DNA from: Artemia franciscana
Lineage: Eukaryota > Arthropoda > Branchiopoda > Anostraca > Artemiidae
Assembly: GCF_032884065.1 (NCBI RefSeq)
Contig: NC_088871.1
Span: 18,682,944 to 18,746,943 of the forward strand
DNA length: 64,000 bases
Direction: 5' to 3'
The position numbers and the translations under genes are program-made. The notes under the pieces are model-generated. The model was not told the DNA's origin and did no database searches. It saw only the letters and a program-made list of their open reading frames with translations. Shown here piece after piece: positions 1 to 64,000 of the stretch. Numbering within the stretch: the first letter of the stretch is position 1; each line of letters opens with the position of its first letter.

Positions 1-252
1 TGGTTTGCCATACTTTGTATTGCAGCTGTTTCATTTGTGATATACTCCCAAGAAAATACGGAGAGATCGATAGCTGAAGTTGTTGAAAAGAAAGAAGCTG
101 AACCTAAGACTAAGTCCCAAATTCCGCTTACAGTTCTGCGAAAGGTTTTCCATGTGTTAATCGTATGCGTAGATGTGCCTGGGCTGCTTTGGGATCCAGA
201 ACTTGTATATTTTTCTACAGGAGTCATTCTGGCCTTATTTATAATCGTTGAG
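1..252 (+). CDS. DOLK: Dolichol kinase, internal coding exon (5' end outside window)
   Basis: Dolichol kinase makes dolichyl phosphate from dolichol using CTP in the ER membrane, supplying the lipid carrier for N-glycosylation, O-mannosylation and GPI anchors. The frame is open from base 1 and reads 84 residues, starting with a hydrophobic stretch (WFAILCIAAVSFVIY). A charged linker follows, then LRKVFH and a membrane segment with VPGLLWDPELVYFSTGV, both typical of the DOLK/SEC59 C-terminal half. I end the exon at GAG|GTAATG (252/253, phase 0). The open frame runs on to 345, but that tail does not resemble the family, whereas joining to the exon at 1517 restores the family sequence. Upstream exons lie outside the window. 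The assignment rests on remembered family motifs, not a search. Confidence 0.87.
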
Positions 253-1516
253 GTAATGAAACATGGCCTAGACTTTGTTAGTGATCAATCCCGCTTTGCT
301 AATCGAGCTTCTCGTCGTTTTATGAAAGAAAGATTTCTTAAATAATCTGTTACACTTTTATTTCAGTCGAATGTTTGATAAATTCGTTTCCCTGCAGACA
401 TTTTTTTTTTTTTTTTTTTTTATTGAACAAAATCTTTCCTTTTATGCATTGATAAAAATGTACAATTGGTATCCTTTTCTATAAGTAATCAAGAGGTATC
501 GCTGTTTAAAGTTTTTCTAAGACGACTTCTGTAAATTCTTCGTTTAATCAGAAATGCCTACCAGATCTCACGTAGTAATGTTTATAGAAAATAGGCCGTT
601 TTCTGTCAGACCCTAGCCTTATCTTATTATGCCTTGTTATGACTGATCAGAAAATGAACATTTTGAATAATTTACGTCTATTTTTGTTATCGATCGTGTT
701 ATGTCCTATAAGCTGCCCAAAATGTCAAGACATTAATTTCATAGTTTAGTTTTAGCAAGAAAAGAATAAAATCTTTGAAATTCCAAGGTCGCTTAGTAAG
801 TGCGCAGATAAAATATACTGAGCACGTATATCAATTTATGAAAATGAAACAATACGTGTCGCTCTTAGAAAACATTGGTCTCTTAAAAACTATAAATATT
901 TTATTTCAGATATGTATTAAAGACACATTTATAATTATTCATTTCTAACACAATTTAGAGAGCATATACTTATTCTCAAGGGAATTCTTCCCGACCGAAA
1001 AATGAGTTTGTTTACTCTGTTTTAAAACGGAACCAATACAAATTTGTCAATAGAAACACATTGCTTTGGTATTATGGATATGAGATGCAGCTGTTGAAAT
1101 GAAATTTGGAGTGTTGCATATTCATAACGAAACTCCATAATAACAATTATAAAACTCCTGGCCATTGAATAGTTTATTTTGTTTTTTCGTTTCAATGGCC
1201 AGCTTAACGAAGTTCTCCGTTCATTAGGCCGGTTTTCAGATGTCCTCTATGTATTTTATGGAGTTTCAGAAACGATAAGTGAATAGCTTATTTATTATAT
1301 TTTGTTTAACCAATATTCTATACTCGCTTTATGATCCATACTCAAACTCATAATTTTGCGAACAGAATTCAACAAAAAGTTCCATCCTATGATTAAAGCT
1401 AAAATTAGTAGCTTGTATTGTATGTCAGCTGTCCTTGTTGTATTTTTGTAGATTTCATTAATTTAACAAGAGAAGACCTCATTTCTCGTATCTCTAAACA
1501 ACTCCCGTGTTTTCAG
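253..1516 (+). other. DOLK: DOLK intron (1264 bp), no gene seen inside
   Basis: Donor GTAATG at 253 and acceptor TTTTCAG ending at 1516, phase 0 on both sides. The interior is AT-rich, with a T-run near 400-421 and a 12 bp inverted repeat at 1158-1202. I recognise no coding sequence or mobile element in it. Confidence 0.8.
1158..1202. repeat. Short perfect inverted repeat in DOLK intron
   Basis: CTGGCCATTGAA (1158-1169) and its exact reverse complement (1191-1202) flank a 21 nt T-rich loop. It could form a 12 bp hairpin in the transcript. It lies in an intron and has no evident terminal repeats or target duplication, so its function is unknown. Confidence 0.7.
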
Positions 1517-1787
1517 GTAGTTCGACTCTTGCAAATACCACCTTTTGGACCATTAATATTTGCAAGCTTTAAACCTCTTCTTGATGAGAAAGACAGTGGG
1601 ATGCTGGTTTTAACTAACATCTATTTATTACTCGGATGCTCTGCTCCGATGTGGCTCTATCCCCTCCCTTTCGAGAAGCAAGATTATTCGGCAGTTCTTC
1701 CCATGGCCGCAGGTGTCCTGACACTTGGTGTTGGAGACACAGCTGCTGGATTGGTTGGAGTGTACTTTGGAAGAAATAGATGGCCGG
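1517..1787 (+). CDS. DOLK: Dolichol kinase, internal coding exon with the CTP-site region
   Basis: 90 codons plus one base. The frame gives VVRLLQIPPFGP, then LDEKDSG, a membrane segment (LTNIYLLLGCSAPMWLYPLP), and GVGDTAAGLVGVYFGRNRWP. The last block, completed by GTKKTIEGT in the next exon, is the conserved dolichol kinase motif implicated in CTP binding. The exon starts after TTTTCAG (1516) in phase 0 and ends at CCGG|GTGAGA (1787/1788), leaving phase 1. No frameshift or stop is seen. The next exon is 24.3 kb downstream, beyond a mass of transposable elements. Confidence 0.92.
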
Positions 1788-1817
1788 GTGAGAATACTAA
1801 TAATAATGGATTATAAT

Positions 1818-3122
1818 CGAGAGGTTTACGAAATTATGTTTGCCTTTATTTCTTTGATAATATTTTCAATGACATTGAATAATGATTAAAATAAAAATAG
1901 GTGGATAAACTTCTTAAATTACTTAAATTTAAATAAACTACTTAAATTTGTGGACGCTGAAGCTTCAACGTCTTACTTGAGACTAACGTTAAAATATCTA
2001 GGCCGTAATTAAAGAAAGAAAATGGTTCCTTTCTCCTGAAATGAAATATTTTTTCCTTTATTTTTTTTTAAAAGCTCTTTCAGTGCCAAAAAGAAGGTTT
2101 TGAGAATTTATAATGATTCGGAAGTCCCAATTTTGACGTCGAATTTTGTGGTCACGCTGAAGAAAAATGAATTATGCTTGAAAGATGATATAGCCACTTT
2201 AATTGTTTACTAGAGAAGACACAACAAGATTATGCCTGGAATATACGATGTATTCATGAGATCAATTAACTAAAAGATCAAACTTGATAAGGAGAGAAAT
2301 AATGACAAGACAAACATCACTTGTTCTGTATAAAGCTAATTTATTCTTCAAAAAACAAAGAAATGTCAAATTCTTTGCAAATAGTGACAAGACAAATATC
2401 ACATGTGCTCAATCAAATGTTGAAATAAAAAAGAAAAAGCACAGAAAACCAAAGAAAAAGGCTTTTTGGTGTCAAGAATAGATATGGTTTTTCGAGGAAA
2501 ATCCATTTGTCTCAGCCCACTCTGAGAAGAGTTTCTCTCCTTTCTCTTTCGGAAAATCCGTTTCTCTCTTTCTTCTGAGAAGAGGTCGACGGCGTCTGTA
2601 AAAGACAATGGAAAGGCTCATTTAATCGCAATCCTTTTCACAAAAACCAGAATGGTGCACAACAAATGTCTAAGCAAATCCAAAATATTTTGCGCCAGGC
2701 CTTTGCCATCTTCGTGGCTCAAGATGGACCGAACCGAAAAACCTAGACAGCATGAAGAGGCCTTTATAAAAAAAAAAAAAAACTGTGCTGGATTTCACAT
2801 ACGGTGCATTCCATGTTATGGAGGCTTACGAAAAGTGAGCAGATACAGAATGAATCGGATTCCAATTCAGAAGCGTTATACAGAGGTCCAGCCACACCCT
2901 GGGTTCAGAAAAGGCCAAGTTTTTCAGGAAAGAAAGGAGAAAATTACAAGAATGTGAGAGTATGAAGGAAACTTTAATGCAAAATTCCTGTACAAGAAAT
3001 CTGTTCAAAGCTTCAGCTTTCGTTTTTGAAAAAAAACAAAACAATTTCTAGTGGTTAACCATTTTGGAGAAAAAAACTTCGGCTACTGCAATTTGATTTC
3101 AGTTATTTGGTTTTCTGATTGG
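1818..3122. other. Intronic stretch with no recognised feature
   Basis: AT-rich DNA with several short open frames on both strands (for example 2652-2957) that show low-complexity, unrelated peptides. Nothing resembles a known gene or element. There are purine-rich tracts around 2500-2580. Confidence 0.6.
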
Positions 3123-3575
3123 TCAGTCAAATAGGTCAGGTTCACTCTCTATTTGCTCATCCTTGTCGTCAGCCTTGCAGTACCACCTCGAAAAGTTGTT
3201 AAGTAATATTGGCAGAATCTGCCACCGATCCACCGACGCAGCACTACGACTAACCATCTGCTTTACATGCATGAGGGAATCCACAGTTTTCACCTCCAAC
3301 CGATTTCGCAACTTAGTTTTAATGTTTGTTAGTTGAGAAAACTGTCTTTCGGCACCAGCATTTGAGTGAGGTAACGCGCATAAGTTCAACATAAAGTTTG
3401 ATAGTTCAAAGAATTTGAGAGTGCCGTCGGAATTCTTCACATCTAACAAGAGCTTCCAAAAATAAGATGGTGAGGACACTAGCTCTTGACCACCAGACTT
3501 CAGGATCATGTGACTTGAAGTCACATGTTTCACCGCGTTTGAATTTTCGCGATTTTGAAAAGGAAAGTAGTGCGG
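3123..3575 (-). pseudogene. hAT-family transposase C-terminal fragment
   Basis: The minus-strand frame reads about 150 residues to a stop and contains NLCALPHSNAGAERQFSQL, then IKTKLRNRLEV and a segment around SLMHVKQMV. This matches the hAT C-terminal dimerisation domain, whose hallmark is the PHSNA..ER.FS block followed by K.RNRL. The N-terminal BED zinc finger and the catalytic DDE core are not in the adjacent sequence, and a stop lies just upstream at about 3576. It is therefore a fragment of a transposon or transposase-derived gene, stranded in the DOLK intron on the opposite strand. I see no terminal inverted repeats or 8 bp target duplication. Confidence 0.75.
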
Positions 3576-3753
3576 ACACTATAAAAAAAATCCCTAAGAC
3601 GAAAACAAACCTGAAAAGCATAAATCACAAATTAAAAGCAGTTGCAGTTAAGAACAAGAGCTAAGAGCTCATATGGCACTTGTGACGAGGCAAGAAGAGC
3701 TAAGAGCCAAGAGCTCATATGGTATGAGCTCTAACAAAATTCTAAGAATCAAT

Positions 3754-5240
3754 GGATTGATTTAAAAGGAAAATCAGAGGATTAATGTCGGTCGGAATTT
3801 AAAATAAGAGCTCTGAGTCACGATGTCCTTCTAAATATAAAAATTCATTAAGATCTAATCACCCACTCTTAAGTTATAAATACCTCATTTTTTCTAATTT
3901 TTCCTCTCCCTTTAGCCCCCCAGATGGTCGAATCTGGGAAAACGACTTTATCTAGTCAATTTGTGCAACTCCCTGACACGCCTACTAATTTTCATCGTCT
4001 TAGCACGTCCAGAAGCACCAAACTCGCCAAAGCACTGAGCCCCTCTCCCCAACTCCCCCAAAGAGAGTGAATCTAGTACGGTTACGGCAATCACATATCT
4101 ACGACATTTGCTTATTCTATCCACCAAACTTCATCCCGATTCCTCCGCTCAGATCTGGTCGGGATTTGAAATAAGAGCTCTGAGACATGAATTACTTCTA
4201 AATATCAAATTTCATTAAGATCCAGTCACCCTTTCTTAAGTTAAAAATACCTTAATTTTTCTAATTCTTCGAAATTAACACCCCCCAGCTCCTCCAAAGA
4301 GAACGGATCCGTTCCAATTATATCAATCACGTATCTAGAATTTGTGCTTATTCTTCCCATCAAGTTTCATCCCGATCTCTCCACTATTAGTATTTTTTAA
4401 GATTTCTGTTTCCCTCCCCCCCCCAAACTGCCCCCCAATGACGCTAGATTCGGTTAAGATTTGCAATAAGAGATCCGAGTTACGAGGTCCTTCTAAATAT
4501 GAAGTTTCATGAAGATCCGATCACTCCTTAGTAAGTTAAAAATACGTCATTTTTTTCTAATTTTTCAGAATTAAACCCCCCCCCCCTCCCCAATAGATCG
4601 GATCCGTTCCAATTATGTCAATCACGTATCCAAGACTTCTGATTATTTTTCCCACCAAGTTTCATCTCGATCCCTCCACTCTAAGCGCTTTCCATGATTT
4701 TAGGTCCCCCCAAACTCCCCCCAATGTTACCAGATCCGGTCGGGATTTATAATAAGAGCTCTGAGACACATATATTTTTCTAAACATCAAATTTCATTGA
4801 GATCCAATCACCCGTTCGTAAGTTAAAAATACCTCATGTTTTTATAATTTTTCAGAATTACCCCCCCCCCCCCAACTACCCCAAAGAGAGCGGATCCGTT
4901 CCGGTTACGTTAATCATGTATCTAGGACTTTTGCTTATTTTTCCCACCAAGTTTCATCCCGATCCCTCCACTCTAAGTGTTTTCCAAGATTTTAGGTTTC
5001 CCCCTCCCAACTCCCCCCAATGCCACCAGATCCGATCGGGATTTAAAATAAGAGCTCTGAGACACGATACCATTCCAAACATCAAGTTTCATTAAGATCT
5101 GATCAACTGTTCGTAAGTTAAAAATGCTTCATTTTTTTTTATTTTTTCCGAATTAACCAGCCCCCCATTCTCCCCCAGAAGGTCAAATCGGGAAAATGAC
5201 TATTTCTAATTTAATCTAGTCCGGCCCCTGATACGCCTTC
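3754..5240. repeat. Satellite array 1, ~290 bp unit, about five copies
   Basis: The anchor AATAAGAGCTCTGAG recurs at about 3802, 4169, 4464 (diverged), 4751 and 5047, that is at spacings of about 367, 295, 287 and 296 bp. Each unit also carries an ATCCCGATCCCTCCACT-like block, C-runs, and TTTCATTAAGATC. Units differ by many substitutions, so the array is old. The last unit is cut by the left edge of the 9.6 kb tandem duplication at 4962, and reappears after the junction at 14618. Confidence 0.8.
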
Positions 5241-5460
5241 CAAATGTCACCGTCCTAACCTACCTGGAAGTATCTAAAGTAGCAAAACCGGGACCGACAG
5301 ACAGACCGACAGAATTTGCGATTGCTATATGTCACTTGGTTAATACCAAGAGCCATAAAAAACTGAAAATAAATGCATATGGTATTGATTTTGAAAAAAT
5401 GCCAAAAAGTGTCCTTTTTTTCAAAAAGTTGCCTTTTTTCACCCAATAGTGGCAGGGTGT
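5240..5460. repeat. Interspersed repeat segment with GACAGAC run
   Basis: Contains GACCGACAGACAGACCGACA, then ATTTGCGATTGCTATATGTC and ACTTGGTTAATACC. The same ~50 bp core occurs on the other strand at about 58990-59040, so it is a dispersed family. It may be the 3' part of a retroelement. The open frame inside (5255-5446) is not gene-like. The copy in unit 2 is at about 14896-15115. Confidence 0.5.
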
Positions 5461-5639
5461 CACCCAGGGTGAAAAAGTGTCAAAAAAGCACTAAAAGTGT
5501 CCCTTTGGCAACCCTGGTGTCATAACCTTGACAAGTTGTTATAAAGAATGGTGAAAATAAGGTTGACTCGGCAAACGCTCTTAAACTCCTACTTTATGCA
5601 GTTCAAGACGAACCCTTATTTTAACGTACCTTTATCAAA

Positions 5640-6060
5640 CTGTCCATGGTAACAAACTGTAAGTAAGTAGCGTTGCGGCTCAATAGTAACCGAAATTTAA
5701 AAGTGGATATCAGGATATCAAGAGAATATTTTAACTGGCTTATTATGCTGATTCCAAATACATAAGATTTATTAAGTTTAGTGCTACTCATAAAAACCTA
5801 CGAGCCAAAAAAAATTGGCTGATTTTTGAAAAAGGGGAGAAACAACCCTTAAAGTCAAGGAATCTTAATAAAAATCACACCATCCGAGAACCCTATTGTA
5901 GAAGTTTCAAACTCCAAACTGCAAAAATGTAGTCTTATATTTTTTTTGGCAGAAGGAAGGATGGGTTATTTTGTTGTTGTTGTTGTTTTTCCCTGGGTGA
6001 TCAAGTCAGCAATCTTAAAATATCGGGAAAGGTGTTATTCAAACGGAAATCATAGATCTA
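5640..6060. repeat. Long interspersed repeat family, fragment
   Basis: Non-coding segment with GGCTCAATAGTAACC, AAAATCACACCATC and GAGAACCCTA blocks. The same blocks appear in the same order at 46350-46680, and in unit 2 at about 15296-15716. It is a dispersed, non-coding repeat family, and no transposase or RT reading frame is seen in it. Confidence 0.65.
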
Positions 6061-6096
6061 GTGCCCTTTTTAAATGATTAAAAAAAAAGTTTTTTT

Positions 6097-6344
6097 AAAT
6101 GAAAGTAAGGAGCGACATTAAAACTTCAAACGAACAGAAATTACTCCGTATATTAAAGGGGCTTTTCGTCCTCAACGCCTCGCTCTTTGCGCTAAAGTTT
6201 GACTCTTTCTCTTAACTCGACTTCTTAAAAATTTTAAAAACTTCAGCGTAAAGAGCGAGGCGTTGAGGACAAAAAGCCCCTTTCATATACGCAGTAATTT
6301 CTGTTCGTTTTAAGTTTTAATGTCGCTCCTTTCTTTCATTTAAA
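6097..6344. repeat. Foldback (palindromic) repeat, GAGCGAGG family
   Basis: Two arms of ~105 bp are near-perfect reverse complements around a ~40 bp centre. The outer arm carries GTAAGGAGCGACATTAAAAC and the inner arm CCTCAACGCCTCGCTCTTTG. The same family occurs at 12564-12736, 43638-43940, 49022-49290, 49609-49853 and 52090-52385. It looks like a MITE or foldback element. No flanking target duplication was confirmed. Confidence 0.75.
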
Positions 6345-6814
6345 AAAAAACTTGTTTTTTTTCTGGACGTTTTTAAATTAATGCCTTTTTTTTATCTTGG
6401 CTCTCCGCGCATAAATAATTAAAACGAAATTTGTATATTAATTTTTTTGGGCTAAATGGGTTTTTCATTGTTATAATTGGAAGATTTTGAGAAAAAAGGA
6501 GCGAGAGAGGAGGCCTAGTTGCCCTCCAATCTTTTGATTACATAAAAAGGCAACTACAACTTTTAATTTTTTACTAACGTTTTCATAAGTAAAAAATATA
6601 TGTAACTTACGAATTAAATTACGTAGCGAACTTCTATATTCGTATGTTGCGTACTAGCTGTTGGGGTGGCGCTTCGCGCCACCCCAACACCTAGTTGGTG
6701 GGGGCGCGTTGACCCCCCCCCCCGCGCGCGTAAGTCGTTACGTGCCATATTAGTTACGCGCCATTGTAGTTGTGTCCCTGTGTACCACCTATGAATATTG
6801 ATAGATTTATATAT

Positions 6815-8319
6815 GTGTTTTGAACTACGTACAACATTCTTCGCTGTCCAATTGTCGCTGCATATAAATCGATTGTCGGGTTTACCGACCCTCGAACATG
6901 CAACGTACAATTGTCCATGGGAAAAACAATCAGTATTAAGATCTATACCACATTTTTCTAATGATTGAATTTGAGCTTTGTTGATGGTGATTGCAAATGC
7001 TAATCGAATTGGGAATTAAAATCTTTTAAATTGAAAAGGCAGATCCGTTGGAATCATGGGAATGCGAGGAATAAGAACAGCCTCACCCTCAAAAGGCCCT
7101 GTCAAGATTGTGGCCTCTATTACGTTTTCCATTGTTTTTTTTTTACGGCAAGTCGCGTGCCATTGCAAAGCTTTGGTGGGTTGATATTTCTTAACAGTAT
7201 TATTGGTACGCCTATTTTTAGTTGTAGCACGTGTGGTGGAAACCCTGAAAGATCCACGGAATTTAAAAATTCAGATGGATAATTAACCGCCTCATTTGGT
7301 TCCAAAACTGTGTCGACTGACTTGTAAAGGACTGCCTGGTCTCGAATCTTGGTCAAAACAATATTGTTGATTTCGTGGACGTCTATATTTTGGAGTGCAA
7401 GAATCGCTCTTTCACTTAGCCATTTATTATTTTTATAATTGTTTAGAATATTCGGAAATACTTTTTCAATCAATTCATTTTTGGACGTCACTAAATTACA
7501 GAATTCAGCAGGTAGTTGTATACGTCCTGAAATTGAGTCTACTGGGAGCTTTCTGTTTCCAATTGCCAGCAATTGATCTGAAAATGTTTGACCAGAGTCA
7601 TCGTTTTGCAATCGGACACGCATATTTGTAGTTAATTTTAATGTTTTTACGTGTGCCCATAAATTAGAATTTTTCAGGCAAGCATTCATTTCGTCTGCAG
7701 GGGTTGATCTAGGTATTATAGGTAATGTTTGCCTGAAATCACCCGCAAGCAATATTAATGTGCTGCCAAAGGGTTTCGAATTCCCTCGCAAATCTTTCAA
7801 ACATTGATCCAGAGCCTCGAGCGATTTTTTGTGTGCCATTGTGCACTCGTCCCAAATAATAAGTTTGCATTGCTGCAATACTTTACCCATCCCAGATGAT
7901 TTGGAAATATTGCACGTGGGAGTTTCTGTAGAATGCAAATTCAGAGGCAATTTCAAAGCGGAATGAGCAGTTCTTCCACCAGGCAGCAACGTTGCGGCTA
8001 TTCCGGACGACGCAATTGCCAACGCTATATCATTTTTTGATCGTATTGATGCCAGAATCAGTTTTATCACAAACGTTTTACCAGTACCTCCTGGCGCATC
8101 CAAAAAGAAAATTTCTCCAGCGTTGTTATCGACACAATGCATTATCGTATCATAAATGTCTTTTTGTTCCGACGTTAACTTGGAAATGTTATTTTGTACA
8201 TACGACAATAGATCACTCGTACTGTAACTTTGTTCACGATCCAATTCTACACATGTCGAAACCGCAGTGGTACGATTAGGTGAAGGCATTCCCAAATCCT
8301 GAAGAGGATTGTTTGCCAT
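6815..8319 (-). pseudogene. Helitron Pif1-like helicase domain, copy 1
   Basis: SF1B helicase that unwinds DNA in rolling-circle transposition. The main frame 8319-7120 has Walker A DAPGGTGKTF, Walker B IIWDECTM, motif LLAGDFRQTLPIIPRSTPAD and the downstream LCNGTRLAVK block. An A-run then shifts the frame at about 7130-7145 (a shorter run in copy 2 extends its frame slightly). The remainder, with [10 protein letters not shown] and [14 protein letters not shown], follows in other frames, with a stop near 7017 (KRF then stop). The catalytic motifs are intact but the C-terminal third is disconnected, so the product is probably inactive. It continues the central Rep/helicase linker through a frameshift near 8300. 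Confidence 0.85.
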
Positions 8320-9127
8320 ACATACGCCAAATCTTCTATAATAACTAAAGTGTAGTTATAAATTTCTGATGTAAAATCAAAAGTCATATCTGACGTCTCT
8401 AACCGTTTTCGATGGAGTATATCTTCGGTCATTTTTGATTTATGTTTTTCCCATAACTCTGTTCGAGCTGACGGAGAGCAAGTTGTTAGTATGATGCCAA
8501 ATAATGTACGAATTCGACTTGGAGTTGACGTTTCGCACGCGTCATTGATGCAGTTATCCCAGTGTTGGTCATTCTCCAATAAATTCAGAGCTTGGCATGC
8601 ACTACGGTAAGTGTCATGTATAGTACCGTTTACAGTTCTCAAATACTCAAAGGACGTTGGACCGGGTACATTCACCAAAAGCAGGCGTAGAAAGAAGCAT
8701 TCATGTTGATTGGGGTGAACGGTGTAGAGTCTTCCTATCGTGGTATCTTTGAAGATGGTAGGTTGGCCGTCGACTGACTTACCCTGTTTTCGACGTTCAA
8801 ATACTTTGTTTTTAGTATTCCACGTGTAATACGAAGGCACTTCATTATACAGCAGTTTTTTTGAAAAAGAATCATTTTTGTATAGCGAAAAGAAAGCAGT
8901 TAACTTTGTATCCGGTGGATTCAGGGCTCTTTGTTGCACATTGGATTCCGAAAAATAAACACGTTGACCATTCTTACCGCTAAGTGAACAACAGCTGGAC
9001 TACGTTCATGTATCGGAAATGAAAGAATTCGCCAAACAGCTTCATTACTGCTTATGTATCTTCCAGCCTGATATTGTACGATTTCGTCGATATCTTTGAT
9101 TTCGGACTGCAAGCCAAAAACTGCCAT
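8247..9127 (-). pseudogene. Helitron Rep-to-helicase linker region, copy 1
   Basis: Two overlapping frames (9127-8921 and 8939-8247) form the segment between the Rep and helicase domains. Recognisable Helitron blocks are DIDEIVQYQAGRYISSNEA with WRILSFPIHERSP, then QQRALNPPDTKLTAFF, a VFERRKQG block and FLRLLLVNVPGPTSFEYLRT. A frameshift sits at about 8940-8960 (between HLAV and the expected NGQRVYF), and another near 8300 before the helicase start. This matches the usual order of animal RepHel proteins. Both frameshifts are shared with copy 2, so they predate the duplication. Confidence 0.8.
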
Positions 9128-9136
9128 GTCACTGCC

Positions 9137-10851
9137 TTAGTTGACGTATTTACATATATATTTGATTGCCTTTACGGAGTTACAGTATTCAACGTTTATG
9201 TGTGCATTAAATGTTTTTGATAATAATGGGGAATATGGAACAACCCACTGGTTATCTATTTCGATGGTGGTACCATTACGCTTCTTTATTATTGCTGTTT
9301 TACCGCCATCTTCAGTAGATCTTCTTCTATATTGTGGGTAACCATCATTGCCAGTAATTGTGTTGTATACTAAAAGTCGAGGATATTGCTTCGTGCACCT
9401 TCCTTTGGCCATGCATGGTGAATTTTCGTTCAGTGCACCGCAAGGTCCATGTATCATATTTTTTACAACGATATCATATAACCCCTTATCGACATTTTCA
9501 TCAGGTATTTCAGCGGAAATCACATCATCAATTTCGTTAGAAGTAATTTTATTATGTAGCCAGATTAGTATATGTGCGTGTGGCAAACCTCGTTTTTGCC
9601 ATTCTACTGGGTACATCCAGCACCGCACTGACCCAAACACTTCAAGTTTTACGATGTAGTTTATCAGTGATTTCAACTTTTGCCGGAAGACACGGGCCGT
9701 AATGTCATGTCTATGAACCACCGATTGTCCTTGAAGTAAAAGCTGCTGTATCTCGTCCCAAGATTGATTACATGTAAATGTAATAAATAAATCTGGACGA
9801 CCATAGAGACGAACATACGCAATAGCATCTTGAGCATATTCATGCATATGACGGGGACTGCCAGCATTTACAACTGCATCTCGCAAATGAATGTATTGTT
9901 CAGAGCGGAGCTTGGTCTGATTCAGACGGATATATAGCAAACGTTCTGATTCAATTTTTGCATACATATCAAAGACGTATTGGTGAAACAATCGACGACA
10001 TTTTAAAATACAATTGTCTTCATCCTGCCGAATCCTTACTCTATAGGAATAATAATACATTGCACTGCATTTCTTATTCATTTCTTTGTTAGTGGCTGGA
10101 TTCATCAATTTAATATTAAAGTGATAGCCGTCGGCTCCATCCCAAAAAATGATAGGATAGTGTAGGGCATCGTAGCATCGATGAGCTTCAGCAATTCTTA
10201 CCAACTGAGCGTTCCGCTTATGAAGAATAATATCTCGAGGTAAAAACTGATCACCGACCATAACGATTGCCACTTCGTCGATAGTAGGAGCATTGTATCT
10301 ACGCACATGTTGGCCAGGAGGCGTTTTGTCAGCAGAAATAACAATTTTATGCGGATCAGCAGGCATCAAATCGATGGCTGTTTTGAACAGACGCACTAAA
10401 TTATTATTTTCGTGGAAAAGATGTTGCAATTGGGAAACAATTGTCCTTTCAACGTTGGGAGAAATTTCGCAACGTGTATTCAATTCAGAATTTCTATCAC
10501 TGATGAAGTACAATTGTAAAAATTTATGATTCTCGCCTGAGAATGGTAGAAGGGACCCTGCTCTATGATAAATTTGCCCTTTTACTTTGAAAGTAGGCAT
10601 AAATTGATCTTGATTTTCGATTTGAGCACCAAACGACGTCATTTGGAAACATGAGTTATATTTTCTGATGTTTGATAAAAAAAACGCTTAGATTCTGACG
10701 TAGTTCCAGTAAGCAAAGTCTTCAATGGCTCTGGGGGTGCAGCCAGTAGAGGAAGTTTAACTTTCCCTGAGGTGCAACACATTCCCATTGTTTCACCATT
10801 AAATTTCAAGGCCTTGCAGTAGGGACAAATTTTAGTCCCGATTTGAACACA
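9137..10851 (-). pseudogene. Helitron Rep (HUH endonuclease) domain, copy 1
   Basis: The Rep domain nicks and rejoins Helitron ends. A 501-codon frame (10642-9137) begins MTSFGAQIENQDQF. It contains FITFTCNQSWDEI, the HUH motif in GLPHAHILIWL, and the double-tyrosine region AIKYICKYVN at the extreme end. An in-frame TAA follows directly where family members read a lysine codon (VNK GSDM), so one base change separates Rep from the helicase. Upstream, in another frame, 10639-10851 encodes a CPYCKALKF...CC zinc-finger-like block. The catalytic residues themselves are present. The same stop is in copy 2. Confidence 0.87.
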
Positions 10852-10922
10852 TCTATATATATATAAATAAGTTGTCTCTGTGTGTGTGTGTGTGTCGAGT
10901 GACCTCATGTTTAGGTGTCGAC

Positions 10923-10949
10923 TGACGTCATGTTTGTCGACTGACGTCA
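10923..10949. promoter_or_regulatory. Paired TGACGTCA palindromes near Helitron 5' end
   Basis: TGACGTCA occurs at 10923-10930 and 10942-10949, 19 bp apart, each preceded by GTCGAC. This is the consensus site for CREB/ATF-type bZIP factors in animals. The same 8-mer recurs near the 5' ends of other Helitron copies (33495, 33594, 33617, 55660, 55688, 60146, 60206, 60239). A promoter role is inference only. Confidence 0.35.
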
Positions 10950-10997
10950 TTTTAAGGATTGAGCTGTATGCGTCATGAAGTTGTTTGTCGACTGATG

Positions 10998-11425
10998 AAA
11001 TTACATACCGGGACACAAATGACGACCGGGACACAGGGAATCTAAATGACGACCGGGAACCTCAAAGAGAAATCACAGACTGGGACACCCGGACACAAAT
11101 CACGACCGGGACACAGGGAATATAAATGACGACCGGGACACAGGGACACAACTACAACGGGGACGCCGGGGGCACAGGCGGGATATATAAATGACGACCG
11201 GGACACAGGGACTGTTCGAATATAAATTACAGACCGGGACACAAATGACGACCGGGACACAAATGACGACCGGGACACAAATGACGACCGGGACACCGGG
11301 ACACAGGGAATATAAATGACGACCGGGACACTCAGAGAGAGATTACAAACTGGGACACCGGGACACAAATGACGACCGGGACACAGGAAATATAAATGAC
11401 GACCGGGACACAGGGACACATCATT
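10998..11425. repeat. Minisatellite, GACGACCGGGACACAGGG type
   Basis: Imperfect tandem copies of an ~18-30 bp unit built on AATGACGACCGGGACACAGG with variable A/T-rich joins. Related arrays occur at 20648-21055, 34070-34470 (other strand), 57590-57760 and 57905-58090, always inside Helitron derivatives. The long open frame through it (11042-11419) arises from the repeat and is not a gene. Confidence 0.8.
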
Positions 11426-11580
11426 AGAATAATGAGGTATAGATCTGAATACGGATTGTTTTTCCTATGGACAATTATATGTTGCATGTTCAAGAGTCAG
11501 TAAACCTGACAATCTATTTATATGCATTGACAATGGGACAGCGAAGAATGTTGTATATTCCCATGTTTTACGTAGTTAAA

Positions 11581-11582
<2 letters not shown>

Positions 11583-11673
<91 letters not shown>
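11583..11673. repeat. (TA)n microsatellite in nested Helitron
   Basis: About 45 TA dinucleotides. The tract and ~60 bp after it are missing from unit 2, where a short GC-rich join near 21217-21242 replaces them. The same position carries (TA)n in other family members (56205-56265, 58664-58738). Confidence 0.85.
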
Positions 11674-11675
<2 letters not shown>

Positions 11676-11791
11676 ATTCACAGGTGGGACACAGGGACAC
11701 AACTACAATGGCGCGTAACTAATATGGCGCGTAACGACTTACGCGCGCGGGGGGGGCTTGGGGGGTCGCGAAGCGCCACCCCAACTGCTAG

Positions 11792-12301
11792 TCTACTATA
11801 ATCATCGACTGGGCTGTACCTGAATGCCATGCGATAATTTTCATGTTGCTCTTGTGATTCCTTTTGTGATTCCTTTGCACGCTTTCTTTTGGCATTATCT
11901 CTTGAAGCCGCGAGCCTGTTTTCACGTTGCTCTTGTGATTCCTCGACACGCCTTCTTTTTTCACTTTCTCTTTTAGCAGCAAGTGTGGTTTCGCGTTGCT
12001 CTGGTAGTTCCTCGACACGCCTTCGTTGACGTAAATTGCACATTCCTAATCTAGCATTATCTCTTGAAGCTGCAAGCCTGTTTTCATGTTGCTCTTGTGA
12101 TTCCTCGACACGCCTTCTTTTTTTACTTTCTCTTTCAGCAGCAAGTCTGGTTTCGCATTGCTCTGGTAGTTCCTCGACACGCCTTCGTTGACGTAAATTG
12201 CACATTCCTAATCTGGACCTTTCTCTTTGAACCGCAAGCCTGGTTTTACTTTTTGGTAACATTCTATAACATTGACAGTTAGAAAAATCTTCACATGCCA
12301 A
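11792..12301 (-). pseudogene. Helitron N-terminal Lys/Arg-rich repeat region, copy 1
   Basis: The minus-strand frame reads MLPKSKTRLAVQRERSRLGM followed by repeats of the type QRRRVEELPEQCETRLAAER and KKRRRVEESQEQHENRLAA, ending in YSPVDDYS. Such basic, glutamate-rich repeats of ~23 residues precede the Rep domain in many animal Helitrons and probably form a charged helix. The frame is cut by the nested Helitron at 11791/11792, exactly at the DYS position of the protein. The open frame past 11791 to 11678 is nested-element sequence. Confidence 0.75.
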
Positions 12302-12563
12302 GCTTGCTAAAGCTCAACAATTTATAATAAACCTCAGAATTTTAAGTATCTTTTTTAAGGTTTTCAAATTACATTAATCTATTGTCAAAATATTTCGAAA
12401 TATTTATGCAATTCCCAGTTTTTGCATTTAAACCCTCAACACAAAAATACATACAACTTATTTTTATATATATATAGAAGATATAATCTGGCGTAACAGA
12501 CAAAGTGTAACAGACATAACATACAAACAACTTATTTTTATATATATAGAAGATAGATAGATA

Positions 12564-12736
12564 TGAGGGGGCTCACCCCTCGTCGATACCTCGCTCTTTA
12601 CACTAAAGCTTAAATTTTGTCCCAATTCCTTAAGAATGACCCCTTAATCACAAAGGCCGTAGAATAAATAGTTGAAATTGCTAAAAATAATTTAGCGTAA
12701 AGAGCGAGGTGTTACGAGGAGGTAAACCCCTCATAT
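12564..12736. repeat. Foldback repeat, GAGCGAGG family
   Basis: Arms with ATGAGGGGGCTCACCCCTCG plus CCTCGCTCTTTAC pair with GTAAAGAGCGAGGTG plus AACCCCTCAT. This is the same family as 6097-6344 and sits immediately upstream (5') of the Helitron. Flanking sequence to about 13075, with ATTACTGGGAAGTATGG, also recurs inverted near 48820-48970. Confidence 0.65.
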
Positions 12737-13085
12737 GCGTAATAATTTCTGTTCGTTTTAAGTATTAATGCTGCTCCTCACTTTCAGTAGAAAAAACTTT
12801 TCATATTCATTTTTTCATTTTTTTTTAAATAATGCTAAAAAATCCTGCGCCCCCTCCATTGAAAGTCTCTTCCCCCATGAGAAGTTCCTCCATGGAAAGA
12901 TCCTCCCACGTAACCCCCCCCCCTCAACTCTCCCCCCAAACCAAAAAAATCCCCTTGAAAACGTCTGTACACTTCCCAGTAACCATTACTGGGAAGTATG
13001 GAACATGTAAACACAGGTCAAAGTTTGTAACTTGCAGCCCCTCCCACGGGGACTGCGAGGGAGTAAGTCGTCCCCAAAGACATGT

Positions 13086-14370
13086 TGGCCATGGATAAAA
13101 TTGCCGAGGATCTGGAAGATACAGCTAGAAGGCATAATAACAAAATATTGTGCTGATATGTTAATAAATTGAGAGGGAATAAACAGTCCGGACTTGTCCC
13201 AGTTAAAGATAGGAACAGGGCCATATTAGTGATAAGGAAAGAGTTTAAGAGAAATGGGCAGAACATTTTGAGAATGTGCTAAGCTGAGATAGAGTAGAAG
13301 GAAAAGATAGAGAGAAAAATGAAAAAAATATGATACCTTTGATGTGAAGGAAGATTTGTTTTGTGAGAAAAAATTAGCAACAGAGCTAAAAGGATTCAAA
13401 AATAATAAGCTTCCAGGTGGTAGTGTGATAAATGAGTTTCTTAAATATGGTGGCTCTCAGGTTAGAAATAAGTTACTGAAGATTATTGAAATTATTGAAT
13501 TATTGAAGATTATTGAATTATTGAAATATGATTTTTGAAAGAGGGGAAGCACCTACCGATTTTAGGAAAACCTTAATGAAACCACTGTACAAGAAATGTC
13601 ATAAGAGTGAATGTGGTAATTATCGAGGCATTAGTCTGGTCTCTGTAGGAGGCAAATTACTTAGCAATATAATACTTTTTAGACTGAGCGAGGCTGTAGA
13701 CAAAGTTTTAAGAGAAGAATAGTGTGGTTTTAGAAAAAGTAGAGGGTTTGTCGACCAGATTTTCACTCTTTAGTTAATTGTTGAGAAGTGCCTGTGTTAT
13801 CAAACACCTTTGGTCCTCATTTTCATAGATTATGAGCAAACGTTCGATTCTGTTGATAGAAGAGCTGTAACGATGGTCTTATGCTTTTATGGCATACCCG
13901 AGAAATACATTAAAGTAATTATAGCTATGTACGAGAATAACACTGCTGCGGTTAAGGTAGGAAATAAGGCTAGCATCTGGTTTAGTATTAAATCAGGAGA
14001 AAAACAAGGTCGTATTCTATCCCCCTTTATATGGATAATTTTGATTGGACTTTGTCTTAAGGAGCACAAGAAAGACAATGGGAGACCACGGAATCAAATG
14101 GGAAGGAAAAACTCTCCTGGACTGAGATTATGCTGACGATTCATGTATCTTAGATGAAAGTATGAGCAAATCGATTTAACTTCTAGAGGTTTTGCGAGTT
14201 TAGGGTGCTAGATTAGGTTTGAAAATTAATGTTGAGAAGACTAAGTCACAAAGGCTAGGAATAAGTGAAGATGAAATGGAGAAGTTGGATAACAAAAAGA
14301 TTGTTTAGGTGGACAACTTCACTTGGTAGCATTAAAGACTGCGTAAATGAAGACCTATATTGGCAAAATA
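13086..14370 (+). pseudogene. Non-LTR retrotransposon reverse transcriptase relic, copy 1
   Basis: Three frames in order give an upstream linker (DKIAEDLEDTARR, SGLVPVKDRN), the fingers region (LYKKCHKSECGNYRGISLVS), and the palm/thumb region (FIDYEQTFDSVDRR, FYGIPEKYIKVI, GEKQGRILSPFIWII). An out-of-frame DYADD catalytic motif follows at about 14130. This is an endonuclease-RT type LINE, clade unresolved. Stops (after LREE at 13720, and in the 13750-13800 region) and frameshifts kill it. The 5' endonuclease is absent and the 3' end fades into a T-run at 14371-14406. Confidence 0.8.
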
Positions 14371-14373
14371 TAT

Positions 14374-14409
<36 letters not shown>

Positions 14410-14587
14410 CCAGGGCAATTCGTATCGAAAAATTTGTCGTAGAAACTTCAAAAAGTGAATTTTGGAGGGAAAAACGGTTCGAATCGAAGTTGAGAGGGCT
14501 AGTGCCATTTTTAATAGTCGAAAGTGATTGGAGGGTAACTAACCCCCCTCCCACGCCCACTATTTTCTCAAGCACATTCAATCAATT

Positions 14588-14618
14588 TTCTTGTAATAGC
14601 TATTTGCTATTACAAGAA
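14588..14618. repeat. Perfect 13 bp hairpin at the tandem-duplication junction
   Basis: TTCTTGTAATAGC (14588-14600), loop TATTT, GCTATTACAAGAA (14606-14618). The left arm is the normal end of unit 1, which continues differently at 24115. The right arm (14606-14617) belongs to neither unit and is an inverted copy of the left arm. It then joins unit 2 at ATCCCTCC. Confidence 0.93.
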
Positions 14619-15752
14619 TCCCTCCACTCTAAGTGTTTTCCAAGATTTTAGGTTTCCCCCTCCCAACTCCCCCCAATGCCACCAGATCCGATCGGGATTT
14701 AAAATAAGAGCTCTGAGACACGATACCATTCCAAACATCAAGTTTCATTAAGATCTGATCAACTGTTCGTAAGTTAAAAATGCTTCATTTTTTTTATTTT
14801 TTCCGAATTAACCAGCCCCCCATTCTCCCCCAGAAGGTCAAATCGGGAAAATGACGATTTCTAATTTAATCTAGTCCGGCCCCTGATACGCCTTCCAAAT
14901 GTCACCGTCCTAACCTACCTGGAAGTATCTAAAGTAGCAAAACCGGGACCGACAGACAGACCGACAGAATTTGCGATTGCTATATGTCACTTGGTTAATA
15001 CCAAGAGCCATAAAAAACTGAAAATAAATGCATATGGTATTGATTTTGAAAAAATGCCAAAAAGTGTCCTTTTTTTCAAAAAGTTGCCTTTTTTCACCCA
15101 ATAGTGGCAGGGTGTCACCCAGGGTGAAAAAGTGTCAAAAAAGCACTAAAAGTGTCCCTTTGGCAACCCTGGTGTCATAACCTTGACAAGTTGTTATAAA
15201 GAATGGTGAAAATAAGGTTGACTCGGCAAACGCTCTTAAACTCCTACTTTATGCAGTTCAAGACGAACCCTTATTTTAACGTACCTTTATCAAACTGTCC
15301 ATGGTAACAAACTGTAAGTAAGTAGCGTTGCGGCTCAATAGTAACCGAAATTTAAAAGTGGATATCAGGATATCAAGAGAATATTTTAACTGGCTTATTA
15401 TGCTGATTCCAAATACATAAGATTTATTAAGTTTAGTGCTACTCATAAAAACCTACGAGCCAGAAAAAAATTGGCTGATTTTTGAAAAAGGGGAGAAACA
15501 ACCCTTAAAGTCAAGGAATCTTAATAAAAATCACACCATCCGAGAACCCTATTGTAGAAGTTTCAAACTCCAAACTGCAAAAATGTAGTCTTATATTTTT
15601 TTTGGCAGAAGGAAGGATGGGTTATTTTGTTGTTGTTGTTGTTTTTCCCTGGGTGATCAAGTCAGCAATCTTAAAATATCGGGAAAGGTGTTATTCAAAC
15701 GGAAATCATAGATCTAGTGCCCTTTTTAAATGATTAAAAAAAAAGTTTTTTT

Positions 15753-16000
15753 AAATGAAAGTAAGGAGCGACATTAAAACTTCAAACGAACAGAAATTAC
15801 TCCGTATATTAAAGGGGCTTTTCGTCCTCAACGCCTCGCTCTTTGCGCTAAAGTTTGACTCTTTCTCTTAACTCGACTTCTTAAAAATTTTAAAAACTTC
15901 AGCGTAAAGAGCGAGGCGTTGAGGACAAAAAGCCCCTTTCATATACGCAGTAATTTCTGTTCGTTTTAAGTTTTAATGTCGCTCCTTTCTTTCATTTAAA
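15753..16000. repeat. Foldback repeat (unit 2 copy of 6097-6344)
   Basis: Same palindrome and flanks as in unit 1, duplicated with the block. Confidence 0.75.
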
Positions 16001-16474
16001 AAAAAACTTGTTTTTTTTCTGGACGTTTTTAAATTAATGCCTTTTTTTTATCTTGGCTCTCCGCGCATAAATAATTAAAACGAAATTTGTATATTAATTT
16101 TTTTGGGCTAAATGGGTTTTTCATTGTTATAATTGGAAGATTTTGAGAAAAAAGGAGCGAGAGAGGAGGCCTAGTTGCCCTCCAATCTTTTGATTACATA
16201 AAAAGGCAACTACAACTTCTAATTTTTTACTAACGTTTTCATAAGTAAAAAATATATGTAACTTACGAATTAAATTACGTAGCGAACTTCTATATTCGTA
16301 TGTTTTATTGCGTACTAGCTGTTGGGGTGGCGCTTCGCGCCACCCCAACACCTAGTTGGTGGGGGCGCGTCGACCCCCCCCCCCGCGCGCGTAAGTCGTT
16401 ACGTGCCATATTAGTTACGCGCCATTGTAGTTGTGTCCCTGTGTACCACCTATGAATATTGATAGATTTATATA

Positions 16475-17979
16475 TGTGTTTTGAACTACGTACAACATTC
16501 TTCGCTGTCCAATTGTCGCTGCATATAAATCGATTGTCGGGTTTACCGACCCTCGAACATGCAACGTACAATTGTCCATGGGAAAAACAATCAGTATTAA
16601 GATCTATACCACATTTTTCTAATGATTGAATTTGAGCTTTGTTGATGGTGATTGCAAATGCTAATCGAATTGGGAATTAAAATCTTTTAAATTGAAAAGG
16701 CAGATCCGTTGGAATCATGGGAATGCGAGGAATAAGAACAGCCTCACCCTCAAAAGGCCCTGTCAAGATTGTGGCCTCTATTACGTTTTCCATTGTTTTT
16801 TTTTACGGCAAGTCGCGTGCCATTGCAAAGCTTTGGTGGGTTGATATTTCTTAACAGTATTATTGGTACGCCTATTTTTAGTTGTAGCACGTGTGGTGGA
16901 AACCCTGAAAGATCCACGGAATTTAAAAATTCAGATGGATAATTAACCGCCTCATTTGGTTCCAAAACTGTGTCGACTGACTTGTAAAGGACTGCCTGGT
17001 CTCGAATCTTGGTCAAAACAATATTGTTGATTTCGTGGACGTCTATATTTTTGGGTGCAAGAATCGCTCTTTCACTTAGCCATTTATTATTTTTATAATT
17101 GTTTAGAATATTCGGAAATACTTTTTCAATCAATTCATTTTTGGACGTCACTAAATTACAGAATTCAGCAGGTAGTTGTATACGTCCTGAAATTGAGTCT
17201 ACTGGGAGCTTTCTGTTTCCAATTGCCAGCAATTGATCTGAAAATGTTTGACCAGAGTCATCGTTTTGCAATCGGACACGCATATTTGTAGTTAATTTTA
17301 ATGTTTTTACGTGTGCCCATAAATTAGAATTTTTCAGGCAAGCATTCATTTCGTCTGCAGGGGTTGATCTAGGTATTATAGGTAATGTTTGCCTGAAATC
17401 ACCCGCAAGCAATATTAATGTGCTGCCAAAGGGTTTCGAATTCCCTCGCAAATCTTTCAAACATTGATCCAGAGCCTCGAGCGATTTTTTGTGTGCCATT
17501 GTGCACTCGTCCCAAATAATAAGTTTGCATTGCTGCAATACTTTACCCATCCCAGATGATTTGGAAATATTGCACGTGGGAGTTTCTGTAGAATGCAAAT
17601 TCAGAGGCAATTTCAAAGCGGAATGAGCAGTTCTTCCACCAGGCAGCAACGTTGCGGCTATTCCGGACGACGCAATTGCCAACGCTATATCATTTTTTGA
17701 TCGTATTGATGCCAGAATCAGTTTTATCACAAACGTTTTACCAGTACCTCCTGGCGCATCCAAAAAGAAAATTTCTCCAGCGTTGTTATCGACACAATGC
17801 ATTATCGTATCATAAATGTCTTTTTGTTCCGACGTTAACTTGGAAATGTTATTTTGTACATACGACAATAGATCACTCGTACTGTAACTTTGTTCACGAT
17901 CCAATTCTACACATGTCGAAACCGCAGTGGTACGATTAGGTGAAGGCATTCCCAAATCCTGAAGAGGATTGTTTGCCAT
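16475..17979 (-). pseudogene. Helitron Pif1-like helicase domain, copy 2
   Basis: Same reading as copy 1, with Walker A GGTGKT, Walker B WDECTM and LLAGDFRQTLP. At about 17050 it encodes APKNIDVHE where copy 1 has ALQNIDVHE. The A-run before the C-terminal third is shorter, so the frame extends to 16750 (RNRGHNLDRAF) but still leaves the true C-terminal frame. [10 protein letters not shown] and [11 protein letters not shown] lie downstream, out of frame. Confidence 0.83.
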
Positions 17980-18787
17980 ACATACGCCAAATCTTCTATA
18001 ATAACTAAAGTGTAGTTATAAATTTCTGATGTAAAATCAAAAGTCATATCTGACGTCTCTAACCGTTTTCGATGGAGTATATCTTCGGTCATTTTTGATT
18101 TATGTTTTTCCCATAACTCTGTTGGAGCTGACGGAGAGCAAGTTGTTAGTATGATGCCAAATAATGTACGAATTCGACTTGGAGTTGACGTTTCGCACGC
18201 GTCATTGATGCAGTTATCCCAGTGTTGGTCATTCTCCAATAAATTCAAAGCTTGGCATGCACTACGGTAAGTGTCATGTATAGTACCGTTTACAGTTCTC
18301 AAATACTCAAAGGACGTTGGACCGGGTACATTCACCAAAAGCAGGCGTAGAAAGAAGCATTCATGTTGATTGGGGTGAACGGTGTAGAGTCTTCCTATCG
18401 TGGTATCTTTGAAGATGGTAGGTTGGCCGTCGACTGACTTACCCTGTTTTCGACGTTCAAATACTTTGTTTTTAGTATTCCATGTGTAATACGAAGGCAC
18501 TTCATTATACAGCAGTTTTTTTGAAAAAGAATCATTTTTGTATAGCGAAAAGAAAGCAGTTAACTTTGTATCCGGTGGATTCAGGGCTCTTTGTTGCACA
18601 TTGGATTCCGAAAAATAAACACGTTGACCATTCTTACCGCTAAGTGAACAACAGCTGGACTACGTTCATGTATCGGAAATGAAAGAATTCGCCAAACAGC
18701 TTCATTACTGCTTATGTATCTTCCAGCCTGATATTGTACGATTTCGTCGATATCTTTGATTTCGGACTGCAAGCCAAAAACTGCCAT
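17907..18787 (-). pseudogene. Helitron Rep-to-helicase linker region, copy 2
   Basis: Frames 18787-18581 and 18599-17907 carry the same blocks and the same two frameshifts as 8247-9127. One visible difference is PSAPTELWEK for PSARTELWEK. Confidence 0.8.
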
Positions 18788-18796
18788 GTCACTGCC

Positions 18797-20501
18797 TTAG
18801 TTGACGTATTTACATATATATTTGATTGCCTTTACGGAGTTACAGTATTCAACGTTTATGTGTGCATTAAATGTTTTTGATAATAATGGGGAATATGGAA
18901 CAACCCACTGGTTATCTATTTCGATGGTGGTACCGTTACGCTTCTTTATTATTGCTGTTTTACCGCCATCTTCAGTAGATCTTCTTCTATATTGTGGGTA
19001 ACCATCATTGCCAGTAATTGTGTTGTATACTAAAAGTCGAGGATATTGCTTCGTGCACCTTCCTTTGGCCATGCATGGTGAATTTTCGTTCAGTGCACCG
19101 CAAGGTCCATGTATCATATTTTTTACAACAATATCATATAACCCCTTATCGACATTTTCATCAGGTATTTCAGCGGAAATCACATCATCAATTTCGTTAG
19201 AAGTAATTTTATTATGTAGCCAGATTAGTATATGTGCGTGTGGCAAACCTTGTTTTTGCCATTCTACTGGGTACATCCAGCACCGCACTGACCCAAACAC
19301 TTCAAGTTTTACCATGTAGTTTATCAGTGATTTCAACTTTTGCCGGAAGACACGGGCCGTAATGTCATGTCTATGAACCACCGATTGTCCTTGAAGTAAA
19401 AGCTGCTGTATCTCGTCCCAAGATTGATTACATGTAAATGTAATAAATAAATCTGGACGACCATAGAGACGAACATACGCAATAGCATCTTGAGCATATT
19501 CATGCATATGACGGCATTTACAACTGCATCTCGCAAATGAATGTATTGTTCAGAGCGGAGCTTGGTCTGATTCAGACGGATATATAGCAAACGTTCTGAT
19601 TCAATTTTTGCATACATATCAAAGACGTATTGGTGAAACAATCGACGACATTTTAAAATACAATTGTCTTCATCCTGCCGAATCCTTACTCTATAGGAAT
19701 AATAATACATTGCACTGCATTTCTTATTCATTTCTTTGTTAGTGGCTGGATTCATCAATTTAATATTAAAGTGATAGCCGTCGGCTCCATCCCAAAAAAT
19801 GATAGGATAGTGTAGGGCATCGTAGCATCGATGAGCTTCAGCAATTCTTACCAACTGAGCGTTCCGCTTATGAAGAATAATATCTCGAGGTAAAAACTGA
19901 TCACCGACCATAACGATTGCCACTTCGTCGATAGTAGGAGCATTGTATCTACGCACATGTTGGCCAGGAGGCGTTTTGTCAGCAGAAATAACAATTTTAT
20001 GCGGATCAGCAGGCATCAAATCGATGGCTGTTTTGAACAGACGCACTAAATTATTATTTTCGTGGAAAAGATGTTGCAATTGGGAAACAATTGTCCTTTC
20101 AACGTTGGGAGAAATTTCGCAACGTGTATTCAATTCAGAATTTCTATCACTGATGAAGTACAATTGTAAAAATTTATGATTCTCGCCTGAGAATGGTAGA
20201 AGGGACCCTGCTCTATGATAAATTTGCCCTTTTACTTTGAAAGTAGGCATAAATTGATCTTGATTTTCGATTTGAGCACCAAACGACGTCATTTGGAAAC
20301 ATGAGTTATATTTTCTGATGTTTGATAAAAAAAACGCTTAGATTCTGACGTAGTTCCAGTAAGCAAAGTCTTCAATGGCTCTGGGGGTGCAGCCAGTAGA
20401 GGAAGTTTAACTTTCCCTGAGGTGCAACACATTCCCATTGTTTCACCATTAAATTTCAAGGCCTTGCAGTAGGGACAAATTTTAGTCCCGATTTGAACAC
20501 A
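18797..20501 (-). pseudogene. Helitron Rep (HUH) domain, copy 2, with extra frameshift
   Basis: Same Rep sequence as 9137-10851, including the HUH motif (GLPHAHILIWL), the tyrosine motif (KYICKYVN) and the TAA directly after it. A 10 bp deletion near 19515 removes codons around NAGSPRHMHEY and shifts the frame, splitting the 501-codon frame of copy 1 into 20292-19333 and 19507-18797. That change is not in copy 1, so copy 2 decayed further after duplication. Confidence 0.85.
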
Positions 20502-21300
20502 TCTATATATATATAAATAAGTTGTCTCTGTGTGTGTGTGTGTGTCGAGTGACCTCATGTTTAGGTGTCGACTGACGTCATGTTTGTCGACTGACGTCAT
20601 TTTAAGGATTGAGCTGTATGCGTCATGAAGTTGTTTGTCGACTGATGAAATTACATACCGGGACACAAATGACGACCGGGACACAGGGAATCTAAATGAC
20701 GACCGGGAACCTCAAAGAGAAATCACAGACTGGGACACCCGGACACAAATCACGACCGGGACACAGGGAATATAAATGACGACCGGGACACAGGGACACA
20801 ACTACAACGGGGACGCCGGGGGCACAGGCGGGATATATTAATGACGACCGGGACACAGGGACTGTTCGAATATAAATTACAGACCGGGACACAAATGACG
20901 ACCGGGACACAAATGACGACCGGGACACCGGGACACAGGGAATATAAATGACGACCGGGACACTCAGAGAGAGATTACAAACTGGGACACCGGGACACAA
21001 ATGACGACCGGGACACAGGAAATATAAATGACGACCGGGACACAGGGACACATCATTAGAATAATGAGGTATAGATCTGAATACGGATTGTTTTTCCTAT
21101 GGACAATTATATGTTGCATGTTCAAGAGTCAGTAAACCTGACAATCTATTTATATGCATTGACAATGGGACAGCGAAGAATGTTGTATATTCCCATGTTT
21201 TACGTAGTTAAAAACATGTTTTACGCAGTCGTCCGCGCGCGTACGACTTACGCGCGCGGGGGGGGCTTGGGGGGTCGCGAAGCGCCACCCCAACTGCTAG
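20502..21300 (+). mobile_element. Nested non-autonomous Helitron in copy 2
   Basis: Unit 2 counterpart of 10852-11791, with 5' TCTATATATATATAAATAAG and 3' CTAG at 21297-21300. It is shorter because one stretch of minisatellite and the whole (TA)n tract with neighbouring sequence are missing. A short join (TTTTACGCAGTCGTCCGCGC) occupies the gap. Confidence 0.82.
20648..21055. repeat. Minisatellite GACGACCGGGACACAGGG, unit 2 copy
   Basis: Counterpart of 10998-11425, with one AAATGACGACCGGGACAC unit fewer near 20920, as expected for repeat slippage after duplication. Confidence 0.78.
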
Positions 21301-21810
21301 TCTACTATAATCATCGACTGGGCTGTACCTGAATGCCATGCGATAATTTTCATGTTGCTCTTGTGATTCCTTTTGTGATTCCTTGGCACGCTTTCTTTTG
21401 GCATTATCTCTTGAAGCCGCGAGCCTGTTTTCACGTTGCTCTTGTGATTCCTCGACACGCCTTCTTTTTTCACTTTCTCTTTTAGCAGCAAGTGTGGTTT
21501 CGCGTTGCTCTGGTAGTTCCTCGACACGCCTTCGTTGACGTAAATTGCACATTCCTAATCTAGCATTATCTCTTGAAGCCGCAAGCCTGTTTTCATGTTG
21601 CTCTTGTGATTCCTCGACACGCCTTCTTTTTTTACTTTCTCTTTCAGCAGCAAGTCTGGTTTCGCATTGCTCTGGTAGTTCCTCGACACGCCTTCGTTGA
21701 CGTAAATTGCACATTCCTAATCTGGACCTTTCTCTTTGAACCGCAAGCCTGGTTTTACTTTTTGGTAACATTCTATAACATTGACAGTTAGAAAAATCTT
21801 CACATGCCAA
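21301..21810 (-). pseudogene. Helitron N-terminal Lys/Arg-rich repeat region, copy 2
   Basis: Copy of 11792-12301, with the same ~23-residue basic repeats ending YSPVDDYS, cut by the nested Helitron at 21300/21301. Confidence 0.72.
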
Positions 21811-22072
21811 GCTTGCTAAAGCTCAACAATTTATAATAAACCTCAGAATTTTAAGTATCTTTTTTAAGGTTTTCAAATTACATTAATCTATTGTCAAAAT
21901 ATTTCGAAATATTTATGCAATTCCCAGTTTTTGCATTTAAACCCTCAACACAAAAATACATACAACTTATTTTTATATATATATAGAAGATATAATCTGG
22001 CGTAACAGACAAAGTGTAACAGACATAACATACAAACAACTTATTTTTATATATATAGAAGATAGATAGATA

Positions 22073-22244
22073 TGAGGGGGCTCACCCCTCGTCGATACCT
22101 CGCTCTTTACACTAAAGCTTAAATTTTGTCCCAACTCCTTAAGAATGACCCCTTAATCACAAAGGCCGTAGAATAAATAGTTGAAATTGCTAAAAATAAT
22201 TTAGCGTAAAGAGCGAGGTGTTACGAGGAGGTAAACCCCTCATA
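22073..22244. repeat. Foldback repeat (unit 2 copy of 12564-12736)
   Basis: Same ATGAGGGGGCTCACCCCTCG and CCTCGCTCTTTAC arms as in unit 1. Confidence 0.62.
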
Positions 22245-22591
22245 TGCGTAATAATTTCTGTTCGTTTTAAGTATTAATGCTGCTCCTCACTTTCAGTAGA
22301 AAAAACTTTTCATATTCATTTTTTCATTTTTTTTTAAATAATGCTAAAAAATCCTGCGGCCCCTCCATTGAAAGTCTCTTCCCCCATGAGAAGTTCCTCC
22401 ATGGAAAGATCCTCCCACGTAACCCCCCCTCAACTCTCCCCCCAAACCAAAAAAATCCCCTTGAAAACGTCTGTACACTTCCCAGTAACCATTACTGGGA
22501 AGTATGGAACATGTAAACACAGGTCAAAGTTTGTAACTTGCAGCCCCTCCCACGGGGACTGCGAGGGAGTAAGTCGTCCCCAAAGACATGT

Positions 22592-23876
22592 TGGCCATGG
22601 ATAAAATTGCCGAGGATCTGGAAGATACAGCTAGAAGGCATAATAACAAAATATTGTGCTGATATGTTAATAAATTGAGAGGGAATAAACAGTCCGGACT
22701 TGTCCCAGTTAAAGATAGGAACAGGGCCATATTAGTGATAAGGAAAGAGTTTAAGAGAAATGGGCAGAACATTTTGAGAATGTGCTAAGCTGAGATAGAG
22801 TAGAAGGAAAAGATAGAGAGAAAAATGAAAAAAATATGATACCTTTGATGTGAAGGAAGATTTGTTTTGTGAGAAAAAATTAGCAACAGAGCTAAAAGGA
22901 TTCAAAAATAATAAGCTTCCAGGTGGTAGTGTGATAAATGAGTTTCTTAAATATGGTGGCTCTCAGGTTAGAAATAAGTTACTGAAGATTATTGAAATTA
23001 TTGAATTATTGAAGATTATTGAATTATTGAAATATGATTTTTGAAAGAGGGGAAGCACCTACCGATTTTAGGAAAACCTTAATGAAACCACTGTACAAGA
23101 AATGTCATAAGAGTGAATGTGGTAATTATCGAGGCATTAGTCTGGTCTCTGTAGGAGGCAAATTACTTAGCAATATAATACTTTTTAGACTGAGCGAGGC
23201 TGTAGACAAAGTTTTAAGAGAAGAATAGTGTGGTTTTAGAAAAAGTAGAGGGTTTGTCGACCAGATTTTCACTCTTTAGTTAATTGTTGAGAAGTGCCTG
23301 TGTTATCAAACACCTTTGGTCCTCATTTTCATAGATTATGAGCAAACGTTCGATTCTGTTGATAGAAGAGCTGTAACGATGGTCTTATGCTTTTATGGCA
23401 TACCCGAGAAATACATTAAAGTAATTATAGCTATGTACGAGAATAACACTGCTGCGGTTAAGGTAGGAAATAAGGCTAGCATCTGGTTTAGTATTAAATC
23501 AGGAGAAAAACAAGGTCGTATTCTATCCCCCTTTATATGGATAATTTTGATTGGACTTTGTCTTAAGGAGCACAAGAAAGACAATGGGAGACCACGGAAT
23601 CAAATGGGAAGGAAAAACTCTCCTGGACTGAGATTATGCTGACGATTCATGTATCTTAGATGAAAGTATGAGCAAATCGATTTAACTTCTAGAGGTTTTG
23701 CGAGTTTAGGGTGCTAGATTAGGTTTGAAAATTAATGTTGAGAAGACTAAGTCACAAAGGCTAGGAATAAGTGAAGATGAAATGGAGAAGTTGGATAACA
23801 AAAAGATTGTTTAGGTGGACAACTTCACTTGGTAGCATTAAAGACTGCGTAAATGAAGACCTATATTGGCAAAATA
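22592..23876 (+). pseudogene. Non-LTR retrotransposon reverse transcriptase relic, copy 2
   Basis: Duplicate of 13086-14370. The translated pieces at 22850-23044, 23034-23228 and 23316-23642 are identical to copy 1, with the same stops and the same out-of-frame DYADD. A T-run follows at 23882-23915. Confidence 0.8.
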
Positions 23877-23879
23877 TAT

Positions 23880-23915
<36 letters not shown>

Positions 23916-23918
<3 letters not shown>

Positions 23919-25920
23919 CCAGGGCAATTCGTATCGAAAAATTTGTCGTAGAAACTTCAAAAAGTGAATTTTGGAGGGAAAAACGGTTCGAATCGAAGTT
24001 GAGAGGGCTAGTGCCATTTTTAATAGTCGAAAGTGATTGGAGGGTAACTAACCCCCCTCCCACGCCCACTATTTTCTCAAGCACATTCAATCAATTTTCT
24101 TGTAATAGCTATTTTATTCAACTTAGTTGAAAGGTTAGGAAATTATGTCTTTGAGGGTGACAACCCCCAGAGCCCTCAGGGCAAAGGTTGTAAGTTATGT
24201 CCTGGGGGTATATAAGGTTTTTTATAGAAAGTGATGTCGTAGGAACTTTAAAAAGGGCTCATTCGATTGGAAATCTAGGGGACTAGTGCCATTTTATATT
24301 GTTGAAAGTGATCGGAGATCGAATGTACCCCCCCCCCCCTCCCCCAAGCCCATCATTCCTTCAAACACTTTCACTCAAAATATTGATATGGCCTTTTTGT
24401 TCAACGTAGTTGAAAGGTCCGGAAAATATGTCTTTGAAGATGACCCCCCCCCCCGCTGTCAGGACGAGGGTTTTAAGTTATGCCCTTGAGGCATGTAAGG
24501 TTTTTATAGAAAGTGCTGTCGTAGAAACTTCATAAAGAGCTCATTCAATTTGGAATTGTGAGGACTAGTGCCTCTTTTATTAGTCGAGAATGGTCGGAGG
24601 GCAATTGCCCCGCCCCACGCCCAACATTTCCCCAAACACTTCCAGTCAAAGTTTTGAGATAGTTATTTTGCTCAACGTAGTTGAAAGGTTTGGAAGTTAT
24701 GTCTGTGAGGGTGACCCCCCCCCCCACAGCCCTTAGGGCAAAAGCTGCAAGCTACCCCCTGGGGCATATAAGGTTGATATAGAAAGCGTTGCCCTAGAAA
24801 CTTCAAAAAGAGCTCATTGGATTGGAACTTGAGACGCCTAGTATCATTTTTAATAGTCGAAGGTGATCGGAGGTTGAATGCTCCCCCTCACCACGCCCAT
24901 CATTTCCCCAAATACTTCCGATCAAATCTTGATATAGCCATTTTGTTCAACGCAGTTGAAAGGTCTGGAAATTACGTCTTTGAAGATGACAACCCCTCCT
25001 CTCTCCCCTCAGCTTTCAGGACCGGGGTTTTAAGTTATGGCGTCGGGACATATAAGGTTTTTTTTATAGAAAGTTTTGTCGTAAACACTTCAAAAAGAGC
25101 TCATGGGATTGGAAATTAATAGGAAAAGTGCTCCTTTTATTAGTCAAAATTGATCAGAGGGCAAAAGCCCCCCCCCATCTTCATTCCCTAACACTTCCAA
25201 TCAGAGTTTCGAGATAGCCATTTTGTTCGGCGTAGTTCAAAGGTCCAGAAATTATGTATTTGAGGATGACAACCCCCCCCCCCTTGCTCTCAAGGCAAGG
25301 GTTGTAAATTTTGCCCTGATTCGACATAAGTATTTTATAGAAAACCTGGTCATATAAACTTCTAAGGGGATCATTGGATTGGTAATCAGAAGCTCTAGTA
25401 CCCTATGTAAGAGTAAAAATGATTAAAGGACAGCTACCACCCCCCACACACACACTTCGTGGGGCATCTAATAGAATATTTGAGATAACCATTTTATTCA
25501 AAATAGTCTAAATATCATATAATAAGGCTTTTGGGGTTAAGACAAACCCCTAAAGCCTGAGACTAAGGGTTGTAAGTTATGCCCCATGGGCATTTAAGGT
25601 TTTTATGGAACGGATAGTCGTATAAACATTAGAGGAGGCTCATTTGGTTGAAAATTGGAAGCTATATTTCTCTCTTAAAATTCAAAAGGGATGGAGGGCA
25701 GCTAGTCCCCCCCCCCGACTTTTTCTCTTTACCTTACGGATCTGATTAAAATTGTGAAATACCAAGTTTTGCTGAATATACTCAACAGTGCTTTTAAGGT
25801 TGACATGAGGGCATATAAGTTTTTATGGAATTGACGGGCGTATAAACTTCAGATGGGGCTATTTTGATTTGAAATTGGAAATTATGGTGCCCTTTTTAAA
25901 AGTCAATGTAATTTGAGAGT
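23916..25920. repeat. Satellite array 2, ~275 bp unit, about seven copies
   Basis: The anchor CGTAGTTGAAAGGT (or variants) recurs near 24123, 24404, 24673, 24950, 25221, 25500 and 25775, a period of 270-281 bp. Each unit also has a TTTTTATAGAAAGT block, AAAAAGAGCTCATT, a run of C and TTTTATTAGTC. Units get more diverged to the right. The first ~200 bp are inside duplication unit 2 (a truncated copy is at 14407-14605). A related unit stands alone near 46790-46940. Confidence 0.8.
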
Positions 25921-26121
25921 ATAGGTTTAGCTTTTCCTACTATTAATGGTGTTAGTAAGAATAGAATCTATCCCTGTTTATTTGTTTTAAATATTCTTTT
26001 TTTAAGCAACAGGCTGGAAGCGGATTAGGCTGACTGAAGACTAAATTCTCCAGTGATAAAAATATGCTGTTTTAAGCTAGCTTTCGGTATTTTATCTAAC
26101 TGATTTTTCTATATATTTTAG

Positions 26122-26199
26122 GGACAAAAAAAACAATTGAAGGAACTATTGCTTGCGTGGTTTCACAGCTGGTGTTTGTTTACACAATACAGCAATTTG
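26122..26199 (+). CDS. DOLK: Dolichol kinase, internal coding exon
   Basis: 78 bp. Two bases complete a glycine codon started at 1787, followed by TKKTIEGT, the second half of the dolichol kinase CTP-site motif, and a hydrophobic segment (IACVVSQLVFVYTIQQF). Acceptor TATATTTTAG ends at 26121 and donor GTATGT starts at 26200. It leaves phase 1. Too short for a stand-alone open-frame search, it is supported by splice sites, phase and the family match on both sides. Confidence 0.9.
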
Positions 26200-27742
26200 G
26201 TATGTATGATGATTTACTTTTAAACTGTTAAACTCTTTACTTTTAAACCAATTTTATCTTCATTTATTTCTAATATCCATCTTTTCTTACATTTTTTAGA
26301 TGTAGTTTTTTAAAAGCGTTGCTTGATTTCTATTTTTAATTTTGTAATTTTTATTTATACTCAACTTCCCAAAAGTGAATACGACGGATCTCATGATCCA
26401 CTCTCTCTTTTCCTAATGGCTTAACTCTTCTATTCTTCTCTGCAGATTTAATTGGAAGAGGAACCATTTGAAATTAAGGTTTTTGCGATGTCACTAAGAA
26501 GTCAAAACTTTCTTTGTTGAAACAACTGATTATTATTAAATGACGAGAAAGAGAAATACCATTTTGGTATTTTTGCTCTCCTAAAAAATTTTCGGTTCTG
26601 CAACTTGCATGCTTTTGAAATACCCCAGCCTATTTTGTCTCAAAAAACTCTTGTCATAATATAAATTACAGAAAATAAAATTCTACTATTCCTTTGTATC
26701 TTATACAGAGCCATTTTGGTATAACAATTTTTTTAATCATAGGGGGATCAATCCCATTCCAAAAACTGAGTTTTTTCAAAGAAAACAAGTTTAATGGTGC
26801 TTTTCATATTTGCAACCAGGATTACTTTTAAATCTTATATTTTCTTTTTTTCTCCCCAGATATCTTACTCTTAGGAGATTCTTAGATGTCTCATTCTGGT
26901 CTATAGCAGTAGATTAAACGTATACTCAAAAAGGAAAAATTCCCCAGAGGTCTGAGATTATCAGCATTGCGGGTAGACTCATCAACAAAGTTGAGGTTCA
27001 GACCACAAAAGCCAATGCCCAATGAGACTTGAGGATACTGAACACACCAATAACGTCCTGTTCTCAAGCTAAACCGATAACTATAGCACGGTATCAGGGA
27101 ATTTCTGAAAATAGCGGTCAATTTTAATCGGTTGCGATTTGTTTTCCGAATTGACCTCCAAAGAGCATTCTCCTGAAGTCCTATTCAAAAGCATGCTGAA
27201 ATAGACATCAGTGTCGAGGCATATTGGTTTACTACCTATCTGCTTTATGGATACTGAATTTCCGCTTTTTGATCTTTTCAATATTTTGAATTGTAATGGA
27301 TACTGTTACGCCACTATATTTCATTTTCCCTTCTTAGAGCATTGCCATGTTTTTTTATCACTGGTATTAAAATCAGGATATAAAAAATAAGACATTTAAC
27401 GAAATCTACAGAATTTGAAAAGAATAAATGAAGCTTTATGTAAATGTTAAGAAACTTAATAGGCGATAACAAATTAAACATTATTAAAACATAAGTGGAA
27501 TTTTTCTAGTTTAGCCAAGTTTATATACTGTTTACGGCGCTACTAGTTTTATATCCTATCAGAAACGTGTCAAACATCCAATTTTCTTTGCTTTCCTTTG
27601 TAATTTGGTTCAACCAAGTAGATTCTTCCTGGTTTTTGACAAAATATTAATCACTTTAAGATGTACTTTCAGATCATTTACAATTTATTTGTAAGGAAAC
27701 TCGTGATAGATTTTTCATCTTAATTGATTGTTTTTACTTTAG
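26200..27742 (+). other. DOLK: DOLK last intron (1543 bp), no element recognised
   Basis: Donor GTATGT, acceptor TTTTTACTTTAG, phase 1. The two open frames at 26891-27281 on the minus strand have no recognisable product. No repeat shared with the rest of the window is seen. Confidence 0.75.
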
Positions 27743-27879
27743 CCCCGGATTTCGTGAATGGCTATACATGGACGAAAATCGCCACTGCAGCTTCCGCAGC
27801 AGCCTTAGTTGAAGCATTTACAACTCAAGTGGATAATTTGGTTCTACCTCTCGTTTTTCTCATTCAAATATTACTTTAA
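27743..27879 (+). CDS. DOLK: Dolichol kinase, terminal exon with stop codon
   Basis: Completes an alanine codon, then reads PDFVNGYTWTKIA, AAALVEAFTTQVDN and LVLPLVFLIQILL, ending TAA at 27877-27879. The EAFTTQVDN block followed by a final membrane segment is the expected dolichol kinase C-terminus, and the length after it is normal. The acceptor TTTTACTTTAG is good. Across the four exons 204 residues are visible (84, 90, 26 and 44, with split codons counted once), roughly the C-terminal 40 percent of a typical ~500-residue enzyme. Confidence 0.9.
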
Positions 27880-29366
27880 ACATCAAAATTGAATCCTTAA
27901 CTTTTTTTTTATTGAAATTGATGCATATTAGAAAATTTTCCATGGATATGTGCCATGAATATAGTTGCCTATTGTTAGCATAATTCATATTAGCCTATTT
28001 TGCGTATATATTTGCATCTTGTTCCCCTTTTAGTTCAGGGCTGTGAATGTATATTTTAACGTATTTATTAGGATAGTTCTTCTTTTTATTGGATGTACGA
28101 GTATGTATTTGTTGCTCTATGATAAAAATAGAAAAACAGGAAAAAAAACAGTTAAAAAAAAGAAACAAGTAAAGTTCTTCTGACCAAAATCTGAAAGTAA
28201 ACAACAGCAGAGGCTGATTTTTTAGCACTCATTATCTGAATACTGTGTTATTATGTTGCTCTTAATATGTAGAATGTGTAAAATGCGCTTCCACCAATGC
28301 CATATACAAAATTAATTGCATATAATTATCCAGGCAAGATGGAAAGGAATGGCTTGTATTCATTTTTTCAGTTTTTTGAGGGGCGGGGGTCATCACCCTT
28401 CAGGTTTTTCATTTTATTTTATTGAACGGTTGAATTTCATTTTTCTTGGGACTTTTACGGTAAGAATAGACAAATAGAATATTTATTTTGACGTTTTTTA
28501 TTTTACGTGGCTCTACTATCACTCGTGAAAACCTCGTTTGTAATTTAAAGCTAAAGCGGGGACAAATGTGGAAGTTTTCTGATTAATTGTAGCTCTAACT
28601 TGCTCAATTGGACTTACTTATACAAAATGCGTCAAATTCACGCTAGAAAAGATTGATACTGTTATTCCGAGTGTAAATTTTTTAGGTAAAACAAAAATCA
28701 TCCTTCAACCAGGATTAAGGTGCTAGAAACATTAAGTTTCCTTAAACTAACGAGAGACACGTTGGGTGAAGGTTAACGACCCATTTGATAAAATAATCCT
28801 AATGACGAATAGTAGAACTGAGTTTCGTTGTTGAGATCTTTACGCCTATGATTCTCAGTTCAAAATTAATATTTGTTAGATGATTATTTCATAACAAAGT
28901 GAAAAGGTGCATCCAAGGGTGTGTAGGATATCGATAGTCCATTGGCTTTTAAACGTAAAGACCATGCAACAATTACATGAAATGTAAAATTGGCGAAATT
29001 TACGTCAATATATCTCATTCCGCTTAATAAAATAGCTCAAAAGTAGACTATTTATGTTTTAATTCCCCACCATCAATCAATGTCCTGGAGTAGCTTGGAT
29101 GTCAATAATATTGGTTCATTGATAAGAAGTTTATGTTTAGGAAATCTGAGAAAGGAAAGAATTTTGAAATCCCTTAACTTCTCTACACAGCTAAGAATTG
29201 TTGTGAGGGGCTTTCATCAGATGGGGTGATCTTGTTTTAATATGTCCTATGATGTATTACTTCAAAATTTGTAGATTCATGCCTTTTAGAGGCTGAAAAT
29301 TGTAGTTCTTTTATTACATTGGAAAACGTTTAACTATCACCAAAATACTTGTTGTCATATTCTGTT
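27880..29366 (+). other. DOLK 3' flank, no further gene seen
   Basis: AT-rich sequence presumably including the DOLK 3' UTR. AATAAA occurs at 29026-29031, 1.15 kb after the stop, but nothing else supports it as the poly(A) signal. Short open frames here are not gene-like. Confidence 0.45.
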
Positions 29367-29502
29367 GTTCGTTTGTTTAATATTCTCTTATGTATGTTAA
29401 ATATTCCTACAAAACATTCACATATCTTATATTCTATGTATATATCTAATATACGGATGAAAACATTAATTTTAATTAAATGAAAAATTAACTATTTTTT
29501 TT

Positions 29503-29635
29503 ATTTAAGAATTAACGACGCTTCTTGACTACTAAGGTCCCTGCGTCGGCCCTGCAGTGTATTTCTGCAGCGTGATTCGATCTCTGGGTCCCGTATTACC
29601 AAGCTAAGGTCAAATCCACTGCGCCACCACAGGAC
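29503..29635 (-). mobile_element. tRNA-derived SINE (minus strand)
   Basis: Read on the minus strand: GTCCTGTGGTGGCGCAGTGG (A-box-like), TTGACCTTAGCTTGGTAATA, GATCGAATCACG (B-box-like), GGGCCGACGCAGGGACC, then AAGCGTCGTTAATTCTTAAA. The same unit occurs at 50865-51003 and 62882-63017. The flanks ATTAACTATTTTTTT and ATTAAGTATTTTGTG are a diverged target duplication. The paralogous position near 30480-30500 is empty. Confidence 0.8.
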
Positions 29636-29730
29636 ATTAAGTATTTTGTGCATGAAAAAAGAAAATTTAAATTAATACAAAAATACGGAATGTTCGAACT
29701 TGAACAATCAATTGAAATCAAGGATTTTAG

Positions 29731-29774
29731 AAAAATAAGCGTCGTTAATTCTTAAATAAATAAATAAATTTTAG
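29731..29774 (+). mobile_element. 5'-truncated SINE tail insertion
   Basis: AATAAGCGTCGTTAATTC plus TTAAATAAATAAATAA is only the last ~35 bp of the SINE. It is flanked by GATTTTAG and AATTTTAG, while the paralog at about 30565-30580 reads straight through. This is a severely truncated retrotransposition product. Confidence 0.7.
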
Positions 29775-30358
29775 ATTAATAATGCTAGGGGGTCCAACGT
29801 GGGACTCTTGGGTCCATGTGAAATCTATTATTAAATTGAGTTATGTGAATAATATATCCTAACATTAACATTTTATCTACAATATTTGCAACTCGGTAGA
29901 ATTTTAGCTACTAATGGTCTAATGGTCTACAAAATTGTCAAAAATCTTAACTAAATGGATTCTTTATGCTACAGTGATATATTTAATGAAGCTCGTGCTT
30001 CAGATATGATCTGAAAAAAAAAGAGTCTTCATAAACTGCTAAATAAAAATTTAAAAATAGTACGTGGGAGTAGATATAACAGTTCTAAACGTGTTTGTAG
30101 GTCCTATTTTTTGAGAGTAGGTGACGGCACGTTCCTAAGACTCGATCACGCGTACGCATTTGACCTTTTTTGAGTCAAGTACCTGTTATATCTTGTTTTT
30201 AAGTCGGAATTCTCAACTGCAACTAAGTCGGTTTTAATTCACTGGCATAATTTTTCTGTTCATTATTTTAAAAAAGTGCAGTATCATTGAACATTACAAG
30301 TCCTATTTGAAAAAGAAACGCAAATAGACGAAATTTTTTGAGTTTTCGTCATATTTTG

Positions 30359-30725
30359 TTCTTTGTTTCTTCAATACTTTCTTATGTATGTTAAATAGTC
30401 CTACAAAAACATTCACATGTTTTATGTTCTGTGTATTTATCTAATATACAGATGAAAACATTAATTTTAATCAAATGAAAAATGAAGTATTTTGTGCATG
30501 GGAAAAGAAAATTTAAATTAGTAAAAAAATACGGAATGTATGAATTTGAACATTCAATTAAAATCAAGGATTTTAGATTAGTAGTACTAGGGGGCCCAAC
30601 GTGGGACTCTTGGGTCCATGTGAAATTTATTATTAAATTGACTTATGTGGATAATATATCCAAACTTTAACATTTTACCTTCAATATTTGCAAGCTACCA
30701 ATTTTGAGCTATATTTTATAATATA
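30359..30725. repeat. Local tandem duplication, second copy, left part
   Basis: Homologous to 29367-29890. Interrupted at 30725/30726 by the Helitron array. Its right part resumes at 41400. Confidence 0.78.
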
Positions 30726-31061
30726 CTAGCTGTTGGGGTGGCGCTTCGCGCCACCCCAACACCTAGTTGGTGGGGCGCTTCGCGCCCCCCCAAGCCCCCC
30801 CGCGCGCGTAAGTCGTTACGCGCCATTGTAGTTGTGTCCCTGTGTCCCACCTGTGAATATAGATAGATTTATATATGTGTTTCAAACTACGTAAAAATTG
30901 CGAATATACAACATTCTTGGCTTTCCCATTGTCTGTGCATATACAAAGCCGTATGTACTAATAATGACGTCATATGCAAACGCTCTTTTTACATACAAAC
31001 AAACATGCATACACACAACTCGTTTTTATATAGATAGATAGATAGATAGATACAATACAAA

Positions 31062-32006
31062 TTAACTGCGTAAAACTTGCGAATATACAACATTCTTCGC
31101 TGTCCAATTGTCGCTGCATATAAATAGATTGTCAGGTTTACCGACCCTCGAACATGCAACGTACAATTGTCCATGGGAAAAACAATCAGTATTAAGATCT
31201 ATACCACATTTTTCTAATGATTGACCTTGAGCTTTGTTAATGGTGATTGCAAATGCTAATCGAATTGGGAATTGCAGTCTTTTAAATTGAAAAGGCAGAT
31301 CCGTTGGAATCATGGGAATGCGAGGAATAAGAACAGCCTCACCCTCAAAAGGCCCTGTCAAGATTGTGGCCTCTATTAGGTTTTCCATTGTCTTTTTTAC
31401 GGCAAGTCGCGTGCCATTGCAAAGCTTTGGTGGGTTGATATTTCTTAAAAGTATTATTGGTACGCATATTTTTAGTTGTAGCACGTGTGGTGGAAACCCT
31501 GAAAGATCTATGGAATTTAAAAATTCAGATGGATAATTAACCGCTTCATTTGGTTCCAAAACTGTGTCGACTGACTTGTAAAGGACTGCCTGGTCTCGAA
31601 TCTTGGTCAAAACAATATTGTTGATTTCGTGGACGTCTATATTTTTGGGTGCGAGAATCGCTCTTTCACTTAGCCATTTATTATTTTTATAATTATTTAG
31701 AATATTCGGAAATACTTTTTCAATCAATTCATTTTTGGACGTCACTAAATTACAGAAATCAGCAGGTAGTTGTATACGTCCTGAAATTGAGTCTACTGGG
31801 AGCTTTCCTTTTCCAATTGCCAGCAATTGATCTGAAAATGTTTGACCAGAGTCCTCGTTTTGCAATCGGACACGCATATTTGTAGTTAATTTTAATATTT
31901 TTACGTGTGCCCATAAATTAGAATTTTTCAGGCAAGCATTCATTTCGTCTGCAGGAGTTGATCTAGGTATTATAGGTAATGTTTGCCTGAAATCTCCCGC
32001 AAGCAA
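31062..32006 (-). pseudogene. Helicase C-terminal region in Helitron A
   Basis: A 314-codon open frame starting LAGDFRQTLPIIPRSTPAD and running through [38 protein letters not shown] and [14 protein letters not shown] to NVVYSQVLRS. It shows the undamaged C-terminal sequence that copies 1 and 2 have lost by frameshifts. With Walker A and B deleted it cannot be an active helicase. Confidence 0.82.
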
Positions 32007-33451
32007 GCTTGGTCTGATTCAGGCGGATATATAGAAAACGTTCTGATTCAATTTTAGCATACATATCAACGACAAATTGGTGAAACAATTCCCGGCATTT
32101 TAAGATATAATTTTCTTCATCCTGCCGAATCATTTGTCTATAGGAATAATAATGCATTGCACTGCATTTCTTATTCATTTCTTTGTTAGTGGCTGGATTC
32201 ATCAATTTAATATTAAAGTGATAGCCGTCGGCTCCATCCCAAAAAATGATAGGATATTGTAGGGCATCGTAGCATCGATGAGTTTCAGCAATTCTTAACA
32301 AAACTGATCACCGACCATAACGATTGCCACTTCGTCGATAGTTGGAGCATTGTATCTACGCACATGTTGGCCAGGAGGCGTTTTGTCAGCGGAAATAACA
32401 ATTTTTATGCGTATCAGTAGGCATCAAATCGATGGCTGTTTTGAACAGATGCACTAAATTATTATTTTCGTGGAAAAGATGTTGCAATTGGGAAACGATT
32501 GTCCTTTCAACGTTGGGAGAAATGTCGCAACGTGCATTCAATTCAGAATTTCTATCACTGATGAAGTACAATTTTAAAAATGTATGATTCTCGCCTGAGA
32601 ATGGTAGAAGGGACCCTGCTCTATGATAAATTTGCCCTTTTACTTTGAAAGTAGACATAAATTGATCTGGATTTTCGATTTGGGCTCCAAACGACGTCAT
32701 TTGGAAACATGAGTTGTATTTTCTGATTTTTGACAAAAAAACGCTTAGATTCTGACGTAGTTCCAGTAAGGAAAGTCTTCAATGGCTCTGGTGGTGCAGC
32801 CAATAGAGGAAGTTTAACTTTTCCTGAGGCGCAACACATTCCCATTGTTTCACCATTGAATTTCAAGGCCTTGCAATAGGGACAAATTTTAGACATTGTC
32901 CCGATTTGAACACATCTACTCAAGCTATAATCATCGACTGGGCTGTACCTGAATGCCAGGCGATAACTTTCAGGTTGCTCTGATTCCTCGGCACGCTTTC
33001 TTTTCTTACTTTCTCTATCAGCAGCAAGCCTGATTTCTTGCTGTTCTTGTGATTCCTCGGCACGCTTTCTTTTCTTACTTTCTCTATCAGCAGCAAGCCT
33101 GATTTCTTGCTGTTCTTGTGATTCCTCGGCACGCCTTCTTTTTTCACTTTCTCTTTTAGCAGCAAGTCTGCTTTCGCGTTGCTCTGGTAGTTCCTCGGCA
33201 CGCTTTCTGTTCTTTCTTTCTCTATCAGCCTCAAGCCTGTTTCCTTGCTTTTCTTTTGATTCCTCGGCACGCTTTCTGTTCTTTCGTTCTCTATCAGCCT
33301 CAAGCCTGTTTCCTTGCTGTTCTTTTGATTCCTCGGCACGCTTTCTTTTCTGACTTTCTCTATCAGCAGCAAGTTTTTTGGCATAGACTCTTTGAGCATC
33401 TTCATCGGCTTTTGCCATTGTAAGTTCATCAGTCATTTTAAACTTAAACAT
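31963..33451 (-). pseudogene. Rep N-terminal region in Helitron A, fused to helicase
   Basis: The frame 33451-32621 reads MFKFKMTDELTMAKADEDAQ, six ~23-residue repeats of the RLAADRESKKRKRAEESQEQ type, YSPVDDYSLSRCVQIG and the CPYCKALKF...MCC block. Frameshifts at about 32745 and 32398 lead into MTSFGAQIENPDQF and then, after a small deletion near 32300, LRIAETHRCYDALQYP. At NQTKL (about 32010) the sequence jumps to the helicase region in another frame. The uninterrupted DYSLSRCVQIG here proves where the nested Helitrons of copies 1 and 2 inserted. Confidence 0.83.
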
Positions 33452-33672
33452 TAATAGATTTCTACGTGAACATATATGTCTTAAATATCTTTAATGACGT
33501 CACCGTCATAGCAAAAATGACGACAAATAACTTCATGATTAAATATCTTTAATGACGTCTCCGTCATAGCAAAAATGACGACAACTAACTTCATGACGTC
33601 AGTCGACACAGAAACATGACGTCACCTGACAGACAGACATACAGATAGACAACTTATTTTTATATATATAGA

Positions 33673-33689
33673 TCAAATTTTATACTATA
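33673..33689. repeat. 17 bp spacer between adjacent Helitrons
   Basis: TCAAATTTTATACTATA separates the 5' end of A from the 3' CTAG of B. The identical 17 bp lies at 39166-39182 between A' and B', and the first 16-17 bp again at 41400-41416 as the flank after B'. Confidence 0.85.
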
Positions 33690-34069
33690 CTAGCTGTTGG
33701 GGTGGCGCTTCGCGCCACCCCAACACCTAGTTGGTGGGGGCGCTTCGCGCCCCCCCAAGCCCCCCCGCGCGCGTAAGTCGTTACGCGCCATAATAGTTAC
33801 GCGCCATTGTAGTTGTGTCCCTATGTCCCACCTGTGAATATAGATAGATATATATATATATATGGTTTTAACTACGTAAAACTTGCGAATATACAACATT
33901 CTTTGCTGTCCCATTGTCTTTGCATATAAATAGATTGTCAGGTTTACCGACTCTTGAACATGCAACATATAATGGTCCATGGGAAAACAATCTGTATTCA
34001 GATCTATACCTCATGATTCTAATGATTGCCCTTGAGCTTTGTTGATGGTGATTGCTAATCGACCATTCC

Positions 34070-34470
34070 CTGTCCCGGTGTCCCGGTCGTCATTTACATC
34101 CCCCTGTTTCCTCCGGTGTCCCCGTTGTAGTTGTGTCCCTGTGTCCCGGTCGTCATTTATATTCCCTGTGTCCCGGTCGTCATTTGTATCCCGGTGTCCC
34201 GGTCTGTATATACATTCGTTTTTTAGTTTTGTTTTTCTCCTTTATTTTTTTCCTTTTTTTTTCTTTTTTAGCTTATTTAGATTTTTAGATTTTTTAGTTT
34301 TTTTTATTAGTTTTTAGTTTTTTTTTCTTTTTAGTTTTTTTGTCCCGGTCGTCATTTATATCCCCCTGTTTCCCCCGGTGTCCCCGTTGTAGTTGTGTCC
34401 CTGTGTCCCGGTCGTCATTTATATTCCCTGTGTCCCGGTCGTCATTTGTATCCCGGTGTACCGGTCTGTA
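34070..34470. repeat. CCCGGTCGTCATTT minisatellite
   Basis: Reverse-complement form of the GACGACCGGGACACAGGG array of the nested Helitrons, in two blocks separated by T-rich sequence. The copy in B' is at about 39563-39963. Confidence 0.75.
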
Positions 34471-35330
34471 TATACATTTGTTTTTTAGTTTTGTTTTTCT
34501 CCTTTATTTTTTTCCTTTTTTTTTCTTTTTTAGTTTATTTAGATTTTTAGATTTTTTAGTTTTTTTATTAGTTTTTAGTTTTTTTTTCTTTTTAGTTTTT
34601 TTGTAGTTTTTACCTTCTTTTTAGTTTTGTTAATTTTTTTTTTACTTATGTCCTGGTCGTCATTTATACTCCCTATGTCCCGGTGCTTTGTTGATTGCTA
34701 ATCGAACATTCCTTTTGTCCTGGTCGCTTTCTCTTTGAGTGTCGTCATTTATTTTTTTCTTTTTTAGTTCTTTTAGTTTTTACCTTTTTTAGTTTTTTTT
34801 AGTTTTTTAGATGAAAATTTTTTTTAGTTTTTTCCTTTTTTTCTTTTTAGTTTTTATTGGTTTTTACCTTTATGTTAGCTTATTTTTCAGTTTTTTCCTT
34901 TTTTTTTAGTTTTTTTTTTTATTTTTTATTTTTTTTAGTTTTTTACCTTTTTTTAGTTTTTTTAGTTTTTTTAGTTTTTTTAGTTTTTTAGCTTTTTTAC
35001 TTTTTTTATTAGTTTTTAGTTTTTTTGTAGTTTTTGCCTTTTTTTAGTTTTTCAGTTTTTTTTTTAGTTTTTTATTGGTTTTTACCTTTATTTTAGCTTA
35101 TTTTTCAGTTTTTTCCTTTTTTTTAGTTTTTTTTTAGTTTTTAGTTTTTTTAGTTTTTTACCTTTTTTTAGTTTTTTTAGTTTTTTTAGTTTTTTAGCTT
35201 TTTTATTTTTTTTATTAGTTTTTAGTTTTTTTTGTAGTTTTTGCCTTTTTTTTAGTTTTTTTAGTTTTTTAGCTTTTTTATTAGTTTTTAGTTTTTTTTT
35301 GTAGTTTTTGCCTTTTTTTAGTTTGACAAC
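34205..35330. repeat. TTTTTTAG minisatellite / T-rich tract
   Basis: Long degenerate tandem array of TTTTTTAG-like units with TTTTTACC and TTATTAG variants. It resumes at 36750-37105 after the RT insertion and is repeated in B' at 39700-41310. The reverse-complement version (CTAAAAAA) fills 54000-54300, 54780-55330 and 55690-56200. The regularity is too poor for a classical satellite. Confidence 0.75.
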
Positions 35331-35343
35331 TTATTTTTATATA

Positions 35344-35381
35344 TCATGAAAAGAGAAATCACCAATGCTACAGCACAAACA

Positions 35382-35417
<36 letters not shown>

Positions 35418-36756
35418 ACAGAAGGAGAAAAGGAAGACTGTTTTCCTAAATTAGTGATTAATATAGACCAGCACTTGAATGAGGCCTTAACCCTACTCAT
35501 CCATACAATCACATAGGTCAAACAGCATAGCCACACACAATCAACCATAAAGAATAATCCATGGACAGGCAGTCATGTCGTCAATAAGTATAAGTCGTCA
35601 TTTACCAAACAATAGAAAAAATAATATAGACAAATAATTCAGAGGCAACACCCAACATAAGGGCTCATCAGGAGAATACACTGGCCTATATAGGGTTTCG
35701 CCACTCTAAATTCCCTACCCAGCACAGTGTTGTGGCTACCACAGAATATCCATGGCATCCCCGCGTCAGGTATCACCTCCAAAATACATGCCTATGAAAA
35801 AAAAAAACCAACAAATGTAAAACAACCAAGTAAAACCAAAACAAGCTTATCCTGTTAATATATCCCTCCCTTTAGCAACAATAGGTAAACTAAATATTAT
35901 AAATTTTACCAAATCGCAAATATTAACACATTGCAAAAAACCTGAATGAACTAAACAATTATATAATTCATCTTTACCATGTGGCTAATTTTTTAAAAAT
36001 TCCGCTCAAATAGAAACACAATTCAAAATAAAAGGCGCTGTGACAACATTTCTCGAACCTCCGAAATTAGTTAAAAATTTCGTTAAGTATTTCTAGATAA
36101 TTCTTTTGATATTTATTTAAAAGTTCGTTATAATGAAAACTAAATTTTTTAAATTGCCAAGTTAATTTATTTGCAGAAAAACCTCTTGATATCAATTTTT
36201 GGCTTAAGATTTTACATCTATTTTTAAAATCAATATAATTACTACAAATCCTTGCATAACGAAGTAACTGTGAGAAAAACGCTGAATATGTGATATTTGA
36301 GTGTATATTACTTTCAGGGAAAGGGAAACTGATCACTTCAAAATCAAAATCATCCGTTTTATTATACATTTTAAAACTTAATTTATTATTATCACAAATA
36401 TTAATATTTAAATCTAAGAAATGATCTTCATGACCAGCGCCATGACTAGGCTCAAGAATAAGCTCTGATGGATATATATTTTTAGAAATATCAATGAAAT
36501 CCTTACAATTTAAGACCAAAATATCATCTAAATATCTTTTATTATTTGACAAAGCATGTTTTAAATTAATTGGATTATTCTTATCCATCATATATTTATA
36601 TTCTAGTTGACTTAAAAACAAGTCAGCTATAAATGGGCTGGCATTCCCCCCCATGGGAATTCCCATAATTTGCTTGTACAAATCACCCCCAAATCTTATA
36701 TAAGTATTGTATAAAACAAATTCCAATAACTCAAAAATCATATCCAAGCTGTATTA
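35344..36756 (-). mobile_element. Reverse-transcriptase element inserted in Helitron B
   Basis: B' lacks this ~1.4 kb and instead has ~130 bp of ordinary B sequence (about 40840-40968), so it is an insertion accompanied by a small deletion. On the minus strand it starts inside an RT frame (5'-truncated) and continues about 700 bp past the stop. That tail ends in a T-run (A-run 35383-35414 on plus). I see no terminal repeats or clear target duplication. Confidence 0.65.
36067..36756 (-). pseudogene. 5'-truncated reverse transcriptase domain (Penelope-like or related)
   Basis: 226 codons from DMIFELLEFVL to a stop at 36067. Visible RT motifs are GDLYKQIMGIPMGGNASPFI (motif B region) and RYLDDILVLN, where YLDD is the catalytic motif with both aspartates. 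EPSHGAGHEDHFLDLNI lies downstream. The catalytic core is intact, but the fingers and N-terminus are missing at the insertion boundary. The GIPMGGNASP form differs from the LINE in the DOLK intron and recalls the Penelope-like group. No GIY-YIG endonuclease is seen, so the class is tentative. Confidence 0.7.
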
Positions 36757-37188
36757 GTTTTTTCCTTTTTTTCTTTTTAGTTTTTTATTGGTTTTTACCT
36801 TTATTTTAGCTTATTTTTCAGTTTTTTCCTTTTTTTTAGTTTTTTTTTATTTTTTATTTTTTTTAGTTTTTTACCTTTTTTTAGTTTTTTTAGTTTTTTT
36901 AGTTTTTTAGCTTTTTTACTTTTTTTATTAGTTTTTAGTTTTTTTTGTAGTTTTTGCCTTTTTTTAGTTTTTTCAGTTTTTTTTTTAGTTTTTTATTGGT
37001 TTTTACCTTTATAGTTTTTTTAGTTTTTTAGCTTTTTTATTTTTTTTATTAGTTTTTAGTTTTTTTTGTAGTTTTTGCCTTTTTTTAGTTTTTTCAGTTT
37101 TGACGTCACCTGATCCAGTTTTTTCAGGTGACGTCACCTGACACATCCATCCATCCATCCACAGACAACTTATTTTTATATATATAGA

Positions 37189-38944
37189 TTTAGAATATTC
37201 GGAAATACTTTTTCAATCAATTCATTTTTGGACGTCACTAAATTACAGAAATCAGCAGGTAGTTGTATACGTCCTGAAATTGAGTCTACTGGGAGCTTTC
37301 CTTTTCCAATTGCCAGCAATTGATCTGAAAATGTTTGACCAGAGTCCTCGTTTTGCAATCGGACACGCATATTTGTAGTTAATTTTAATATTTTTACGTG
37401 TGCCCATAAATTAGAATTTTTCAGGCAAGCATTCATTTCGTCTGCAGGAGTTGATCTAGGTATTATAGGTAATGTTTGCCTGAAATCTCCCGCAAGCAAG
37501 CTTGGTCTGATTCAGGCGGATATATAGAAAACGTTCTGATTCAATTTTAGCATACATATCAACGACAAATTGGTGAAACAATTCCCGGCATTTTAAGATA
37601 TAATTTTCTTCATCCTGCCGAATCATTAGTCTATAGGAATAATAATGCATTGCACTGCATTTCTTATTCATTTCTTTGTTAGTGGCTGGATTCATCAATT
37701 TAATATTAAAGTGATAGCCGTCGGCTCCATCCCAAAAAATGATAGGATATTGTAGGGCATCGTAGCATCGATGAGTTTCAGCAATTCTTAACAAAACTGA
37801 TCACCGACCATAACGATTGCCACTTCGTCGATAGTTGGAGCATTGTATCTACGCACATGTTGGCCAGGAGGCGTTTTGTCAGCGGAAATAACAATTTTTA
37901 TGCGTATCAGTAGGCATCAAATCGATGGCTGTTTTGAACAGATGCACTAAATTATTATTTTCGGGGAAAAGATGTTGCAATTGGGAAACGATTGTCCTTT
38001 CAACGTTGGGAGAAATGTCGCAACGTGCATTCAATTCAGAATTTCTATCACTGATGAAGTACAATTTTAAAAATGTATGATTCTCGCCTGAGAATGGTAG
38101 AAGGGACCCTGCTCTATGATAAATTTGCCCTTTTACTTTGAAAGTAGACATAAATTGATCTGGATTTTCGATTTGGGCTCCAAACGACGTCATTTGGAAA
38201 CATGAGTTGTATTTTCTGATTTTTGACAAAAAAACGCTTAGATTCTGACGTAGTTCCAGTAAGGAAAGTCTTCAATGGCTCTGGTGGTGCAGCCAATAGA
38301 GGAAGTTTAACTTTTCCTGAGGCGCAACACATTCCCATTGTTTCACCATTGAATTTCAAGGCCTTGCAATAGGGACAAATTTTAGACATTGTCCCGATTT
38401 GAACACATCTACTCAAGCTATAATCATCGACTGGGCTGTACCTGAATGCCAGGCGATAACTTTCAGGTTGCTCTGATTCCTCGGCACGCTTTCTTTTCTT
38501 ACTTTCTCTATCAGCAGCAAGCCTGATTTCTTGCTGTTCTTGTGATTCCTCGGCACGCTTTCTTTTCTTACTTTCTCTATCAGCAGCAAGCCTGATTTCT
38601 TGCTGTTCTTGTGATTCCTCGGCACGCCTTCTTTTTTCACTTTCTCTTTTAGCAGCAAGTCTGCTTTCGCGTTGCTCTGGTAGTTCCTCGGCACGCTTTC
38701 TGTTCTTTCTTTCTCTATCAGCCTCAAGCCTGTTTCCTTGCTTTTCTTTTGATTCCTCGGCACGCTTTCTGTTCTTTCGTTCTCTATCAGCCTCAAGCCT
38801 GTTTCCTTGCTGTTCTTTTGATTCCTCGGCACGCTTTCTTTTCTGACTTTCTCTATCAGCAGCAAGTTTTTTGGCATAGACTCTTTGAGCATCTTCATCG
38901 GCTTTTGCCATTGTAAGTTCATCAGTCATTTTAAACTTAAACAT
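37189..38944 (-). pseudogene. Rep/helicase remnant in Helitron A'
   Basis: The frames 38944-38114, 38229-37879, 37794-37456 and 37499-37189 repeat those of element A. Visible changes are LFPENNN for LFHENNN and YSYRLMIRQ for YSYRQMIRQ. The helicase part stops after FPNILN at the duplication junction. No catalytic motif remains. Confidence 0.78.
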
Positions 38945-39165
38945 TAATAGATTTCTACGTGAACATATATGTCTTAAATATCTTTAATGACGTCACCGTC
39001 ATAGCAAAAATGACGACAAATAACTTCATGATTAAATATCTTTAATGACGTCTCCGTCATAGCAAAAATGACGACAACTAACTTCATGACGTCAGTCGAC
39101 ACAGAAACATGACGTCACCTGACAGACAGACATACAGATAGACAACTTATTTTTATATATATAGA
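37189..39165 (-). mobile_element. Helitron A' (3'-truncated duplicate of A)
   Basis: Near-identical to 31696-33672. The 5' end is intact at 39165. On the 3' side it stops at TTTAGAATATTC, where B's 5' end begins. The same Rep-helicase fusion deletion and the same frameshifts show that it is a duplicate of A, not an independent insertion. Confidence 0.82.
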
Positions 39166-39182
39166 TCAAATTTTATACTATA

Positions 39183-41399
39183 CTAGCTGTTGGGGTGGCG
39201 CTTCGCGCCACCCCAACACCTAGTTGGTGGGGGCGCTTCGCGCCCCCCCAAGCCCCCCCGCGCGCGTAAGTCGTTACGCGCCATAATAGTTACGCGCCAT
39301 TGTAGTTGTGTCCCTATGTCCCACCTGTGAATATAGATAGATATATATATATATATGGTTTTAACTACGTAAAACTTGCGAATATACAACATTCTTTGCT
39401 GTCCCATTGTCTTTGCATATAAATAGATTGTCAGGTTTACCGACTCTTGAACATGCAACATATAATGGTCCATGGGAAAACAATCTGTATTCAGATCTAT
39501 ACCTCATGATTCTAATGATTGCCCTTGAGCTTTGTTGATGGTGATTGCTAATCGACCATTCCCTGTCCCGGTGTCCCGGTCGTCATTTACATCCCCCTGT
39601 TTCCTCCGGTGTCCCCGTTGTAGTTGTGTCCCTGTGTCCCGGTCGTCATTTATATTCCCTGTGTCCCGGTCGTCATTTGTATCCCGGTGTCCCGGTCTGT
39701 ATATACATTCGTTTTTTAGTTTTGTTTTTCTCCTTTATTTTTTTCCTTTTTTTTTCTTTTTTAGCTTATTTAGATTTTTAGATTTTTTAGTTTTTTTTAT
39801 TAGTTTTTAGTTTTTTTTTCTTTTTAGTTTTTTTGTCCCGGTCGTCATTTATATCCCCCTGTTTCCCCCGGTGTCCCCGTTGTAGTTGTGTCCCTGTGTC
39901 CCGGTCGTCATTTATATTCCCTGTGTCCCGGTCGTCATTTGTATCCCGGTGTACCGGTCTGTATATACATTTGTTTTTTAGTTTTGTTTTTCTCCTTTAT
40001 TTTTTTCCTTTTTTTTTCTTTTTTAGTTTATTTAGATTTTTAGATTTTTTAGTTTTTTTATTAGTTTTTAGTTTTTTTTTCTTTTTAGTTTTTTTGTAGT
40101 TTTTACCTTCTTTTTAGTTTTGTTAATTTTTTTTTTACTTTGTCCTGGTCGTCATTTATACTCCCTATGTCCCGGTGCTTTGTTGATTGCTAATCGAACA
40201 TTCCTTTTGTCCTGGTCGCTTTCTCTTTGAGTGTCGTCATTTATTTTTTTCGTTTTTAGTTCTTTTAGTTTTTACCTTTTTTAGTTTTTTTTAGTTTTTT
40301 AGATGAAAATTTTTTTTAGTTTTTTCCTTTTTTTCTTTTTAGTTTTTATTGGTTTTTACCTTTATGTTAGCTTATTTTTCAGTTTTTTCCTTTTTTTTTT
40401 AGTTTTTTTTTTTATTTTTTATTTTTTTTAGTTTTTTACCTTTTTTTAGTTTTTTTAGTTTTTTTAGTTTTTTTAGTTTTTTAGCTTTTTTACTTTTTTT
40501 ATTAGTTTTTAGTTTTTTTGTAGTTTTTGCCTTTTTTTAGTTTTTTCAGTTTTTTTTTTAGTTTTTTATTGGTTTTTACCTTTATTTTAGCTTATTTTTC
40601 AGTTTTTTCCTTTTTTTAGTTTTTTTTTAGTTTTTAGTTTTTTTAGTTTTTTACCTTTTTTAGTTTTTTTAGTTTTTTTAGTTTTTTAGCTTTTTTATTT
40701 TTTTTATTAGTTTTTAGTTTTTTTTGTAGTTTTTGCCTTTTTTTTAGTTTTTTTAGGTTTTTAGCTTTTTTATTAGTTTTTAGTTTTTTTTTGTAGTTTT
40801 TGCCTTTTTTTAGTTTGACAACTTATTTTTATATATATAGATAGTTTTTTTTTTTACTTATGTCCTGGTCGTCATTTATACTCCCTGTGTCCCGGTGCTT
40901 TGTTGATTGCTAATCGAACATTCCTTTTGTCCTGGTCGCTTTCTCTTTGAGTGTCGTCATTTATTAGTTTTTTCCTTTTTTTCTTTTTAGTTTTTTATTG
41001 GTTTTTACCTTTATTTTAGCTTATTTTTCAGTTTTTTCCTTTTTTTTAGTTTTTTTTTATTTTTTATTTTTTTTAGTTTTTTACCTTTTTTTAGTTTTTT
41101 TAGTTTTTTTAGTTTTTTAGCTTTTTTACTTTTTTTATTAGTTTTTAGTTTTTTTTTGTAGTTTTTGCCTTTTTTTAGTTTTTTCAGTTTTTTTTTTAGT
41201 TTTTTATTGGTTTTTACCTTTATAGTTTTTTTAGTTTTTTAGCTTTTTTATTTTTTTTATTAGTTTTTAGTTTTTTTTGTAGTTTTTGCCTTTTTTTAGT
41301 TTTTTCAGTTTTGACGTCACCTGATCCAGTTTTTTCAGGTGACGTCACCTGACACATCCATCCATCCATCCACAGACAACTTATTTTTATATATATAGA
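39183..41399 (-). mobile_element. Helitron B' (copy of B without the RT insertion)
   Basis: 3' CTAG at 39183-39186, 5' end at 41399. Same minisatellites as B. An internal TTTTTATATATATAGAT motif at about 40825-40845 looks like a second 5' end, implying that B itself is a fusion of two derivatives. It marks where the RT element entered the other copy. Confidence 0.75.
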
Positions 41400-41825
41400 T
41401 CAAATTTTATACTATATTTTGAGCTACCAATGGTCGTATGGTCTACAAAATGGTTGTAAACCTTAAATAAATGGATTCGTTATGCTACTGTAATATATTT
41501 AATGAAGCTCGTGTTTCAGACATGATCTGAAAAAAAAATGAGCATAATAATTTAAAAATATTACATGGGAGTAGATCCTCTAAACGTGTTTGTAGGTCCT
41601 TTTTTTTTTAGAGCAGGTGACGGCACGTTCCTAAGACTCGATCTCGCGTACGTATTTGACCTGTTTTCCGTCAAGTATCTGTTATATCTTGTTTTTAACT
41701 CGGAAATTTCAACTGCGACTAAGTCGGTTTTAATTCACTGGCATAATTTTTCTATTCTTTATTTTAAAAGAGCGCAGTATCATTGAACATTGCAAGTCCT
41801 ATTTGAAAAAGAAACGCAAATAGAC
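41400..41825. repeat. Local tandem duplication, second copy, right part
   Basis: Continues 30359-30725 after the Helitron array. It matches 29890-30330 through GACGGCACGTTCCTAAGACT and GGCATAATTTTTCT to AAAAAGAAACGCAAATAGAC. Confidence 0.78.
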
Positions 41826-42682
41826 CCCTTTAAAATTTGATTTTGTTTTAATCTCAGCAATTATTTGACTTTAACTTCTGAAGCTACTGCATTATTTCTC
41901 ACGTTCTTTAATGATTGGGAAAGCATTTGAGCTGGTACGAAAAACTTAACCTTCAAATATTTCCTTTACAAAGTAGTTATGTTCAATGGCTTAACACCAT
42001 TTAATTTTTATTGGGGTTGCGATTTTTTACTATAGAGCGCTCTACTTCTACTGTTATATCGTGGGTTAATGTGTGTGCGTATTTGTGTTCTATGCACTGG
42101 TTAGTGGAGAAATGCTATATACTTTTTATTCCACTGACATATGGGGCTGTGAGTTTTTTCATTTATGTGAGTTTTCTGAGTTATTTTGAATAATTTCAGT
42201 TATGTAAATAAAGTCTTCAAGCATTTAATTTTTAGTGTGACAACTAGAATGATCTGTCAAATTTAGATTGGATATTCACCAACACGGGCTGTCTTTTCCC
42301 CATGTGACACAAGCTACTTTTCTGAATACCAGAGTGCTAATAAAATAGATTGAGGGATGTTGGAAGTATATTATGAATCATAAATTTCGCTGGCACGGAG
42401 GCGTTCCTACACGCTACTTACAGATTTAATTTAAAATTAGAAAAAACAATTCAATACGTGAGCAGGTAAACAACAACGGCAACAGTTAACTTAATAAAAA
42501 GTAAGTAAATGTCTTAAGCAACACTAGCGCTACAAATGGTACAATAATGCCATTTGTACCCCAGTGGTACCAGTATATCTCTTAGAAACCTATTAGAGTA
42601 AAAACTCAAGATGGCCGAAACAACAACATCCAACACTATCCGATATGACGCAGTAAGATGCTGAAACTGCGAATTTAATCTT
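41826..42682. other. Unassigned AT-rich sequence
   Basis: No repeat shared with other parts of the window, no convincing reading frame and no RNA gene seen. Confidence 0.5.
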
Positions 42683-42767
42683 TAGGAATATGCAATATCG
42701 TCTTAGCATAATGGTAGTAGTTTGTTTTGCGCGTTTTTGCCCTCATTTTTTTCTCATATAAGCTGCC

Positions 42768-43232
42768 TCACTTTGTGTCTCCACGGATACGGCGGGCAAG
42801 TTCCATATCTTTCGGCATAATAGTAGATCGCTTAGCATGTAAAGCGCACAAATTTGAATCATCAAATAACTTGACTAAATAAGCTTCACTCGCTTCTTGA
42901 AGGGCTCCAATGGCATCCGACTGAAAACGTAAATCTTGCTTTCCTACTTTTTGCGCTATTTCACGAACCATACGCTGAAATGGCAATTTCTGGATGAGTA
43001 AATCTGATGATTTTTGATACCTTCTAATCTCTCGTAGTGCAACTACTCCAGGCCTATAGCGATGTAATTTCTTCGTTCGCTTCTTCAAGGAGGCTTTTTT
43101 GTCTGTATCTTCTAGGAGGCTTTGTCCAGTACCTGGGAATCTCCTCTCAGATTGCTTTTTGTCTGAACCCTGCTTCCTATGTGAATAACCTTTAGCAGTA
43201 TTTTGCATTTCTTGTATTGTGTGGACTGACAT
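42768..43232 (-). CDS. Divergent histone H3 variant, centromeric-H3-like, left copy
   Basis: 154 residues, intronless. From [19 protein letters not shown] (residue 57) to ARRIRG it is a complete histone fold, close to H3. The preceding 56-residue tail lacks the ARTKQ and ARKS motifs of canonical H3 and is ~18 residues longer. Between EIAQ and DLRFQ there are five residues (KVGKQ) where canonical H3 has four, a one-residue insertion in loop 1. A rewritten tail and longer loop 1 are usual marks of CENP-A/cenH3, which wraps centromeric DNA and seeds the kinetochore. The fold is otherwise H3-like (F kept in LRFQ), so another H3 variant is possible. An AG acceptor-like CTATACAG lies 22 bp upstream of the ATG. 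Confidence 0.8.
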
Positions 43233-43637
43233 GTTTGTTTGATTTGTATGATCTGTATAGATAATGGTGGCACTCTGAAGTCAGATCTGTTCACACGTTA
43301 TGAAAAAAATCATATTCAAACTTTTTTGCTCATTTCTAAATAAAAATGTGATATTATGTACATTTAAAGCTTGAATTTAAGTTATTTTTGCTATTGTAAA
43401 GTTGAGAAGAGAAGAAAGGCTAAACTATTTTTTTTTTTTTCAATTCAGAAAGGGTAGGCGGATGACGTTGTATTATATGATTGAAAATCTGTGTTCCATT
43501 TTAAGAGGCGTATTTACGTTAATTCACTTTCTTTTTCATGAATTTATTATGAAAAAGGGATTGTTTCTAGGGAGATGAAGCCAGATATCCTAACATTATT
43601 TAAAAAGCCAATGAGAAATTAAATAAAAATAAAAAAA

Positions 43638-43940
43638 TTTTCAACTGAAAGCAAGGAGCAACATTAAAACTTAAAATGAACATTATTACTTATAAATTAC
43701 TGCATATATGAAGGAGTTTCTCCTGCTCAAAAACTCGCTATTGACGCAAAAGTCTGAATTTTGTCTCAATTCTTTAACTACGGCTTATTTTGAAAAATAT
43801 GTTTGAAGTAAGCTTTTTTCAAAGCGTTAAAAAACTTGTGGGAGCGAGATGTTGAGAAGGTTAATATAACTAACCTCAAATGCTTAATAGTTTATGTTGG
43901 CTTAAGTTTTAATGTTGCTCTTTACTTTCAGCTGAAAAAA
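43638..43940. repeat. Foldback repeat in left arm
   Basis: Diverged member of the GAGCGAGG family, with arms CTGAAAGCAAGGAGCAACAT and ATGTTGCTCTTTACTTTCAG. Duplicated inverted at 52090-52385. Confidence 0.65.
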
Positions 43941-45599
43941 CTTGTTTGTTTTATTTAGTTTCAACAAAGATCACCACCTGAAGATATTGTGTCCTTTAAA
44001 ATTGGAACATCAAATTTTTTTCGTCATCTTCTGTGGTGATTGTCTGTAACTTTGGTTGTTGTTCGGGTACTGTTTTATAGGCTGGCTATCCTAAGAAGCA
44101 GGGTAGGCTGGTTGTTCTCAAGCCTGTTTTGTGCAAAAAGTTGTCATTTTTCGTTTTTTGTGTTGTCTCTTTTTACACTTGATGCTAACTAGCTTCATCA
44201 AGTTTAAGTTTTCTGCCTCATAATCCCTCTCTGCCCGCTTAATCTCCTCAAGATGGCTTTATCTAGTATCTGGCTTGTTACAATTTGTGCCGTAGTCTAA
44301 GTTCTCTTTGAGTGAGGTAATGCACTTCTTTTTGCTTTGTGTCTGCTCCATCTCATGATAAAGATTTCTTATGAATATTAGAGAGGATACGACTCTTTGA
44401 AGTCTTGATTCAATAGGTCTTTGTTACCTTGCAAGGGCTTCCTTCAAACATATTTTTCCAAGTTACTTGCGTACCTGTTTGGACCCAGTGAATATAATAA
44501 GCTGGCTGTGCTTATTCTGGCATGGTTGGGCTAATCTTTTAAGCAGAAATTTTCTATCCCCCAAGGAGCTTCACTGCAACAGATATGTTATTTTCTACAA
44601 AATTTGATGTTATGTTGTTTCTTAAACACTGCTTTGCATTAAACATTGTAAGTTCCAGCATATGCCTTTTAAAATTTCTTGGAAGACCGGGAGCAGTCTT
44701 CGACAGGTCTATCAAAAGAAAGTTTTTGGAAAATCCAGTATAAAACTGTAAGATTATAAACTAAACCTAAACTAAGCCGTTCGCTTGCGAGTCGAGGTAC
44801 CTTATTGGTCACAAGTTTTCAACCTAAAATCTTGGTCATACTCAGAATCCAGTCGCATTTCCTATAGGCAAAGCTCGGACAAATTGAAGAAATTCATCCC
44901 CCCATCCAGTACAAATTTTTAAAAGATAATCACAAACAAGAAAAAGCCAATGTCTTTTTCTTAGTTGGATTAGTAAGAGGTGAGCCTAAGAGAATCATGC
45001 AGCTAAGTAAGTCAAATATGGTACAGTGCCCCATAAAAGCAACTTTTCAAAAGATGCGTGTATTATAGTAACTTTCAATTACTATATGCCATGGCTTGTT
45101 CTTTACTATGTTTTAGCTGTTTTGTTAACCATGATACCAATGAAACTCGTATAATCCCTTTTTATAATGAACTAAACTGAACCTAAATGCAAATCTTCGA
45201 TGGAAAATATCTTGGTTTAAGCCACTTTTCTTGTTTTTCAAGTCAATGGATTTTCAGTGTTGTTCAAGCAAAGGGACTGTAAGTTTTCTATATAGGGGCT
45301 TTGGTAGAGGTGGTTCTACTAGTATATTTCTTGTTTTGGTCTTATCAATGTTTTGCTTATGCCAGCACAATGTTTTACTAAAATGCAGATTTTTGGTTAT
45401 TTTATCCACGGCCTCCACTTCACACCTCATTAGTTCGCATTTTAATATTTTAACTATATTGAATGGGAGGATGAATTTCTGCCACAGGAGTCAGAGTAAA
45501 ACCAAGATTTAGGTTGATAACTTATGACCAATAATGTACCTTGAATCTCAAGTGAACGATTAACCTAAGTTTAATATGTTTAACATAATTAATAGTAAT

Positions 45600-45880
45600 T
45601 GAGTAATTACTATATGCCGTGGTTTGTTCTTTACTTTGTTTTGGCTATTTTTGCAACCATGATACTAATAAAACTCCTATAATCCCCTTTTATAATGAAC
45701 TAAACTGAACCTAAATCCAAATATTTGATGCAGAATATCGTGGTTTCAACCACTTTTCTTGTTTTTCAAGGCATTGGATTTTCAGTGTTGGTCAAGCAAA
45801 GGGACTGTAAGTTTTCTATATAGGGGCTTCGGTATAGGTGGTTTTACTAGTGAGTTTATTGTTTTGGTCTTATTAATTTT
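45600..45880. repeat. Extra partial copy of arm sequence
   Basis: Direct repeat of 45075-45350, sharing TACTATATGCC, TGGTTTGTTCTTTACT, TTTATAATGAACTAAACTGA and GCAAAGGGACTGTAAGTTTT. With the relic at 46064-46312 it suggests a third, degraded copy of the gene neighbourhood. Confidence 0.7.
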
Positions 45881-46063
45881 ACAATTTATTGAATATTGTA
45901 TTTCTTAGTATGGGGCGTAATAGTCTCTTACTTAGTTATTAACCAAGTGATGGTCTCTTACTTAGTTGTTAACTACTGTTGCAACCCTGATAGCTGCAGA
46001 GATAAACAAACTGAGAATCTCATCTAAGCGTGCTTTTAATCTGAACCTTTCCCTCTTAAATGT

Positions 46064-46312
46064 ACAACCTCTTACTGTATTTTGTATTTCTATCAATGCG
46101 TAGACTGACATCTTTGTTTGATTTGTATGATCCGTATACGTAATGATGGCACTTGGACGTCAGATTTGTTTATATGCTATGAAAAAATCGTATTAAAACT
46201 TTCCTGCTTATGTCTAAATATGAATTTGATATTATATACATTTAAAAGCTTGAAGTTGACTCTTTTTTTCCTACTGTAAAGTTGAAAAGAGAAGAAAGGC
46301 TAAAACAATTTT
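46064..46312 (-). pseudogene. Decayed 5' remnant of the H3-variant gene
   Basis: On the minus strand the sequence matches the 5' flank of both H3-variant genes (TTTGTTTGATTTGTATGATC on plus) and about the first 15 codons: MSVYALIEIQNTVRG against [15 protein letters not shown]. Homology ends before the histone fold. There are many substitutions, so it is much older than the two intact copies. Confidence 0.75.
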
Positions 46313-46319
46313 AGTTTTT

Positions 46320-46676
46320 CAAACAGTTCGTGGTAAAGAACTGTAGTAAGGAGCGACCCGGCTCAATAGTAACCAAAACTCTAAAAAATTGAATTTTGAT
46401 ATCAATAGCTACATCAAAAGAATCGTATTTTAATGCTGATTTTAAATATATAAGTTTCATCAAGTTTAGTCTTACCCATCAAAAGTTACGAGCCTGAGAA
46501 AATTTGCCTTATTTAAGAAAATAGGGGGAAACACCCCTTAAAAGTCGTAGAATCTTAACGAAAATCACACCATCAGATTCAGCGTATCAGAGAACCCTAC
46601 TGTAGACGTTTCAAGCTCCTATCTACAAAAATGTGGAATTTTGTATTTTTTGCCAGAAGACAAATCACGGGTGCGT

Positions 46677-46719
<43 letters not shown>

Positions 46720-47015
46720 CTTTCCGGGGGTAATCGTATCGACCAAGTGGTCCTAGAATGTTGCAAGAGGGCTCATTCTAACGGAAATGAAAAGTTCTAG
46801 TGCCCTTTTTAAGTGACCAAAAAAATTGGAGGGCATCTAGGCCCCCTCCCACGCTCATTTTTTCCCAAAGTCAACGGATCAAAATTTTGAGATAGCTATT
46901 TTGTTCAACATAGTCGAAAACCATAATAACTATGTCTTTGGGTATGACTTACTCCCCCAAAATCCCTGGGGGAGGGGCTGCAAGTTACAAACTTTGACCA
47001 GTGTCAAGGAGGCAC
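46320..47015. repeat. Long interspersed repeat, left part
   Basis: Contains the family blocks seen at 5640-6060, a long T-run (46678-46719) and a unit like satellite 2 (GAGATAGCTATTTTGTTC). It appears to continue at 48812 after an interrupting segment, since both sides contain consecutive parts of what looks like one repeat. Confidence 0.55.
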
Positions 47016-48811
47016 ACTCGTGCCTCTATAAATAGGCGACCCACGACAATGTTAAGCGATCTTCGGTTCCAGTGGTCGCAGAGGGATGGGGAGGGATGCA
47101 TTTCGTAGCCCGAGCTCCAACTAAGAAACCTGCAAAATTTCATCCCCCTCCAACTTTTCCTTCATGGGGAAAATCTGGCCGAAAGTTTCAACCCGTCAAC
47201 CCCAGCCCCCCTTTAACGTTGTCCGATCGGGCTGAAATTCACAAGTTAAGGTCCCCTAGGGCCCAGGAGCTTATCCGCGAAATTTCAGCTCGATCCGATA
47301 ACTCCTTCCCTGTTTTCCAGAAACCACGCATAGCCACTTAAAATTAATGTTCTTTGTTTTTCTAGACGCCTACAGGTCACATCCGACATCGGATCTGGGT
47401 GTACGAAGACTCATTCGATGCGGAATTCTCCGAGTAATTTTCCTGGAAAGTTTCGTAGGAAAATCTTAACCCCCCGAAAGTTTCGACCCCCCCCCCCCCC
47501 AACCCCACCCCTCCTTTTAACGTTGTCCGATCGGGCTGAAATTCACAAGTTAAGGTCCCCTACGGCCCAGGAGCTTATCCGCGAAATTTCAGCTCGATCC
47601 GATAACTCCTTCCCTGTTTTCCAGAAACCACGCATTAGCTATTTAATTAACGCATTTCTCTCCATAAGAACCCATGTTAATTTGAAATTTTTAAAAGCTA
47701 TTGAGAAGTTATATTTACACACATGCAAGTGTTTAGCTCAGTCGGTAGAGCGTGGGATTTTTAATCCTCTGGTCAAGGGTTCAAGTCCCTTACGGGCGGT
47801 TTTTTTTTCACAACATCAAAAAAATTTTGATAACACCTGGACAGCTTATCATTTGAGAGATAACAGAATATTAGCGTCTTATGAGCAAAAGAAACATTTC
47901 GGTCATTCTATCTATTTTTTTCTATTTTATACAATGATTTAAAAGCGGGGGGGGGGTTCCTCTCCTAATTCCTGTACGAGGAGTACAGGAATTATTAAAT
48001 TACATCCACCATGGATTGTAGAAAAACGTACAGAATTAATATGAAAAAAAATTAAACCTGTACAAAAGAGTCTTTAAAAGCGGGGGGTTTGCCTCTCCTA
48101 ATAGTCTTCTTATAGTCCTAAGCACCTGGACAGCTTATCAATTGAGAGATAACAGAATATTAGCTTCTTATGAGCAAAAGAAACATTTCGGTCATTCTAT
48201 CTATTTTTTTTTCTATTTTATACAATGATTTAAAAGCGGGGGGGGGCGGCAGCCACCCAAGTTCCTCTCCTAATTCCTGTACGAGGAGTACAGGAATTAT
48301 TAAATTACATCCACCATGGATTGTAGAAAAACGTACAGAAATAATATGAAAAAAACTTCGTTTTCTTAAAGAGTTAAAGAGGCTGCGTCCCAAAGTCGAA
48401 CCTTAAAACGTGCAGGAATTAGAAGAGGCAGTTGGGGGGGCTGCCGCCCCCCAAACCCCCAGCTTTTAAAGACTCTTTTGTACAGGTTTTTTTTGTGGGG
48501 GGACTTCATTGTTACTAATTACTAGTTTCGGCGCAATGGTTCTCCCGTCCTCTTGTGTTTAACATTTTTCGAAGTTATTCCATTATTCATTCATTTCAAT
48601 TTTTTGTTAATTAAAAGAGGGCCTTTTCGAAGCCAAGAGCGGGGGGTTAGCAAAAAAACAAAAAACCTGTACAAAAGAGTCTTTAAAAGCTGGGGGTTTG
48701 GGGGGCGGCAGCCCCCCAACTGCCTCTTCTAATTCCTGTACGTTTTAAGGTTCGACTTTGGGACGCAGCCTCTTTAACTCTTTAAGAAAACGAAGTTTTT
48801 TTCATATTATT
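47016..48811. repeat. Segment interrupting the interspersed repeat, internally duplicated
   Basis: Holds two copies of a block with TTGTCCGATCGGGCTGAAAT and CGAAATTTCAGCTCGATCCG (47212-47335 and 47516-47635) and a tRNA-like pseudogene. It also has two direct copies of a ~230 bp block with ACCTGGACAGCTTATCA (47835-48050 and 48125-48350) and an inverted pair (48340-48492, 48660-48812). The open frames 47072-47341 and 47418-47942 cross these repeats and are not considered genes. Confidence 0.55.
47727..47799 (+). tRNA. tRNA-Lys(UUU)-like pseudogene with lost acceptor stem
   Basis: D arm with A box (TAGCTCAGTCGGTAGAGC, 47734-47751), anticodon loop TTTTTAA with anticodon TTT at 47760-47762, a T arm AAGGG-TTCAAGT-CCCTT with B box, then ACGGGCG and a T-run that could terminate Pol III. 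The 5' acceptor strand (AAGTGTT) does not pair with the 3' strand and the anticodon stem has one mismatch. It is therefore a 5'-broken tRNA-Lys copy or the head of a tRNA-derived SINE, not a functional tRNA. Confidence 0.6.
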
Positions 48812-48812
48812 T
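48340..48812. repeat. Inverted repeat pair with ~150 bp arms
   Basis: 48340-48492 and 48660-48812 are near-perfect reverse complements (AAATAATATGAAAAAAACTT outside, AAAGACTCTTTTGTACAGGT inside) around ~165 bp. It resembles a foldback or MITE-like element. The centre has no reading frame of note. Confidence 0.75.
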
Positions 48813-49021
48813 ACATATAGTAATGGTTATTGGGAAGTGTACAGACGTTTTCAGGGGGATTTTATTTTGTTTGGGGGTGGGGCTGAGGGGAGAGGGCTAT
48901 GTTGGAGGATCTTTCCTTGGAGGAATATGTCATGGGGGAAGAAAAATTCAATGAAAAGGGCGCAGGATTATCTAGCATTACTATAAGAAAACAATGAAAA
49001 ATAAACATGAAAACGTTTTTC
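48812..49021. repeat. Interspersed repeat, right part
   Basis: Contains ATAGTAATGGTTATTGGGAA and GTACAGACGTTTTCAGGGGG, the reverse complement of sequence at about 12840-13010 in the DOLK intron. It is a shared dispersed repeat without coding content. Confidence 0.6.
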
Positions 49022-49290
49022 AAATGAAAGGAAGGAGTAGCATTTAAACTTAAAACGAACAGAGATTATTACGCATATGAGGGGTTCTAAAAATACTTTA
49101 GCATAAAGAGCGAGGTATTTAGGAGGAGATATATACCTCGCTCTTTATGCTAAAGTATTTTTAGTAATTTCAACTATTTATTCTACGGCCTTTCTGATTC
49201 AGGGGTCATTCTTAAAGAATTGGGACAGAACTTACGATTTAGTGTAAAGAGCGAGGTATTAACGAGGGTACAAACCACCTCGTATACATA
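49022..49290. repeat. Foldback repeat, GAGCGAGG family
   Basis: Carries ATTTTTAGTAATTTCAACTA in the centre and repeated inverted AAAGAGCGAGGTATT segments, same family as 12564-12736. Its left half has itself been duplicated inverted (AGCGAGGTATTTAGGAGG and TACCTCGCTCTTTATGC). Confidence 0.65.
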
Positions 49291-49608
49291 ATAAAAATAT
49301 AAGATTATGAAAGTTTGTTACGTAAGTTAATTCTTAAGTTACGTATATTTTTTACTAATAAAAACGTTCGTTAAAAATTAAAAGTTCTAGTTGCCTTTTT
49401 AAGTAACCAAAAAATTGGAGGGCAACTAGGCCTCCTTCTCCACCCCTTATTTCTTAAAATCGTCTGATCAAAACTAAGAGAAAGCCATTTAGCCAAAAAA
49501 AGAATTAATATACAAATTTCATTTTCATAATTTATGTGCGGAGAGCCAAAACCAAACATGCATTAATTCAAAAACGTTCAGAAATTAAATAAAAAAATAA
49601 TTTTTTTA

Positions 49609-49853
49609 GCTGAAAGTAAGGAGCGACATTAAAACTTAAAACGAACAGAAATTACTCCGTATATGAAATGGGTTGTCCCCTCCGCAATCCCTCGCTCTTT
49701 ACGCTAAAGTTTGACTCTTTGCCACAATTCTACTTTTTAAAACAATTAAAAACTTTAACGTAAAGAGCGAGGGATTGCGGAGGGGACAACCCATTTCATA
49801 TACGGAGTAATTTCTGTTCGTTTTAAGTTTTAATGTCGCTCCTTACTTTCAAC
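49609..49853. repeat. Foldback repeat, best-preserved copy
   Basis: Arms of ~110 bp (GTAAGGAGCGACATTAAAAC ... CCCTCGCTCTTTACGCTAAA and reverse complement) around a ~35 bp centre. The near-perfect pairing points to recent origin or gene conversion between arms. Confidence 0.8.
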
Positions 49854-50864
49854 TAAAACATTTTTTTTTATTTAATACTCAGAAAGGGTTAGTGAATGAC
49901 GTTGTAGTATATGATTTAAAATCTGTGTTGTATTTTAACAGGCGTATTTAGGTCAGTCCACTTTATTTTTCTTGAATTTATGATCAAAAGCGATTTTTTT
50001 CCGTTGAGGTGAGGCCTGATATCCTTGCATTATTTAAAAACCAATGAAAAACTTGGAGCAGTCTTCGACAGGTCTATCAAAAGGACGTTTTTGGGAAAAT
50101 CCGGTGTTACAAACTACAAACTTACAACGAGAATCTGGAAGATGCATTTAGACGGCATTTTAGTAAAACAACTAAATCTAAACAGTGCAAAAAACTTAGG
50201 TTAATCGTTCACTCGAGATTCCAGGTACCTTATTGGTCAGAAGTTATCAAACTAAAATCTTGGTCATACTCTGAATCCTGTGGCAGAAATTCATCCCCCC
50301 ATCCAATATAGTTAAAATAGTTAAAATGTTAAAATACGAACTAATGAGGTTTGAAGTAAAGGTCGTGGATAAAATTAACGAGAATCTGGAAGATGCATTT
50401 AGACGGCATTTTAGTAAAACATTGTACTGGCTTGTTAATAAAACGAGAGCAGTTACAGTAGTTAACAACTAAATAAGATACTATCACGCCCCATACTAAG
50501 AAACAAATTATTCTATAACTTTTAAAATTGGTCAGACCAAAACAAGAAATACACTAGTAGAACCACCTCTACCGAAGCCCCTATATAGAAAACTTACAGT
50601 CCCTTTGCTTGAACAACACTGAAAATCCAATGCCTTGAAAAACAAGAAAAGTGGTTGAAACCAAGATATTTTCCATCGAAGATTTGCATTTAGGTTCTGT
50701 TTAGTTCATTATATAAGGGGATTATATGAGTTTCATTGGTATCATGGTTAACAAAACAGCTAAAACACAGTAAAGAACAAACCACGGCATATAGTAATTG
50801 AAAGTTACTATAATACACGCATCTTTTGAAAAGTTGCTTTTATGGGGCACTGTACCATATTTGA

Positions 50865-51003
50865 GTCCTGTGGTGGCGCAGTGGGTTTGACCTTAGCTTG
50901 GTAATACGGGGCCCAGAGATGGAACCATGCTGCAGGAATGCACTGCAGGGCCGACGCAGGGACCTTAGTAGTCAATAAGCGTCGTTAATCCGATACAATA
51001 CAA
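50865..51003 (+). mobile_element. tRNA-derived SINE with 14 bp target duplication
   Basis: Full unit from GTCCTGTGGTGGCGCAGTGG to GCGTCGTTAATC plus a CGATACAATACAA tail. It is flanked by TGTACCATATTTGA at 50851-50864 and 51004-51017. The matching place in the left arm (45012-45025) has one copy of the target and no SINE. Confidence 0.9.
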
Positions 51004-52089
51004 TGTACCATATTTGACTTACTTAGCTGCATGATTCTCTTAGGCTCGCCTCTTACTAATCCAACTAATAGAAAGACATTGGCTTTTTCCTGTTTGTAAT
51101 TATCTTTTAAAAATTCGTATTGGATGGGGGGATGAATTTCTTCAATTTGTCCGAGCATTGCCTATAGGAAATGCGACTGGATTCTGAGTATGACCAAGAT
51201 TTTAGGTTGAAAACTTGTGACCAATAAGGTACCTCGACTCGCAAACGAACGGCTTAGTTTAGGTTTAGTTTATAATCTTACAGTTTTATACTGGATTTTC
51301 CAAAAACTTTCTTTTGATAGACCTGTCGAAGACTGCTACCGGTCTTCCAAGAAATTTTAAAAGGCATATGCTGGAACTTACAATGTTTAATGTAAAGCAG
51401 TGTTTAAGAAACAACATGACATCAAATTTTGTAGAAAATAACATATCTGTTGCAGTGAAGCTCCTTGGGGGATAGAAAATTTCTGCTTAAAAGATTAGCC
51501 CAACCATGCCAGAATAAGCACAGCCAGCTTATTATATTCACTGGGTCCAAACAGGTACGCAAGTAACTTGGAAAAATATGTTTGAAGGAAGCCCTTGCAA
51601 GGTAACAAAGACTTATTGAATCAAGACTTCAAAGAGTCGTATCCTCTCTAATATTCATAAGAAATCTTTATCATGAGATGGAGCAGACACAAAGCAAAAA
51701 GAAGTGCATTACCTCACTCAAAGAGAACTTAGACTACGGCACAAATTGTAACAAGCCAGATACTAGATAAAGCCATCTTGAGGAGATTAAGCGGGCAGAG
51801 AGGGATTATGAGGCAGAAAACTTAAACTTGATGAAGCTAGTTAGCATCAAGTGTAAAAAGACACAACACAAAAAACGAAAAATGACAACTTTTTGCACAA
51901 AACAGGCTTGAGAACAACCAGCCTACCCTGCTTCTTAGGATAGCCAGCCTATAAAACAGTACCCGAACAACAACCAAAGTTAAAGACAATCACCACAGAA
52001 GATGACGAAAAAAATTTGATGTTCCAATTTTAAAGGACACAATATCTTCAGGTGGTGATCTTTGTTGAAAATAAATAAAACAAGCAAGT

Positions 52090-52385
52090 GTTTTCAGCTG
52101 AAAGTAAAGAGCAACATTAAAACTTAAGCCAACATAAACTATTAAGCATTTGAGGTTAGTTACATTAACCTTCTCAACATCTCGCTCCCACAAGTTTTTT
52201 AACACTTTGAACAAAGCTTACTTCAAACATATTTTTCAAAATAAGCCGTAGTTAAAGAATTGAGACAAAATTTAGACTTTTGCGTCAATAGCGAGTTTTT
52301 GAGCAGGAGAAACTCCTTCATATATGTTGTATTTTATAAGTAATAATTTTCATTTTAAGTTTTAATGTTGCTCCTTGCTTTCAGT
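52090..52385. repeat. Foldback repeat in right arm
   Basis: Inverted counterpart of 43638-43940, with outer sequence CTGAAAGTAAAGAGCAACAT. Confidence 0.62.
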
Positions 52386-52793
52386 TGAAAAAACTTTTAT
52401 TTTTATTTAATTTCTCATTGGCTTTTTAAATAATGCCAGGATATCTGGCTTCATCTCCTTAGAAACAATCCCTTTTTCATAATAAATTCATGAAAAAGAA
52501 AGTGAATTAACTTAAATACGCCTCTTAAAATGGAACACAGATTTTCAATCATATAATACAACGTCATCCACCTACCCTTTCTGAATTGAAAAAAAAAATA
52601 GTTTAGCCTTTTTTCTCTTCTCGACTTTACAATAGCAAAAATAACTTAAATTCAAGCTTTAAATGTACATAATATCACATTTTTATTTAGAAATGAGCAA
52701 AAAAGTTTGAATATGATTTTTTTCATAACGTGTGAACAGATCTGACTTCAGAGTGCCAACATTATCTTTACAGATCATACAAATCAAACAAAC

Positions 52794-53258
52794 ATGTCAG
52801 TCCACACAATACAAGAAATGCAAAATACTGCTAAAGGTAATACACATAGGAAGCAGGGTTCAGACAAAAAGCAATCTGAGAGGAGATTCCCAGGGACTGG
52901 ACAAAGCCTCCTAGAAGATACAGACGAAAAAGCCTCCTTGAAGAAGCGAACGAAGAAATTACATCGCTATAGGCCTGGAGTAGTTGCACTACGAGAGATT
53001 AGAAGGTATCAAAAATCATCAGATTTACTCATCCAGAAATTGCCATTTCAGCGTATGGTTCGTGAAATAGCGCAAAAAGTGGGAAAGCAAGATTTACGTT
53101 TTCAGTCGGATGCCATTGGAGCCCTTCAAGAAGCGAGTGAAGCTTATTTAGTCAAGTTATTTGATGATTCGAATTTGTGCGCTATACATGCTAAGCGATC
53201 TACTATTATGCCTAAAGATATGGAACTTGCCCGCCGTATCCGTGGTGACACAAAGTGA
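52794..53258 (+). CDS. Divergent histone H3 variant, centromeric-H3-like, right copy
   Basis: 154 residues, intact, intronless, 98 percent identical to 42768-43232. By eye I count nine base differences, five silent and four changing residues 16, 17, 45 and 131 (Y/N, S/T, K/E, L/I). Three of the four are in the tail, and the fold and the one-residue loop-1 insertion are kept. I start at the ATG after CAAATCAAACAAAC, conserved in both copies. Downstream there is no histone-mRNA stem-loop, and an AATAAA lies at about 53426, after the end of the arm, so it is probably a polyadenylated variant gene. It diverges from the left copy, with ATGs 9.6 kb apart. Confidence 0.82.
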
Positions 53259-53349
53259 GGCAGCTCATATGAGAAAAATGAGGGTAAAAACGCGCAAAAC
53301 AAACTACTACCATTATGCTAAGACGATATTGCATATTTCTAAAGATTAA

Positions 53350-53999
53350 ACATCCTCATAATTCCAGCTGTTAACAATATCTAGTTTAGACTTTAAAGCA
53401 TGGCTTAAAATTATATTTTCAAATCAATAAACAATACAAAATATCCTTTTTTTTCGCGTCATTTAACCCTTTAAGTGGGTTTTTCGTCTTGGATTACAAA
53501 TATAAAGACCTAATGTTGGGAAATCTGTAACCAAGATTGGTTTTAGATATCTAGATTTTATATAGCCTATAAATCGGGAAATCCTGTCCAAACCAAGAGA
53601 AAAATATACTGTTGTTTTGTCACATGGTGTTCCATCCCTTATAGTGGGAATTACATATTGCGCTGTCTATCATAAGACTTTTATTTCATCGCCAGTGAAA
53701 GAGATATGTTCCCAGTTTCCGTTTTTACACCATTGTAATTTCATCATTTCGGGCCCCTCAACTTCTTTAACCAGTACATATTTTTCTAAGCCCAGAAATG
53801 CAGTCGGACGGGATGGTGGCAATTCGAAAATGTATTCCACGATTTAGGGTCTCTGCATCTCAATTGACCATTTAAAACGGTTATTTTTGACTAGCTGGCT
53901 CGTGTCATTGCTTTATGCAATACATCATTAGCATCTAAAATTGATATGCATCTAGATATCTCATCCTAATACATGTTTATTTGCTTTTTCCTTCTCCAT
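53350..53999. other. Unassigned sequence after the right arm
   Basis: AT-rich, with AATAAA near 53426 that may serve the H3-variant transcript. The short frame at 53617-53847 shows no family resemblance. Confidence 0.45.
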
Positions 54000-54300
54000 T
54001 GCAAGAAGTAAACTAAAGAGGTTCTCCATTGCAAGACAAAATTAAAGAAAAAGAAAAAAATGAAAAAAAACTAAAAAAAGAAAAAGACTAGAAGAGAAAA
54101 AATAAGAAGTGAAAAAAAAAGAAAAAATTAAAATAAAATAGGTAAAAAACTAAAAAGAACAAAAAAAAGAAAAAGAAAAAAAAACTAAAAAAAGAATAAA
54201 CTAAAAAAATAAAAAAACTAAAGAAGAAAATACTCAAAAAAGAAAAAACCTAAAAAATAAAAAAAAAATATGACGTAAAAAAAAATCAAATAAAACAATG
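54000..54300. repeat. A-rich CTAAAAAA-type minisatellite
   Basis: Degenerate AAAAACTAAAAAAG-like repeats, the other-strand form of the TTTTTTAG tract in Helitron B. A second block runs 54780-55330. Confidence 0.7.
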
Positions 54301-54319
54301 GAAAAAGCAATGCGTGTAT

Positions 54320-54770
54320 AATTTTGCTACAATGTCACCAAAAAGGGAACACCAGAGCAGCGCAAAACCAGGCTTGTGGCTCAAAGAGAAAGAGCCACAT
54401 TAGGAATGTCCAATTACGTCATCAATTCGATCCAAAAATTAAATAGCGTTGCTGGGACCCAGAACACAAGGGACAATGAGAATCCATATATAGAAGCCTG
54501 CCGCGTGCTGTGCTGGGGCCCAGCGGCAAAGCCGCCGGGACCCAGCACTGTCTGGGGTTAGAACATAAGGGACAATGAGAATCCATATATAGAAGCCTGC
54601 CACGTGTCATGCTTGGGCCCGACGCCGAGACACAGCAGTGCCTGCGGTTAGAACACAAGGGACAATGAGAATCCAAATCCATATATAGAAGTCTGCCGCG
54701 TGCCGTGCTGGGGCCAAATGTAGTGTCTGTCCTTCTGTCCGTCCGTCTGTCTATCACTAAGTATGACGTC
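54320..54770 (+). mobile_element. Helitron-related fragment with ~90 bp tandem repeats
   Basis: Starts with a remnant of Helitron N-terminal coding sequence. The parallel fragment at 59822 reads TPEQRKTKLVVQRERARLGM. Three tandem copies follow of a ~90 bp unit with ACAAGGGACAATGAGAATCC, ATATATAGAAGCCTGCC and GCTGGGGCC. It is followed by GTCCGTCCGTCTGTC and TGACGTCA-like sequence. No complete ends are visible. Confidence 0.55.
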
Positions 54771-54779
54771 AATATATAA

Positions 54780-55330
54780 AAAAAACTAACTAAAAAAATG
54801 AAAAGAATTAAAAACTGTCTTCTATATAAAAAATGAAAAAAAGACGAAAATGAAAAAAAAGAAAAAAACTAAAAATAAAAATAAAAAAAAAGAAAAACTA
54901 AAATATAGAAAACAACTAAAAAAGAAAAAAGTAAAGAGGAAACTAAAAAAAAAGGTAAAAAAAACTAAAAATAAGAAAAACTAAAAAAGAAAAAAAGAAA
55001 AAACTAAAAAAAAAACAAAACGACAAACACAAAACTAAAGAAGAAGGAAAAAAACTAATAAAGACTAAAAGAGACAAAATAAAAAATAAAAAAATAAAAA
55101 ATTAAAAAAATTAAATAGGTAAAAACTAAAAAAGAAAAAAAAAGAAAAAGAAAAAAAAAGAAAAAACTAAAAAGAAAAAAAAAACAGAAAAAAAGGAAAC
55201 AAAACAAAAAAAGAGAAAACTAAAAAAGAAAAAACTAAAAAATAAAAAAAAATAAAATATGACGTAAAAAACATGACAAATAAAAAAATAAAACTGAAAA
55301 AAAGAAAAAACTAAAAAAAGAAAAAAACTA
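54780..55330. repeat. A-rich low-complexity tract
   Basis: AAAAACTAAAAAAGAAAA-type sequence with no reading frame of interest. After it, to 55440, is a remnant of Helitron N-terminal coding sequence (AACCAGGCTTGCAGCAAATA). Confidence 0.65.
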
Positions 55331-55441
55331 TAAATTACGTCCGGTTCACAACGCGAAACCAGGCTTGCAGCAAATAGAGATAGTAAAAAAGAAGGTGTGT
55401 CGCTGTATTACAAAAGCAATGCGTGTATAATTATCCTACAA

Positions 55442-56198
55442 CTAGCTGTTGGGGTGACACTTCGCGCCACCCCAACACCTAGTTGGTGGGGGAACTTCGC
55501 GCCCCCCAGGCTCCCCCCCGCGTGCGTAAGTCGTTACGCGCGATATTAGTTACGCGCCATTGTAGTTGTGTCCCTGTGTCCCACCTGTGAATATAGATAG
55601 ATATATATATATCTATCTATATAAAAATAAGTTGTCTGTCTGTCTGTGGATGGATCAGGTGACGTCACCTGAAAAAACTGGATCAGGTGACGTCAAAACT
55701 GAAAAAACTAAAAAAAGGCAAAAACTACAAAAAAAACTAAAAACTAATAAAAAAAATAAAAAAGCTAAAAAACTAAAAAAACTAAAAAAAGGCAAAAACT
55801 ACAAAAAAAACTAAAAACTAATAAAAAAACTTAAAAATTAAAAAAACTAAAAAAAGGCAAAAACTACAAAAAAAACTAAAAACTAATAAAAAAAATAAAA
55901 AAGCTAAAAAACTAAAAAAACTAAAAAAACTAAAAAAAGGTAAAAAACTAAAAAAACTAAAAACTAAAAAAAAATAAAAAAAAGGAAAAAACTGAAAAAT
56001 AAGCTAAAATAAAGGTAAAAACCAATAAAAAACTAAAAAAAAAACTGAAAAAACTAAAAAAAGGCAAAAACTACAAAAAAAAACTAAAAACTAATAAAAA
56101 AAGTAAAAAAGCTAAAAAACTAAAAAAACTAAAAAAACTAAAAAAAGGTAAAAAACTAAAAAAAATAAAAAATAAAAAAAAACTAAAAAAAAGGAAAA

Positions 56199-56268
<70 letters not shown>

Positions 56269-56863
56269 ATATTCACAGGTGGGACATAGGGACACAACTA
56301 CAATGGCGCGTAACTATTATGGCGCGTAACGACTTACGCGCGCGGGGGGGCTTGGGGGGGGCGCGAAGCGCCCCCACCAACTAGGTGTTGCGGTGGCGCG
56401 AAGCGCCACCCCAACAGCTAGTATATATATATATATATGTTTTTAAATACGTAAAACTTGCGAATATACAACATTCTTCGCTGTCCCAATGTCTGTGCAT
56501 ATAAATAGATTGTCAGGTTTACCGACTCTTGAACATACAATATATAATTGTCCATGGGAAAAACAATCCGTATTCAGATCTACACCTCATTATTCTAATG
56601 ATTGCCCTTGAGCTTTGTTGATGGTGATTGCAAATCAAACATTCCCTGTGTCCCCGTCATTATTTATATACCCCTTGTGCCCTCCCCAGCGCCCCCGTTG
56701 TAGTTGTTTATTCCCTATGTCCCGGTCGTCATTTGTGTCCCGGTGTCCCGGTCAGTAGTGTCATCTTATAATGACGTCATACACAAAGCCTTATATACAT
56801 GTAATAACGTCATATTTAAACCCACAAATAAACAAACATGCCTACAAACCACTAATTTTTATA
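55442..56863 (-). mobile_element. Helitron C, split by Helitron D
   Basis: 3' CTAG at 55442-55445 with the hairpin (one arm diverged, GGGGTGACAC). Its body runs to 55611 and resumes at 56422 with TTTTTAAATACGTAAAACTT, the helicase C-terminal remnant and the minisatellite motif. It ends near 56863 at a worn CACTAATTTTTATA. The two halves join at a TA tract. Confidence 0.72.
55612..56421 (+). mobile_element. Helitron D (non-autonomous), nested in C
   Basis: Begins A|TCTATCTATATAAAAATAAG and ends CACCCCAACAG CTAG|T at 56418-56421, so it is an intact 810 bp element. The 5' part has CTGTCTGTCTG, AGGTGACGTCACCT palindromes (55658-55670) and a second TGACGTCA. The middle is a CTAAAAAA minisatellite and the 3' part a (TA)n tract plus the shared 3' end. 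It corresponds to a short version of B on the other strand. Confidence 0.83.
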
Positions 56864-57067
56864 CTAGCTGTTGGGGTGGCGCTTCGCGCCACCCGAACAC
56901 CTAGTTGGTGGGGGCGCTTCGCCCCCCCCGCGCTCGTAAGTATGTTGTTTTAGCTTTTTTTAGTTTTTTCTTTTTAGGTTTTTTCTTTTTTTAGTTTTTG
57001 TTCGCGCCATATTAGTTAAGCGCCATTGTAGTTGTGTCCCTTTGTCCCACCTGTGAATATAGATAGA

Positions 57068-57100
<33 letters not shown>

Positions 57101-58660
57101 GTTTTTAACTACGTAAAACTTGCGAATATACAACGTTCTTCGCTGTCCCATTGTCTGTGCATATAAATAGATTGTCAGGTTTACCGACTCTTGAACATGC
57201 AACATATAATTGTCCATGGGGAAAACAATCCGTATTCAGATCTATACCTCATTATTCTAATGATTGCCTCTTAGCTCTGTTGATGGTGATTGCTAATCGA
57301 ACATTCCCTGTGTCCCGGTCGACATTTATATATCCCCCCTGTGCCCCCCGGTGTCCTCGTTGTAGTTGTGTCCCTGTGTGCCGGTCGTTATTTATATTCC
57401 CTGTGTCCCGGTCGTTATTTGTGTCCCGGTCTGTAATTTCGTCAGTCGACAAACAACTTCATTACGGAATAATGCTCAATCCTCATAATGACGTCATTCG
57501 ACAAACATGACATCAGTCGACACACAAACATGACGTCAGTCAACAGACATACAACTTATTTATATATATCTATCTATATAAAAATAAGCCGGGGGGCACA
57601 GGGGGATATAAATGACGACCGGGACACCGGGACACAAGGAATATAAATGACGCCCGGGACACTCAAAGAGAAATCAGAGACTGGGACACCGGGACACAAA
57701 TGACGACCGGGACACAGGGAATATAAATGACGACCGGGACACAGGGACATAACTACAAAGGGGATGCTTGGGTGCATAGGGGGATATATAAATGACGATG
57801 GCGACTCAGGGAATGGTCGATTAGCAATCATCTTCATCAGTCATTGTAAACTTAAACATTAATAGATTTCTACGTGAACATATGTCTTATATAACTTGAA
57901 TGCCGGGGGGCACAGGGGGATATAAATGACGACCGGGACACCGGGACACAAGGAATATAAATGACGCCCGGGACACTCAAAGAGAAATTAGAGACTGGGA
58001 CACCGGGACACAAATGACGACCGGGACACAGGGAATATAAATGACGACCGGGACACAGGGACATAACTACAAAGGGGACGCCTGGGTGCATAGGGGGATA
58101 TATAAATGACGATGGCGACTCAGGGAATGGTCGATTAGCAATCATCTTCATCAGTCATTGTAAACTTAAACATTAATAGATTTCTACGTGAACATATGTC
58201 TTATACAACTTGAATGACGTCACCGTCAAAGCAAAAATGACGGCAACTAATTTCATGACTTAATTTCAGAACTTAATTTCTGTGTTGACTGACGTCATGA
58301 AATTAGTTGTCGTCATTTTTGTTATGACGATGCTTAGTATATTGTAAAACACATTAATTTGGTTAATAATATACCAGGGACATAATATACAGGGACATAA
58401 CTACAAAGGGGACGCCTGGGTGCATAGGGGGATATATAAATGACGATGGCGACACAGGGAATGGTCGATTAGCAATCACCATCAACAAAGCTCAAGGGCA
58501 ATCATTAGAATTATGAGGTATAGATCTGAATACGGATTGTTTTCCCATTGACCATTATATGTTGCATGTTCAAGAGTCGGTAAACCTGACAATCTATTTA
58601 TATGCACAGACAATGGGACAGCAAAGAATGTTGTATATTCACAAGTTTTACGTAGTTAAA

Positions 58661-58741
<81 letters not shown>

Positions 58742-58899
58742 ATATTCACAGGTGGGACATAGGGACACAACTACAATGGCGCGTAACTAATATGGCGCGT
58801 AACGACTTACGCGCGCGGGGGGGCTTGGGGGGGCGCGAAGCGCCCCCACCAACTAGGTGTTGGGGTGGCGCGAAGCGCCACCCCAACAGCTAGTATAGA
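56864..58899 (-). mobile_element. Helitron E, split by Helitron F
   Basis: 3' CTAG at 56864-56867 with hairpin. The body to 57568 includes the helicase C-terminal remnant (the MDNYMLHVQESVNLTIYL region on the minus strand), a GGTCGTTATTT minisatellite and CRE-like sites. The last six bases of its 5' end (TCTATA on minus) lie at 58894-58899, beyond F. A short TTTTTTAG patch at 56945-57000 interrupts the 3' region. Confidence 0.72.
57569..58893 (+). mobile_element. Helitron F (non-autonomous), nested in E
   Basis: Starts A|TCTATCTATATAAAAATAAG at 57569 and ends CTAG|T at 58890-58893 with an intact hairpin. Inside are two direct copies of a ~280 bp block (57587-57866 and 57903-58181) with CCGGGGGGCACAGGGGGATA. 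A third partial copy is near 58392, followed by CRE-like sites, the 3' helicase remnant and a (TA)n tract (58664-58738). It has no Rep or helicase gene. Confidence 0.8.
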
Positions 58900-59822
58900 T
58901 ATAGTTTCTTTTTTAGTTTTTCTTTTTTTAGTTTTGCAGCTTTTTTAGTTTTTTTTGCTTTTTTTTCTTTTTAGTTTTTTACCTTTTTATGGCATTTGGT
59001 ATTAACCAAGTGACATATAGCAATCGCAAATTCTGTTGGTCAATGTTCATTCTAATATTGACAGTTGGAAAAATCGTCACGTGCCAAGCATGTTAAAGCT
59101 CAACAATTTATAATAAACCTCAACAGTTTAAGTATCTGTTTTAAAGTTTTCGAATTACTTTAATGTATTGCATTTTTAGTTTCAGTTTTCTTTTTCTTCT
59201 TTATTTTTCAGACGTAAATACATATCGCCGAACCTTTGTTTTTTTAACTAGAATCTGGTAGGCATTGATGACCTTATCCAAGTCAAAATCCCAAACCCAA
59301 TCATCATCGCTATCATTTTCAGTTTTGATACGTTTTGACTCTCGCTGTCCAGGTTGATCTTCATCTAGCTGCGCGGTTTTGCGTTCTTTAGCCGCAAGCC
59401 TTTTGGCATTAACTCTTTGAGCAGCTTCCTCGGCTGTTTCTTCTGCTATTGCAGGATTTGGTAACATTCTATCTTTTTCAATGTTTTTCAATTTGTTAAT
59501 GTTCATTCTAACATTTACAGTTGGAAAAATCTTCACGTGCCAAGCTTGCTAAAGCTCAACAATTTATAATAAACCTCAAAATTTTAAGTATCTATTTTAA
59601 GGTTTTCGAATTTCTTTAATCTATTGTCAAAATATTTATGCAATTCCCAGTTTTTACATTTTAGTTTGTTTTCTTTTTCTTCTTTATTTTCAGACGTGAT
59701 ATGCAAACCCTCAACACAAAAATACATACAACTTATTTTTATATGTATAGAAGATATAATCTGGCGTAACAGACATAGCGTAACAGACATAACACACATA
59801 CAACTTAATTTTATATAGATAG
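58900..59822 (-). mobile_element. Helitron 5' fragment
   Basis: Minus-strand 5' end near 59820 (TCTATATAAAATTAAGTTGT), with two further TCTATA-type motifs inside. It carries the leader also seen at 12300-12480 (AAATATTTATGCAATTCCCA) and an N-terminal frame. No 3' hairpin is present, so it is truncated. 58990-59040 contains the GCGATTGCTATATGTCACTT repeat in reverse. Confidence 0.6.
59201..59536 (-). pseudogene. N-terminal Helitron protein fragment
   Basis: 111 codons: MKIFPTVNVRMNINKLKNIE, then DRMLPNPAIAEETAEEAAQR and VNAKRLAAKERK, then an acidic NDSDDDWVWDFDLDKV. The AAQRVNAKRLAAKE stretch resembles DAQRVYAKKLAADRE at the start of the element A protein. It probably is a divergent Helitron N-terminus, with no Rep downstream. 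Confidence 0.5.
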
Positions 59823-60105
59823 ATGTCACCAAAAAGGGAACACCAGAGCAACGTAAAACCAAGCTTGTGGTTCAAAGAGAAAGAGCCAGATTAGGAATGT
59901 CCAATTTACGTCATCAATTCGATCCAAAAATGACAAAGCGTTGCCGGGACCCAGAACACACGGGACAATGAGGATCCATATATAGAAGCCTGCCGGGACC
60001 CAGTACTGTCTGCAGTTAGAACACAAGGGACAATGAGAATCCATATTAGAAGCCTGCCACGTGCCAGGCTGGGGCCCGATGTTGAAGCCGCTGGGACCCA
60101 GCTAG
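59822..60105 (+). mobile_element. Helitron-related element H with ACCCAG-CTAG end
   Basis: Has the N-terminal frame TPEQRKTKLVVQRERARLGM followed by two copies of the ACAAGGGACAATGAGAATCC block also seen at 54470-54715. It ends GCCGCTGGGACCCAGCTAG at 60105. TGGGACCCA is self-complementary, so it may be a different 3' hairpin subtype. CTAG is followed directly by the 5' TC of element G. Confidence 0.55.
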
Positions 60106-60282
60106 TCTATATATATAAAAATAAGTTGTATATATGTTTGAGGACTGACGTCATTATAAGGATTAAGCATTATGACTTCAGGTATGTATTTTGTTTGTTT
60201 GTATATGACGTCATTATAAGTATATAAGGCTTTGTATATGACGTCATTATAAGTATATAAGGGTTGCGATTAAAAGATAATA

Positions 60283-61576
60283 TTGAAGCGGGTCGATGAA
60301 TCACAAGAGCAACCTGAAAATAATCGCCTGGCATTCAGGCACAGCCCAGTCGATGATTATAGCTTGAGCAGGTGTGTTCAAATCGGGACTAAGTCTAAAA
60401 TTTGTCCCTATTGCAAGGCCTTGAAATTTACTGGTGAAACAATGGGAATGTGTTGCGCCTCAGAAAAAGTTAAACTTCCTCAACTGGCTGCACCACCAGA
60501 GCCATTGAAGACATTGCTTACTGGAACTACGTCAGAATCTAAGCGTTATTTTGTTTTTTTTATCAAACATCAGAAAATATAAATCATGTTTCCAAATGAT
60601 GTCGTTTGGTGCCCAAATTGAAAATCAAGATCAATTTATGCCTACTTTCAAAGTAAACAGGCAAATTTATCATAGAGCAGGGTCCCTTCTACCATTCTCA
60701 GGTGAGAATCATCAATTTTTACAACTGTGCTTCATCATTGATACCAATTCTGAATTGAATGCACGTAGCGAAATTTCTCCCGACGTTGATAGGACTATCG
60801 TTTCCCAATTGTATCATCTTTTCCACGAAAAATAATGATTTAGTGCGCCTGTTCAAAACAGCAATCGATTTGATACCTACTGATAAGCATTAAATTGTTA
60901 TTTCCGCTGACAAAACGCCTACTGGCGAACATATGCATAGTTACAATGCTCCAACTATCGACGAAGTGGCAACTGCTTTCTTTTCGTTATGTCAAAATGA
61001 TTCTTTTGCAAAAAACAACTGCTGTTTATTGAAGTACCTTCGTATTACACGTGGAATGCTAAAAAGAAATCATTTGAACGTCGAAAACAGAGTAAGTCAG
61101 TCGACGGCCAACCTACCATCTTCAAAGATACCGCGATAGGAAGACTCTACACCATTCACCCCTATCAACATGAATGCTTCTTTTTCTGCCTGCTTTGGGT
61201 GGATGTACCCGGTCCGACGTCCTTCGAGTATTTGCGAACTGTAAACGGTACTATACATGACACTTACCGTAGTGCATGCCAAGCTCTGAATTTATTGGAG
61301 AATGACCAACACTGGGATAGCTGCTTCAATGACGCGTGCGAAACGTCAACTCCAAGTCAAATTTGTGCATTGTTTGGAATCATACTAACATCGTGCTCTC
61401 TTTCAGCTCCAATAGAGTTATGGGAGAAATATAAATCGAAAATGGCCAAGGATATACTGCATCGAAAACGGTTAGAGATGTCATATATGACCTTTGATTT
61501 TACGTCAGATATTTATAACTACACTTTTTCTTATTATTCAAGATTTGTGCGTATGCATGGCAAACAAACCTCTTGA
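60283..61576 (+). pseudogene. Rep N-terminus and linker in Helitron G
   Basis: Frames in order: SQEQPENNRLAFRHSPVDDY with CPYCKALKFTGETMGMCC (60283-60582), then QMMSFGAQIENQDQF to LFHEK (60551-60835), a broken stretch to 60970, AFFSLCQNDSF and WNAKKKSFERRK pieces, and VDVPGPTSFEYLRTVNGTIH to MTFDFTSDIY (61199-61576). Between 60975 and 60980 the HUH domain is deleted. Several frameshifts and stops make it non-functional. Confidence 0.78.
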
Positions 61577-63200
61577 GGATTTGGGAATGCCTTCACCTAA
61601 TCGTAACGCTGCTGTTTCGACACGTGTAGAATTGGATCGTGAACAAAGTTACGACACGAGTAATCTATTGTCGTATGTACAAAATAATGTTTCTAAGTTA
61701 ACATCTGAGCAAAAAGACATTTATGATAAGATAATGCATTGCGTAGATAACCACGTTGGAGAAATCTTTTTTTTGGATGCGCCAGGAGATACTGGTAAAT
61801 CTTTTGTCTTTTTGATGCTTGCATCAATTCGTTCAAAAAATGACATAGCGTTGGCAATTGCGTCGTCCGGAATAGCCGCAACGTTGCTGCCTGGTGGAAG
61901 AACTGCTCATTCCGCTATGAAATTGCCTCTGAATTTGCATTCTACAGAAACTCTCATGTGCAATATTTCCAAATCATCTGGGATGGGTAAAGTATTGCAG
62001 CAATACAAACTTATTATTTGGGACGAGTGCACAATGGCACAAAAAAAATCGCTCGAGGCTCTGGAACAATCATTACGAGATTTGCGAGGAAATTCGAAAC
62101 CCTTTGGCAGCACATTAATATTGTCCTTTGGGAGATTTCAGGCAAACATTACCCATGATACCTAGATCAACCCCTGCGGACGAAATGAATGCTTGCCTGA
62201 AAAATTCTAATTTATGGGCACACGTAAAGACATTAAAATTAACTATAAATATGCGTGTTCGATTACAAAACAATGACTCTGGTGAAATATTGTTAGATCA
62301 ATTGCTGGCAATTGGAGACAGAAAGCTCCCAGTAGACTCAATTTCAGGACGTATACAACTGCCTGCTGAATTGTGTAATTTAGTGACGTCCAAAAATGAA
62401 TTGGTTGAAAAGGTATTTCCGAATATTCTAACCAATTCTAAAAATCATAAATGGCTCACTAAACGAGCGATATGGGCAGCCAAGAATAAAGACGTCCACG
62501 CGATCAACAATATTATTTTGACGAAGATTCGAGACCAGGAAGTAATTTACAAGTCAGTCGACACAGTTCTGGAACCAAATGAAGCGTGTAATTATCCATC
62601 TGAATTTTTAAATTTCCTGGATCTCCCAGGGTTTCGACCACACGTGCTACAACTAAAAATAGGCGTCCCAATAATGCTGTTACGAAATATTAACCCACCA
62701 AAGCTTTGCAATGGCACACGACTTGCTGTAAAAAAAAAAAAATGGAAAACGTAATAGAGGCAACAGTCTTGACAGGGCCTTTTAAGGGTGAGGCTGTTCT
62801 TATTCCTCGTATTCCCATGATTTTAACGGATCTGCCTTTTCAATTTAAAAGATTGCAATTCCCAATTCGATTAGCATTTGCGTCCTATGGTGGCGCAGTG
62901 GGTTTGACCTTAGCTTGGTAATACGGGACCCAAAGATCAAATCATGCTGCAGTAATGCACTGCAGGGCCGACGCAGGGACCTGAGTAGTCAAGAAGCGTC
63001 GTTAATCTGATACAATACGATTAGCATTTGCAATCACCATCAACTAAGCTCAAGGGCAATCATTAGAAAAATGCGGTATAGGATCTTAATACAGATTGTT
63101 TTCCCATGGACAATTGTATGTTGCATGTTCGAGGGTCGGTAAACCTGACAATCGATTTATATGCACACACAATTGGATAGCGAAGAATGTTGTATATTCA
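61557..63200 (+). pseudogene. Pif1-like helicase in Helitron G, SINE-interrupted
   Basis: MANKPLEDLGMPSPNRNAAV, then a damaged Walker A, GDTGKS in place of GGTGKT, and an intact Walker B IIWDECTM. A frameshift near 62130 falls in LL(A)GDFRQ, and the frame continues as FRQTLPMIPRSTPADEMNAC to LCNGTRLAVKKKKWKT. An A-run frameshift at about 62730 precedes the GPFKGEAVLIPRIPM part. The SINE enters after PIRLAFA, and the rest (ITINKAQGQSLEKC) follows at about 63032. It is the mirror-strand relative of copies 1 and 2 and clearly dead. Confidence 0.82.
62882..63017 (+). mobile_element. tRNA-derived SINE inside helicase, 14 bp target duplication
   Basis: From GTCCTATGGTGGCGCAGTGG to GCGTCGTTAATC plus a TGATACAATA tail. 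CGATTAGCATTTGC is repeated at 62868-62881 and 63018-63031, and outside the SINE it continues the helicase coding sequence exactly. Confidence 0.92.
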
Positions 63201-63238
63201 CAAGTTTTACGTAGTTAATTTATAGTGTATATGCATAT

Positions 63239-64000
63239 CTATCTATCTATGTATCTAAGTAAAAATAAGTTGTATGTATGCATGTTTGTCTGTTTGTAAA
63301 AAGAGGGTTTGCATATGACGTAGTTATAAGTATATAAGGCTTTGTATATGCACAGACAATGGGACAGCAAAGAATTTTGTATATTCGCAAGTTTTAAGTA
63401 GTTAAAAACATATATATTTGTCCCTATTGCAAGGCCTTTAACTTTAATAGTGAAACAATGGGAATGTATTGTGCCTCAGGAAAAGTTAAACTTCCTCAAC
63501 TGGCTGCACCACCAGAGCCATTGAAGACTTTGCTTAATGAAGCTACGTCAGAATCTAAGCGTTTTTTATTAAACATCAGAAAATATAACTCATGTTTCCA
63601 AATTACGTCGTTTGGTGCCTAAATCGAAAATCAAGATCAATTTATGCCTACTTTCAAAGTAAAAGGGCAAATTTATCATAGAACAGGGTCGCTTCTACCA
63701 TTCTCAGGTGAGAATCATCAGTGATAGCAATTCTGAATTGAATACACGTTGCAAAATTTCTCCCGACGTTGAAAGGACTATAGTTTCCCAACTGCAACAT
63801 CTTTTCCACGAAAATAATGATTTTGTGCGCCTGTTCAAAACAGCAATCGATTTGATGCCTACTGATACGCATATAATTGTTATTTCCGCTGACAAAACGC
63901 CTACTGGCGAACATGAGCGTAGATACAATGCTCCAACAATCGCCGAAGCGGCAATCGTTATGGTCGGTGATCAGTTTTTACCTCGAGATATTATTCTTCA
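63239..64000 (+). mobile_element. Helitron J, runs off the window
   Basis: 5' end TCTATCTATCTATGTATCTA followed by AAAAATAAGTTGTATGTATG, then a piece of 3'-type sequence (GACAATGGGACAGCAAAGAA) and, from 63415, Rep N-terminal coding sequence continuing past the window end. A further RepHel copy probably lies just to the right. Confidence 0.65.
63415..64000 (+). pseudogene. Rep N-terminal region in Helitron J (partial)
   Basis: The CPYCKAFNFNSETMGMYC block, LAAPPEPLKTLLNEATSESK, then ITSFGA followed by a TAA stop (about 63621) and IENQDQFMPTFKVKGQIYH. After a short deletion near 63720 come DSNSELNTRCKISPDVERTI and NAPTIAEAAIVMVGDQFLP. It still lies upstream of the HUH domain, so whether catalysis is preserved cannot be seen here. 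Stop and deletion indicate decay. Confidence 0.75.

Follow-up and report, generated by a model that had tools for sequence, protein, structure and literature searches.

Two H3-like genes in an inverted repeat

The window, that is, the whole 64-kb stretch of Artemia franciscana DNA analyzed, carries two genes for a histone H3-like protein, oriented head to head within inverted arms (Table 1). The histone fold is present in both copies, which places them in the Histone H3 superfamily; Pfam PF00125 (Histone) is matched with E = 8.2e-42 by the left copy (query without the first Met) and 4.1e-42 by the right, in line with the two intact, inverted genes reported in the first-pass annotation.

Table 1. 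Features of the H3-like gene pair and its surroundings (positions in the window)
Feature	Position	Strand	Remark
Left H3-like gene copy	42768-43232	-	154 codons, uninterrupted ORF
Right H3-like gene copy	52794-53258	+	154 codons, uninterrupted ORF
Two 26-bp tandem units in tail coding region	52903-52954	+	80% alike
Left inverted arm	42674-45352		gene with about 94 bp 3' of its stop and about 2.1 kb 5' of its start
Right inverted arm	50524-53350		carries 139-bp insert
Spacer between arms	45353-50523		5.17 kb
Nested repeat	45605-45943 / 50461-50799		89% identical
Insert, 139 bp, in right arm	50865-51003		missing from left arm
14-bp repeats flanking insert	50851-50864 and 51004-51017		single copy of 14-bp sequence in left arm
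Relatives of 139-bp insert	62876-63021 and 29511-29635
Third, decayed copy of gene's start	46011-46322	-	5' flank and about first 100 bp, frame-breaking indels
Low-divergence stretch of arms	51419-52068		650 bp with 3 differences, 5' of gene

The arms, about 2.7-2.8 kb each, consist of a main block of 2355 aligned bases (97.6% identical, 50 mismatches) and an extension of 341 bp (95.3% identical), and chance cannot account for arms this long and identical. The earlier estimates, arms of ~3 kb spaced by ~4.6 kb, are reached only with the nested repeat counted in. Two features are new relative to that annotation: a third copy of the gene's start, whose remainder beyond about the first 100 bp has been lost, and a putatively SINE-like insert of 139 bp flanked by 14-bp repeats. 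Helitron, hAT and reverse-transcriptase sequences lie in the surroundings of the pair. Upstream of the genes, four ORF pieces in the arms were searched for a coding remnant; Pfam gave no significant match (best E 0.081), nor did PDB for one of them. A phage collection yielded no match, and viral contigs yielded one distant H3-like match. A retrocopy origin of the pair was rejected, as the arm ends have no poly(A) tract and 2.1 kb of upstream DNA was copied along.

The palindrome had been thought to allow gene conversion. Conversion that holds the arms identical is rejected overall by the mismatches in the main block, that is, by a difference of about 2%, and a longest difference-free run of 249 bp is within expectation (p 0.17). 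One tract upstream of the gene is nevertheless unusually similar, its width having been picked post hoc; in scans with windows of 400, 500, 600, 650 and 700 bp, counts as low occurred in 43, 24, 11, 1 and 15 per 1000 random draws, respectively, which is suggestive of a conversion tract, no more.

Between the two coding regions there are exactly nine differences, as first counted: five synonymous (codons 34, 96, 126, 140 and 151) and four replacements (Y16N, S17T, K45E and L131I, left to right), three of which fall in the tail. Against 362 nonsynonymous and 100 synonymous sites, the deficit of replacements noticed previously is confirmed (Fisher p 0.026; one-sided binomial p 0.027). It comes from the histone fold, where one of five changes is a replacement (p about 0.01), whereas pN/pS is 0.78 in the tail.

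Tail, fold and phylogenetic placement

A highly divergent N-terminal tail, one of the features by which a cenH3 is recognized, is present in the H3-like protein, which has no ARKS motifs and so departs from the canonical ARTKQTARKS-type tail of H3.3. When residues 1-52 of the tail were aligned locally with the H3 tail, the top score (RKQ...P.TG) was 31, a value reached by 1058 of 20,000 shuffles; the left-copy tail scored 30, equalled by 1468 of 20,000, and at lower gap cost 773 of 20,000 shuffles were as good. The sequence shows no clear likeness to the H3 tail, the scores being compatible with kinship as well as with its absence, and calling it 'wholly non-canonical', as was done at first, is nearly right save for this borderline trace. 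The 26-bp tandem units fall where the tail exceeds that of H3 in length.

As further marks of cenH3, the accessible text of two sources asks that loop 1 be longer and that Q69, F85 and T108 (numbered with Met) be missing (PMC4359364, in which the third residue is printed as 118; PMC7598501). These residues are Q68, F84 and T107 in the numbering without Met used here. First, the alignment bears out the first-pass observation that loop 1 is one residue longer than in H3; this is a minimal lengthening, the six cenH3 rows having +2 to +6. Second, Q68 is kept (S, A, S, S, A and I in the cenH3 rows), as is F84 (W, W, W, V, W and W). The F84 rule is not absolute, because the core of C. elegans HCP-3, in what we take to be its sequence, has F at this position. 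Third, T107 is S in both copies, and two of the six cenH3 rows keep T. At nine positions all six H3 rows agree on a residue that none of the six cenH3 rows carries; the H3-like protein keeps five of these (Q68, A75, Q76, K79 and F84), and among the four changed ones the new residue at 77, 80 and 124 also occurs in some cenH3s. Position 102, G to K here, is changed also in four of six cenH3 rows. From the H3.3 chaperone motif A87/I89/G90, I89 and G90 are kept and A87 is D. D77K would make the nucleosome more basic at loop 1, which adjoins K79 and is itself changed as well as longer. The N-helix and C110, H113, D123, L126 and I130, presumably H3-H3 contact residues, are kept as judged by eye from the alignment.

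Fold identity is 69/86 (80%) to H3.3 and 67/86 to H3.2, whereas five natural cenH3s share 36-61 of 84-86 residues with the H3.3 fold (42-73%). Values given in the parts of the literature at hand are 51% for Tribolium (PMC7598501), 44% for Paramecium (PMC4770206) and about 50% for cenH3 in general (PMC3156773). In six of six comparisons the cenH3 resembled H3.3 more closely than it did the H3-like protein. H3.3 also heads the PDB matches (E 5e-47), and the name 'centromeric' is absent among the best 60 of 178. An AlphaFold2 model from eight sequences is too poor for comparing folds (mean pLDDT 50.7, pTM 0.26).

In trees the protein is the sister of H3.3 with weak support, 66/79 in a first set and 72/79 in a second, from which the two longest rows were left out and to which the HCP-3 core was added. 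A clade with cenH3 is disfavoured in the first set (p-AU 0.034) and undecided in the second (0.165); one with the six ordinary H3s alone is likewise disfavoured in the first (0.049), with p-AU 0.48 in the second. The first-pass annotation had named a firm place with H3.3 as evidence against a centromeric identity; the trees give the place, but its support is too weak for it to be called firm.

The histone 3' stem-loop of replication-coupled H3 genes was found nowhere in the window at the gathering threshold, nor up to E 10 in 53200-53700, after the right copy. ATTAAA lies 86-88 nt past the stops.

Origin of the pair and rival readings

The best reading of these sequence features is an H3 variant that is not replication-coupled and whose tail appears to have been rebuilt. 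The pair is probably a lineage-specific variant derived from H3.3, in two apparently working copies made by recent local inverted duplication. Fold identity, I89 and G90, the N-helix and the lack of a detected stem-loop are shared with H3.3, and the longer tail without ARKS, the extra loop 1 residue, A87D, D77K, G102K, V117S and others set it apart. Evidence against this reading comes from the weak tree support, the higher p-AU of the cenH3 clade in the second set, the disfavoured clade with ordinary H3s in the first, the four changed positions among the nine, and the cenH3-like tail, loop 1, T107S and position 102. The duplication would have taken in the gene and about 2.1 kb 5' of it, and an older copy would have decayed nearby. 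Its mRNA is expected to be polyadenylated without a tie to S phase. G90 is read by HIRA/DAXX-like chaperones, whereas HJURP/CAL1 form the centromere route; deposition would follow the former, H3.3-type way. In the resulting nucleosomes K9/K27 marks would be impossible and the loop 1 patch more basic, so that the chromatin they form might be unmarked or packed in a special way, with the germline as its most plausible setting. Diverged H3s changed around K79 are known from the germline in Oikopleura, whose H3t, as far as the available text of PMC3156773 goes, is likewise a one-lineage variant with nucleosome-face changes around K79. The Oikopleura forms, however, are described as male-specific isoforms near H3, some with a stem-loop (PMC3156773), whereas the A. 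franciscana variant has a rebuilt tail.

It is rather unlikely that the gene is instead the organism's duplicated cenH3 (CENP-A/Cid type), with a tail that binds inner-kinetochore proteins and a targeting domain of loop 1 and helix 2. The non-H3 tail, in which three of the four replacements sit, the longer loop 1, T107S and the change at 102 are shared with CENP-A, Cid, Cse4 and Cnp1, and the absence of a stem-loop in the regions searched and F84 in the HCP-3 core also fit. However, Q68, F84, A75, Q76 and K79 are retained, loop 1 is shorter than in any of the six cenH3s, the fold is much nearer H3 than theirs, and the trees lean to H3.3; the original label 'centromeric-H3-like' is therefore not upheld. 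Its companion statement, that duplicated cenH3 genes are uncommon, is outdated: the text at hand reports at least four duplications in Drosophila and at least three in mosquitoes (PMC8200288), and at least ten in Caenorhabditis (PMC9577544), a recurrence that itself suits a cenH3. These genes resemble the present pair in repeated copying of an H3 variant with a most changeable tail, but their cenH3 status comes from tree or localisation; the terms inverted or head-to-head arrangement and gene conversion are absent from the available text of PMC9577544 on Caenorhabditis cenH3s.

Less likely still, the two genes may be recent, unbroken copies of an unneeded H3 variant, drifting without present function in a transposon-rich region. 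The coding region taken whole is as diverged as its flanks (9/465 versus 41/1882, p 0.86), the tail is without constraint, a sister copy has already decayed and the mobile-element sequences noted above lie around, but the fold is short of replacements and both ORFs are free of stops and indels while the arms carry indels. That the palindrome is an assembly artefact, in which a single locus is represented by both of its alleles joined head to head, is improbable: the arm identity is compatible with allelic divergence, and further out 41219-41360 matches 55647-55788 with 98% complementarity, both within TTTTAGTT-type arrays, but the close arms stop 92 and 94 bp beyond the stop codons, the next flanks (about 41.4-42.7 versus 53.4-55.6 kb) have no BLAST similarity, the insert with its flanking repeat is in one arm only, and the spacer holds nested repeats and the older copy. 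Also improbable is a second, independent invention, in which a lineage with its ancestral cenH3 lost or sidelined would have remade one from H3.3, the palindromic copies now starting to specialise; if true, cenH3 evolution would be caught at an early stage.

Significance of the variant

A divergent tail and a longer loop 1 are insufficient for calling a cenH3, and if this protein is centromeric after all, it would be an unusually H3-like one. Few proteins are as conserved as H3, and a fold 80% that of H3.3, combined with a discarded modifiable tail and an extra loop 1 residue, offers a natural experiment on the limits of change in this histone. As an H3.3-derived histone, the A. franciscana variant may illuminate the first steps from H3.3 to a special-purpose histone.

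The inverted gene pair and its surroundings

Two uninterrupted ORFs of 154 codons each, encoding an H3-like protein, occupy the positions proposed in the first-pass annotation, and the head-to-head layout described there is borne out: the ORFs are on opposite strands with their start codons facing inward. This duplicated, intact and odd H3 is real. The inverted arms are 97.6% identical across their main block (2355 aligned bases) and 95.3% across a 341-bp extension. Outward, the arms run to 94 and 92 bp beyond the stop codons, ending directly after ATTAAA, and the flanks immediately outside both arms have no mutual similarity. Farther out, 41219-41360 and 55647-55788 are 98% complementary, within TTTTAGTT-type arrays. 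In the right arm, two copies of a 14-bp sequence enclose an insert of 139 bp; the left arm has one copy of that sequence. Three ORF pieces in the arms, partly within the low-divergence tract, resemble coding remnants; Pfam gave no significant match for them, and one is also without a PDB match.

The third copy has diverged by 17% in the flank (35/207) and 23% in the coding part (23/99), and carries indels that break the reading frame. The H3-like gene has been copied at least two times at this locus, in one old event and one recent event.

Features of the H3-like locus and its surroundings
Feature	Position	Strand	Remark
Left copy	42768-43232	-	
Right copy	52794-53258	+	
Left inverted arm	42674-45352		
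Right inverted arm	50524-53350		
Decayed third copy	46011-46322	-	covers the 5′ flank plus roughly 100 bp from the gene's start; the remainder is lost
Relatives of the 139-bp insert	62876-63021; 29511-29635		
ORF pieces in arms	51302-51908	+	
tRNA-like stretch in spacer	47733-47792	+	Rfam tRNA, 47.9 bits; ARAGORN calls no tRNA there
Long TTTTTAGTT-type arrays	40250-41312; 54044-56203		mutually complementary across the H3 locus, adjoining Helitron sequence
Helitron proteins	7120-10687; 16750-20337	-	near-identical ORFs, about 9.6 kb apart
Helitron proteins	31062-33490; 37176-38983	-	near-identical ORFs, about 5.5 kb apart
Helitron protein	61001-62754	+	
hAT dimerisation domain	3123-3578	-	E 6.4e-8
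Reverse-transcriptase fragment	13774-14136	+	under Pfam cut-off (25 of 29.6 bits)
ORF ending GVGDTAAGLVG...RWPG	1412-1816	+	no Pfam match at 0.01, no PDB match

Among the Helitron ORFs scanned, three contain a PIF1 helicase and one Helitron_like_N. The elements to the left of the H3 genes lie on the minus strand and the one to the right on the plus strand; the near-identical ORFs recur as if entire blocks had been duplicated. The end of the ORF at 1412-1816 may resemble dolichol kinase.

Constraint on the fold and the tail

The nine differences between the copies were correctly counted as five silent and four replacement, over 100 silent and 362 replacement sites (pS 0.050, pN 0.011; Fisher p 0.026). 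The purifying selection deduced from them stands as a replacement deficit overall and in the histone fold, which has four silent changes and one replacement (p 0.009; one-sided binomial 0.027 for the whole gene, 0.010 for the fold), but not in the tail, with one silent change and three replacements (ratio 0.78). Nor does the coding region as a whole differ less than the flanks (9/465 vs 41/1882, p 0.86), and the slower rate of replacement sites relative to flanks is not significant (p 0.22). The fold is likely under constraint; constraint on the tail is unproven.

Comparison with H3.3 and centromeric histones

Pfam and PDB both assign the protein to H3, in agreement with the first-pass annotation; the best PDB matches are H3.3, and no centromeric name occurs among the best 60 of 178 matched sequences. 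Counted from EIR of the N-helix to the protein end, fold identity is 69/86 to H3.3 and 67/86 to H3.2. All six cenH3 references are closer to H3.3 than to the H3-like protein: human CENP-A (54/86 vs 48/87), Cse4 (61/86 vs 56/87), Cnp1 (61/84 vs 56/85), CID (36/86 vs 34/87), Arabidopsis cenH3 (provisional row, 46/86 vs 45/87) and the chicken CATD chimera, whose N-helix belongs to H3 (55/83 vs 48/84).

Nine positions separate the references, with a residue uniform in 6/6 H3 rows and present in 0/6 cenH3 rows, in a small set with one provisional row. The H3 residue is retained at five (68, 75, 76, 79, 84) and altered at four (77, 80, 124, 133), the new residue at 77, 80 and 124 occurring also in some cenH3s. 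The HCP-3 core, which we take to have F, makes the absence of F as a rule for cenH3 not absolute.

In a 15-row tree the protein stands beside H3.3 (support 66/79); grouping it with the six cenH3s is disfavoured (p-AU 0.034), and so is grouping it with the six ordinary H3s alone (p 0.049). When CID and L007 (a contig outside the window with an H3-like match) were left out and a provisional HCP-3 core was added, it was again beside H3.3 (72/79), and the topology tests spoke neither for nor against the cenH3 clade (0.165) or the H3 clade (0.48). Inner branches are mostly without support. The trees tilt toward H3.3 without settling the question. The L007 match (3001-3300, on a 36.9-kb contig labelled Pirellulales MAG) is an H3-like protein that has diverged strongly and shares 54% identity with the query. 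On another outside contig, labelled Muriicola MAG, an H3-like gene broken across two frames (L008:3001-3356) has a longer loop 1 and C replacing F84, and is perhaps a eukaryote cenH3 on a mis-binned contig.

Passages of PMC4359364 (which prints 118 where T108 is meant) and PMC7598501 define cenH3 by a longer loop 1, a divergent tail and absence of Q69, F85 and T108. The H3-like protein retains both Q and F, whereas T107 is replaced by S; its loop 1 is extended by +1, against +2 to +6 in the six references. Its fold identity of 80% contrasts with values stated in parts of the literature, about 50% for cenH3s in general (PMC3156773, with F84 changed to W in one cenH3), 44% in Paramecium (PMC4770206) and 51% in Tribolium (PMC7598501). 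Two failed residue rules oppose the earlier identification of the pair as centromeric-H3-like, and both fold identity and the trees tilt the other way; it is kept as an unlikely reading on account of four features that point to cenH3: loop 1, the tail, T107S and position 102. Duplicated cenH3 genes, said there to be uncommon, are no longer considered rare in animals in passages of PMC8200288 and PMC9577544. Therefore, even if the pair were centromeric, duplication alone would be unexceptional.

Gene type and probable nature of the protein

No histone stem-loop was found across the window at gathering, or in 53200-53700 up to E 10, and ATTAAA lies 86 and 88 nt 3′ of the stop codons. About 20 bp upstream of the ATG, both copies resemble an AG acceptor (right, TTTACAG; left, TATACAG), which on sequence alone would suit an intron in the 5′ UTR. 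The 56-residue tail has a net charge of +6 (right) or +8 (left), compared with +13 over 40 residues in H3.3. ARKS and SPKK are absent from it in the right copy, the one examined, and its similarity to the H3 tail is a borderline trace. Two 26-bp tandem units (52903-52954) lie where it exceeds the H3 tail in length. Most plausibly, the H3-like protein would work as an H3.3-type histone independent of replication, its tail unmarkable and its loop 1 face altered; its chaperone route, timing and germline use are what we would infer.
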